Shown one piece after another: positions 1 to 64,000 of a stretch of DNA of 64,000 bases; positions within the stretch are counted from its first letter, which is position 1; the number at the start of each line of letters is the position of its first letter. Origin of the DNA: Ceratodon purpureus (lineage: Eukaryota > Streptophyta > Bryopsida > Pseudoditrichales > Ditrichaceae); assembly GCA_014871385.1 (NCBI GenBank), contig CM026428.1, positions 14,848,476 to 14,912,475 on the forward strand, written 5' to 3'. The notes beneath the pieces are model-generated. The model made no database searches, was not told the origin of the DNA, and saw only the letters and a program-made list of their open reading frames with translations. The position numbers and the translations under genes are program-made.

Positions 1-538
1 AGGGGGGGTACCTCAGTAGCCAGAAGATATACACAAAATAGATACATGATCTCACAAAAAAAAGGAAAAAAAAAGATAAAAAAAAGACACATGATCATGG
101 TTACTGCTGCATGGTCGGGAGGAGATTAATTAATTATTGATTTTTTACTACCCATTCGGTGTGTTAGGTGCTGGATCTCCGGACATTGTAAAGCAGAATC
201 AAATAGTTTATTTTATGGTTTAGGTGTTATAAGAGCCACCTCATCCACTGTTCCCATCACCAAACATTTTGATTTTCTTTAACTAGTTTGTTCACCAAAA
301 GACATTTCCGGTGGCAGATTCAGATCATGTTCCTCAAGGCTTTGGTTTTTTATGTCAAAAACATAAAATTAAGATTAAGATTATATACCACGGAAGATTT
401 GCAACAGCCAGGTTTAGAGCTTCATTTATTTCTATTATCTTGTCCATTCATTTGCATCTTTTGTTTTCCTATGGTGGGGTTTTGTTTTTAGATTTTAGGT
501 GCATTGACAACTTACAATGTTAAAAATTAACTAAAATA
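1..538. other. AT-rich intergenic DNA, nothing recognised
   Basis: Short open frames occur here (for example near 288-523), but they overlap in different frames, resemble no family I know and have no splice-site context. I see no RNA gene or repeat. Confidence 0.5.
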
Positions 539-540
539 TA

Positions 541-632
541 CTCCCTCTGACTTTCTCATAGGTTCTCTAAAATCTACCTCCACATGTAGATTTGAGAGAA
601 CCTATGAGAAAGTCATTATGGGACAGAGGGAG
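541..632. mobile_element. Stowaway-like MITE (Tc1/mariner type), 92 bp
   Basis: The element starts CTCCCTCTG and ends with its reverse complement CAGAGGGAG. TA dinucleotides flank it at 539-540 and 633-634, the target duplication expected of Stowaway elements. The interior is one almost perfect hairpin: about 28 bases from 550 pair with the stretch ending near 613. Ten bases on the right arm (about 614-623) have no partner on the left, so the left arm probably suffered a small deletion. It has no coding capacity. The terminal sequence matches the well-known plant Stowaway consensus. Confidence 0.88.
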
Positions 633-1447
633 TATCAGATTCCATGTTGTAGGTCATCCATTTTGTAGCTTCACATACTTCTCTTTTGCAGATTATTTAT
701 TTGATTGTGAGTACAACACTAATGAGCATTACTGGAACCAAAGTAGAATAATTTAACTTCCATTGTATTGAAATATAAATAAAAGATAAAAAACACAATT
801 TCAAAATAGATTAATCAATGGTAGTAAGAATATTTTGAGATGTGTTTCAAGTATCTCAAACCATTTAATTATCTTAGTAATATATAGATTGAAAAACATG
901 AAATAAGGATTATACTCAGGTAGAAAATATACATAGATTCAAAAAGTCCTCTAAAAACCATTTTTAGGGATACAAATGGTAATATACAATTTGTGAGGAC
1001 AATGTCAATTAAAGCTAGTAAAAGGCACTATGAAACATGAGAACTTCTTGTGGAAGTAATCAAGTCTTCACGTCATCAATATCTATTCTTATTTGATCAC
1101 TTGTAGAACAAAATTCACTTTAACATCACAAAGACTACTCTTATACAATATACTACATCAAATTTTCACAAGAAATTCATACACATGGAACTTTGGATGG
1201 ACTCTTGTTTATAAGTGTATCGTAACATCTAATTTCAGTGACTGTCAAGCAAACTATACTAAGATTGCTTGCTATGTTCAAAATCCTCTTTCTAATTTCT
1301 CCACAACACAATATGAAGGCAAACCGTTCAAACTTCCTTGTAACATTTACAGAAAACACATTAGAAAGGGAACATGTAGCTAAAAGTAATACACCTTCTT
1401 TCAAAATCTATGCTAATTGAAGAGATTCACCAACATATTTACATAAT
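633..1447. other. AT-rich intergenic DNA, nothing recognised
   Basis: Low-GC sequence without a supported gene. The open frames at 1093-1420 overlap on both strands and show no family resemblance. Confidence 0.4.
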
Positions 1448-1560
1448 GTAACAACATCCACAAGCGTCATTGTATCCATAAAGGTCTCTTCCAAACCTTG
1501 GAAAATTCTAGAGAAGTGAATAAATATGATTCGCATGATGTACCACATCTGAATATAAGA
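1448..1560. repeat. Dispersed repeat, copy 1 (partner near 56347-56450)
   Basis: This stretch resembles 56347-56450 in the same orientation. Shared blocks are AACAACA(T/C)CCA(C/T)AAGCGT, followed by a TCTCTTC(C/T)AAAC block, AGAAGTGAATA(A/G)ATATGATTC and GATGTACC(A/T)CATCT. The repeat encodes nothing recognisable and its class is unknown. The Harbinger-like MITE at 1583 lies just downstream of it. Confidence 0.6.
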
Positions 1561-1582
1561 CTCAACAATTTCAAATGACTTA

Positions 1583-1997
1583 GAGCATCCGCACCCCTGC
1601 ACGAGACCCGGGGCCGCAGAGGTATGTTGCGGGTTCGGACAAAAATTAGCCCCACTAGGACTCGCACAACGGACACTTGAGTTGCGGGCTCTTCAAAAAA
1701 CCTCGGGGACTCTTGAGTTTTGTGTATTCTTGAAGTCTATTGCGCGCCTCAATTTTGCTCAGATCTAGCTATTTTCCACCTAATTTTGGGCTGGTCAAAG
1801 TCGGTGGGGCGAGGGCCAGCTGGCGTTGGTGCTGCACAGCAATCGTAGCATGCTCTTCTGTCTCAGAAAGTTGGCCGTGTCAAAAATTTTAAACTTCGGG
1901 GTGGAGGACTCGATTACTTGCAAGCCGTGGGAGTGTTTCGGGGTCCTAAATACCCAACTTGGCGTGTCTCGCACCCCGCGCAGGGATGCGGATGCTC
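1583..1997. mobile_element. PIF/Harbinger (Tourist)-like MITE, 415 bp
   Basis: The terminal inverted repeat GAGCATCCGCACCCCTGC is matched at the right end with one mismatch over 18 bases. A three-base TTA target duplication lies at 1580-1582 and 1998-2000, which is the PIF/Harbinger signature (TWA). The element is clearly richer in GC than its surroundings. No transposase frame is present, so it is non-autonomous. Confidence 0.82.
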
Positions 1998-2000
1998 TTA

Positions 2001-5000
2001 GATATAACAAAATATCACAAAAAACATTTTTTCTATTTTCGTTTTTCTGGTCTTCAAAATATTCTGATTTTTAGGTTTTTGTTTTTGAGAATTATTTATG
2101 AACGAACGTGCTATGGTGTTACAATAGTCAAATGAGACGCCCCTCCTGGAGTTGGGCTCCCTCCCCTCCCCTCACCATAGCCCTTCCAGGCTGAGTAACT
2201 GAGTGCCAGTGCTGAGCTTGGTGGTTGCTTCATGGTCCTGGCTGCTGCTGCAAGGTGCCGGCGGCACGGCAGGGCAGGGGTTGGGCGCCTGCCCACTGCC
2301 CCCGTTCTCCAATCCCAGCACCCACGGCCTTCCCTTTTCCCTGCTCCTGTGTCAGCCTGGTCGGTGAAGCCCAACCCCCTCCCCCTTCCTTTCACCATGG
2401 TAAATTTGACAAAGTGTCCACACAGAATGTTACTTTCCAAATAATTAATTCTATTCACTCCCTTGTCCAAGGTTGTTCCAGAACGGTTGCACTTGTGGTT
2501 GAGTGAGTTTATGGTTGGAGTGAGTGAGGTTGAGTGAGTACAGTTGTGGCGTAATGCAGGTGTACTACTTCTCCCTTTTTCCTTTTCTTTTCTGGAGCAA
2601 ATAAAATTCGTTCCAAATAGAACCAGAGCTACACACGGGGGCCAAACCAACAAATGCAGGTGTACTTCCCTTCCCTTCCCTTCCTTCCCTTCCATCCTGA
2701 GGAATGAAGCTTCCTGGTGAACCCAACCCCATATTATAGGCAAAAAAACCACCTTATGCACAAGTCAGAGAACATGGTCCTGGAGAAAAGAGAGGGGGCC
2801 ACCCCTCATTCCCTTCCCTTCCTCCCCATTGTTATAAAAAGCAAAAGTAAGTCCCGAATGGCCTCTATGTTAAGTTGACAGTTTGAAAGGGTAAAGGCAC
2901 TCCGCTTTGGCAGCTCTGATGCCCCCACCATGATGACAAACCTCCCACCCTTTTTCCCATAACAAGCTCTCTCTCTCTCTATCTCCCTCCCCCTCCCTAC
3001 TACAGTAAATATCCCACTTGTTTCCACTCCAGGCTCACTTAATGCGAGTGCCAGCCGGAGTAAACTTATTTCCTCCAACCTCAACTCATCTGGAGTGATT
3101 TCCACGGTGATTTGATCACAAAAGATCACTTGATCTCGTCATTCATACCGTCCAGTTCGATGTGTGGTCGCTGGAGCATATGAAGGTCACTTGAACAGTA
3201 CCAGTGGACGTGGAACCTGGAACCTGGAGCCTGCAGCCCTGGAACAACCTGAAAACAAGTCAGAGAAACTCTAGTCTGTAAGTGGGTTTAAGCTAATGGG
3301 AGTGCAACTTACTGTCTAGTTTTATCATAATCATTTGTCAGGTGGCTGTGCTTGTCGATGATGTATCTATCTAAAGCTGGGGGTGATGCCGAGGAGGAGT
3401 GAGTTCAGTTGTGTTGAGTGGAGCTTCTTTTTCCTGGAGTAGGTTTGTGGGCCGGTCGGAGAATCTGGCAACAGCCTCGGAATTCTGAGCCGGGGAGGGA
3501 GGGAGGGAGAGAGAAGCTGGAGTTGGAGTTGTCGACGTAGGCTCTGCAATTACAGAGGTGGTGTGTTGGTCTGGACAATTATCACCCAAGGTTGGACTTT
3601 TGAGGAAGCATGTAGGAAGCCGAGGCCGGGAGGGAGGAGGAGAGGGGGCATTGGTTGAAGCCCATTTAGGTGGTCGTCTCTTCCTCACAAGGCTATAATT
3701 TCGTCTGTTGCAGTGTTGGAGGGAGGTTTTTGCTTTTTGACACACACCTTGGAGTGGGTTGGTGTTTTTGGAGCTGGGAGTCCTTTGGGAGAGGAGAGGT
3801 GGTGTGTCTGTAGGCTATGGCGTTCGGTGTCAGTCATAGGGTGCCTTTTTAGATGACCTAGTTCAGAGAATGTACTGTTGATGATCTTGCTTGCGGATTT
3901 TCACTCTCAAGGGGCGGGTTTGTGAGAGCTTTCAATCATCAAAGTCGCTGTTTTGGTGTTTGTGTTGGCCTTTGCAATTCTGCAACTGGGATCATCTGGT
4001 GGTGAGGTGTGTGTGGAGGAGGGTGTTGTGTTCTCGTACTGGACAGTGGAGGCTGACATTTGATTACGTTCTGGAGGGTTAACTGCATTTGCTGGACTGG
4101 GTTGGGAGTTGGGAGAGCGTTGGGTGGGAGGTTCAACATTGGCGCTTGCAGTGATAGCGCTGTGGTACCGTTTTTTCCAACGGTGGCGTTCTGTGAGAGA
4201 GAGAGAGAGCCTTGACTGGTTGAGCTCAGGGGTTGCGTGATATTGGGGTTGTGTAATATTGGTTGGTTCTCGCCTGGTGAAAGGGAGTACGGAAGAGAGT
4301 GTGTGTTGTGCCCAGGCGGTTATGTTTCACGTGGTGTGGTTACAACATCGCCAAGCGCACGAAGACGAGTGGAAGGTACGGCGTGGGTGATTTTTGGGCA
4401 TAGGCGATCAGTGAGCACTGTCGTTAGGGCATACTGTGTCCCCTTCTTTTCTGGAAGCCGAACCTGGAATCTAGAACATGGAACCGGAAGTGGGAGTTTG
4501 GGTGCTTTAGTCTGTGGGTTCATGTGCTGTGCCTTCGTCGCTCTCCTGCTCGCTGGGATAAGTGGTGTGCCTCTCTTCGTTGCGTAGCGTAGCGTTCACT
4601 CTTGTGTTAGAGCGGAACTAGTTTAGTATTGCGCCCGCCTTTGGCGCTGGAAGTGGGTTGGAAATCCTGTGGCTCGGTGTAGTCTTGGACCGCCTATTTG
4701 CTTTGTGTTTCGTGGGAAGGCAGTTGAAGTTGTCATGGTATCCTGGCGCTTCGTGAGCACGCTCAAATACTGAGCAATGTGGAGTTAGAGACATGAACTT
4801 CGTTTGTGACCCATGTCTCTTCGGTCTCAACCTCGTAAGTTGTCATCAGAAATCTGTCAAACAGAACGCAAATGCCATGATTCTCCATACTCGCCTTTCC
4901 AGAGGTCTGGAATTCCTTCGGTTGTGGCTGACACTACTGGAAGCGATAGCGCATGAGAAATCCGTACATGTCACGATTGCGTAGGGTTTCGGGTTAACAT

Positions 5001-5425
5001 GAGGATGCAACGAGTCTTGGTACCGAATCGGCATGATTTGTGTCTGTCAGCGGATTAACCTGAAGTTCGCCATGGCTTCAAAGCTTATCTTCGAGTATTA
5101 ATGTCTTTTTGAGGATGCTGATTGTTTGTATATGATGAACTGTTATAGTTCAGTTATTCCTCTGGGTAGCTCTCCGGGACTTCTTAAATCACCGGAGCGA
5201 TCGTGAGTTATCGCACTGTATGTTGTCCAGCGACGCGACTTTGTATCAGATGTACTTAATCTGAGCGGGATCATTTATGACAGTTAATATGGTCATGGTT
5301 GTGTCAACATGGGTATGAGAGATGCAGTTACGTAGCATTGAAGGTTGTAACCATACTGATCAAGACTTCAAGGATTTTTAATTGGAACGCAATGTCTAAC
5401 CCCGAGATTTTTTGTTTCATTACAG
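2001..5425. other. Upstream region of the cereblon gene; low-complexity tracts, no supported gene
   Basis: This is a pyrimidine- and GC-rich stretch. A (TTCCC)n-type tract runs about 2665-2697, CT-rich tracts lie near 2970-2998, and a (GA)n run at about 4196-4211. Long frames on the minus strand (2111-2761, 3371-3745) have the composition of low-complexity DNA and no homology I recognise. A good splice acceptor (pyrimidine-rich, ending TACAG at 5421-5425) could close a 5'-UTR intron of the cereblon gene; I cannot place the matching donor. Promoter and transcription start cannot be placed from sequence alone. Confidence 0.45.
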
Positions 5426-5665
5426 GTTGGTTCATCCAATTGCGAAGCGAGGAAAAGAGTGGCAGCCGAGGCTGCTGCGACTCCGCTGCAGCTGATGCCC
5501 TTTTCCTTCGCAGTTCCAGAATTGTAGCGGCGAAGTGAAACTGGTTGCAAGAGCCTAGATGAGTGCTGAAGAGGAGTTGAAGCCCCGGTGGAGTGCCACC
5601 GATTGACAAGGGGCAAAGAGAAGTGCCTCAAGGTTTACTGCTTGTGTCTGGATTTCACACAGAGT

Positions 5666-8600
5666 ATGGAAATGGGCTACAGCGAGGGTTCGGATGGCGC
5701 TGATGTGGGCGAGGTTGTTGACCTTCAGCTTCTGGTACAAGATCTTGGTGCTGGAGAGGTTGGGGCTGATAATAATGCTCTCCGGCTGCTACGTATTCTC
5801 CACGAATTTGACATAGAGCAATATCAAGCGGCAGAAGACATTGATGCGGTTGATGGCATCCTGAATGACGATGATGAAGCCATTGATGCCATTGATGCAA
5901 TTGATGCCATTGATGCTAACGAAGCCAATGATATCATGAGCGACGACGACATGAGGTACAGTCACGTTTCCACGTATCGCGAACTTGTAGACTTACGGTT
6001 TACTTTCGCTTCATGAGGATCTGCTCGATGCTTGCACATTTGTATAAGAAGGCTGTCGTCACGAGACTAGTTCATGCCTTTTATCTTGGGTCTCAGCCTA
6101 TTGTCTTGGAAACTTCGTCCGCAGACTCTATTGTTGGCATGAATTCTAGATCGGCTGCGGATTTAACTCTGTAAGGAAGATCAGTTCTGTGTGCTAGCGT
6201 GTAGCCTCCTCAGACACATTGAGATATACGTTTTTAGAAACATGATCTCACCGGTCAGATCCTGAGTTGAATTCAACCATTTATACTATCTCCCATTTAG
6301 CAGGCTAATCATAGCTCTCGATGCTAGATTGATTGTCAGTTCTGTTCCTAATATGCACCACGGCGAATCCTTTGCTTTGGTTAATCTGCCTCAAATTTAA
6401 GCCTCCGCAGACTTTTGTGTCTTATCTATTGTATCGTTGTTCCTCTGAGCAGTATGGATGGAAGAGGAGATGGAGGTGGTGGTTCTCAGGGTGGTTTTAC
6501 TTTCGACACAAATCTTGCTTCAATGCACACCTACTTGGGAGGTATGCCGGTTCTTCGTATGAGTTTGTCTTTGATGTGTGTGGAGCGGTTCTCCCATGTC
6601 TCGATTTGAATCTGGATGAGGGCGTTCTGACTTCTTCACTTGCCACATGGTCTAGAGTTTACATGAAGTTTTTTTTTTTGCTCATTTTGAAGTCAGTCAT
6701 ACATTCTGCACTGATACTGAAGTAACATTGAAGCGTTCGTTTGACTCTATAGCATGTTTCTGCTATGTCGCTGTAGATGTTGGTTACTTACAGTTTGCTG
6801 ACGTTGATGGGTGCAGAGGTTGACGATGTCGCTAGTTGTCGATCTTTTGCCGATGGAGGTGCATTCTTGATACTGCCCATGTTCTACTTAGAAGGTGAGC
6901 ATGAGAATTGATTTTTATTGTTTTGTTTTCTTTTTCTTCTTAAATTGTTGCTTCTTCTCCTCATACGAGTTACCAATTCGATTAGTACTGAGTTCTGGAT
7001 CTTTCAGGTATCGTGCTATTCCCTGAGGATACACTTCCACTTCGAGTATTACAGCCAAGGTTCAAGGCTGCAGTTGAGCGAGCTATGAAGAACGAAGATG
7101 CGCCGAACACTCTTGGTGTGATACACGTCCGAGCCAGACCTCAGGACGGGCAGGTTACTGTAGCTTCAATTGGTACAACTGCTGAGATCCGGCAGTTACG
7201 ACACCTCAGTGACGGCTCTGTGAATGTCGTGACCAAGGGTCGGCAACGGTTTCGCATTTGTAAAGCCTGGACGGAAGCAGACGGAGCGGTACGTGTTCTT
7301 TTTTTGTAAAACAGAATTAATTTTATCCTTTATGTATTTGAGTTTTTTTACCGTTGGACGTTCGATATCGAGAAGTGCCCTTTTGCAAGGTTTAACACCA
7401 ATTGTAACCTAGCAAAGTAGACAACGATTTCGTGTGGAATCAGTGGAATGATGTAACTTGTTCACCCAATTAACCAATTTGCTTCACTATGATGTTTGTC
7501 TGTACCCATTTTTGTATTGCCCACTTTCAGTTGGTTTGCTACATCATTCGGATTTCCTAAGTAGTTGAGTTTTCGGTGTCTTGCAGTTATTCGCTCAAGT
7601 GCAGATCATTGAAGAGGAGACACCTCTGCACATTCCAAGGGATGCGTTTTCGCGCCTAGCTTCAGTGCCCTCCTTCCAGAGTGGCAAAGTCCCGCGAGCA
7701 GCTGCCACCTCTCCCCTCCCTTACGAATTAAGTGACGATGAAGCAGCTCTTCAAGCTGGGAGTGACATGGACGCTTTTGATGACTTTGAGTCTGATTCTG
7801 GACCTGAAGAAGAAAGGTAGTTAAATCGCTTTACCTGAAACTGATCACAGTATCTGGTATTTTACGTGGTTGCAATAGTGGAGGATGGTAGTCTGGAAAT
7901 TCATATGGTTACGTTGCTCCTATTGTACCTAATCTATGTGAATGTCTCCGGCAGGCCGAATGAAGATGCCAGTGAGAGCGAGGACCTTCTGCGGGTCCTT
8001 GAAAGAGGCGGGGACGATGAATCCAGTGAAGAAGAGGAGAGACCTGGATTCTGGGGAAATAGAAGAGTAAGGAGAAGAGGAGAAGAAAACGGAGGGCTTC
8101 AAATCGAAAGCTACAGGGCGGGACCAGTTACAGCAAACGTTCAACCTAGTGATAGGATGGAGACTGCTAATGAGCCTATTTACGCAGGTGAATCGTCTGC
8201 AGCAATTAGTCAACACATCGCAGGCGTGAAAAGACCCCGGGAGGGAGGATGGGGTGCTGCCTGTAAAGCTTGGGCTACTGATGCGAGGAAATGGAATCAC
8301 AGGGCGCAATGCTCAGCCTGGCCTCACTGGGTGTACCGGCAATTTGATGCTTACGACCTGGCACGACGAGCAGCTGGTAACTCTCCCAGCCCACGGACCA
8401 GTCTTTACACCACAAAGATGACAAGTTCGGTTGAGAGTGCGTGTGTTAATTGAGAGTCGTGTGAATTGCGTCACAATCTTAATTTTTTTTTGGCGTTACT
8501 ATCATTTTCCTAATAATGTTATTTGTGTTGAATGGATCAGATATGCTAAGGCAGATGGCTGAGCTCCCTCGTATGGAGGCGATGGTGCAAACGCCCAGTA

Positions 8601-9479
8601 TATTATCATACTACATCGCGAGCAACATGCCTCTTCAAGATTCTACTCGTCAGGAACTTCTTGAAGTTGATGGAACTGTGCATCGGCTGCGTCGAGAGAT
8701 TGAGTTGTTAGAGTCCATGGATCAATTACGCTGCAAGTGCTGCATGGTATGTTATATCATTTATCTTACATGTGAGATGAGTATGTTATTTTCAGTGTCC
8801 GTATTTAACTTGCTGGCGAATGCAACACAGATCTGTTCTTAAGTGCAAATATTGGATTATTTTGACACCTAATGAAAGAACTAATCACCCCTTTGTTTGC
8901 AGGCTGCAATTGCCAGGCGAAGCGACATGCTAGTAATGTCAGCGGATGGTCCTATCAGCGCCTACGTGAATGCTCATGGTTATGTACATGAGACTCTTAC
9001 ATTAGCCAGGGCTAGAGGGCTACATCTTGACGGGCAACCTCAGACTGCAAACAGCTGGTTTCCAGGGTTAGTACTGCTTCTCTTAAACCCTAATCTTCAG
9101 AGCCAGTTTGTAAACACAAATTTATATTTACAATGATTCCTTTGAGCATAGATGGAGAACCTAATTCTGAGCATGGTGTTAAAATTGGAAGATTTTCGGA
9201 TTATTTTTGGATTTTATACAGTGTCCCAAGTGTGAAACCTGGAGTAGCATTTCGCAAACTTTAACTCTTTTCTGTTGAATTTTTTAGTCATAATGTCATA
9301 GACTCGAAGTTCTTGCAATATCTAACGACTGCTTGTTGTGCAGATATGCATGGGTTCTAGCAGAATGCTCCGAGTGCCAGGAGCACATGGGCTGGCGCTT
9401 CACAGCTGTTGACAAGGAGAGTAGACCCAAGGCGTTTTGGGGTATTCGTAGGTCACAGCTTGCTGAGAACAGTTCTTAA
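5666..9479 (+). CDS. CRBN: Cereblon-like protein (LON substrate-binding domain plus CULT domain), 9 exons, 631 aa
   Basis: Substrate receptor of CUL4-DDB1 E3 ubiquitin ligases in the nucleus and cytosol (family knowledge). My exons are 5666-5955, 6453-6541, 6817-6894, 7008-7288, 7587-7816, 7955-8376, 8541-8746, 8903-9066 and 9344-9479. All introns are GT-AG and phases join without a stop. The N-terminus is acidic with a (Ala-Ile-Asp)n run. A LON N-terminal domain spans roughly residues 144-265, with no AAA+ or protease domain. An acidic, disordered linker follows (about 290-345). The C-terminal CULT domain carries zinc pairs C528/C531 and C595/C598 and the cage tryptophans W584, W590 and W604, spaced 6 and 14 as in human cereblon W380/W386/W400. 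Plant orthologues share the motifs SILSYYIAS, STRQELLE and MLVMS. An in-frame ATG at 5588 would add 26 residues; 5666 is preferred because the upstream peptide looks like leader sequence. Confidence 0.93.
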
Positions 9480-11332
9480 TTGGAAGAGATTCATATTTCG
9501 CGTCGCAGTTTTGAAGGCCCCAGGTGTCCCAAGTTCTGATGCTTCTGGAGCAACTGGAGGGACTCACTGGATGGAGGGTGAAGCTTAAGTGACTCTGGAA
9601 CCACCGTGCACCAGGAGAGGGCTATCGCTTTGTGTATTTTGGTGTACATATGATCACATATCAAAGCACATACTGAGGTTAAAAGTGCCATGAGGTGGGC
9701 TGGGTCTGGTTTTACAATTTTCTTTTCCCACATGGAAACACTCATGTATTGATCCGTCAACTCTGGATGCCTGCACAAGGCAATGTTCCAGATTACCCAG
9801 CTCTGTTGTTTAGAAATATCCAGAACCCGCAACCCATGACACATAATTTTTTGTCAGGAGCAGAACACCATGTCGGTGTCCAGCCTGATATGTACTTAGT
9901 AACTGTCCTGAACTTAACACATTCATTGAGGTGAACAGTATTGAAGATGCTGAGCTCATCCTTGCCTGTATTCAGGCCCGTACACGGGCTGAAAAGCCTG
10001 ATCGGTGGCTTTTGAAGCTCAAAAGTCACCATGGCATTGATATTGTTTCAGTGCACTTATTTGCTGCTGTTACAGTATGCTGATAGTAGTTTATTTTAGG
10101 TTGTCATACCTTCCACAGGTACCTTGGAAGGGTGCACTTCTTGTGAAATATGTCCCCTTCTTTGAATCTGTCCTTTTTAAATAACTTTTCAATGTTCTCA
10201 ACTTGCAAGTAACCCTTCATCTCATGGGATTCCAAGTGTACAGTAGGTGAATTTTCGCGTCGATGTTGAACCAATGACCACGTGTGGAATGGATTGAGCT
10301 GCTCCATAGTTTGTATTTCTGATACAGTTTAATTTACTCGATTCCATGATGTTGCTGTAGGCTGAATGAATAGATTGAAAGTGCAAGAGTTTGTTTCAAA
10401 GCTGTGAACTGTTAGAAAATGTGGACCTTCGTTGTTAAAACCAATGTTTTGTTTCTGGACGAACTCATCAAAAATTGTTTGGATTGAAATTCAGTGGAAT
10501 ATGACAAGGTGACCCAATATGTTACGAATTTCCGAAGAGCTGTTGAATCTTATTTGTGTATGACAAGTTATGTTGATATACAAGTAACATGTATTGACAA
10601 ATACGCTTCACTGTAGTCATGTACCCAGATAGAAGCAACGCAGTCTCCCGTTGAAGAGTGCATGGAAAAAATTTAGACGAACATTAATCCTGACTCATCT
10701 AATTTAAACATGGAATGTTTGAGCTTATGAGCAAAACGCTATGGTATTAGCCTCAGTATTGACTGATCGGACAAACGGTAGTCACTATCAACTCATCGGA
10801 CCTACAACTCGGGCTTGGCATGTAGCTGCCGCCGGCACACAGTTCCCTCTGTAGAGGATTCCATTTAGAAAAGTCTCCGGTCCTCATCTCAATCTTCAGG
10901 TATCCTGATTCCTGCTTACACTGTTGACAAGATTGTTGACAAGATTGTTGACAAGTAAATTCTTTGATAGAGACGTGGAGTTTGCACCTGTCAAGCATCG
11001 ACTTGACAATTTGTTGGCTAGATCTTAGGAATATACATGAAGCACATCAGGACATGGATATGGCAGGTGATAGAAGAACTCAACGCGACTTCGAGCATGT
11101 CATACGGTTGGTTTACACGTTTACACTTCCTGCCAAGAGGAGCAGGAAGCCTACTTTTCACTAAGTCTCCTGTGGAATTCATAGAAGGGCTTCGTTAGAA
11201 GTCTGCTTAGTTTGATGTATTGTTCACTGTGACTGGCATTCACAAAGAAGAAATATAGAGAGTTGAAGGAAACATATCTTAATCCTAGGCTCTACCTTTA
11301 TAAGTTGCGATAACTTCTTTTCATTTGAGACC
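9480..11332. other. Cereblon 3' flank and intergenic DNA
   Basis: This presumably contains the cereblon 3' UTR. I see no clear AATAAA close to the stop codon. Apart from the short repeat at 10923-10955 I see no supported feature; the short frames here have no family resemblance. Confidence 0.45.
10923..10955. repeat. 12-bp tandem repeat containing W-box cores
   Basis: The unit GTTGACAAGATT occurs 2.75 times head to tail. Each unit contains TTGAC, the core of the WRKY-binding W-box. Nothing shows that it is functional: it lies far from a recognised start codon. Confidence 0.6.
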
Positions 11333-13700
11333 CTAATTTTGTGAATGTTCTCCATGTCTTTTTGCTATCTCTCTTCTTTTTGCTATCACATGCGAGTCAA
11401 ACAACTTTTGACTCAAAAATTGGCGTAACTGCAATGGAGTCTGTTTACCGTGGAGAATTCTCTTTAGACTCCAATGGAGAATTCTCCATTGGTTCTCCAA
11501 TGGTTCCCCACGTTCTATCTTCTTCAAATGGATAAGTAAAGATTGACAACATTTCTTCACTACCCTTTTGAATTGTAATGCGGAAAGGATTTTATCTTGA
11601 GGTTTGAACTTCTTCTTGCTTGTATTCACACTACTAATAGTGATTTTCTTATTACCTTTATGCAATATACAAGCTTTAGAATCATAGTCAATTTAGGCTC
11701 TATGTTTATACAACCAATTATCTCCCAAAATCAAGTCAAAGCCATCACTTAACTTAATGCCAAGCATGAGACTTGAGACTGGTATTGTTGAATTTTAACA
11801 TGCACATTAACACTACTTTCAAGTTCTACTTCTAATCCATTTCCCAAAACAACTTTACCATTATCTTCTTCTACATGCAAACCTAAACGTCTAGCATATG
11901 ATGAATTCCAAATAGGAATGACTAGCAGCAGTATCTAACAAAACATGCGCATTCATTCCAAAAACATTTTCAAGAAATTGCATGACAAAACCACTACTTT
12001 AACTTAAAGCATTCAAGATTCTAGGTTTAGGTGGATTATAATACACCTGCCAAACCTCTTTCTTTATCAATCCAAAAGCATCTCTATAAGTGTATTGATA
12101 CTCATATAGCAATTGAAATCTTGACAATTGTCTATTGTCATTTTTATCTTTTATTTTACCCTTTTTGTTTTTAACCAAAATACACGCACTTGTCTCAAAA
12201 GGCCTTTTACTTTTGCCCCTTTTTATATGCTGATATTAAATTGGCCAAATTCTCAAGAAAATGATCAAGTAATAAACAATGACCATAAACACTACAATCT
12301 TCATCAAAAAGTGTATCTAGTGAGCTATGGAGATAAGGCAATTGAATCTCATTATTCATATCAAAATTTCTAGAATCCAATATAAAATTAATAGAAATTC
12401 TTATCTTGGATTCTAAGATGGGAACAAGAGACTCCAAAAACTTAAACTTAAATCTCCTTTCTACATCAAGAGATTGCTCACTGCTTTTCTCTTGAGGATC
12501 TAAAAATCTTTCTTCTCACCACTAGACTTTTTGGCATTCTTAGGGCAATTGCTTGCTCTATGGCCCTTTTCTTCACAATAATAGCACTTGCCTTCTTTCT
12601 TTAAGAAAACTAATTTTTTGTAATCAATCTCTTTACCATCATCAAACTTTATCAGAGATTTCTTTTTAACCTTGATGGAACCACCCGCCCCTTCTTTGGT
12701 GGTAGGATTCTTCTTTTTGATACTCTTGTTAGGTGCTTTACTTAGTGAAGCCTTAACTTGCTGGAGATTAGCATCAATAGAAACAACATATGTAACCAAT
12801 CTTCGAAAATCCCCCAAGGTTGGGCATTATTCATTGTGTCCACAACCACTTTTAATCTTATCTCTGGTTCAATCCATCAGTGAATCGATTAATCTTTCTC
12901 CAACACTCATAGGTAAAGTTATAATCTCTGCACATAAGTGTTGAAACTTCTTTGCATAACTTTCCGAAGATGAGGTTTGAGTCAATTTTGCGAGCTTGGC
13001 TCTAGCAAGTTGCTCAGGATTAACATTTCCATAGGCCTTAATAAGCGTCTCTTTGAAAAGCACCCAATCCTTAGCATCTTTATTCTCAAGCTGCAAATTC
13101 TTAGCAACAATTTGCCAATGATGAGCAACTTTATTCTCTAGATAAGTCTTAGCCAAATCAACCCAAAGTTTAGAGGCAGTATTACCGGCTTGAAGATAAC
13201 TCTCCATCGCATCCAACCAAGTGTTAATACGCACCCACCTTCCTTCTTGAAACTTCTCATGATCCGCTGGCTTGCACCTAGATACTTGCTCCTTCACCTT
13301 TGCAACTTCAAGAACTGCAATCTTCAGTTCACAACGATCTCTTGTCGCCTTCAACTCCTGCATATCAGCCATAAGCTGCTGAAACATGATAGACTTATTT
13401 AAAGCTTCTTCAAAACCACTATCCATATCAACGTCTGGGAAAGCAGTGCCGGCCACCTTTCCCTAGAAGAAAATCGAAACCAATGTAATAAATCTTTTCT
13501 AAGTCAACTAGAACCAAAGACAATTCTAACCAACTTCTAAGTGTTCTTGGCATGAACCACCTAACCACAAGGTACTTCCCAAGACCTAATCCAAATATAT
13601 ATTGGAGAAAATATAAAGTGAGTTCCTCAGGGTCTTTTATACCTCCCAACCATACCTAGTGTTTTTTAAGGTTAAAGGACAATTACTCTTTAAAGTAAAA
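11333..13700 (-). mobile_element. Degenerate Ty3/gypsy-type retrotransposon fragment (leader, gag, zinc knuckle, protease)
   Basis: Reading leftward, 13633-13642 holds a TATAAAAG-like box inside LTR/leader-like sequence. A gag-like frame follows (13456-12869) with the gag core pattern W..FK..L..AYG and a later Q(H)LCAEI. Then a CCHC zinc knuckle (C-x2-C-x4-H-x4-C, about 12540-12590) lies within 12817-12500. A protease remnant follows with DTAAS instead of the usual DTGAS, and with frameshifts (about 11960-11700). Last comes a protease-RT linker (11665-11333). Reverse transcriptase and integrase are absent at the left end, so the copy is truncated. Frameshifts and stops show it is dead. I cannot delimit a 3' LTR or a target duplication. 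Confidence 0.8.
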
Positions 13701-13935
13701 ATACTTTCCCTTCTAATCTTAGGACCTTCTCGAACCTTCTTAATTCTCTTAGTTCTAGTGCAACTAATATCTTAGTCTAGACTAACTCTTAGCTTAGTCT
13801 TGACTTATCTTAGCCAATGCTACATATATCCTTCACATGCAAGATCAAAAGACTACAAGTCTGGGTAAATTAAATGACAAATTGTCTGATTTGACAACAC
13901 ATATTTTTATATATGATTAACAATGTTATAAGTCT

Positions 13936-15231
13936 TTGCAACAACTATGTCATGCATATGACAACAAAAAAATATTTTATAATAATAATTTAAAGGACAA
14001 ACATTCAATAGACCCATCCTTGCTTCAAAAGCCTATGAAAATTTCATGGCTGAGACTAAGGAAAGGATTAAACTTCAATGATGACATAACATTAAGCAAT
14101 GCTTGCTTAAAATCTCCACAAATCTATTTGTTTGAAGGATACAATATCAAAAATGATATATTTAAAACTCATACAATTAATTATTTATCAAATAAAATCA
14201 AAATAACTAATGCTGTCAATAATGTATACTGTTGGTTTGAATTTAAAAACAATCCTTTTATTTTTTGAGACAGATTTTGGAACATGTGATATATCAAAAT
14301 TTCAAGATGAAAGGATGCTTGAGTTTTTGGCTGAGTTCAACAATTCTATCTTTATAAGAATATGGAGCACATTAAAACAAATTAAAGAATTGCCTAATTT
14401 TGAAAAATACATTCCACCACTCATATCTGATCATCACAAATCAATCAATTTGTATTGAACCAATCAATGGTTCCAAGTTCCTCTGAATTATGAACATGGA
14501 ATGAAAAAATTCAACGATCTATTTTACATAAGTCCATTCAAATTTTTGCAAAAATTGGAAACTTTAATATAACTTCTTATGTTCTTTCAAATGATTCTTT
14601 ATTTGTTTTTGATACACAACGCCAAGGAGTCAATGGACAGCACTGGTCCAAGAATGATTATACTTTATTTGGAACAAATTTTTAAAAATGGACTTCTTCA
14701 ATTTCACGTTGGAATGTAATTCTCTTATTGCCAATAGACACCTTTGTACATGAAATACTTTCTTATCTTGAAATAAAAGATGAACATATTATGATGCAAG
14801 GCACTTGGGGGTATCCTAAACAATATAAAAGCAAAATTTTACAAGATAATAATCAACAACACTCAATATGTTTTCAACAAAAATCTAAAATTATTTTTAT
14901 TTTCTTTTACCAAAGTTAAAGTGATCCATCTTTAAATTTTCCATTAAAGTTTTTAAATGAACCATTGCCACTTATATTTACAATAGATGAAGTTCAATAC
15001 ATTTCTGGTGAAAAAGGAATATTAAATTTTAATTACTTAATAGAGTGTTATTTACCACAAGATTGAGATTTTATCTTGATTGGAAACACTTTTAATGTAG
15101 AAGGTTTAATAAAATCTTCTCTTATCGTAGGAACCAAAATTTACGTGTTAGATCCTTCTATAGGAAAAATAGATAATTTGAAGAACCAAATTTTAACCAT
15201 TAATTGAAATGACCTAGTTATCATTCGATAA
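13936..15231 (+). pseudogene. Unidentified decayed coding block in very AT-rich DNA
   Basis: An open frame of 110 codons (13936-14268) passes by a frame change into another (14210-14458). After a further frame change near 14500, a single frame runs to about 15231 with only four internal stops (two TAA, two TGA). At this base composition roughly one codon in twelve would be a stop by chance, so the absence of about 15 expected stops shows coding ancestry. The predicted protein is rich in Asn, Ile, Phe and Lys; I recognise no domain. The Ty3/gypsy scraps on either side (one on each strand) make a mobile or viral origin possible, but this is a guess. It could also be a remnant of an organelle-plasmid or transposon gene. 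Confidence 0.5.
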
Positions 15232-15339
15232 AATTATTTTTAATAAAAGATTGTATTAATTTTAAATTGAATTTAATTTCAATTTTTAAAAATATGAACT
15301 ATCATTACTAGAGATAGAGTCGCACGGTTCCACCGTTTC

Positions 15340-15930
15340 TTGTTATATTTATATTTGATCCAATTGTATGAAATGGACGCTCATCAAATCATGAAGAATG
15401 CATATGAAATCTTAAAAATTAAGGTTGCAACAATTGCGGATCTTCAAGAACTATTTAGTATTATCCGCAATGATTTTGAGATATTATCTAGTAACAAGGC
15501 CTTATGGCAAAAATTTATCAACTTAAATCTAGTGGATTTAAGGCTCAAAGTACATCAAAAAAAGCAATGGGGGAGGAAACCAGACATCGAGACATAATAA
15601 GGACCATGTGGTTAGAGACACAACTCCAACAATCAAAGAAATGTTTGTTGTTGTCAGCATGTCCTTCACCTTACTTCAATGTTTCAACACATATCATGTT
15701 TTTGAATTCAAGACCTATTTTGTAAAGCTTTTTACAATAGAGCTTCAACATAAGTTATTGACAAGGATTTTGCTTCTTGGTGTAATCTAATATTTGCAAA
15801 GAAAAATTACGTCAAACTTATAAAAGCTAGAGAGAATCAACTGCTTGCATTCAAAAATGTTACTAAAGAAATTGAGTAGTTAAAAGTAGCTTTAGAAGAT
15901 CTAATATTAGATTTTTTTTTTAAAATCATT
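15340..15930 (+). pseudogene. Second decayed reading frame, possible coiled coil, unidentified
   Basis: An 85-codon frame (15340-15597) begins with a plausible inner methionine (MDAHQIMKNAYEIL). After frame changes it is followed by a Lys/Glu/Leu-rich stretch at about 15800-15915 with heptad-like spacing, broken by a TAG. Base composition matches the preceding block, so the two may belong to one element. I do not recognise the family. Confidence 0.3.
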
Positions 15931-16019
15931 AAATGACCTTTCAACTTTGTGGTCTAGGGCATCCTTCTCTTCGAATTACATACTATAGACATTGATTGAC
16001 ATTCGCAAATAATGTCTTT

Positions 16020-16330
16020 AAAATCAAAGACTTCAAGGATATATTTGAAAAGAAGAATTCTATGTGTTCCATAAATACAGGCCTTAAGATTGTGCCATTG
16101 AGCTATAAAAAGGAGCACTACCTACATTTGAACTAATCTACAACTTGTTGAAAATAGAGCTGACAACATTGGAAGCATACGTCAATGATGATCTAGCCAA
16201 GGTTTTATTTATTACTCAAAATCACCAAGTAGAGCATCTAATCTTGATACAATGAAGAAAGATGGGCCATTGCAAATGTGCATGGATTGTTAAACATCCA
16301 ACAAATCTTTGTAACAAAAATGACATTTAA
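16020..16330 (+). mobile_element. Ty3/gypsy reverse-transcriptase N-terminal scrap
   Basis: Across frame changes, this stretch reads as the familiar opening of Ty3/gypsy reverse transcriptase. There is a DIFEKKN segment at 16038, a PTFELIYNL segment like the usual PPFGPIYNL, then LEAYVNDDLAK, and finally KKDGPLQMCMD where the family has KKDG.LRMCVD. Stops and frameshifts interrupt it, and the rest of the polymerase is missing. It lies on the opposite strand to the gag remnant at 11.3-13.7 kb, so it is a separate insertion or a rearranged piece. Confidence 0.6.
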
Positions 16331-18338
16331 AAATGAACATAAAGGCTAAGATTGGACTTACTTTGAAGAAAGGTCTTTATATATTACAAATATTGATTAT
16401 TATGACATCATCATTAACACAATCATCATCAATGAATTTATCATGATCATAAATAATTGTTCTTCAATATTTGAATCTTTGTATGGCAATAGAAATAGAA
16501 ATAGAGTTTTGTTATTTCTTTAAAAAATTCTCTTCTACTAGTTTCACTTGTCATTCAAAGTCTATGTATACCAACAATCATTGTTTTTGCTTTTGTGCTA
16601 AATTCCTCATTTTTAATTAATGCCAAAATTTGAATTCTATAGTGTCCTTGTATATATTTGTTTTTTCCCAATCCAATTGAGCTTATAAAGAATGTTATAT
16701 ACTAACAACCAGCTATTAACAAAGTAGATTGGATCTTTTAAAATTCTAGACTTTGTTTTAAGGAAATTAAGCCATGACACCCTTGCACCATATTGGATAT
16801 AAGCATATCTCACTTCCATTTGCCACTAATGGTTGCAAATTTCTTCAACCCTTTATTTGACTAAAATGTGGAATAGAAGTGATAATTTATTTTTAAATTC
16901 TACAAGTGGTTGTTAAAAGAAGTGTATGTTTTTTAGTACAAGGTATTATATATCATTATTAACTAAAACTAGTTGTTTCTTTATGATGTAGGATATGATG
17001 AATAGTAGTATTTTTGGTGGTACTATAAGATTAGCTAGTGGTCAATGTCTTAACTTCTTTGTTATATAGAAGTAATGGTTTCATAATAATTCATCAAAGT
17101 TCAATTGTTGTTTGTGGAAATCCTTGTAGCAAGCCTGACAAAAAAATCAATTAAAAGATCTTTTAGATATCTAAGCAGATACGCTTGTAACAATCTTCAC
17201 TGCAAATGTATTGGTGTGTATGAAAAATCCTAGAATTTCCATTGATACAAAGGTCTCTGCTTCAGCACGGTAGACTTTAGAAAAAAACATTCTTTTTCAA
17301 TTACAAAATTCATCAATTAAAAAAATTGTGATTTTTTAATTGTGTTTTTCTTCTTATTAAATAAATTCATAAAAAAATAACACAAAATTTGGTTTTTGAC
17401 ACTTTTGAAGAAAAAACTATAATGATACATTTTCCAATAAAAAAACTCTTAATTAAAGGTTTGTTGAACATCATTTTAGAAAAAAACTTAATAATAAAAT
17501 TCATAAAAAATCATTGATATATCCAAAAATGCCTTTATAATGCCAAAAAATGGTTATTATTTTAGAAAGCTAATAGAATTCAAAACTGAATTTCAATGTA
17601 TTATAGCATTAGCCAAATCTTCACAACATCTTGGATTGATTGAATATATTAGAATTGAATGGAATTATTTTTGAAAATATCATCTAAATTAGACATTGAT
17701 GAAAATGTAATGTTTTGTTGAAATTTTATTTAGTGAAGATTACTAAATTTGTTAGTTGTTGTTGAAAAGGGCTTCAAAGAAAGTACTTGACCTACTTGAA
17801 TTAAATATTTCTATCTTGTATATTAAGTTTTACATAGCTATAAAGTCTATGTTTATTCTTTAAGGAAACAAACCTCGATATTTAAAACATTGGAAGTCCT
17901 CTTTTCAATCTCTTGGACAATATGCTCATTGTAAAATTACAATATATAAAGAAAAGGCATATGTACCTTTGGACAAGGATTATTGAATAAGAAACTAGGC
18001 CTTGAAGCTTGAAGTCCTAAGCAGCTCAAATCCCAATCTTTTTTTCCCCTATTTCATCCAATAACAGTGTAATGAAGTAACAAAATGGCGTTTACAATTT
18101 TAATAATTTCAATCACACTAATAACTACATGGGGTAGAGTGATCGAAACCCATGTAATTACTAGTGTGAATGAGTGGTAAGTTGGAATTTGGAGTAAAAA
18201 ACAGTTGATCAGTAGGGAAGCACACCCACCCGGACCTAGGACTGTGGCAGAGAAAGAGCCCATCAAAGCTTGACTTGACTGGCTCACTCGGCGCGGCACC
18301 ACCTACAAATCACCGAATAACGTAACACACCGGCATCC
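16331..18338. other. AT-rich intergenic DNA, nothing recognised
   Basis: This is long low-GC sequence with many stops in all frames and no repeat structure I could pair. It is probably decayed transposon sequence. Confidence 0.45.
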
Positions 18339-18344
18339 ATGCCC

Positions 18345-18606
18345 CCACACCCAAACCCAAACCCATTACCCGAACCCAAACCCATTACCCGAACCCAAAC
18401 CCATTACCCGAACCCAAACCCATTACCCGAACCCAAACCCGATATCCGCACCCAAACCCGATACCCGAACCCAAACCCATTACCCGAACCCAAACCCGAT
18501 ACCCGAACCCAAACCCATTACCCGAACCCAAACCCGATACCCGAACCCAAACCCATTACCCGAACCCAAACCCATTACCCGAACCCAAACCCATTACCCA
18601 AACCGA
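18345..18606. repeat. 19-bp minisatellite, about 14 copies
   Basis: The unit is CCCATTACCCGAACCCAAA, alternating with a variant in which CCCGATACCCG replaces CCCATTACCCG. The period of 19 was read from successive CCCATTA positions (18362, 18381, 18400, 18419). The CCCAAACCC core is reminiscent of, but not equal to, the plant telomere repeat CCCTAAA. The 103-codon frame across it is a side effect of the repeat. Confidence 0.9.
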
Positions 18607-18647
18607 AACCCTGCCCAGCAAGCCACATCCATCCAGTGGGGCGTGGG

Positions 18648-18690
18648 TAGCATCCATCATCCATCCATCCATCCATCCATCCATCCATCC
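18648..18690. repeat. (CATC)n microsatellite
   Basis: A CATC tetranucleotide run with one early interruption, just downstream of the 19-bp minisatellite and about 670 bases before the callose synthase start codon. Confidence 0.9.
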
Positions 18691-19356
18691 GTACCAGCTC
18701 CCCACGCTTGACCAGCCCCCCTGGAAGCAAATTCAAAAATAGTTTTCACCATCACACAAGCTACGACTCACTCGCTTCCGAGTCACCACCCACCAGAAAC
18801 GAGAGTGTCGAGACCACGACTCAGTTACATAACCAAATGGTTACCTTAATTCGCACATATCACCAATACAGTATAGGCTATGACAAATACCACATTAGCA
18901 GCATAAGGTAACAGGCTGGGCCAAGAAGAAGGTGCCCGGATGGACCTTGTCGTGCTTACCGACTCACCATCGCCACCATCCTCTCATGTGTACCGATTCA
19001 ATCCCCTCTTCCCCTCCCTCCACGCGCCTGCCTACCGATTTCCAAACATAATGCTTCCCATCATGCCATCTCCATTTTACTCCTTCACTTAGTCGGCTCT
19101 TGACTCTCCACTATCGTGGTTACGCGCTTTCGTCGACAAAGCCACCACACGTAACGTACTACTCTCGTGTTTTAGGTGCAATCTTGTTCTCCTCATGGCT
19201 GGTGGGGAGACTACACTAGGACGACGGTGACACTCCAGCTTCAGGTTCAGGAGCTAAGCAGATAGTATTCGGTGGTTTGGTTTGGTTTTGGTTTTGGATT
19301 TGGATTTCAGGCGTTGAGGAGGAGGGCGTTGTTGGGGAGGTGGGGCATGCGGTGCG
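18691..19356. other. Upstream region of the callose synthase gene
   Basis: This is presumably promoter and 5' UTR. A G/T-rich run (GGTTTGG and GGTTTTGG units) lies at about 19271-19303. An in-frame TGA at 19315-19317 shows that the first usable ATG for the callose synthase is at 19357. I cannot place a TATA box with confidence. Confidence 0.4.
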
Positions 19357-22300
19357 ATGGGGGACCTTGTGTACAACATTGTCCCCGTCGACGATCTCTC
19401 CGCGGCCAGGGAGCATCCCGTCGTGCAGTTTCCCGAGGTCAGTCGCTGCCCATTCTCCTTCTTTTCACTATGGCTGGCGTTTTAGGGGATTTCAATCTTT
19501 TTGGAGGGTCTTCTTGATGATCGAGTTTCTGGATGGTGGAGCGGGAATTGGACGCTCGTAGAAAGAGATCGTGGTTGGTTGGGAGGATGAGGACAATTGT
19601 ACCAGGTTTTTGGATCAGGGGTTTTGGAGATGAATTTTGATTTTTCTCACTGGGTTTTTGGGCGATTGGTTTGCGACCGGTTTTGGAGTGACCTGCATTT
19701 GGGGATTGAGGTGGGAGCTAGATTGCGGGTCTTTTAGGTCGAATTGGCAGTAATGTGGGATCGGGAACAGCTGCATTGGTAGCAGGGTTTTTTCCTTTTC
19801 GTAGCTGGGTTTAGCGATTTTGTTGTATGATTTTGAGTTTAGGAAACCCTAGGGTTTTTAGTTCTGGATGAGTGGATGTGATCTTTTATGGACTAGGTAT
19901 CCTTCATGGGTTGGATTTTGTCTATCTTCTACTTTCTTGTTGCCAGTTACGACTTCAGTTATTAGATCTCGTAAAATTTTGTTCAATGGTGGTCCATCAA
20001 GGGTCTCAGAAGGAGAACTGCAGAGTATCAAAGCACCTATGATAACCTTGCTTTAATTCATGAAGGTTATGGAGTGTAGTTGGGTAATTCGTAAGAGATT
20101 ACGGGAGCCTTCGTAATTCAGCTCATGTTTCTTGGCTAGGATTCTCACTTGGTGCACAGTGGACCCCTGTGGATGTGGTGACTTAGGGTATCTATGAAGT
20201 GTGATATACCATCACAGAAAATGTGGTGGTATTACCGATATTCATGATAGAAGTCTTTCAGGAAGATGAGGATTGGGTGTTCGTAGCGCACTTGGACGAT
20301 GGATACATTTCATGAATGACAATGTCGGAATTATGCATGCTAGATCGTTACATTCTAGCATCTATCTCTATGTTGTAATTGTCGACACGGTTGATTGTCT
20401 TCTGCTTCATTTGTAATTTATGTCGAACCACCATTTCAGTTTGTTATTACATAGGATCTGGTCGTTTGCACCAGGATAACACAATTTTTTGGTTAGAACG
20501 ATCAGCTTGGTATGAACGCTTGGTATTCTAGTCAGCTTGTGTTTTTCATTGCCACGGTGGAACTGATTTAGCCTTCTTTGGCGTAACGATGCAAAGCAGG
20601 AGTGGGCTATATTGAACGTGTGTATGAGCTGGTAGAAATCAGTGTGTATATTAGCAGTTTTGTCATAAATGCGTATGGTGTTTGGACAGGTCCGAGGAGC
20701 AGTCCTTGCGTTGAGGAACACTGAAAGCCTACGAAGGCCTCCATATGGGGAATGGAGGCGGGGAATGGACATATTGGATTGGCTTGGTTGCTGGTTTGGC
20801 TTCCAGGTGCGGTTTTGTTTTTTTTCATGCCTCTCGCATTTCATAAAATTATATATGCGCCGCAATCAATGACGAGCTGCTCTCCCTATTCTGCGGTCTG
20901 GGGTGCTCTTCGGATCCAATTTTGTCTTATGTGTGGCACTCGTCTCCTTCCAACCTTTCATTTGATAGCTGTCCTTGTATGTTTACAATGATTAATGTTA
21001 AGATACAGACTCTGACGATTTTCTGAAAAATAACAGAGTTCTAATGTAAAGAACCAGCGAGAGCATCTGGTTCTTCTGCTTGCCAATGCTCAAATGCGAT
21101 TCAGTCCTGAGGCAACTGAAGAGGTAGAGTTTTGACACTTGTATTTGATTGTTGCAATCGTTTATATAAAGAAGTTAAGAACGTACTATGAATCGCACTT
21201 TGTTTTCACGTAAGTGCTTTGTTTGTTTCGAGCGGGTCAAGCCTCATCCGGGTTCGATGAATTAGGCAAAAAGGGTAGAGAGAGGCGTCCGGAAAGTCAC
21301 GGCTAATTTAATCTGAATGAAAGCTCAGTAGAGCAGTTGAATGTGATACAATTCAAAAAAAGATGAAGATTGTGGAATAGTTCATAAAGGCTTCTGTAAA
21401 GTAACATTCGTGTCCACATTGACCGTAGTCTGTGCATCATATTAGCGTCGCTGGTGGTCTATTTCTTCTATTATCCATGCTGAAATAGTTTGTGGTTACC
21501 TTCCTTGTGAAACAGTTGGATGGCCGAGTAGTGAGGAAGATTCGGCGAAAGATGACGAAAAATTACGAGTCTTGGTGCACATTTGTTGGAAAGCAGAAAC
21601 AATTGAGGTGTGGTTGAATGAAGTAATCTCTCTGGATGATTAAACAAAATTCATGGCCTCATGTCTTGTGTGCTCTGTTGACGGGAGAATCGAGCTGCTA
21701 TGTCCTGTGTAGAACGGCTTTGCATTTATTTCACGTGGAATGATATCAATGATGTATAGTCAGTTTGCTCTTTTCATTTTTGGAGCTTGGCCTTCGCTTT
21801 TGTAACAATTGATGTTTAACATCTTAATGCTCTTGTTTATCTTCCTGTGCATTACATCATCATATTTCTTTTATATAACATTACTACGATGGTTTTTTTG
21901 TATGTCTAGGTTGCCGTCAGGCAAGCATGTGGGGGATGAGCGACAACAGCGAAAGGAATTGCTGTACACATCATTATATCTCCTGATTTGGGGCGAGGCG
22001 GCAAACCTACGATTCATGCCAGAATGCCTTTGCTTTATTTTTCATAATGTAAGACTTAAGATTCTAGGCGCACAAGCATGTCACTGAAACAAGTTGTCTC
22101 GAAAGCCGTTAAACACACAAGGAAGTTCACGTTGTTTTTATTGAATTATCACATCTCTATTTTGTTCTTTGATATCTTTCTAAAGACCTTTTAGTATGTT
22201 TTCTTTGAGAAATTGATACTGTCGAGTCCCTGAAATGATCTACACAATTTTTTTAACGCAAATCATTGGTATTTTCAGATGGCTCAAGAGTTGAATAACC

Positions 22301-25300
22301 TGCTCGAAGGAGATTCGGCCAGAGATTTCAAGCCAGAAACCTGTACTCCTGATCCAAATGGGTTCCTGAAGCGTGTAGTTTCTCCTTTGTTTGAAGTTGT
22401 AAAGGCGGTGAGTTGTTGCTTTTTTAATTACTCTGGGACATTATTCTGATATTTTTATTTCTTGAAATGGTGAAAAAACAATATACGAGTCTATAGACAC
22501 GATTCTAAAAGCCCTAGTGTTGTCCTGCTTATTCCTTTACTGTCAATATGTCTAGACGTCCATACAGGGATACTAATTGTTGCATGAGTACGCTATATAG
22601 GAGGCATCCTTAAACAGCTCTGGAGACGCTCCTCACTCAAGCTGGCGGAACTATGACGACATTAATGAGTACTTCTGGTACAACACATATCCCTTCTTCA
22701 TTAGTAACGTACGCTACACATAATCTGCCACAACGCCGAATATACATGTAAAAACCAAATAATATTTTTCAAATTTTGAATAGAAGAAATTTTGATGACT
22801 TCTTTTGGGGACATCCATTTTATTTTAATATGCATATTTCTTACTTTGATCTCGCCCTCATCTTCATATACTATAAAGTCTTGCACCTCTTATACTTGTA
22901 TGAGTTTTGAAAATTCTCAAATGGGACTTGTTTGGTGTTTGGATGCCTCAAACTTGAAGGCTCATAAACATACATTGTATCGTTTTTGAAGTTATTTGTA
23001 AATGCATTTGGTGTGAGCTTACCGTGGAAAGTGGATATTGTGAACAGGTCTGATCGATGTTTTACTCATTTAAAATGGCCGATGGACCAAGGTTCTAATT
23101 TTCTCGTCAAGCCAGAGGTTAGTTTATCCCCCGAAATCCACTGGAGATGTCGTGTTATTGAGAGCACACCTTTTGTGTTTGCAGGTTTGGGTCATTTTTT
23201 TCAGGTAGTTACGGCAAGTTGCTGTTATAATGAGAAGCAAAATAATAGTTGTTAATCAACTGATTCAACACGTATTAATTTAAAAAAATCTGCATATTTT
23301 AAGTACTTGGAGTTTTAATGGTGGTAGAAGGGTAGGCATGTGCCGAAGCACAAGGTGGGAAAAACTGGCTTTGTGGAACAAAGATCCTTCTTCAATATTT
23401 TCCGAAGCTTTGATCGACTGTGGATAGGCTACATACTGGTGCTGCAGGTGAGCTTGTGTTCTTTTAAAATCATTTGTGTCTAGACATTCTATACTGTGTC
23501 TCTTGGCACGCAATATCAGTACTTGTATTTTGGACCCATAGCATAGAATAGTGTTGATTTTATCTTCGGTACTTGGTTATATTTCATCTTGACAGATGGT
23601 GAGCAGCAGATGCCTATAAGAGAGAGCATAGCTTTAGCACTGTTTGCGGATTCTGGGCGAACTGACTGCTTTGGATGTCTCGGAAGTGCAAGTGCCATGA
23701 GCTTTCCTCAAATATTCGATGTTTCATGACCTGGTCTTGAAATGATATCTGACGCTTTAAAAATATCTTATCTAGGCATGTATAGTAACGCTGTGGAGTG
23801 GGCAACAACGGGCTCCTTGGGTTGAGTTGCAAAACAGAGATTCTCTGGCTCGCTTGTTAACCATTTTTATAACTTGGTCAGCTCTTCGTCTTTTTCTAGG
23901 TATGTTGTCAATTTCTAAGATTATTGCATGCGAACGTGGGTGTCCTCTGGCATCTGCTGCTCTTTTCTACAACTTCTCCGTTTGTTTTTACCCTTTAGTG
24001 GTGTTAAATAGGTTTTCAAACTTTCGACACATTTTGGTTTTGTTTGTTGTTCATAGTTGTCTTCAGTTGTCATCCACAAATAGGAATTCACAACTTAAGT
24101 ATGAGGCACAACAAGCGAGCCTGTGCTCTTAGCTCTTTGTCTTGTTCTCAGTCTGAAGCTTATAATCTTAATTTTTCTTCTGTACAAGCTAAACAGTAGT
24201 TTTTGAATATTGGAATAATATCTGTTGTACATATGTCTTTTGACATCTACCTCATCCTCATGCAACTGGATCTAATCGAGATGATCATGTTGGCGCAGCC
24301 TTGCTTGATCTGGTTATGCAGTATAGCCTGATTTCGTGGGAGACATGGAAGACAGGGTTACGAATGATTTTAAAAGTGCTGGTGGCCAGTATTTGGGTCG
24401 GTATCTTCTCAATATTTTACAGGTCAAGATCCAGCTTTCTGAGATTTTTTTTTTACGATCTCTTCATTTCGGAATTTGACAAGCGTTTCTTGAGAGAGTT
24501 ATAGGAGTGAAGGGGATGAACGGCTACCGCTGTCATCAAGTTACTATTGCCATTTCTTTGACATTTTACCTGATTCTGTGATAATTGGGAATCTGCAGGA
24601 CCATGTGGGACAAGCGGCATCAAGATCATGCATGGTCTGCCGCTGCTAACAAACTCTTCTATAGATATTTATACACAATGGGAATTTTTGTTCTTCCTGA
24701 GGGGCTGGCGCTTGCATTATTCATTATCCCATTCGTGCGGAATATTTTGGAAAAGTCAAGTTTCAAATTGTTTCATGCGATGACCTGGTGGTTCCAGGTA
24801 GGTTTTTTCTGATTCGATGTAAGGACCAGTGACAGGAAGTATTAAATAAACGCAATTTTGTGGTAAAATATGTATATATGATCCCCTCGATTTTCAGGTT
24901 GTTATTTTGGAATCACTAGAAGCAGAAATATCGTGTACAGAAATATCATTGACGATGATTTACTTAAGGTTGAGGCTTTTGTCTTCTGTTACAGACTCGC
25001 TCATATGTTGGTAGGGGTTTAAGAGAGGGCCTCGTGGATAACTTCAAGTGAGTTTGGTGCTCTTTGAATCTCTTTACCTTTTGTAACCTGTGTATTTTGG
25101 ACAGTCTGGTTATCAGGGATTTCCTGTTGACGTTGTTGGGAGATGCTGTACAGTAGTTTCAGTTTGTGATTAGAGCAGGATAATCGGGTGCCGCTCCCCA
25201 AAGTCCGCATGTCATTTTTCGTTGGTTGCTTGCACCTAAGCATGAATGATTCCATGACAATTCCACTGCATTCTCTGTTGTGAAGTTAGAAAACATAGTG

Positions 25301-28300
25301 ACAGTTTCAGTAACTAACAACTGGAATTTTTCAGGTACACTCTGTTCTGGATTCTTGTACTGGCATCCAAGTTCTTATTTAGCTATTTTCTTCAGGTAAA
25401 TCTTGTCTTAATTTATATTTTAGTGTCCTTCATCTTCATCAACATTTAATTAATGTCTTTAAATAAAGACATACGTTTTCTGCTGGAATGTCGAGCAAAT
25501 GCATGGTATTCTGATTTGTTTGTTGCTCGTGCAGCTAAAACCTCTGATTAGGCCTACAAAAGAGATCTTAGAAATGACAGATATTAATTACAAATGGCCT
25601 CAAATTTTCAGCAAAGGTACTCCCTCTTGATAAGTTGTCTGGAACATAAATCTTAGTCTGTTGTGTGATCTGTCGTATATTTGCTTCCATTAGACAGGAT
25701 TTCGGTCACATAGCATGTCCAGTTAGTATAATAGCTTTCAAAACATGAGTGATCATTTTAAAAGGCAAATATCTTTTTGATCTTTAAGGTCTTCATTTAT
25801 AGCGTCATTTCATTTAAAGTGTGCTCTGCAGGATCTGCGTTGTCCTTTAGATTCTTGGGATTTTGTATCTGTTTGTTATTGATCACTTCAAATACCTTTG
25901 TCATGTAAGCAGGGGCTTTCAATGATCCTTTTAAGGGTATGCTTATTTCCGAGTTCCTTGTCTGAAATTGTTAGGCATTCTCACTTGTGCCTCCTTTTTC
26001 TGCGATCGCAGGAAACAGGGCGGCAGTGCTTGCTTTGTGGGCTCCAGTCATATTGGTAAGATGTGTTTTAGAGCTCGCTTTCGTATCATCCTTAACTTAC
26101 CCAAGTCTAGAATGGTATTTGAACAGCGAGAATAGCGATCAGTTACTCGTTACTCAACACGGTAGTGATTTTAGGTGAGGCAAGCTTGTGTTTCGACGTT
26201 GATTGCGATGTGATGAAGGACAGTAGCTACAGGATTCACAAATATGTGTTTTGAACTCAATTCCTTCTTGTTAAATGTCATAGTTATCTGAACGTGCACA
26301 TTATACATGCTGCTTTCTTCTTCTCCAGATTTATTTTATGGACACACAAATCTGGTATACCATCTGGTCTGCCCTTGTTGGAGCTCTTGTAGGTCTAATG
26401 GACCATCTCGGAGAGGTATTCTTCTTCATTCATCTAATTTCTATGATTGAACCTTCATTGTTTTAATCTTCCTTCTAGCATCTCTATATCTGTTAGTCTT
26501 TTGGCGCGTTGCCGGGCACGATAGGGCTTTGTGTTGCTTAAATGTGAGATTGGAACAGATTCGCTAATGCTGTTGTGTCTACTGACAGGATTAACTTATA
26601 AAAGTTGTAGAATGTGCTGATGTAGTACTAATTGGTCAGATTGAGTATCTCAGAAGTTCCAGTATTTGATTACGTTGTCTTTGTTCTGTAAACGTCTCAG
26701 ATCCGAAATGTCCACCAACTTAAGCTGCGGTTTCAGATGTTCCCTCGCGCCGTTCAGTTCAATCTCATCCCTGAATCTTGGAGCGATGGCACTAAACAAC
26801 GGTTTCGGTAAGTTTCATCTTGCAGTTTCATACTTATTTTCATGTTTTCATAAATTGATACATTAGCGCAACTTACGAAGATGAGTTACTTCCTCGTTAC
26901 TGTGAAAGACGGCTGAGCATAGGTTTGTTTATTTCCTAGCCGCTTCCCTGAATCCTGTTTGTTCTAGCATGTATTAACTTTCACTTTCGCTTGTGGCTTC
27001 ACAAGGTTAGGGTGGAAAACACAGTCGGTTTCTCGATCGGACTGCTTATATGTTTCTTGTTAGCCTTTCAGGAACAGCTGGTGGACTAGCGTGAAAAATT
27101 TATTTCAGCGGATCAGGCTCCGGTATGGAGTGCCATCTCAAGAGACCAAGGTGACAGAAAGATGTTTGCTTTATTTTCATCTGGCCTGGCACCATCAGTT
27201 GCACGAGTGGGTTCTAACTGTTTAACACTGCAGGAAGAGAGTATGGAGGCCAGACGCTTCTCTCACATCTGGAATGAAATCTTGAAGACCTTCCGAGAGG
27301 AAGACCTTATTAGTAACAGGTTCGGTTTTATTCGCCTTAGTGTCCTTTCCACGTGCACACGAAGTGATAGTCCCAGTCTCACTTTTTGTCTCGCGACATC
27401 ATTTTATGCTTCATCCTACTAAACTGTAATGCTAGCGAAACTCCATCTCCGTTAACCTTTCCTGCGGGGTTTTATGACTAAGATCCAATGATTCTTCAAC
27501 TCAAATTTTTTAAGTGGAGGAGCGCGGGAAGTTTTTGTTGGATCTGCGATAATTAGTCATCGTGTTAAGTGGTTCTCTTATTTGTGCCTGCACGTCTGCA
27601 ATACAATCTTGCTCTTTGATTCCTAGAGAGTCTTGGATTTAAAAAGTGGGATTGTCGGGTTTGCTTACGAAAGTTTGTGCAAGTAGTATGGTTTGAAGAT
27701 GAAACTCAGGCCTTTTGGTACATTGCCTCTTTCTTGAGACACTTGCAGAGAGCTGGAGCTTTTAGAAATCCCAATTCCAGTATGGAATATTTCGGTGTTT
27801 CAGTGGCCTTCAACATTGCTCGCAAATGAGGTCAGAACTTTGTCATGTTCATTGCTTTAGTGTTAACAAAAAGAATCTATGTCTTTTGATCTGTATCGTC
27901 AGCTTGCAACCGGTACCTACTTCAATATTAATTTATTTTTTGAGAAAATTAATGCACAGTAAAGTTTCTAGGGTTGGAGTTAAGGATTTTAGGAGGGTGG
28001 TAACAGCTTGCTACTTCTCATATTTACTAGCCACGTGCTTGAAGCTAAGTACTAGTCGAGACCACCACTTGAGTTCAGCATATCACATTTCCCTGACTCA
28101 TCGTTTCATGTTCAGGTTTATGCAGCTTTGGATCTTGTCAAAGATAAACACGTAGAAGACAAGGTCGTGTGGAAAAAAATCTCTAAAAGCGAGTATCGGC
28201 GATGCGCTATCGTTGAGTCTTATGAAAGTATCAAACACATTTTAGTATACAGAATTTTGAGACAAAATTCGGCAGATCACATTCTAGTGAAGACACTCTT

Positions 28301-31300
28301 TGAAGATCACATCGATAATGCTATCAGTGCCCGAAGATTCACGGTGGCGTTTTCTTTAGCAAAACTTCCTGAAGTTCACAAATGTCTTCTTACTCTTGTC
28401 AAGAAAATCCTTGCAAAGAAATCCGATGAGGTACTTTCTGATTCTTTCAAATGTTTTCCTGTTGATAGAAGCCCTCTGATTAAGTTGTTCATCACCTATT
28501 TCTTTTGAGTTTGTACTGGAACTGTAACAGTAATTTTTAAAATTTCTCTGCTGTCCAGGTGGTTGAAGCTTTACAGGCTTTGTGGCACTGCATTGTTAAT
28601 GAATTTGCAAGAAGTGAAGAGAGGTCTCTAATCAAACAGAATTTTGTTGAAAAACATATTAATACAAGTACCGTCTTCAAAGATTCGGTAGTCCTACCAA
28701 ACAAGGAAGATAAGGCCTTTTACAAGCAAATCAAGCGGCTGCAAACAACTTTGGAAACAAAAGATACCCTGCTTAGCGTCCCCAAGGGTTTGGAGGCTCG
28801 GCGCCGCATTTCGTTTTTTGCTAATTCTCTCTTTATGACTATGCCACGTGCCCCACAAGTGAGTTTCCAGCCCCTAAAAATTTGTGTCTATTAGTTACCA
28901 ATGTCAGAAATATCCGTTTTTGTAGAGTATTTCTGTTGCATGGGTCATCCAACAATGAAAACTATGTAGATTCTTGGTAAATTAGCGTGGCTCCTGTCTT
29001 TGAATTGGACATGTCATAGTCATGTTGAGATAGTGATGTTTGAGTGAGACATTTAACTTCAAGCTTTCAAGGTTTAAGCAAGACCAGCCTTGTTATTTGG
29101 TATAATAATGCTTTCTGCTCTCCTCATCTTGTCCATTGCTTATTTGGTCAAATGATTATTGTATTTAACTCTGGCTCTGATACTATTTTTGTCTTCGTTA
29201 CCCTTTACAGGTGGAGAAGATGTGTGCTTTTAGTGTTTTGACTCCTTATTATGCAGAGGAGGTCGTTTACTCGTTGAAAGACCTGAACACAACAAATGAA
29301 GATGGCATCACCACCTTGTTTTATCTGCAAAAAGTCTTCCCTGGTTAGCCTCAATGCCGAATCTTGACATGATTTGCTGTTACTGACGATCACAATTGGA
29401 CTTGGGTTGATATTTTATGCTGTCAACGTTTGTTTGGTGTTTCCAGATGATTGGAAGCATTTCAAGGAACGATTTAGAAAGGAAGATGGTTCAGAAGAGA
29501 GCGACAAGCAATTCATAGATCGTATGAGTGGACTAGATGACGCTGCAGAAGGTGGTACTCAAAAGAAGAATGACGCAAAGAAGAAGGATAATACAAAAAG
29601 TGGTCTTGAAGATGAAGATGGTCTTGAACTTTGTTTGTGGGCCTCTTATCGAGGACAAACACTTGCACGCACTGTGCGTGGTATGATGTACTACGAGAGG
29701 TCTGGTCTCGTCTCTATCGTCTCTTGTGTCTCCTGTAAATTTTGAGTGTACCGGTATCTTTCCTGCTCGTCATAAACTCTGATGAGAATTGGTGATAATC
29801 ACTGCAGTAGGTATTTTGGTGAGCCACATGAGGTGTATGCCCATCTCTGTTGTAAGAAGTGAAAATAATATTGACAATTTGTCTGTTCTTTGCAGAGCTC
29901 TTGAATGTCAGGCCTTCTTAGATGCAGCAAAAGAAAAGGATCTAGACGAAGCTCTAGGTTTCAAGGAATTGATAGAACGAGCTTCAAGCAGTGTCAGTGA
30001 AGGGTCCAGCAGGCGGCAGGAAGAGGTAAATCTGGGTGATTCAAGGAGGGGGCAGGGGCTTGATGATGAAACAAGGAAGAAGCAGGTTCTTGCTACTGCT
30101 GCTATGAAATTTACTTACGTTGTGGCTGCTCAAGTTTACGGGACGCAAAAGAAAAATGGAGCAAATCAGGCGAAGGGTATTGCTTATCTGCTGAAAGCAT
30201 ACAAAGGTCTCCGAATCGCGTACGTCGATGAAGTGGAGACAACCTCGGGCAAGCAATATTTCTCGGTTCTAGTGAAATATGACCGTGATGCCAAGTTGGA
30301 GATGGAGATTTTCCGAATACAGTTGCCTGGGCCACTAAAACAAGGAGAAGGGAAGCCGGAGAATCAAAACCATGCTCTTATCTTCACAAGAGGCGATGCT
30401 GTTCAAACGATTGATATGAACCAGGTAATGAGAATTCTTGTAGCGAAATTGGCTACATATTGATCGCCAAGAATAAGTGAAGATTGCTGGGACTCGGGAC
30501 GGTCCTGTTTCAGCTGCATTAATCTGACAGATGCATTACAAAATATTGAGAAGAAAAAAAGACTTTTCATTTGCTACTATTCTTGATGACATGCCCCGTT
30601 ATAGGGTATTTGAAGCGGTTTTTCTAGGTAGTCCCTCTCTTTACGATGCGAAGTCTTTTGATTGTGAGTGCTCTTCAGACTGTTGTTAGAGGTGAGGTGA
30701 AATAACCAAGCAGTAGAAACTGAATCTTACGATTGGGACTGCTATGCTACAGGAAATGTACTTTGAGGAGGCTTTAAAAATGCGCAATCTTTTGGAAGAG
30801 TTTGACAAACATCATGGTGTTCGTAAACCAACAATTTTGGGGGTCCGGGAGCATGTCTTCACTGGTTCCGTTTCATCGTTAGCCTGGTTCATGTCAGCTC
30901 AAGAAACAAGTTTTGTGACTTTAGGGCAACGTGTTCTGGCTAACCCATTGAAGATTCGAATGCATTATGGGCATCCTGATGTTTTCAATAGGTTGTGGTT
31001 TATGAGTCGAGGAGGTATCAGCAAAGCGTCTCGAACCATCAATATTAGCGAAGATATTTTTGCCGGTTTCAATTGCACTCAGCGAGGTGGCACTGTTACC
31101 CATCATGAATACATTCAGGTGCTCTTCCTGCTGTTGTATTTATTGCTAGCTGGGTCTTCTAGACTCGATTTATTGTGTAGAGCTGCCTATCCTCTATGCA
31201 TCGATGATAACAATATAACTAATATTTCAGATATCCTGTCTCTATATATACGGATTTGTTTTTAAAATATAGCTGCTGCTATAAGCCGCATTCTTATATT

Positions 31301-33095
31301 TCAACGATTTGAACCATTTACTCAGAAATGGCTGTATTTGGCTGACCAGGCTGGAAAGGGCAGGGACGTCGGACTGAACCAAATTGCCATGTTTGAAGCT
31401 AAAGTGGCAAGTGGTAATGGAGAGCAAGTTTTGAGTCGAGATGTGTACCGCCTCGGTCATCGACTTGATTTCTTCCGAATGCTATCATTCTACTATACGA
31501 CTGTCGGTTTTTTCATCAATAATTTGATAGTTGTTCTTACCGTATTTGCCTTCTTGTGGGGCCGTGTTTACCTAGCAGTGAGTGGGGTAGAGGCCTCATT
31601 AACCAGCTCAAAGATCTTGAGCAACACGGCGTTGTTAGCCTCTTTGAATCAGCAGTTGATCGTGCAATTGGGAATTATGACAGCACTGCCTATGATTGTT
31701 GAAAATGCTCTGGAACATGGTTTCACGAAGGCCTTGTGGGAGTTCTTCACGATGCAGTTGCAGTTGGCATCGGTATTTTTCACCTTCTCGATGGGCACTC
31801 GGGCCCACTACTTTGGTCGCACCCTTCTTCATGGTGGAGCTGCTGTAAGTTATTTTGACCTTCTCTTCTTACTGTCATGCTTGAAAATCTCCTTAAAACC
31901 AATTGTTGACTATTTATCTGGTGAATAGTCCGCCTTCTATTAATTGACTACCTCTATATTATCAATATTTCTTTTAGTTACTAATATTCCAGTTGATTTA
32001 GGATCGGCATGCATTATCCTCCTATACATCGACTGTTCGTAAATAACTGTTTGAAGGTGCCTAGCAACCTCAACCTTTCTAGTTGTAGCCCTTTTATTTT
32101 GGCGCTTACTGATGGTGTTTTATATGATTTGAATTTTGCAGTACAGGGCAACTGGTCGTGGATTTGTGGTGAAGCATGAACGGTTTGCCGTAATCTACAG
32201 GCTTTATAGTAGGAGTCATTTTGTTAAAGCTATCGAACTTATAGCGCTTCTAATCATTTATCGGGTATATGGGGCCAGTCGATCATCGAACACTTACCTG
32301 TTTATCAGTTTAACTAGTTGGTTTATGTCTCTTACATGGATAGTGGGACCCTTCATTTTCAACCCATCTGGTTTCGACTGGCTGAAAACTCTGGAAGACT
32401 TCGAAGATTTCATAAGCTGGCTGAAGTATAAAGGAGGCTTCATTGTGGGCTCCGAACAAAGTTGGGAAAGGTGGTGGATGGATGAACAGAAGCATCTCGA
32501 AAACACAGGAGTCTGGGGGAAGGTGGCGGATATAATACTCAATTTGCGATTCTTCTTCTTTCAGTATGGAATCGTCTACCAACTCAATATCGCTGCAACC
32601 AGCCAAAGCATATTCGTGTATCTCGTCTCGTGGAGTTATATCTTTGTGGCGGGTTTGATCCACGTCATCATTGCCTCTGCCAGCGGTCGCTATGCTACCA
32701 AACGGCATGGCCTTTACCGAGCCATCCAAGCAGGCCTCATCTCCATAGTTGTCTTGGTGATTGTGTTGCTGAAGGTTTTCACAGCCTTCAGTTTGAGAGA
32801 TCTCCTGACCTCCTTACTGGCGTTTGTGCCCACTGGGTGGGGTATCTTACAGATCATAGCAGTCCTGAGAACCCGCTGGCTTGAGAAGTCCGTTCTGTGG
32901 CCTGTAGTAATTAATGTGGCCCGTCTTTATGAGTTTGGCATGGGGCTTATTGTTCTGGCTCCTGTTGCTGTCCTTTCATGGCTGCCAGGTTTTCAGGCCA
33001 TGCAGACGAGGGTTCTCTTCAATGAGGGCTTCAGCAGAGGGCTCCAGATTTCACAGCTGCTGGTTACTGTTCAGAAGGCTAAGAAGTCAGAGTAA
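19357..33095 (+). CDS. Callose synthase (1,3-beta-glucan synthase), GSL1/GSL5 (CalS11/12) type, 29 exons, 1787 aa
   Basis: Plasma-membrane enzyme that polymerises UDP-glucose into callose. Exons: 19357-19437, 20690-20806, 21037-21123, 21516-21607, 21910-22048, 22279-22407, 22601-22677, 23048-23117, 23349-23447, 23776-23899, 24299-24422, 24599-24797, 24995-25047, 25335-25395, 25535-25616, 26012-26055, 26329-26415, 26701-26807, 27072-27150, 27234-27319, 27749-27830, 28116-28430, 28559-28858, 29211-29343, 29447-29699, 29896-30424, 30753-31118, 31350-31844, 32142-33095. Phases all join; total 5364 nt. The short N-terminus starting YNIVPV, with no Vta1-binding extension, and the motifs FPEVRGA, LRRPPY and NQREH fit the GSL1/GSL5 group, whose Arabidopsis GSL5 is about 1780 aa. 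An FKS1-type domain lies near residues 110-220. The glucan synthase domain runs from LEARRR (about 858) through RGQTLARTVRGMMYY, RGGISKASR and RATG (1472-1475). Membrane helices cluster before about residue 600 and after about 1300. The acceptor of exon 9 is the least certain. Confidence 0.93.
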
Positions 33096-34682
33096 AGTGG
33101 CTGTTTGGACTTTCAAGCTTGTGCTCTTCCCGAAGATTACAGGTTATAACGCAGTTGCCTTGCTGTCTGCATCAAGCGTTCGTCCCAGAGACATCTGTAA
33201 CCTGGCGCCCTCGATAGAGGGCAATTGCAAGTCTGCGTCATTAGAGGACTTGTGTTGAAGGGCGCACTACTGTAGGTATTTTAGTGCACCCGTTGAGGTT
33301 ATTTGAAGGTCTAGCTTCTCTAGAGGCACACAATCTCCTGCCATTACATTGGTAATCAGCGGCTTACAGAAGTCTGCCAAGCGAGAATGTACTCTGGGTT
33401 GTAAACTTGCAAATTTGAATCCTAGTTTTAAACATTTAGATTTTAATCAATAAATCCTACATTAGCTGCATTTGACGGGGCATTTTTTAGAAAGTATTTT
33501 TGTTATTCCAATTAAAGAATGAAGTGGTCGTGTGCAATGTCGTCGGCCACTTGGTGGTGCAACACCACTGCCACCACCAGCCCTCCGCAATCTAACCTTG
33601 TCAATTGTGTGTGGAGTCTGTGAAATATGCTTCTTTGTTAGGATTTGGGGCAAGTGAATTCTACAGCTCACTTGGCTGATACATCCCACCGTGCACATCT
33701 CCGTTTCCTGCATTCTCGTATCAAATATCCTCCAACTGATCATCACCCTCCAGTTGCCAATATTTTTAGTTTTAATTAAGTATACATGGAAAGTAAGTCA
33801 AAGTTATTATGGCTGTTAGCGGAAATGCGAAACGCTATTTCAACTTGTGTATTAAAGCACCTACTTTAGACTAGCAATAGCACCAAATTTTACAAAACCA
33901 AATTGGAGGTTATATGTAAGCGTGAACCTGTGTTCAGTAACTGGTTGAGTGTGACGGTGGCATGGGCTTCTGTAAACACCGCAACCTGGTTGTGGCTCTC
34001 TACATCCATGCCAGCTCCATTGCTTCGGGCCTTCAACCTGTCGGCGGCCGGTGGAAAAGCAGAGAGGGCACGCGCGAGAGAGTGGCGGATGGTGGGGGTG
34101 CGGAGGGCGATAAGTGTAAGTAGAGGAACAAGCTGTATACAGGACGCAAAACCAGGTCCATGCATGTGCATTGCAACTATGCAGTCATCCTTATCTTCTG
34201 CAAGGTCTGTTTGGCAATATTCTGCATCATATTCTAGCAGCACACTGACCAAACTTGCTGTTCAATACATTCCATTTCATCCTGAGAGGACATAGGTCGT
34301 AGAGGCATAAATGTCGCCCCTCTCGCAGCCCAAGCCGCTCAGAGTCCAAGCCATCACACCCACAACAGCTTGATGATCAAAAACTCTCACCATAATTCAG
34401 ACGTTAGGGACGACCACTCAAAATCGCCTAATGCATGTTCCAACATGCAGTACAGAAGCGTGGATGTAAGCAAGATGCCCATGGCCGACAGTTTCTGAAA
34501 GATCACCGATCGGTCGATGTCGTACTGGTGCAAACACGGCCAAAATCAACGAAACGTACAGGATCCCAGTGTGCCCACACACCATCCACATACTGTCTAC
34601 GTGCTGCATAAAATATGATAGTTTACTTGCGTTGCGAGATGGTATAGCTCCGAAGATTGACATGACGGGACGGAGGTGCGAG
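33096..34682. other. Callose synthase 3' flank and intergenic DNA
   Basis: The 3' UTR probably ends shortly after the AATAAA at 33449. Beyond it I see no supported gene; the frames at 33890-34295 overlap on opposite strands and look fortuitous. Confidence 0.45.
33449..33454 (+). promoter_or_regulatory. Candidate polyadenylation signal of the callose synthase gene
   Basis: A canonical AATAAA lies 354 bases after the stop codon, in AT-rich sequence. Confidence 0.45.
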
Positions 34683-35554
34683 ATAGCCCGCACCGCTGGG
34701 CAGGCCCGGTCGCAGAGCAGGTGCCATATAAGAGCCGAGGTAACGCTGGGATCCTCACTTACCTGGGCGGGGTCGATCCATGATCTTGAAGGTGGATGGC
34801 CTAGAGGAGCCTGCCCCATTGCACTCCGGGCCGGGCGACTCTAGTATCTTCCCACGGGAGGCATACACGTCATAATTTGTGGCTGCGGGGGCTCGCGTTC
34901 GCGCGGCCCTCAACGATGCTAATCCAAAGTGGAGTGTACGCATGGGCTGGATGGGATAGTTTCAAGTGCTTGTTTGGTTTACTGAGATAATTGTTTGGTG
35001 CCCGATTGCCGAGCTGGTCCACGGACGGCTCTACCGACGGCCTCGCCATATTCCAGAAGTAGCATGAAATGGTGGGGGGCCGGTGTCGTGCGACTGGTTG
35101 TGGCGAACTCGCATCGGGATTGATTTGAACAAGCGCGGTTGGGGCCTGGGGGCTGCGAAGAGAGGTGGTGTCTGATCCGCGGCGTCACCAACCTGCGAGT
35201 GTTGGACCGGGGTTTATCGCTGGTACAGACGTGAAGGTGCCTGCTGGGTGAGCTCGGAGGTGCGTTGGAAAAATTCACTGCTGGGATGCAGCGATAGCGA
35301 GCGCGGAGCTGCGCACTCACGAGAGTAGGTATGAGGTCTTCATGTTTCGCAATCGGTTCAGTTTTTGCCATTTTGGGAGTCATGTTGAGGCGACAGGATT
35401 TCAAAACGCTGCACTAGTGTCCGAGGCGTGTTCGCAACCTTGGCCTTGTTGTTCAGGGATGGTTCAGATGGAAAAAGTGGCATCTTCTTCCGAGTACTCG
35501 GGACCCGGCGCTCAGTGCATTTCCGTCCGGGTAGATACCCGGATCGCCGGGTAT

Positions 35555-35626
35555 GTCGTTGTAGTATAGTGGTAAGTATTCCCGCCTGTCACGCGGGTGA
35601 CCCGGGTTCGATCCCCGGCAGCGGCG
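35555..35626 (+). tRNA. trnD-GTC: tRNA-Asp (GTC), left-arm copy
   Basis: A 72-base cloverleaf. The acceptor stem GTCGTTG pairs with CAGCGGC (G-T pairs included), with discriminator G. The anticodon loop reads CTGTCAC and gives anticodon GTC. The T arm is GGGTTCGATCCCC, so the internal Pol III B box is intact. No T-run follows it before the tRNA-Gly gene 25 bases downstream, so the two are probably co-transcribed. Confidence 0.95.
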
Positions 35627-35651
35627 ACACCCTTACATGGGTGATACCCTT

Positions 35652-35722
35652 GCACCGGTGGTCTAGTGGTAGAATAGTACCCTGCCACGGTACAGACCCG
35701 GGTTCGATTCCCGGCCGGTGCA
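35652..35722 (+). tRNA. trnG-GCC: tRNA-Gly (GCC), left-arm copy
   Basis: A 71-base cloverleaf. The acceptor stem GCACCGG pairs with CCGGTGC, with discriminator A. The anticodon loop CTGCCAC gives anticodon GCC. The A box (GGTCTAGTGGTA) and B box (GGTTCGATTCC) are intact. A TTTTT run about 10 bases downstream is a good Pol III terminator. No intron. Confidence 0.95.
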
Positions 35723-36019
35723 TCAACCTTGCTTTTTACTTTTTGCTCTCATTTAATACTAGACTTGAATTGAAATCTAATCCTACAAATTTCGTTCCAA
35801 ACGGACACCAAATGTAGGAGATACAACCCCTCAAAGTTTCAATCATTTCAAGTGCCAAAATAACTTTCACAATGTGCGTTCTTCACTTCATATACACACT
35901 CTCTCAAAAAGATTCCCATCATAACATCACCTATACGCTTTCAAGTACTACCATACATATGAAAAGACCGACTAATGTTGCACGAGATTGCCGATGTTTG
36001 GTTGTTTTCCTTAAAAAAA

Positions 36020-36090
36020 ACCTACAAGGCCTAATGGTATAATGATACCCTACTACGATATAATCCCACATTCTATTCCTATCCGGCGTC
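36020..36090 (+). pseudogene. Decayed tRNA-Gly-like pseudogene, left-arm copy
   Basis: The stretch aligns along its whole length with the tRNA-Gly gene 300 bases upstream: GGCCTAATGGTATAATG corresponds to GGTCTAGTGGTAGAATA, and CCCTACTACG to CCCTGCCACG. The B box is destroyed (CCACATTCTATTCC), the acceptor stem no longer pairs, and many G-to-A and C-to-T changes are present. It is mirrored at 48231-48301 in the other arm, so it predates the inverted duplication. Confidence 0.7.
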
Positions 36091-37065
36091 CAAATTAGCT
36101 CATCTAGTTGCTTTGAAACTAAAACACCAACTGACATGGGCCGCTAGACATGCAAGTAGTGAAGTCTTGTCAAACTTTGCTGGCGTTGAGCTCACTCTAC
36201 AAACAAACGCACTCTCAAGTGGATTACCAAAGCTCGCAGCCCTTTATGTTGGGTTGTCTCTTATTGAATGGCCTCCTTGATGTTCTTTTCATCCACGGTG
36301 TATATTACATCGCAATTGTGGCCGGACTTGGTCACTACTCAAGATTTAGAGAATCAACTCGTGGAGTGCATTTGAAATTGCCGTGGTTTTTCAATGAAAC
36401 GCTCCGCTCAATGGAGTAGATAGATTTTGCAATCACTTGAAAAGAATCCAATGAGGAGTCTATACATAATGAATAACATTAGATTGCATGTTAGGTTCTA
36501 TGTACATGATTGGAATTGTTGACTTCAACACATAGTTATGCTTATTAAAATTTGGGCGGCCAACTTTGAGACAAGCTCCTTTTATCCAATTGAAGATAAA
36601 GAAATTACTTTATCGGCGCATGAATTAAATTCATATTCTATTTTGGCCTTTCTATATATGCCAGCCTAGAAAGGCATGTTTCTTCTTGCATGATTCCAGT
36701 TAGGTCTTTAATACTTGGATGTTAAACAATAGACTTACAATGTATGCATCTTCTAATATTCAACTTTGGTGTATTTGCTTTTATTTACATGACCTATTCT
36801 AGATATTTATTCATTTTTAATGGATTATAGTGGGTTATAGGTTATGGTTTATTCTTTTTTAATGGATTATAGTGGGTTATGATTATGGTCAGTCATCTTC
36901 TTTGGAGTTTAATTGAAGGATTGTTTTCCTCAACCGTCCTTCCTCAACATAAATTTTCATCATCTTCTATTAGCGCTATTAATAGGATCTCTTAACCATG
37001 AATATGTAGAGAGGCCTTTCTAAGTGCAAAATAGAATATGGAAAGGTAGAATCATGCATAGTTAT

Positions 37066-37534
37066 GGAAATTTATTCCATAGTAGAGGCGAGCTTATGCT
37101 AATTTACATCATTTCAAGCCGTATGAGGTAGTATATATTTATATACTTTTCCCATCATGACTAAACTCTCTGATTTGCACATACACAACACAATATCTTC
37201 TCTAATAATTTTTTCTGCTATGGCTACAAAATATTTATGGTTGTTGGCCCGTTAAAAGAAATAAACATGATATATGTATGACATGCTTTGGAGTAAATTT
37301 GAATAGAGATAGAAGTTCTAAATGGAATCGATAAATGAAGGATTGATAAATGAGGGATGGACGTTGGGATTGAAGTTACTAAAATATGTAAAACTCCGAT
37401 GACTATCTAACACCTACTCATTATTTTTGTTCCTATATTTTTAAGAGAATGCAATTTGATATTTCCGCTATCGTATGTCATTCTTCCACTAGTCTTTTCT
37501 ACCTCACTATATTGCTTGAATTTGTCCATTCTTA
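37066..37534. other. Spacer between the arms of the inverted duplication
   Basis: About 470 bases of AT-rich unique sequence form the loop of the palindrome. No frame or repeat of note. Confidence 0.6.
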
Positions 37535-37588
37535 ATAACTATGCATGATTCTACCTTTCCATATTCTATTTTGCACTTAGAATGGCAT
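37535..37588 (-). repeat. Right arm of the inverted duplication, inner piece
   Basis: The reverse complement of 37016-37065 with few mismatches (shared core CTAAGTGCAAAATAGAATAT). It stops exactly where the Copia 5' LTR begins, and the homology resumes just after the 3' LTR at 47300. This shows that the Copia element inserted into a pre-existing right arm. Confidence 0.85.
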
Positions 37589-37771
37589 TGTTGAAATATC
37601 TACTGCCCATTCAGTCTTGTAGTCGCTCCATACCCGTTCCCCATCGTGAACGTATGGAGCGTGAACCCTTGGGCTTCATGGTTACCTGGAACCTCAAAGG
37701 TATAATTGTTCTTCATCTTCTTATTAAGTAAACATTCTTGTTTTCACATTCTCTGTGTGTAACTTTTATCA
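37589..37771 (+). repeat. Copia 5' LTR
   Basis: Begins TGTTGAAATATC and ends TTTTATCA, the TG...CA borders of LTRs. Matches 47120-47299 at roughly 93 percent by eye. Confidence 0.92.
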
Positions 37772-37783
37772 TGGTATCAGAGC
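37772..37783 (+). other. Copia primer-binding site (initiator tRNA-Met)
   Basis: TGGTATCAGAGC immediately follows the 5' LTR and is complementary to the 3' end of plant initiator tRNA-Met, the standard Copia primer. Confidence 0.93.
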
Positions 37784-39190
37784 CGGTGCGGCTTCAGCGA
37801 AGCTATCTTGTGAGCGGTGAGCAGTGAGCGGTGAGCAGTGAGCGGTGAGCGGTAAGCACAAAGTTTCAGTTTTTTTTCAAAAAAAAGTTTGAATTTTTTT
37901 TACAAAAATGAAATCTTTTCACCCCATTCTATCAAAAACCATAATCTTAAAACTCTTTCTTCGAAGACATGATCAAATAATAAATGACACCTATTACCGT
38001 GGAAGGTTAATAAATTTGACTATTTTTTTAAAAAAACCAAAAAAAGAAAAAAAATTGGAAGAATTTTAAAAAATCCCAAAAAAAGAAAAACAAAAAAAAT
38101 TGCTAAATTTATTTCAAAAGAAGAAATGGGATAAAAACCAAAACTAGGTGGGAAAAAAACTCTTACGCAAGGCCTTTTTGGATTCACAAAGAGAGTATTC
38201 TTTTATATCCACTTTTGAAAATAAAATTCCACAAAGATAAAACATTGAAAGGTGGATCCGACAGTCGATTACATGTGGTATTAAAATTACAAATTTTATT
38301 TTTAATATACCTTTTTATGATTTACTATAGAATATTATATAATTGAAGGGCCTTAGTAGATATGATCTTTGTTTATAGAAGGTAAGTTCAAATACATCCT
38401 AAGCATAAATTTAAATTAAATCCCTTAGGAGAAAATATAAGTCACAAAGTAAAAACTTCTATAGCAATTGCAATTAGTTCCAAAGAAACTTCCAAAAGAA
38501 TCTATCAAGTGTAGTCAGTTCTAAAAACGCATAACCTTGTTGAAACCAAGTCGATGAAAGTATCCGCTTTGTAATCCATCTGTTAGAGATATAAAAAAAT
38601 CTAGTAAACGTGTTTGCAGTACTTTTCTTGTCCTATCTTTCCAAGGATCTATGATATCATCTTCATGAAATTTAAGAATGTACATAGCGGTTAATTGATG
38701 ATAGTAATGGAATACACCTTCCCCTTTCCACCATCTATAGAAATAACATATCTATAAATACAACATGGTATGAATTTAAGATTTATCATACAGCAATTGT
38801 TTAAACCCCTGAAGAAAGATTTCTAAAAACATGTCACAAGTATTATTTCCCAAAACAAATGATCTTGTAATTTTCCATAAAAACTATCAAATAATACTCA
38901 AAATTAAACCACTTGATGGAACTCTTGAATCTCAAAGACCCATAAAAGGATGTGTCTTTCCAATGAAAAATACATTCAAAGCATACAAAGTGACATAGGA
39001 ATCCAAAAGAGGTTTAACAATCACATGTTTATTGAATTTTGAGTTAAGTAAAATTAGGCATCCAACTTGAAAGGAATTAAAACACATAAAAGTTCTTGAA
39101 AGTTAGAAAAGATAAATGTGGCCTTCACACCTCAAAGGGATCCATAATGTATTAGCTTTTTAAAATTATTCAACCAAAAAGGTATCATAG

Positions 39191-39830
39191 CTATGCTGAT
39201 ATTCTGACAATGTTGTTTTGAATTCTTCAAATTGGCCCTACACATGAAGATTTTCTCCAAATCTTTGATGTAATACATCGTTGGAAAGCCCTCGACAAGA
39301 GCTTTCCAAAACATACAACAAGCCATATTTCCAAGAAAAAAAAAAAATCTCGTCATTTTCCATGGAAATTGTCAAAAAAAGTGTCAAAATCCCACCCACC
39401 TTAGGGTGCTCTCGGATCCGAGAGGAGAATCTTTGGTCCAAATATTTTCCCACTTTTTATGCTCTACCATGAAAATATTATAGTATAACTCCATTATAAA
39501 TTTCTCAACTGTGCTGATATACTGACAATGCTGATTTGAATTCTTCAAATTGGCACTACACATGGAGATTTTCTCCAAATCTTTGATGTAATACACCGTT
39601 GGAAAGCCCTTGACAAGAGCTTTCCAAAAACATACAACAAGCCATATTTCCAAGAAAAAAAAAATCTCGTCATTTTCCATGCGAGTTGTCAAAGAAAGTG
39701 AATGCAAGAGGCACCCTCAATCCATTTCTCGGATCCGAGGGGTGCCCCCAAGCTCTGACTTTCACTCGCTTTTTTGCTCCATGTGAGCTCCAACTCAATG
39801 TTGGATGCTCAGATTTCTTTGTTTTTTCAG
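39191..39830. repeat. Tandem duplication, period about 318 bp, with GGATCC-centred palindromes
   Basis: The segment from 39191 is repeated from 39509 with about 90 percent identity by eye. Each unit ends near a palindrome centred on GGATCC (39409-39424 and 39728-39739). Two further palindromes of the same core follow at 39865-39880 and 39973-40000 outside the tandem part. No coding function recognised. Confidence 0.8.
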
Positions 39831-40400
39831 TTTAAAGTGAAGGCAGGAGGCACCCCCGAACCATCTCTCGGATCCGAGAGGTGCCTCGGCCAAGTATTTT
39901 TTTTTGCTTTTTTGAGTGCGTGGTTACAATTTTCACTCACAGTTTGAAGTTCAAAATTAGAATATATGGAAGATTCTCCTCTCGGATCCGAGAGGAGAAT
40001 ATATTTTGTCACATATTCTGTCATATATTCTGTCACATATTCTGTCATATATGCTAAAGATGACGTTTGTAAAGTAGTTGGATTTGAGGTTGTTTGTGTT
40101 GGAGGGCCTTTTCGGAGTTCTCATATCTTGAGTGATTAGAAGACAGTCTTTACCGTTGGGCGTGTTCGATCTTTGAATAATCAGCTAAGAGCTTTGCATG
40201 TTTTAGAGTATATTTTCTACTGTGTATATGCATTTTCAGTTTTAAATTGTTTTTTGTCCAGTCTCCCTTATATTGTTAATGCATGGTTTTTTTTTTTTAT
40301 TGTACTTCTACTTTTACAAGATTATATAATATGATATCAAGTTATTCTAAGATGATGCTTGACTTGTTTGCATATCATCCGTCACTTTGACATTTTTCAG

Positions 40401-41030
40401 TCAAAGCGTGAAATGACCTCTAAAAAATTGCAGCTTTTCGCAATTGCCAAGGTTTCTGCCAAGTACAAAGCGAGATGGCTAAAGTGGTGGAACATGAGCA
40501 AAGAGAGTCGCCTGGAGTATAACTGTCCTCCATCACCAACTTCTGATTCAGTTCTCCGGGTTTGGATTGATCAGGTTGCCTTTTGGGCTGGGGTATGTAT
40601 TCAAATCTTTTGGCTGAAATTGTTGAATTCATTCCATGTCTTCTACCGGTTAGAGAAACAATGTATTTGTTTAAAGTAAAATATGTACTTATGAAAATTG
40701 TCATTGTTTGTTACCGCCATTAGAGGAGGAGGCTCTCAATTGTTATGCCAAGATTGTAGATGAGGACATCATAGTGTTGAAGACACATGATTTACCAAAT
40801 CCTGTAGAGTGCATTAGCTCTTGGATTGAGGCTCATTCCATCACTTTGTGGGGGAAAGCCTTTAGGAATTTTTTCCTAAGGCTAGCACTTTTACCAAGAA
40901 GGAGCCATTTCTCAACCAGGCTGGTGTTGAGAATGCTATGAAGCAGGCTATCTTGAGGTATTTCTGGAGGGAGTTAGTTGTCAAAGGTGCATTTGACAAG
41001 AACAATATTCCACAGCAATTTAAGAAGTGA
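40401..41030 (+). pseudogene. Exon-bearing gene fragment inside the MULE-like element, unidentified
   Basis: A 64-codon exon (40401-40592) is bounded by a strong acceptor (CATTTTTCAG) and a donor (GTATGT), with no stop in frame. It is rich in Trp and Lys (KARWLKWWNMSKESRLEY). A second coding-like segment begins after CCATTAG at about 40725. It reads LNCYAKIVDEDIIVLKTH, changes frame near 40880, and continues as LRYFWRELVVKGAFDKNN to a stop at about 41028. The splice signals argue for capture of genomic host sequence. I do not recognise the parent gene; it could also be a fragment of the transposon's own gene. Confidence 0.5.
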
Positions 41031-41479
41031 GTGGATGTCTTTAGTAGTAATGTATTTTTACAGATTATCAGAGAAAGCATTTTGGAGCTCCTCACCTCCA
41101 TTAGATATGAATCGGGTGTAAATTTCTACATTGATCAATTTAGAAGCCATTATCTTTGGAAAAAAACCTTTAACCACCTTCCACGGCCATAGGTCCCATA
41201 TATGCCATGTCATGCAAAATCATCTCAAAATATTCAAATAATAGTCAAAAATTTAAAAATTTAGTGCTCACCGTTCACCGCTCACTGCTCACCGCTCAAA
41301 AGATAGCATTCCTGGGTACGGCTTCGGAACAGACTCCTTTATTCTTCCTCACGACCAGTTATTCTGGCCTAGGAGTGAGACTTGTTTTTTGCACTATTAT
41401 TCTCTACATGAGCCTTCTACAGTGATCACAGTTACCTCCTACTTATCACCCCTCATTACTTCCATAGTGTTTACTCAAT

Positions 41480-42319
41480 ATGTCAGAAGCTAGCACTTCT
41501 AGTGACGCCGTTCGCGGCCAGACCAACCCTCCTAGCCCTGGCAACGGAGGCAGTGTTTCGTTAGGTAACCAATCTGGAACCACTGGTCGCGTAGCAGTAG
41601 CTACAGCCGAGGCAAACCTACCGGAGTCTTATCACTTTGCTGGTGCTTCAAACTACGGAGTTTGGTCGTTTAGAATCAAACATGAGCTTCAGAAAGATGG
41701 TCTGTTCTTCTACTGTACCACACTTCCATCTTCATCCATGGGAACAGTGGAAACAACAGAATGTTCCAGATGTATGAGCCTGTTTATGAAAAATGCCAGA
41801 ATGTCTGAATTGAAGCTCCTCAAGCGATACAACGATCCGTATGAGCTTTGGACAGCACTAAAGCACCGCTACGAGTCCGATCAGGGACCAAGGCGGGCTC
41901 AACTGATAGATAGATTCTTTCGTCTTAGAAAGCTTGAGAGCATTACCATGGATGAGCATCTCAAAGAAGTGAAGAATATCTCCGATATGCTTGAAGAAGT
42001 CCACTACGGCCTGCCTGAGGATATCGTAGTCTATTACACACTTCAGAATCTACCTTCCCAGTACGACTTTTTTAAACGCATGCACATGAGCAACCTGCCA
42101 TCGTACAACAATCTAGAAGCAAAACTACTTGGCGAAGAGATTTCTCTCTCCTGGAATGCTGAAGAACAGCAGAGCGAAGCCTTATTAGTGAGCCGCACTA
42201 ACTACCGAGGAGCCTCACCAAGAAGCGCACATTCATCATACGGATTCTCGAACAGTATGTCTGGACAATCTTTCTTCACAGGGCAACAACAACGTCCAAC
42301 CTCGAGGAGAAATCATTAG
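41480..42319 (+). CDS. Copia gag polyprotein N-terminal part, 279 aa
   Basis: UBN2-type Copia gag. It has the W-containing motif ASNYGVWSFRIKHEL, YELWTALKHRYES, then SMDEHL-like (TMDEHLKEVKNISDML) and a capsid-like helical region. A TAG stop at 42317 truncates it before the zinc knuckle, which continues in the same frame downstream, so the stop is probably a decay mutation rather than a gag-pol boundary. It would form the virus-like particle of the retrotransposon. Confidence 0.8.
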   Translation: MSEASTSSDAVRGQTNPPSPGNGGSVSLGNQSGTTGRVAVATAEANLPESYHFAGASNYGVWSFRIKHELQKDGLFFYCTTLPSSSMGTVETTECSRCMSLFMKNARMSELKLLKRYNDPYELWTALKHRYESDQGPRRAQLIDRFFRLRKLESITMDEHLKEVKNISDMLEEVHYGLPEDIVVYYTLQNLPSQYDFFKRMHMSNLPSYNNLEAKLLGEEISLSWNAEEQQSEALLVSRTNYRGASPRSAHSSYGFSNSMSGQSFFTGQQQRPTSRRNH

Positions 42320-44370
42320 CCTTCCAGTCACGGCCACAACAACTCAAACTTCCAGTTCCAGGTAGGACGTCAACAGAAATATCAACCGAGGTACAGACCC
42401 CGTGGCTCGGAAACTCCTCTCCCGGAATACTGCAACTTTTGTTTTCAACGTGGCCATCTTGATAGGGAATGCGACCTTCTGGCAATTGTAGACCGCGCCA
42501 AGGATATCGAGTTTCAACTCCAGGATCGACGCAAGCGATCAGCGCAGGGCCAGATCAACTCCGTCGACGATAACATTGATAAAGATTTTTCAGAATCCCA
42601 CTGTGAGCGTGAAGAGGAGTATGTCGACTTGGATCCCGAACTCAACATCAAAGCCTACATGGTGACCATCGACAAGCAGCCTGATCCTTGTAAGTTTTGC
42701 ACCACTTTGCAAATTGTCTCTTCCTGCGAGTCAACCAATGGGGCATGTGCTAGTGTCGTAGAACTTAACTTAGTTCACACACCAGAAGCAACATCCGTAT
42801 GGTATCTAGACTCCGGGGCAACTCATCACATTACTAGGAATCAGCAAGTTTTCTCGTCACTTCACCTGAGTCTTACCACCACGGTTAAGACCGCCGGTGG
42901 ACATGGCCACGATGTCCTTGGAGTAGGGAATGTCGACATGCGGTTCCCTAGTGGCAACGTTCAAAGCATTTCTCACGTGCTTTACTCTCCATCAATTACA
43001 AAAAACTTGCTTTCTGTAGGCCACATAGCTGACAATAATTATAGTCTGGAGTTTGTCTCCGAAGGTTGCACTACACGGAATAGGCAGACTGGGAGAAAAT
43101 TGCGTTTGCTTCTAGGGAAAATTCTAAGGGATTATATAGACTCCAAGGCGAAATTGTGCCACCATCAGTTGAAGTTAATTCTATTTCTTCTGAACAACCC
43201 TTCAAATTCGATATTTGGCACCGAAGATTGGGACATTTTCACAGGGAGGGGATACGGCGCATGATCATATCTAATGCAGTTACCAGGCTTCCCCGATTAC
43301 AGCTGCCAGATCGTCCTTGCTTGAGTTGCTTCCAGGGCAAGCAAACTCCCACAAAGATACCAAAGCACTCCAAGAGCCGGTCTGACAAGCCGCTGCAGTT
43401 AGTACACTCGGATGTTTGCGGACCATTCCGACAACCTTCTCTCGGCGGAGCACGTTATTTCGTCAGCTTTATTGACGACTTTTCTCGCCATACCTGGGTT
43501 TATTTCATAGTTCGAAAATCAGAGGTTCTTGACAAGTTTAAAATCTTCCGGCAGCAAGTGGAGACCAACCAACGCCGCATTGCAACTCTGCGATCAGACA
43601 ATGGAGGGGAATATACTTCCCAAGCCTTCACAGCATTTTGTGAAACCATGGCATTCGGCGAGAGCTCACCGTTCCCTATACTCCGCAACAAAACGATGTT
43701 GCAGAGCGCAGAAACCGGTCGTTAATGGACATCACTCCATGTTTGCTTATTGATAAGAAACTTCCAAAGTTTCTCTGGGGAGAAGCGGTGCGCGGTGCAG
43801 CAATTATCCTGAACCTACGGTCCAGCAAGGCTTCACCAGACCGAACACCGGCAGAACTCTTCTCAGGCCGGAAGCCGTCAGTCATAGACTTGTGGATATT
43901 CGGCTCAGCAGTTAACGTGACGGATAACTTTTCAAACCTCGGCAAATTGGACGCACATTCTGAGGAGTGTATTTTGCTCAGCCACGATGACCGAGCTAAA
44001 GGCTACCGATGTTATCAACCTTCGAAGCGGCGAGTCTTTGTCTCAAGAGATGTTCGCATCCTTGAATCCTCACACGTGGACATCGAGGACCCTTCTGATT
44101 CCGATCTCATTGAACTCAACACCACCGCTCATCCCTTGGCGTTTGGACCTCTCCCACAGGAAACGGAGCAGCCAGCTGTCTCCACTTCTCATACGGTGGC
44201 CGCCACGGGAACTAGTCACAGTCACCGCACAAGTGGTTCCGGCACTTCAGCTGATACTGGTCCACGTCAATCAACTCCCCAAGCGACACCAACTGCTACA
44301 GGTCAGGAGTTATCTCCAGTGCCGCAGCTCAGCTCTGCAGTTACCGTACCGCATGCGACGATGCCAGCCA

Positions 44371-44776
44371 TTAGGTGCAAAATAGGGTCATGAAAAGGCC
44401 GTGTAAGCCTGTCCAAATTAGGTGAACCCCCTGCCCAAAGCCCCTCTGCCGCTGGCACCGGATGCCAGAATCGCTAACCGGACAGTTAACAAGGGTCCTC
44501 GGTGGCGCACTGTGATCAAAGGTCCTCGGAATAATGCTTGTGACATGAATGAGTTGGCTCGGGGTTTGGTCCCAAGTGGCCAGATACTGTCAGCCCGCCA
44601 CTATAGCAGCGCCCTCCACACGCCTCGCGGGGAGGTCATTGGTTCGAGCCCCCGTGGCGGTTGCTGGCACTACGGTGGCACGTCCAGTGCCATGTCAAAA
44701 AGTACGCGGAGAGCGGCCATTTTTTTCTCTCACGTGCCGCTTACACGGCCTTTTCATGACCCCATTTTGCACCTAA
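44371..44776. mobile_element. 406-bp MITE with MULE-like 9-bp target site, nested in Copia pol
   Basis: The terminal inverted repeat TTAGGTGCAAAATAGGGTCA continues for about 35 bases and is repeated in reverse complement at the right end with one or two mismatches. Flanking nine-mers TGCCAGCCA (44362-44370) and TGACAGTCA (44777-44785) match at seven of nine positions, suggesting a decayed MULE-type target duplication. It happens to be open in one frame, so it is translated through in silico, but it encodes nothing recognisable. Confidence 0.82.
44595..44660 (+). other. tRNA-like segment within the nested MITE
   Basis: CCGCCAC at the left pairs with GTGGCGG at the right like an acceptor stem 66 bases apart. 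GGTTCGAGCCC sits where a B box and T loop belong, and a GC-rich stem (CCTCC...GGAGG) occupies the anticodon-arm position. The D arm is poor and the T stem does not pair well, so this is not a functional tRNA gene. It may be a relic of a tRNA or tRNA-derived SINE, or coincidence. Confidence 0.35.
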
Positions 44777-47110
44777 TGACAGTCACCGAATATATCACGC
44801 CCACTTGCCTTAACTTCGGCACGTCAAATCCTCCACCGCGCCGCTCCAACCGCCCACGGCAATCCACGCAGATCTCAGACTATGGGTACCAGCTCGAAGT
44901 TGCCGATGATTCCATCAATTTCGAACCTTCTTCTGAAGGTTCGCCCCCTATACTTGCCGACCTCGATGTAGGGGAGGACCTCACCTTTGAGGAGGCTTGC
45001 AGCAACCCTCTTTGGCAACAAGCGATGCAATCAGAGTACGATTCCATTATGCGCAACCAAACTTGGAAGCTGGTTGATCTACCTCCCGGCAAGAAAACTA
45101 TCACTACGAGATGGGTCTACAAACTTAACCCGGGACAATCTGGTCAGCCACCTCGATACAAGGCGCGATTGGTGGCCAGAGGTTTCGAACAGAAACACGA
45201 CGTGGATTATCACGAGACGTTTGCTCTTGTGGTAAAATGGGAAACAATCCGTATCATTTCCGGTTTGGCCGCCCACTTCGATTGGCCTATTTGACACTTG
45301 GACGTGCAAACCGCGTTCCTCAATGGGATCATTGAAGAAGAAGTTTATCTCCAACAACCACTCGGCTTCACTATGCCTGGGAAAGAACACCTCGTGTGCC
45401 GTTTGCACAAGGCACTCTGTGGTTTACGCTAGAGTCCAAGGGCATGGTATAGTCAGATCAACACGTATCTCACAAACCACGGCCTTACTCGGAGCAGCGC
45501 TGATTCCAACCTATACTACCGTCAAGACTCAACAGGCATTGTTATTCTAATCTTATATGTTGATGATCTTATGATCACAGGGAGCCACTGCAGTCTCATT
45601 GACCCATTAATCTACGGCCTTCTACAGGAATTTGTCATGACAAACCTTGGTTCTGTTCAGACGTATCTTGGCGTCCAATTCCTTTGAACCACTCACAGCC
45701 TTCTTCTTCATCAGACTGCTTATACCGAGAAAATCTTGCGGGAGCTTGGGCACCAGGATACCCGTCTCTCCGAGATTCCTCTCAACGATGAGGTTCAGCT
45801 GAGACGCGATACGGACACACCACCGGTCCAAGCTACACTATATCGCAGGGCAGTAGGGCTTCTGATCTTCCTGACCAGAACCCGCCCGGACATTCTCTTT
45901 GCTACCAATCTGGCCAGTCGGTACATGCAGAATCCACAAGTTCTCCATTTTCAGGTAGTTCACGGTATTGTTCAATACCTGCGGACCTACCCCGAGTATG
46001 GCATATTCTACGCAAAGGGGGAGGAAGACATACTCCGGAGCTATTTCAATGCCAATTATGCACAAGATGCAGATGATAGGTGCTCTACCGGTGGTTTTAT
46101 ATTTTTCCTTGGAAAAACACCCATATCAAGGAGCTGCAAAAAGCAATCGACAACCAGTCAATCCAGCTGCGAATCTGAGTATCGTGCTTTGAGCCATTGC
46201 ACTTGTGAGGCAGTGTGGCTTCGTTTGCTTCTCCAAGAGCTTGGCGTTGACATCTCCCAGCCAAAATTCATTGGAGTAGATAACCAAAGCGCCATCAAAC
46301 TCACAAAGAATCTAGTTTTCCACAACTGCACCAAGCATTTTGAGGTAGACTGGCATTTCTCTCGACAGAAAGCTGAAAGGGGAGAGATTCTGGTTGAGTA
46401 CGTTCCTACAAATCAACAATCTGCCGACATGCTTACAAAAGCATTACCCAAGACCAAATTTCAAGTCGCAAGGGAGAGACTTAGGATGTTGACACCGAAA
46501 GAGACTCTTGAGAATTCTTCCATTAATAGATACGGACACTAGGTCCAATACAATTCTCTGAGTTAGTATCCATGGTAGTATCGCTCTGCATCCTCTCGGC
46601 GCCTAAAGGCCTTATATTCTGCCCCTCGATAGAACTATACCTGTCTTTGGCATTCAGGCCACGAGCGATATATGCCATGAACATAACCTCTACGTACTAC
46701 GTAAAACTTCTGTACCCTGGCCCCCTGCTCTTCTCCGTCAGGCTTAAGAGGGAGCTCTCTTGACTTGACAACTAGTGAAGTCGTTACAGGCTCTTGACGA
46801 GAACCCTCCAGCGGTACCTGCTTCAACTCTACTCGTCGCTCTTCCTCAAAAATGTACCGCTCCATCAATCCGAGCAACCATCGCATCTGAAGATGGAGGA
46901 AGACCATCAACGCCCAAAGAGAAACCACCAGGGCCTACAAGTGCACAACTCGTTTTCCACTTAGTTAGTCCTTCATGTTTTCAAACCCTTCTCCTTTCAC
47001 CGCTACTCAGTTTAGTCTCAAGATTATCAGCTTACCGGTGAACGCAAACCATCTTGCCGCGCCGATCCATTACTCTAGTTCTTTCTCTCTTAGACAGTCT
47101 CTTCATGTGC

Positions 47111-47119
47111 AAGAGGGAG
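47111..47119 (+). other. Copia polypurine tract
   Basis: AAGAGGGAG lies directly before the 3' LTR start, the expected place and composition of a plus-strand primer. Confidence 0.8.
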
Positions 47120-47299
47120 TGTTGAAATATCAACTGCCCATTCAATCTTGTACTCGCACCATACCCGTTCCCCATCGTGAACATATGAGCCTGAACCCTT
47201 GGACTTCTTGGTTGCCTGGAACCTCAAGGGTATAATTGTTCTCCTTCTTATTAAGTAAACATTCTTGTTTCCCGCATTCTCTGTGTGTAACTTTTATCA
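47120..47299 (+). repeat. Copia 3' LTR
   Basis: Same borders as the 5' LTR (TGTTGAAATATC to TTTTATCA), 180 bp. Confidence 0.92.
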
Positions 47300-48230
47300 G
47301 GCCCCTCTATATATTCATGGTTAAGAGATCCTATTAATAGCGCTAATAGAAGATGATAGAACAATTACCATATTAGAGCAGCTTCTTGGTTAAATTCTTC
47401 ATTTCAGAGAAGGTTCTATCTACGTTGAGAAGAAAATTTATGTTGAGGAAGGACGGTTGAGGAAAACAATCCTTCAATTAAACTCCAAAGAAGATGACTG
47501 ACCATAATCATAACCCACTATAATCCATTAAAAAAGAATAAACCATAACCTATAACCCACTATAATCCATTAAAAATGAATAAATATCTAGAATAGGTCA
47601 TGTAAATAAAAGCAAATACACCAAAGTTGAATATTAGAAGATGCATACATTGTAAGTCTATTGTTTAACATCCAAGTATTAAAGACCTAACTGGAATCAT
47701 GCAAGAAGAAACATGCCTTTCTAGGCTGGCATATATAGAAAGGCCAAAATAGAATATGAATTTAATTCATGCGCCGATAAAGTAATTTCTTTATCTTCAA
47801 TTGGATAAAAGGAGCTTGTCTGAAAGACTAATTGCAATCTAATGTTATTCATTATGTATAGACTCCTCATTGGATTCTTTTCAAGTGATTGCAAAATCTA
47901 TCTACTCCATTGAGCGGAGCGTTTCATTGAAAAACCACGGCAATTTCAAATGCACTCCACGAGTTGATTCTCTAAATCTTGAGTAGTGACCAAGTCCGGC
48001 CACAATTGCGATGTAATATACACCGTGGATGAAAAGAACATCAAGGAGGCCATTCAATAAGAGACAACCCAACATAAAGGGCTGCGAGCTTTGGTAATCC
48101 ACTTGAGAGTGCGTTTGTTTGTAGAGTGAGCTCAACGCCATCAAAGTTTGACAAGACTTCACTACTTGCATGTCTAGCGGCCCATGTCAGTTGGTGTTTT
48201 AGTTTCAAAGCAACTAGATGAGCTAATTTG

Positions 48231-48301
48231 GACGCCGGATAGGAATAGAATGTGGGATTATATCGTAGTAGGGTATCATTATACCATTAGGCCTTGTAGG
48301 T
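48231..48301 (-). pseudogene. Decayed tRNA-Gly-like pseudogene, right-arm copy
   Basis: The mirror image of 36020-36090, with the same lesions. Confidence 0.68.
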
Positions 48302-48598
48302 TTTTTTTAAGGAAAACAACCAAACATCGGCAATCTCGTGCAACATTAGTCGGTCTTTTCATATGTATGGTAGTACTTGAAAGCGTATAGGTGATGTTAT
48401 GATGGGAATCTTTTTGAGAGAGTGTGTATATGAAGTGAAGAACGCACATTGTGAAAGTTATTTTGGCACTTGAAATGATTGAAACTTTGAGGGGTTGTAT
48501 CTCCTACATTTGGTGTCCGTTTGGAACGAAATTTGTAGGATTAGATTTCAATTCAAGTCTAGTATTAAATGAGAGCAAAAAGTAAAAAGCAAGGTTGA

Positions 48599-48669
48599 TG
48601 CACCGGCCGGGAATCGAACCCGGGTCTGTACCGTGGCAGGGTACTATTCTACCACTAGACCACCGGTGC
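48599..48669 (-). tRNA. trnG-GCC: tRNA-Gly (GCC), right-arm copy
   Basis: Identical to the left-arm gene in reverse complement: 71 bases, anticodon GCC, intact A and B boxes, T-run terminator on its 3' side (lower coordinates). Confidence 0.95.
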
Positions 48670-48694
48670 AAGGGTATCACCCATGTAAGGGTGT

Positions 48695-48766
48695 CGCCGC
48701 TGCCGGGGATCGAACCCGGGTCACCCGCGTGACAGGCGGGAATACTTACCACTATACTACAACGAC
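48695..48766 (-). tRNA. trnD-GTC: tRNA-Asp (GTC), right-arm copy
   Basis: Identical to the left-arm gene in reverse complement: 72 bases, anticodon GTC. The same 25-base spacer separates it from tRNA-Gly, without a terminator. Confidence 0.95.
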
Positions 48767-49638
48767 ATACCCGGCGATCCGGGTATCTACCCGGACGGAA
48801 ATGCACTGAGCGCCGGGTCCCGAGTACTCGGAAGAAGATGCCACTTTTTCCATCTGAACCATCCCTGAACAACAAGGCCAAGGTTGCGAACACGCCTCGG
48901 ACACTAGTGCAGCGTTTTGAAATCCTGTCGCCTCAACATGACTCCCAAAATGGCAAAAACTGAACCGATTGCGAAACATGAAGACCTCATACCTACTCTC
49001 GTGAGTGCGCAGCTCCGCGCTCGCTATCGCTGCATCCCAGCAGTGAATTTTTCCAACGCACCTCCGAGCTCACCCAGCAGGCACCTTCACGTCTGTACCA
49101 GCGATAAACCCCGGTCCAACACTCGCAGGTTGGTGACGCCGCGGATCAGACACCACCTCTCTTCGCAGCCCCCAGGCCCCAACCGCGCTTGTTCAAATCA
49201 ATCCCGATGCGAGTTCGCCACAACCAGTCGCACGACACCGGCCCCCCACCATTTCATGCTACTTCTGGAATATGGCGAGGCCGTCGGTAGAGCCGTCCGT
49301 GGACCAGCTCGGCAATCGGGCACCAAACAATTATCTCAGTAAACCAAACAAGCACTTGAAACTATCCCATCCAGCCCATGCGTACACTCCACTTTGGATT
49401 AGCATCGTTGAGGGCCGCGCGAACGCGAGCCCCCGCAGCCACAAATTATGACGTGTATGCCTCCCGTGGGAAGATACTAGAGTCGCCCGGCCCGGAGTGC
49501 AATGGGGCAGGCTCCTCTAGGCCATCCACCTTCAAGATCATGGATCGACCCCGCCCAGGTAAGTGAGGATCCCAGCGTTACCTCGGCTCTTATATGGCAC
49601 CTGCTCTGCGACCGGGCCTGCCCAGCGGTATGGGCTAT

Positions 49639-52538
49639 ATGTTTGACAAAGTACTCATATGAGGGGGCAGAGAGGGCGAAGGACAATGATCTGCTGAGTC
49701 TTGATGGGTAAGTCCATCACCTCTTGTTGCTTGTGCTTGTCTTATATAATCTTTTGCTCGTCTCGCTTTAATTGATATGTCTTTTGGGGGATTCCGATGT
49801 AGGAAGGCATAAAATATAAGGTAATTAGCTCTTTCGCCTAGCAACCAAAAACTGAAAAGATTTCAAACTTACTTACCTTATTTTAAAACCAACCTGCAAA
49901 ATCCAAGATGTGATTCAATAAATTAGGCACTATTTGGAACTCATCAGTCGTCTGCAACAGGTCTTGCAACTCGATGCCGCCAAGTGCTTCGGGGACAGAA
50001 CAGATCTTCAGGACTTCCTGATCAACACCATACTGTTGCGACATTCAAATTATTAATGTATCAGTTTCCAAACAATATATCGCCACTATGGGGATCTGTA
50101 GTGTTCCAAACGTCGTTACATTATCGACTCTGCAAGGCTCAGCAGGTTGTGCAGGCTCCAAGCATGAAGAGCAAGGGGAGGATGTGTACTCTTGAGTGAC
50201 CTTCAAGGTACTTTGCAATGAATAACCAACACCTGCTTTTTTTGCTTGAGTGCATATCCACGACAATTCTGCGTCCCTAGAAGAAATATAGGTGCTCCCT
50301 TTTTTACCCAGCTTCTGCTTGAATGGATGAAATGGTCACTTATATCTGCCGCGCACTTGAATCTACATTTCATTCTCATGGAAAACCTGTACAATAGCCG
50401 TCAGAAGTTGTCAACAGACGTCGGGATTATTTCAGCACTGCTCTGTGTTGACGTTTGTGATCCATTTGCAATGACGTTTGCGTACGTTGAATGATTTTAG
50501 TTGCTGGTACTCTCTTTCCAATTCCACCGTTCACACAAAGTCGGCATAAGGAGGAACCTACATGTTTTGTTTGTGAAATAGCCTATTGAATGCCATTTTC
50601 TAAAACAATGTAAAATAAACAAATACAGAATTGTCAATGCTGTGAATCACTGGACGCCTATCTATAATACTATCGTCCAATATTGTTTTACACTATTGTT
50701 GTCCAGTATGAATCGTCAAATATGCATCCAAGTATAGAAGGACATCTTTGATTCCAAAGAATACCAACGACAACGAAGCACTCGAGACCTGCAAACGAAG
50801 ATATTGTTTCAATTCTAACAAAACTTTTCTACTCAATCAACTAAAGTAGGTCAATCGCAGATCCAGAAGAACTATTTAATTACAGACTGAAATAACCGTA
50901 GTATAGATGTCCTATAAAGCGATCTCCTTCTATGTTTTTCATTTTTTTGTTTTTTTGTTTTGGCACAAATCGATTTCGCCTTCAATTTTCCATCAACAAG
51001 TGCATCAGCTTCCTGTCAGATGTTCCATGTTGACTCTACCAAAATTAGGAATGTCACGGATCAAGAACATCATATGAAGAGCCAAATATGTGCCAATGCA
51101 GCACAGGCACCCTGACATGATCGAATGTTCTTTCAGAATTAGCAGAAACTGTAAGTCCATCAAGAAGAGGAGAAACCATTACCACATAAGAAAGCAACTC
51201 CATCTGCTTACATTCCTCAAACTTCGGCAATGATGGTAGCTTCACCACTTGCACACAACAGACTAAAAACACCTCACGTTTGCCCTACACATCGACAATA
51301 AGAGACCCACATCTCAGCCCACACCCAAGTCCCTTCCACTTAAACACAAACCAAGAGCTCCTCCTCAAATGTTTTTAATTATGGTATGTGCATGCGTAAA
51401 ACTACTGCGAAGCAAAGTAGTAGAGGAAGCAGGGAACCATCAAAGTTGTGAACATTCGGCTTCAATGTTGATTACTGCCGATCCGCAACCACTTGCCTCT
51501 CACTTGTGCAGATTCTCCCTCGCCGGCCCATCAACAAAAGTTTCTAGCCAAAGCCGCAACATAGCTCGAGAATCAACTGGGTGTCAAACTTAGCACATTT
51601 TGGTTGGGAATTGAATATTAGACCATGGACTCACCTCCATGCACAGAATTTTTTACATCCAGAAGGTGATGCAGATCAGCCTTACACATACTTATTCTTA
51701 GGAATTATAACTTTGCCAATAGCCAGCCCAGTGCTAAAGTCACAGACTACCACAGTAAGGCTCTATTTTTTAATCGTCTTCCAAATTTTTCTCTGTTTTT
51801 CTCAATATCTCTCCTCTACCTCTTGAGCTCAAATTCATTGTTTACTTATTGCAGCTGCACTTCCAAATAGGAATCATTCATGTGCAAATGTTTGATTCAA
51901 GTGTGCAAAGTGTCGGTGTCCATGCTTGGTAGTAAGCTGTGTTTTAGAATGTTGTGAATGTTGACTGAAATGTGGATAGATCGAGGTAGAGAACAAACTG
52001 TCTGCGCTCTGGAGTGATCTTATGATGCGGAGAGCTCAGTTGAAGCTTCACTAAGGTAGCCAAACCTAAAACCGATCACTTAAGGATTTTATGTTTGAGG
52101 TTTATTCCCAATATTGAAATAGTTACAATTATTTGAAGTGAAAAGTTGAACTCACACATGGTGCACATATAGGCTCCTCTAAAACTGACCACCATGACAC
52201 CAAAACTTGATCATGGTACACTACCAAAACCACCACCATTTGTTTGCATAGGATTCCCTTTCTACCAATCACGCTTAGAATCACACAAAGATCTAAGAAG
52301 ATTTCCTTAGATTTTGAATTTGAATCTTCTCTAAAATGGAGAAGTTTATTGATCAGCTGTAGAGATCCGGTCAGATATGGCTTAATTGTGAACCTTATAA
52401 TTGTTGATGTACTTACATTTTGTTTTATTTTGGGGCACATATTGAAAAGAAGTCAATTGCAAAAAGAATGTAGGAATACACTTCCTGCCCAGTAACAGCC
52501 ATGTACTTACATTTTGAAAGTCATGTGTTTTTTGTCTA
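49639..52538. other. Intergenic DNA, no supported gene
   Basis: Moderately AT-rich. Small frames on both strands (around 50045-50500 and 51054-51826) lack family resemblance and splice context. The stretch 52150-52400 belongs to the repeat family of the foldback element downstream. Confidence 0.45.
52180..52390. repeat. Partial copy of the foldback repeat family
   Basis: Shares ACACCAAAACTTGATCA, CCCTTTCTACCAATCA(C/T)GCTT and TGGAGAAGTTTA(T/C)TGATC with the foldback element at 53131-53838 and the fragment at 54120-54210. Confidence 0.65.
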
Positions 52539-52879
52539 AGGGTCGGTTCATACTGTGCCCAAGTTGAGAGGATGGTCGTCACTTTCCTCGACCAAACTAT
52601 GTTGAGAGGCTGAGCCTAATGAAAAGAGTGTTCGGCTTCTCAACAGAAGTTCGGCCTAAGTATTTTGCTCGACCCAAACTATTGCTTGAGAGGTTGTGGC
52701 ATTGTAGCCATAACTTCCTAAAAATATTGCCACCTAGGCTTTTTTGGATGCGACGTCCTTTAATTTGGACATTGGTTCATTGTGTGAGGGCCAAAAGGCC
52801 AAACTTTGGGCATTTCAACATTTTCATTGATCCAAACCAATGGCCTTTCAAAATTTTAACATAGTCTAGAACCGACCCT
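52539..52879. mobile_element. Small inverted-repeat element (MITE) with AGGGTCGGTTC ends
   Basis: The left end AGGGTCGGTTC and right end GAACCGACCCT are perfect 11-base inverted repeats, 341 bp apart. The neighbouring eight-mers TTTGTCTA and AAATCTAG do not match, so the target duplication and superfamily are undetermined; hAT is a possibility from the end sequence. The open frame inside is short and unrecognised. Confidence 0.6.
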
Positions 52880-52950
52880 AAATCTAGAGGCAACATCTCT
52901 CTTGAACCTCTCACATGTTAGTTTTGCTTACAAACCGAAAGTAATTGCAA

Positions 52951-53090
52951 AATGTCATATTCATTAAATTAGCCAATCTTGATTACATTAGCCACTCAAA
53001 CACTTCATTTTCTCACTTCATTTTTTCTCTTTATTTGAATAGTGTAGTGGTCAATATGAACAAAATTGACCAATTTAACAAGTACGGTGA
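52951..53090. mobile_element. Decayed MITE copy, same family as 63655-63792
   Basis: Shares TCATATTCATTAAA, GCCAATC(T/C)TGATTA(C/T)ATT and CTTATTTGAATAGTGT(A/G)G-type segments with the copy at 63.7 kb, in the same order. The right terminal repeat is degraded. Confidence 0.6.
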
Positions 53091-53130
53091 TTGCAGCAAA
53101 GATGAATGCCAGGAATACTGCATTAAGGTT

Positions 53131-53838
53131 GAGAGACCTAAAACTGACATGTTAAGAGATTTTCTACTGAGATTGGAGGTGTATAAGTTGAGGGAGATTT
53201 TTCCTTGAAGGGGACATAGGTTTAAGGAAGAATGCAACTTTAAATTTCATGATTACTTCAATATTTAATTTACAGTGAATTTTAAAGCCATTTTTTGGTG
53301 TAATACATATAATCAATATGTACGCCCACTTAAAACTGACATTGTGACACCAAAACTTGATCACTATACTACTACCAAAATATTTCCATATGATTTCCTT
53401 TCTACCAATCATGCTTGATAAGGTAGAGGCATCCATAGCCGACAAGGTATCCATAACTAATCAGTAGACTTCTCCATTTCCGACCTTCATTTCCGACCAC
53501 TTACTCTTCAAAATCTTGGGAGATCTAGAAGAAAGTATCAAGCATGATTGGTAGAAAGGGAATCAAAAGGAATCATACAGGAATATTTAGTTAGTAGCAC
53601 AGTGATCAAGTTTTGGTGTTATGGTGGTCGGTTTTAGGTGGGTCTACATATCAGTTATATGTATTACAAAAAAAATGTCTTTCAAAATTCATAGTAAATT
53701 AAATATTGAAGTAAACATGACATTTAAAGTTGCATTCCTCCTTAAACCTATTTCCCCTTTAAGGAAAAATCTCCCTCAACTTATACACCTCCAATCTTAG
53801 TGGCAAATCTATTAACTGGTCGGTTATAGGTGCCTCCA
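53131..53838. mobile_element. Foldback element, about 0.7 kb
   Basis: The left half (53131-53420) is the reverse complement of the right half (about 53545-53838) along nearly its full length. Mirrored blocks include GGAGGTGTATAAGTTGAGGG, TTAATATTTAA-type sequence and TACCAATCATGCTTGAT. The loop is about 125 bases. No transposase. Arms differ by scattered substitutions and small gaps, so it is not recent. Confidence 0.82.
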
Positions 53839-56346
53839 CCTTACTTTCTTGTATGGTGAAACCACCTATAAGCGGGCATTTAAGGATTATGCAAGGAATC
53901 TATATTCTTGGGTAATGAAATGAGTGGGTTATTATTTTTCAGGGATAAGGAATAGGAAAAGACAAGTTTTCTCTATTTTTTTGATATTTCAAAGCACACA
54001 CATAATCAAGTACAAATTTTCAAAGCCTTAAGAAGTGGAAACCTGTAAGCGGGCATTCTATTTATGTACGCATGAGGTACATGCAAGGGAAGTTATATCT
54101 TTCCTAAGATTTCAAATCTAAAAACTTCTCAAAATTGGAGAAGTTTACTGATCGGTTACAGGGACCCGGTAGACTATGGGTGCCTCTGCCTTAACTAGCA
54201 CATGCCAACCCACGTCAAAAAAATTAAATTGTGGTGTCCTTAAAATTTGTCAAGCGTCTCACATTCGTTCTCCGATCCCAAGCTAAACACAAAAGGACCT
54301 CTCCTTTACTGTGTCCTTTGGTTATTTCAAGTCTTAATGTTTCATTATGTGTTTGAAGCCAAAAGAGACAATCTTTTCCACCCAGATCATCAATTCTGCC
54401 TGGAAATTAAAATTAAAGTTAAAATTAAAATGTCTGCCTGTGGATGTTAACCTTTATGCTCACAACTTTTTCACTGAACGCCATAAGCAATGTACCTACG
54501 TAGGTGCATGCATGCATGCACTTAGATTAATTTGCTTGAGAACAAGAAAACTATTCAAAAAGTAAAAGGCATAAGTTAATGAAGACAATATTGGTGAATG
54601 ATCTCGTGGAGTTATACTGTACGGAAGAAGGGCTTTTTAAAGGAATATTCGGGAGTAGATTGCTAAAGTACTTAAGCACTGTTTTAATCCCTTAACCCTT
54701 TGTGACCCAAAGTAGGTTTAGAGAATCCAAAGTTTGGATGATTTTCTCTTAAAATTCTTTGTGCTCAAGTTTGTAATGGTTAAAATTTGGTAAGATTTTA
54801 ACCAAAAGTAAATGGTTGAAATTTTAACAAATTTTGTCAAAATTTTCTTAACATTTGTTGATTAAGATATGCTTACATTTATATGGTTAAATATATAAAT
54901 AGTATCGCAAATTTTGTGACGCATTAAACAAAAGTTAATGGATAAAATTTGGTAAGATCTAACTATTGAATTAGAAAAATATATTGTATCAAGTTCACTA
55001 TATTATAATACCTTCAAAAATCCAGTATTGTTTAGTGGTTGTAGTATTTTTATATTTGGTAAATTGGTACATAGGTATTTCTTTGAAAGATGTATGCTGT
55101 AATTCTTTACACCTAAATGTCAAGATTCAAAATTTGATTCCAAAAGGATTTTTGTTTACTGCATTTTGGACAACCTTGCAACTAGAACATAGTTGTGAAG
55201 ATCACAAAGGATTGAAGCCAAGGAGGTGAGGGCTTTTGAAAGATGTGGTGTATACAAATTAGTTTGACGGATCATTATTCAAATAACCTTACGTGAAGGT
55301 GGTTTTGCACAAAGATAATTGAAAATTTGTTGAAAAAATATCATATGACATCTCCCAATTATTTGCAATTGTCTAAAAATTGACGTTGAAAGTTGATTTC
55401 AATACTATTCTATGGAAACTTCTTTTCTCATTCAATAAATTTTTAGTGTAAGTCAGACTAACTATTTTTAAAACTTACACAATTTTTAAAAATTGAGATT
55501 CCTCACGTAATACAATTTCTTTAAATACCATCTACGAAACTAATTACCTTTTATAAAAATATATAGTCAACCTTAATTGATGAAAAGATGTTGTACTATA
55601 GGAGATTATTGATTAAGAACAAAATTACACTCATTATAAACAGTCTCAATATCTTTAAATTACTATTACAATTTTCAAAGAATTTTCTTTAAATTTAAAT
55701 ATTAATCTAAAAACCAACATTTTAACTTGAAAAATTTAAAGATGAAATGACTAGAAAGATGATATGGCTAAGGTGATGAATTCCTTCTGATGATTTTCAC
55801 TTGATTATACATTCAATTAAAAAACTACTATAATCTTCTCATATGTAGTTAATGTATTAGAATTATTTTGGACTATTATGCTACTTCTACAAAAAAATTA
55901 TTCTAATGCTACAATCTTTTTTTAATTTGAAATTAAAAAACATGAATAAAAAATTTGTTGTAACACAACAATTCAAAATAATCCTAATTAAAAAAACATG
56001 AATACAAAATTTGTTAGGATAAATAATTGTAGTGACATTGGACTATTGATAGTCGATATTATGCTATTTTCAATAAATGAAAAAAAAAAAAATTTACTGG
56101 TTTTTCCAAAAAAAAAAAAAAAACAAATATTTTGATCAAAGGTAAATAAACTAACTATAGTGCTATAGTAAATTAGGTTTTAACTTTCACTACTAAAATG
56201 TAATTTTGAGGTATGTATCAAACTGTGAAGCCTTTCCAACTACCTCATTTATAGATATATACCACAAATTTTCAAAAGATTTCTAATGATATTTTAAAAT
56301 TTCTAATTTTTCTATATAGTATCTAAATAATTTATGTTCTAAGATA
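53839..56346. other. AT-rich intergenic DNA
   Basis: Fragment 54120-54210 belongs to the foldback family (TTGGAGAAGTTTACTGATCG). A CATG-rich run (TGCATGCATGCATGCA) lies near 54506-54521. The rest, up to 56.3 kb, is very AT-rich with no supported gene. Confidence 0.45.
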
Positions 56347-56450
56347 ACAACACCCATAAGCGTTCCTATATCTTTCAATGTCTCTTCTAAACTTTAAAAA
56401 TCTAAAGAAGTGAATAGATATGATTCTAAGGATGTACCTCATCTACACAT
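56347..56450. repeat. Dispersed repeat, copy 2 (partner at 1448-1560)
   Basis: See the copy at 1448. The first part (AACAACACCCATAAGC) also recurs in inverted orientation at about 57483-57500, so this region may be one end of an element of about 1.2 kb with inverted termini. Confidence 0.55.
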
Positions 56451-56911
56451 TAAACCCTATGATTGGCATTAGATGTATCTATGGTAAGCCCTTTAGAAAT
56501 TCATAACTTATTCATACATTATCTAAATAATACATTTTAAAGTGCATTGTGATTATTTTTCTCTTGCTAGTCTGGTCCAATAAATTGAAATACACTTTGA
56601 CCCCTAAAGCATCAACTTAGCAGTTTTGGTATGATTTAGGGTCCGGTCAGGCTCCCTATGAGTTAAATTTTACGGGATGTGGCTGTAACTTTGGCACAAC
56701 ATGGGAAATTCATATTATTTTTCTAATAAGACCATTCATGCTTCAAAATTTGTCATACTTTAGGAGATATCTGCAGTCAAAATTTGAAAACACTATTCGG
56801 GCATGCTGAAATCTGCCCAAAACTGCAGTATATGCTCAAAATTTGCCCAAAATTAATTAGATTACAAAAACTTCAAAAATTCACCAAAAACTGAGATATT
56901 ACTTTTTTTCA

Positions 56912-56913
<2 letters not shown>

Positions 56914-56954
<41 letters not shown>
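56914..56954. repeat. Poly-T tract, 41 bases
   Basis: An uninterrupted T run. It could be the reverse-strand A-tail of a retroposed sequence; its length is prone to sequencing error. Confidence 0.85.
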
Positions 56955-58572
56955 CCTTTCTACATGTAAATACAATTTGTAGGCATGATTTGATTGCTTG
57001 GATTTTCAATCCAAAATTTCTCTATATGCCTTTTTTACTATCCTAGACCGGCCTTTGCATTTGAATTTCAGCATACTTCCATGTGAAAATTCTAGCATTT
57101 CTTTAGGTTTTGTAGGTTGTATGAGGGAAAAAATTCCATGGACATATTCTTAACTTTAAACTTATCTGGGAATAAGAATTCAAAGAGCCTCACATCTAGT
57201 TTACTTTTGAAATTGGTTTTTTAGGCTCACGAAACACTTGAAACCCATTTTGCAACACGGGAAAAAAAATTTCTTTCAACTTAGTTTGAATCTAATATTT
57301 GGGGTACATTTACATGTACAAGTAAGGTACTAGATCCTATGGTTCTTTCCCTCCAAAATACATCAAAACTTAAAAACTTACACCTTGTATTGAAAGAGTC
57401 TAATTTTGAGGATTTTGGGCAATTTTGAGGCTTTTCAAGTTTAGGGGTTAAGTAGAAAAATGCTCAAAACTCTTAAAATTATGCTTATGGGTGTTGCTAC
57501 CTTAAATTGCATTAGATTCCCCTTCCATATTTCTTCAATAATTACTAAAAACACAGGCTAAAAACACAGGCCTACCAACGACAGTAAAATCTGCAATGTT
57601 CAGCAAAACCTGAGTGACGGTGTGTGTTACAGAACCTAGGTGAATGCTCACATCCAGGTCAGTTTCCACAAGGGATATCTCTAGTCAAGGAACGGCTTAG
57701 GTGCGACCTGGAGTTGAGGAGTGGAGGCTGGTATGATCCACGCCGGCTGCCAATTTCCCAAGGGGCTGGACTCTGAAGCCTTGGAGGAGATCACCTCCTG
57801 CGCTATTCAAGACCACCTTCACCAGCCAGCCTGGGTCTACAGTGCAGCTTGAATCACGATTGTCTTATTCCTCGCAGGGCGCCAATTCGGATGGCCCCGC
57901 AACTCCAAACATAGACGATCTCAGCTATGATCAACAAGCATGCAACCTAGCTTGGAACCAGGTTTGGTTTAGCAATTAATCATGGTTTCAATTGAACCAC
58001 TTGAAAATAAAACTCACAGAGCCTTTGGGTCGCACTAGTAAGGGACAGGAGCATGTTGAGCACAAGCCTGCCAGCAATGAAGAAAGTTCTCCCCAAAGCA
58101 GTTTTGGATCCACGCCCAGATTGCCCCGCAGCGCTAGATAAGCGACAATCTTTTGGGGGGAGCAGGTGACGGTGGAAATCTCGTGGTGGCCACGTTGCGC
58201 TGGCGGACCACCTTCGAACTCCATCACTCCCAAGGTCAACGGCTCAGCGCCGACGTCGATCATGTGCCGGGATCACCTGCACAGATAAATTCATGTTCGA
58301 AGCATGCTTGCTTTCAGGCAGTACTTCAGGTACCACATTGTGGGATCCTGGTTATTGGTATTGGCTTAAGTGTAGCTAGCATGTAGTTGGTTGCACCTGA
58401 ATTGGAGGAGACTGTAGAAGGTGGTGCCATTGTCCGGGCGGGTAGTACGTACTTCCATGTACTGTTTCAGGTGGTGTAACATAGCGGTAGCATTCAGGTG
58501 AAGTGGTACTGCATGGTACATTAGTACCTGAAGCCTGCTCCGACGCGTTCGGTGCCACAGTGTGGAGCGGAG
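56955..58572. other. Intergenic DNA and peroxidase upstream region
   Basis: AT-rich to about 57.5 kb, then more balanced in base composition toward the peroxidase gene. I see no gene. Promoter elements cannot be placed reliably. Confidence 0.4.
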
Positions 58573-60753
58573 ATGGCTCATAATGTGCGAGTCCTTACCG
58601 CCACATTGGTGGTCGTGGTATTGGCCATGTGCGTGAGTAGGACTGAAGCTCAATCTTCAGGCCTGGCGTTTGATTTCTACAGGACGAGCTGTCCTGAAGC
58701 TGAAGATACCATTTTGAGAGTTATGCACCAGGAGTCTCAGAAGGACCCTGCCATCCGTGCTGACATTCTCCGCCTTCATTTCCACGACTGCTTCGTACGA
58801 GTAAGTTTGTTAATGCCATTACAAAGTGTATTTTTGTCCATGTGCTGGTTTTGACTCGAATATGAGGGAATGCAGTTTTGATTTTACTGGTTTCATGTGC
58901 AGGGGTGTGATGCATCTGTGCTGCTGAAAGGGAAAGGGACGGAACGAGTAGCTCCGCCCAATTTCCGCCTGGAGGCTTTTTCGGTGATCGACATGATCAA
59001 GGAGGCGTTGGAGGATGCCTGTCCAGAGACGGTGTCGTGTGCGGACGTTCTAGCGTTCGCAGCCAGGGATGGCGTGGCGCTGGCGGGTGGGCCTAACTGG
59101 GCAGTGCGTGGGGGGCGTCGCGATGGTCTTGTGTCGAAAGCCTCTGAAGCTGTGGCCAATCTTCCTGGGACCGAAATGAATGTGGAGCAGCTCACGGCGA
59201 CATTTGCGAAGCAGGGATTGACGCAAGACGAGATGGTGACTCTCTCAGGTGCGCACACAATCGGTGATTCGGCGTGCGTGCACATTGACACAAGGATCCA
59301 CGGGGAGGTGCCGGATCCCATCCTCCCGCAGGACTATCTGGACGAGCTTAAGTCCACTTGCCCTTCTCCCGGGCGCCGCGTCTTACCTACGGTGCACTTT
59401 GATCGGATGACTGACTCTGTGTTCGACACTGCGTACTATGAGAATCTCAAGGAGAGGAAAGGCCTGTTGACGTCGGACCAAGTATTGTTCGAAGATGAAG
59501 TTACTCGTGGCAAGGTGCTTGCCAACACGAACCAGGCGGTTTTCTTCGAGGATTTCCAGAAGGCCATGTTGAAGATGAGCGAGATAGATGTTCTCACTGG
59601 CACCAATGGAGAGATTCGTCTCATGTGTAAAGAGATCAACCCAGCCATCCGGAAGCCTGACGAGGGAAAGCCCGGCGGCTACGAGGGTTCTGGCTATGGG
59701 CAACCTGGCACTGAGGCACCGGGGAATGAGACGACTGCAGGAGAGAAGCCAGCTGATGAGAATCCTGCAGGGGAGAAGCCCGCTGATGAGCATCCTGCAG
59801 GCGAGGAGCCAGCTGATGAGAATCCTGCAGGGGAGAAGCCAGCTGATGAGAATCCTGCAGGAGAGAAGCCAGCTGATGAGAATCCTGCAGGGGAGAAGCC
59901 CGCTGATGAGCATCCTGCAGGCGAGGAGCCAGCTGATGAGAATCCTGCAGGGGAGAAGCCAGCTGATGAGAATCCTGCAGGAGAGAAGCCAGCTGATGAG
60001 AATCCTGCAGGGGAGAAGCCAGCTGATGAGCATCCTGCAGGGGAGGAGCCAGCTGATGAGAATCCTGCAGGAGAGAAGCCAGCTGATGAGAATCCTGCAG
60101 GGGAGAAGCCAGCTGATGAGAATCCTGCAGGGGAGAAGCCGGTTGGTGAGAAGCCCAAAGACGAGAAGCCAGTCGAAGAGAAGCCCAAAGACGCGAAGCC
60201 TAAAGACAAGAAGACTGACGACGAGGAGGCAGATGATGAGGAGGCTGACGATGAGAAGCCTAAGGACAAGAAGTCGGACAAGGAAAAGAAGGATGACAAG
60301 AAGGGGAAGCCTGCTCCGAGTCCTCCAAAGAAGCCTGCTCCGAGTCTTCCGAAGAAGGCTGCTCCGAGTCCCCCGAAGAAGGCTGCTCCGAGTCCCCCGA
60401 AGAAGTCTGCTCCGAGTCCTCCGAAGAAGCCTGCCCCGAGTCCTCCGAAGAAGCCTGTCCCGAGTCCTCCGAAGAAGGCTGCTCCGAGTCCCCCGAAGAA
60501 GGCTGCTCCGAGTCCCCCGAAGAAGTCTGCTCCGAGTCCTCCGAAGAAGTCTGCTCCGAGTCCTCCGAAGAAGCCTGCTCCGAGTCCCCCGAAGAAGGCT
60601 GCTCCGAGTCCTCCGAAGAAGCCTGCTCCGAGTCCCCCGAAGAAGTCTGCTCCGAGTCCTCCGAAGAAGCCTGCCCCGAGTCCTTCGAAGAAGCAGAAGG
60701 AGAAGGAAAAGAAGAAGAAGGAGAAGTCGAAGAGTAGAAAGGATGATGATTAG
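58573..60753 (+). CDS. Secreted class III peroxidase with a 366-residue repetitive C-terminal extension, 2 exons, 692 aa
   Basis: Heme peroxidase of the secretory pathway and cell wall: H2O2-dependent oxidation of phenolics. Exons 58573-58800 and 58903-60753, GT-AG intron of 102 bases, phase 0. A signal peptide (1-26) ends in SRTEA. The peroxidase domain (27-325) has Arg67 and distal His71 in RLHFHDCF, proximal His194 in LSGAHTIG, and the eight family cysteines (SCPEAE, HDCFVRGC, DACPETVSC, SAC, STC, LMC). It ends at the usual point. Residues 355-494 are 14 decapeptides like AGEKPADENP, 495-545 a Lys/Asp/Glu linker, 546-673 sixteen octapeptides like SAPSPPKK, and 674-692 a Lys-rich tail. Ordinary class III peroxidases are about 320-350 aa. 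The Ser-Pro-Pro units resemble extensin-like wall proteins; wall anchoring is inference. GTG at 58552 is not a start. Confidence 0.93.
59737..60156 (+). repeat. 30-bp coding repeat with a 120-bp higher-order unit
   Basis: Fourteen 30-bp units encode AGEKPADENP and its variants AGEKPADEHP and AGEEPADENP. They follow the order KN, KH, EN, KN three times, then one KN and one diverged unit. The higher-order period of 120 bp indicates amplification of four-unit blocks. Confidence 0.95.
60310..60693 (+). repeat. 24-bp coding repeat (APSPPKK octapeptides), 16 copies
   Basis: Units encode (P/A/S)APSPPKK with single variants (SLPKK in unit 2, PVPS in unit 7, PSPSKK in unit 16). Third-position changes (CCT/CCC) separate units, so the array is not purely recent. 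Confidence 0.95.
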
Positions 60754-63654
60754 CAAGAGGTTTCTTTGCTTCGTCTCCAGCAACCTAAATTCTAAACAAT
60801 TCATTTAATCAAAAATGCCGTGCTAAACATGTGATGGCATTAGTGGGTGTCACTTCAGGAAGATTAGGCAGAGTAGATTGTAGAGTGACTGTTTGAAGTG
60901 GCACCCTCTATCATTACTTGTAGATGCCATTGCACTACTCCCATTCAATGTATAACATTTTCACCATGCTGGCTTCGAGTTCTTGTGCTTTCTTTTACAA
61001 TTTTGCGTGTGGCGTGCTTCTGCCGGCTGTTTAATCAGGCGTGTGCTCTCCACATGTGATATACTTGAATGAAGACTTGTTTAGTTTGCTGGTGGCTCTA
61101 CCCAGGATGGGCGACATGAAGCGCTGAATCTTGGCTTATCTGAAAGACTGTCGTATTGCTGTCGATTGGAGCTAGAGCATCTCCTCCAGAGAATTATTAC
61201 CCTTCTGAAGAATGGCAGTAGGGCATCATGATGGGATTTATCATTATTACCCATTGTATCAATGGGGTTTATCCTTGATGGATTAGATATTACTCATTTT
61301 TTAATGTTCAGCAGGTGAAAGAACATGTCATCGGATCATGAATGTTTCCAGTTTAGCAAGCATGGCTCTGTGAATACCGAACGATCCGATGAAATATATC
61401 GCCGCAGCTACAAACGTGCTCAATCATTAGTGGAATTAGAGTGAGAATCCTGACACGGAGTCTCAGCTTTGAGAAGCCAGAAAAGGTCAAATTGTCCATA
61501 AACCACATTGGCCGGGAGATCTGTCCACCCCGAAAGCTTTAACGACAAGCAGAGGGACTGACATGTTTCCTGAATGATGATGGAAGAGCTCAAGAGCGTG
61601 TCACTGTGGGAGAATTCAAAAACTTGCATCCACAATAACCTCATTACTCTTTCCATGGTGGATGGAGGCTACACACATGAGCAACCTGAGGATCTTGATT
61701 CCGAAATTTGTATGAAGTTAGACTCCGAGATATGCAGCTCATTGATAGCGAACACTAGATGTGCAGCAGGAGCTTCCGGTGGAATATAATGTTCCGTTCT
61801 GGTCGTGAACATGAATCATCTCTTTTGCCAACTGTTGATAGGCAACAATGGAATTCTCGATCTTGTCATATTGGCCTGGCATCCTCTTGGCAGTAAAAAC
61901 TCGCCTGGCTTGTTCTCCAGTTTTGCGGAGGAAAACAGGCCCACAATTGTAAGAGCGATTTGGTGTACTTGCACATAGGAAGGATCAAATTGCCTGAGGC
62001 CCCCAGGCTGTATGACAGCACCGAAGACACCAACTCTGCGGCGCCATGGATATGGGTACTTGAGTCATTCACGAATTGTTGTGACTCAGTCATTCATGAT
62101 TAATTGCTGTGACAACTAACAAGTCATCTACAAATTGTTATCACAAGCCGTTCACTTGCGAGCATTGAGGGCATGAGTATGAAACAGACACAAAACAATT
62201 TCTTTTCCATCCACACTTTTGGTAACACAAGTCGTTCAGGAATCTTAGGTGGATAAAGGATCATTCCTTATTCTGGTTAATGGAACATTGCTATCAGAAG
62301 TTGGGTATTGACGTGACAATAATCCAGCATTGTTGCATGAATTGTGCGATAGTTCCTGTAGCAACAGTTTTCTTCTTAATTTTTATAAGGTGGTAGAAGG
62401 TAATATGCTTCAGTGACTTCGAAACTTCTGATGTAGTGATAAAACATTCTTGGTGGTTGAAGTGGCATTTCAGAGAAGAAAGCCGATGAAGCTTGCTGTG
62501 CAGTAACTTGTGCTATGATCCGAAGTACAATTCTTTGAAGAAGTGCGCTGCAGTTTTTTGACCTTTTAAATGTTAGTTGATATCATCTTTATGTAGTAGT
62601 ATGCTGTTCATACTTCAAGTAATACTTACTTTTTTCCATTGGAAAAAAAATGGAGGCATACAGAGGCCTTTCAGTGAAGCAGAGTAGGTGAAATCATGCC
62701 AAAAAATGGCAACTGTATTTTACAAAAAGTTGTCAATTTTTAGCAACTTTACACCTCAATATAAAAGATTCTATCATAATGACCCATTCATAAAATTTAG
62801 TCACCTAGCTGACCACCACGTAAGCACCTTCTTTCATCTACAAGAAATCATTGAAATGATTTCAATTTCTTTTGGAGGGCTCCTTTCAGACTCCATATTT
62901 TTCAATGGCACAACGAAGAATCACAAAGTTGCCTGTCACCTTGCAGTCGACGGCCGAGAGAGAAAAGAAAAATCAAGATGGGTGTGCAGCAGTTGAAACT
63001 GACTAACTTAGCACCACTTCAGTATTTAAATCCAATTCACTTTGAAGTGAAATAAGCCAACTTGTTACATTTTATTGAACAGGCGAGAAACACTGCTGTT
63101 GGCTGTGTAAGAGCTGGATCCGGATTCTCAGTATTGTACAATGGCTGATTCTTCATGACAAAGTGGGATCAATCCCCAAGAGATTGTATCCTGTTTTAAA
63201 ATTAATCAAGATAAATAGCAGCTGCTAGAAAATCGGGCATGGCTGTTTTTGTTTTTTGTATTTTGTTTTTCTTTTGTTTTTTTTTTAATTTTTTTTTAAA
63301 ATTTTTTTTTTTGGAGATTTTTTATCTTTTTAAAAAAAGTTTTTACACAAGCAAAGGTATGGCCATTTCGAAGTGAGCCTTTGGTATGTCTCGAAGTAAG
63401 AAATTAAATTCCTTCTCTCTGGTCTTCTGTCAGCAAAGCTGATTTTATTTCACTACTGTTTTATTAGCCTACATTAAAAATCAGGAATAAAAAGTTATAA
63501 CTCTAATCTTTTTAGATCAAATAAAAAAATATTATCTCAACCACACGTACCTACATTCTAAAAATTCACCTCTTAAAATTTATTCAAAAAATAGTGTTAT
63601 TTTGGAAAATGTTCCAAAAACATATACATTATCAATGGTGCAACAATATACTAA
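60754..63654. other. Peroxidase 3' flank and intergenic DNA
   Basis: Apart from one possible coding scrap (61741-61985), nothing is supported. A short T-rich tract lies at about 63240-63315. Confidence 0.4.
61739..61985 (-). other. Possible coding fragment, unidentified
   Basis: One minus-strand frame is open for about 80 codons, from just after a TGA near 61985 down to a TGA at 61739-61741. Its composition looks protein-like (NCGPVFLRKTGEQARR, then YDKIENSIVAYQQLAKEM). No ATG opens it and I recognise no family, so it may be an exon of an unseen gene, a gene fragment or chance. Confidence 0.25.
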
Positions 63655-63792
63655 AGGTCATATTCATTAAAATGGCCAATCCTGATTATATTGGCCGCAC
63701 AAATAGTGTGAATTCAGTTCATTTTCTCTCCTTATTTGAATAGTGTGGCGGCCAATATAATCGGGAGTGGCCATTTTAATGAATATGCCCTT
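63655..63792. mobile_element. Small foldback MITE, about 138 bp
   Basis: Left end AAGGTCATATTCATTAAAAT and right end ATTTTAATGAATATGCCCTT are inverted repeats with one mismatch. Pairing continues inward through GGCCA(A/C)TC and GATTATATTGGCCGC for about 45 bases. The target duplication is probably TA but not certain. A decayed sister copy lies at 52951-53090. Confidence 0.78.
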
Positions 63793-64000
63793 ACTACTTC
63801 TCTTATGCAAATTGCAATCAAGCTTTAAAATTTTCTAAAAAACAAAATTCACACCATTGATAAAAGTTACACTTCCAAAACATAAATATACAATGCATAT
63901 GTATTCTCCAAAACACTAGATGTTCACATGAAACCATAAATATCCAATGCATATTTGTTTCCCACGACACTCAATACTCACAAAAATCATTCCAAATTTC
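63793..64000. other. AT-rich sequence, nothing recognised
   Basis: A repeated phrase (ATAAATATACAATGCATAT and ATAAATATCCAATGCATAT, about 63885-63950) suggests a local duplication. No gene. Confidence 0.4.

Follow-up and report, generated by a model that had tools for sequence, protein, structure and literature searches.

What does a secreted moss peroxidase do with a tail longer than the enzyme itself, and is that tail part of the protein at all? The question is raised by a gene at 58573-60753 (+) of the window, by which we mean the whole stretch of 64,000 nucleotides that was analysed, placed in G000:C8. Conceptual translation gives two exons and a product of 692 residues. The coordinates and reading in the initial annotation were right but for small corrections: it described one open exon running from enzyme into tail, and the tail does lie wholly within exon 2, but the gene itself has two exons, with an intron at 58801-58902. 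The features are as follows.

58573..58800, + strand: exon 1, signal-peptide-like start and then the peroxidase domain up to HFHDCFVR
about 58573-58650, + strand: putative signal peptide, aa 1-26 (by eye)
58801..58902, + strand: GT-AG intron of 102 bases, at the site HFHDCFVR/GCDAS used by related peroxidase genes of the same genome
58903-60753, + strand: exon 2 overall, with the whole tail inside
58903..59655, + strand: remaining class III peroxidase domain, aa 77-327, with the proximal His194 and the other conserved Cys
59656..59739, + strand: Gly-rich spacer, aa 328-355, with the only two Tyr of the tail
59740..60129, + strand: acidic array of 13 decapeptides GE(K/E)PADE(N/H)PA, aa 356-485, with a four-unit higher-order period
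60130..60309, + strand: mixed-charge linker, aa 486-545, opening with a degenerate 14th decapeptide
60130-60159, + strand: this degenerate 14th unit, GEKPVGEKPK, which merges into the linker
60310..60693, + strand: basic array of 16 octapeptides, mostly (P/A/S)APSPPKK, aa 546-673 (confirmed)
60694..60753, + strand: Lys-rich end, aa 674-692, and stop codon (from the translation)

The enzyme part

The N-terminus (MAHNVRVLTATLVVVVLAMCVSRTEA, then QSS) is hydrophobic and, by eye, signal-peptide-like; removing it would leave a mature enzyme part of 301 aa (aa 27-327) in a full mature protein of 666 residues. A Pfam scan matched PF00141 at E = 4e-78, with 262.9 bits against a curated cut-off of 27. 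The intron site is common to the peroxidase family of this genome: extraction from family members gave 16 distinct introns at HFHDCFVR/GCDAS, the gene's own included. When solved structures were searched (PDB), the 25 best relatives were named as plant secretory peroxidases, which from those names we take to be class III, and ascorbate peroxidases ranked far lower; the royal palm, peanut and horseradish enzymes were among the four best.

Identity with horseradish peroxidase C1A (HRP) is 135 of 287 aligned residues. Kept in this comparison are R67, F70, H71, N96, P164, H194 and D268, a set that takes in the distal Arg, His and Phe, the proximal His and Asp, and HRP Asn70 and Pro139; R67, H71, H194 and D268 are taken to be HRP R38, H42, H170 and D247. 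All eight conserved Cys are present (C40, 73, 78, 116, 122, 201, 229 and 318), and both calcium sites are retained in the residues checked (first set D72, V75, G77, D79, S81; second set T195, D243, T246, V249, D251), with the single exception of V249, which is Ile in HRP. What the product has in common with the class III peroxidases as represented by HRP C1A, namely PF00141, a start that by eye looks like a signal peptide, the eight Cys and the catalytic and calcium-site residues (one Ile-to-Val apart), bears out the intact peroxidase domain first described. Its catalytic core looks functional, and by the sequence features tested the product is a class III peroxidase. It departs from HRP at four positions: Phe68, Phe142 and Phe179, which presumably line the access of aromatic substrates, are replaced by Pro, Glu and His, and Pro141 by Thr. 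With the three Phe replaced, the substrate is uncertain and the entry differs from that of horseradish peroxidase.

The repeat tail and its distribution

From P328 the tail, Pro-rich and of low complexity, runs for 365 aa, so it is indeed longer than the 301-aa mature enzyme part, as had been claimed, although the count is 365 rather than 366. The acidic array carries a net charge of -32 over 130 aa (pI 4.05); the 14 decapeptides first counted come down to 13 full units, the 14th being degenerate. The 16 octapeptides of the basic array were found as described, with a net charge of +32 over 128 aa (pI 11.5). Tandem Repeats Finder (TRF) scored the acidic array at 717 (30 bp x 13.9) and the basic array at 624 (24 bp x 16.2), each with 0% indels, which excludes chance for both. 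The acidic units repeat in fours, giving a 120-bp higher-order repeat that looks young, a sign of recent amplification. The spacer holds the sole N-glycosylation sequon of the protein (NET, aa 351). Net charge over the whole tail is -4 and the pI of the mature protein 5.4. Scanned alone, the tail showed no Pfam domain, and a PDB search with it gave three matches, all compositional, cytochrome c1 (E = 1.4e-4) among them.

The genome (362,488,568 bases in 151 contigs) was searched with both the enzyme part and the tail; both searches score best candidates only, and the family was therefore read in part. The enzyme part gave at least 141 matches, and many were single exons. For C-termini, 96 loci were fetched, five were dropped for want of a C-terminal match (L078, L090, L094, L095, L096) and loci sharing a place were counted once, leaving 83 distinct places including the gene itself, each read to the first in-frame stop with further introns disregarded. 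At 82 of the 83 the protein ended 2-47 residues beyond the last-Cys position, without a repeat tail, in agreement with the earlier statement that peroxidases end soon after the last Cys; only the 58573-60753 gene has a long tail. A tail as a common family feature is ruled out for the places read. The closest paralogues among the matches listed have 57-59% identity over about residues 72-323 and stop a few residues past the last-Cys position. A DNA search with the gene and its flanks, which skips simple repeats, found no second copy of the gene, and the tail search, which scored 112 of 5698 first-look candidates and may let weak relatives escape, found no second copy of the tail. Fusion with another gene still present was rejected, no donor appearing among those same 112 candidates. 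As a separate observation on the family, five class III peroxidase genes with equal or near-equal match scores lie on both strands of about 120 kb at G000:C7:13388189-13506619, and C2, C4 and C13 carry similar sets.

Beyond the gene itself the tail search had four matches: its own antisense strand, a BURP-domain protein, a pectate lyase and a tandem array on C3 that looks non-coding. The BURP-domain protein (G000:C4:13618900-13621300, L105; PF03181, 5.6e-45) has many Tyr-rich DKSAYMYKGADDNPAEKQL-type repeats, and its AYMY motif is a possible substrate for peroxidase cross-linking. The pectate lyase (G000:C10:4161976-4163190, within locus L104 at 4160900-4163300; PF00544, 1.9e-19) has an N-terminal extension between a signal-peptide-like start and the enzyme, made up of an acidic head (-27 over 100 aa), a PKK block (+19 over 36 aa) and a PSEEEPTP-type block (-18 over 72 aa), and holding nine PSEE(E/K/N)PTP units. 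Its open frame is 648 aa, against 381-415 for the four others of the five best places; this is one gene read among 25 PF00544 matches, and it was noticed after the fact. The match between the two proteins is probably compositional, which points to similarity of design and not of descent. Used as a genome query, the pectate lyase tail found itself and one C5 tandem array, non-coding by appearance. The pectinesterases gave 127 matches, and in those listed the open frames reach 430 aa at most. The DNA search with the peroxidase gene and flanks also matched C5:11159610, which encodes a protein of EKPKEEEKP repeats in which no Pfam domain was recognised.

A proposed ionic wall anchor and its rivals

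Secreted wall peroxidases cross-link or loosen plant cell walls. Our preferred reading, to which we give about an even chance, is that the product is a chimeric wall enzyme, a secreted haem peroxidase of class III whose own tail anchors it ionically to the wall. The protein would be secreted and its haem peroxidase domain would fold, with the tail extended and disordered, the AP/SP prolines hydroxylated and arabinogalactan possibly attached. The Lys-Pro block would bind acidic pectin (demethylesterified homogalacturonan), while the partners of the acidic block would be the Lys-rich blocks of adjacent peroxidase molecules, or basic wall proteins of other kinds, with calcium possibly involved. 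This would keep the enzyme at sites rich in pectin, perhaps in clusters, and there it could use local H2O2 to couple phenolics or wall-protein tyrosines, or to make hydroxyl radicals. A wall tether of oppositely charged halves had been suggested at the outset; the anatomy fits it (-32 vs +32) and the blocks of the pectate lyase, an unrelated wall enzyme of similar charged design, lend it help, as does the restriction of the tail to one gene within the 83 C-termini read, while the tethering itself we infer. Several points tell against an ionic anchor. With a net tail charge of only -4 and a mature pI of 5.4, the tail may fold back and bind only itself. Tandem arrays form readily, and the higher-order repeat has a young appearance; the matches to the C3 array and the EKPKEEEKP-repeat protein show that such sequence occurs without an evident wall role. 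LRX1 is a precedent in that its extensin domain links it to the wall with no need of Tyr, but in the available part of the source this is ascribed to hydrophobic regions (PMC8160292), a different force. A more speculative extension, to which we attach a slim probability, is that the charge-matched blocks are a self-assembly device: by pairing of blocks with one another and with pectin, peroxidase molecules would form an ionic scaffold of enzymes in the wall, perhaps along with further wall enzymes of similar block design such as the C10 pectate lyase.

The rival that survives best, though we think it rather unlikely, is neutral minisatellite growth, in which two coding minisatellites would have expanded behind a C-terminus tolerant of additions, leaving a translated tail without a selected function. 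Such growth would suit a tail present in one gene only (from the C-termini read and the gene and tail searches) and a young-looking 120-bp repeat, and selection on the repeat units is weakly evidenced: of the 13 distinct changes from unit to unit, 6 are synonymous in this frame where 24% would be expected (P = 0.067), and one antisense frame likewise has 6 of 13 (P = 0.13). It fits less well with two different arrays and a charged linker sharing one frame, and with the codon-like composition of the linker (GC3 0.72; 0.68 in the Lys-rich end). Lys codons in the linker and end are AAG over AAA by 26:3, and 9 of 14 are AAG in the enzyme part. Comparable blocks in a second wall enzyme, the pectate lyase, also speak against neutral growth, as do the equal and opposite array charges, although that equality, seen in one sequence, may be due to selection or to accident.

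Glycosylation offers another reading of the tail. The initial annotation had thought the SPP units might be hydroxylated and glycosylated as in extensins, and this part of it fell: the tail has 14 SPP and no SPPP, neither array has a Tyr, and the two Tyr of the spacer do not form YXY. Tyr-X-Tyr cross-link motifs occur in many extensins, not all. At least two SPPP are demanded by published extensin screens, as described in the available parts of two sources (PMC4769139, PMC5073881), and an extensin-type tail was rejected on these features. A proline-rich protein was rejected too, the tail having no PPV (by eye) and no Cys, where the criterion in the available part of the source is at least two KKPCPP or PPV.[KT] motifs (PMC5073881). 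Arabinogalactan-type glycosylation at AP/SP is a better guess than the extensin type, and the product might be a chimeric arabinogalactan-type glycoprotein (AGP), its AP/SP-rich tail mainly carrying glycans that hydrate or plasticise the wall, with the charges secondary. The thresholds for a chimeric AGP, in the available text of the method, are PAST of at least 60% and a GlycoIndex of at least 0.20 in the AGP-like part, with total PAST below 42% (PMC5266747). By our own script the basic array alone (32 glycomodules in 126 aa) exceeds both of the former, with 74.6% PAST and an index of 0.254, and PAST over the mature protein is 37%. However, the two AGP-like stretches joined as that method prescribes have about 57% PAST, below 60% (index 0.22), the acidic array has merely about 41%, and the units contain Ser-Pro2, which the same method counts as an extensin motif (PMC5266747, as available). 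We regard this reading as quite unlikely.

It is likewise improbable that the tail is missing from the mature protein, whether spliced out, lost to early polyadenylation or removed by a protease. Open frames are cheap in this repeat: over 59740-60753 five of the six frames are nearly stop-free (0-2 stops each, including that of the gene itself) and the sixth has 38, so the open frame is weak coding evidence here, and an acceptor-like tract lies near 60780, a little past the stop. However, candidate splice sites in 59600-60900 score well below the family introns: the best donor is 5.1 (at 60885, beyond the stop) and 4.0 within the tail, against at least 8.5 in the family, and the best acceptor, that near 60780, is 2.2 against at least 14.2, under a model trained on eight distinct donors and 10 distinct acceptors of a single intron site, the gene's own included. 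Taken as a whole, sequence lends moderate support to the tail being coding: both repeat periods are divisible by 3, synonymous changes exceed expectation (weakly), linker and end are codon-like, and the candidate splice sites are poor. That the charged tail merely serves to bring the enzyme together with charged substrates or with partner proteins, with no fixing to the wall, is very improbable: acidic segments do occur in redox proteins, as the weak match to the solved cytochrome c1 recalls, but that match is compositional, and in the tail positive and negative charges balance each other.

Known wall proteins, and the rest of the window

To our knowledge, the placement of individual wall peroxidases within the wall is poorly known. 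A precedent for the proposed anchoring is PRX36, likewise a peroxidase that binds pectin, reportedly through the enzyme's own surface, whereas the anchor proposed for the moss protein is an added tail. In the available part of the source, this class III peroxidase binds homogalacturonan (PMC9141322). LRX proteins and chimeric extensins, as far as the available text of the sources goes, likewise combine a functional domain with Pro-rich repeats that are believed to hold it in the wall (PMC8160292, PMC4769139); unlike these, the moss tail has no SPPP, Tyr-free arrays and strongly charged blocks of both signs. Chimeric AGPs similarly place AP/SP glycomodules beside a non-glycoprotein domain (PMC5266747, available part), but Ser-Pro2 units and an acidic array set the moss tail apart. 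In what is available of the chimeric AGP survey of 47 species, the nine new subfamilies include no peroxidase, and a pectate-lyase-like one is named (PMC5266747). The word peroxidase does not occur in the available main texts of that survey and of the extensin survey of 16 genomes (PMC4769139), and occurs once in that of a poplar survey, in a reference title (PMC5073881). A literature search for a peroxidase with a charged repeat tail returned no named family and no such peroxidase among the best matches listed, as judged from titles and the starts of abstracts; a common moss subfamily with such a tail may yet exist. What looks new is the combination of enzyme and tail, chimeric wall enzymes being already known.

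No classical extensins were found in Physcomitrella, according to the available part of the extensin survey (PMC4769139), so an ionic anchor on a moss peroxidase, if real, would show an alternative, another way to fix an oxidative enzyme in the moss wall. The tail is a separable module, open to deletion or transplant. Should it be neutral, it would still show clearly how coding minisatellites can make a secreted enzyme more than twice as long (from 301 to 666 mature residues).

Elsewhere in the window, a 19-bp tandem array of 13.8 copies lies at 18349-18611 (consensus ACCCGAACCCAAACCCATT), and several open frames at 28056-33095 resemble, by eye, callose synthase exons. The segments 34683-36961 and 47429-49638 form a near-perfect inverted repeat, with 100% identity over 1806 nt and 99% over 398 nt. 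Each arm carries one U1 snRNA, one tRNA-Asp and one tRNA-Gly gene; between the arms, at 41468-46542, are open frames that by eye resemble a Copia-type polyprotein.
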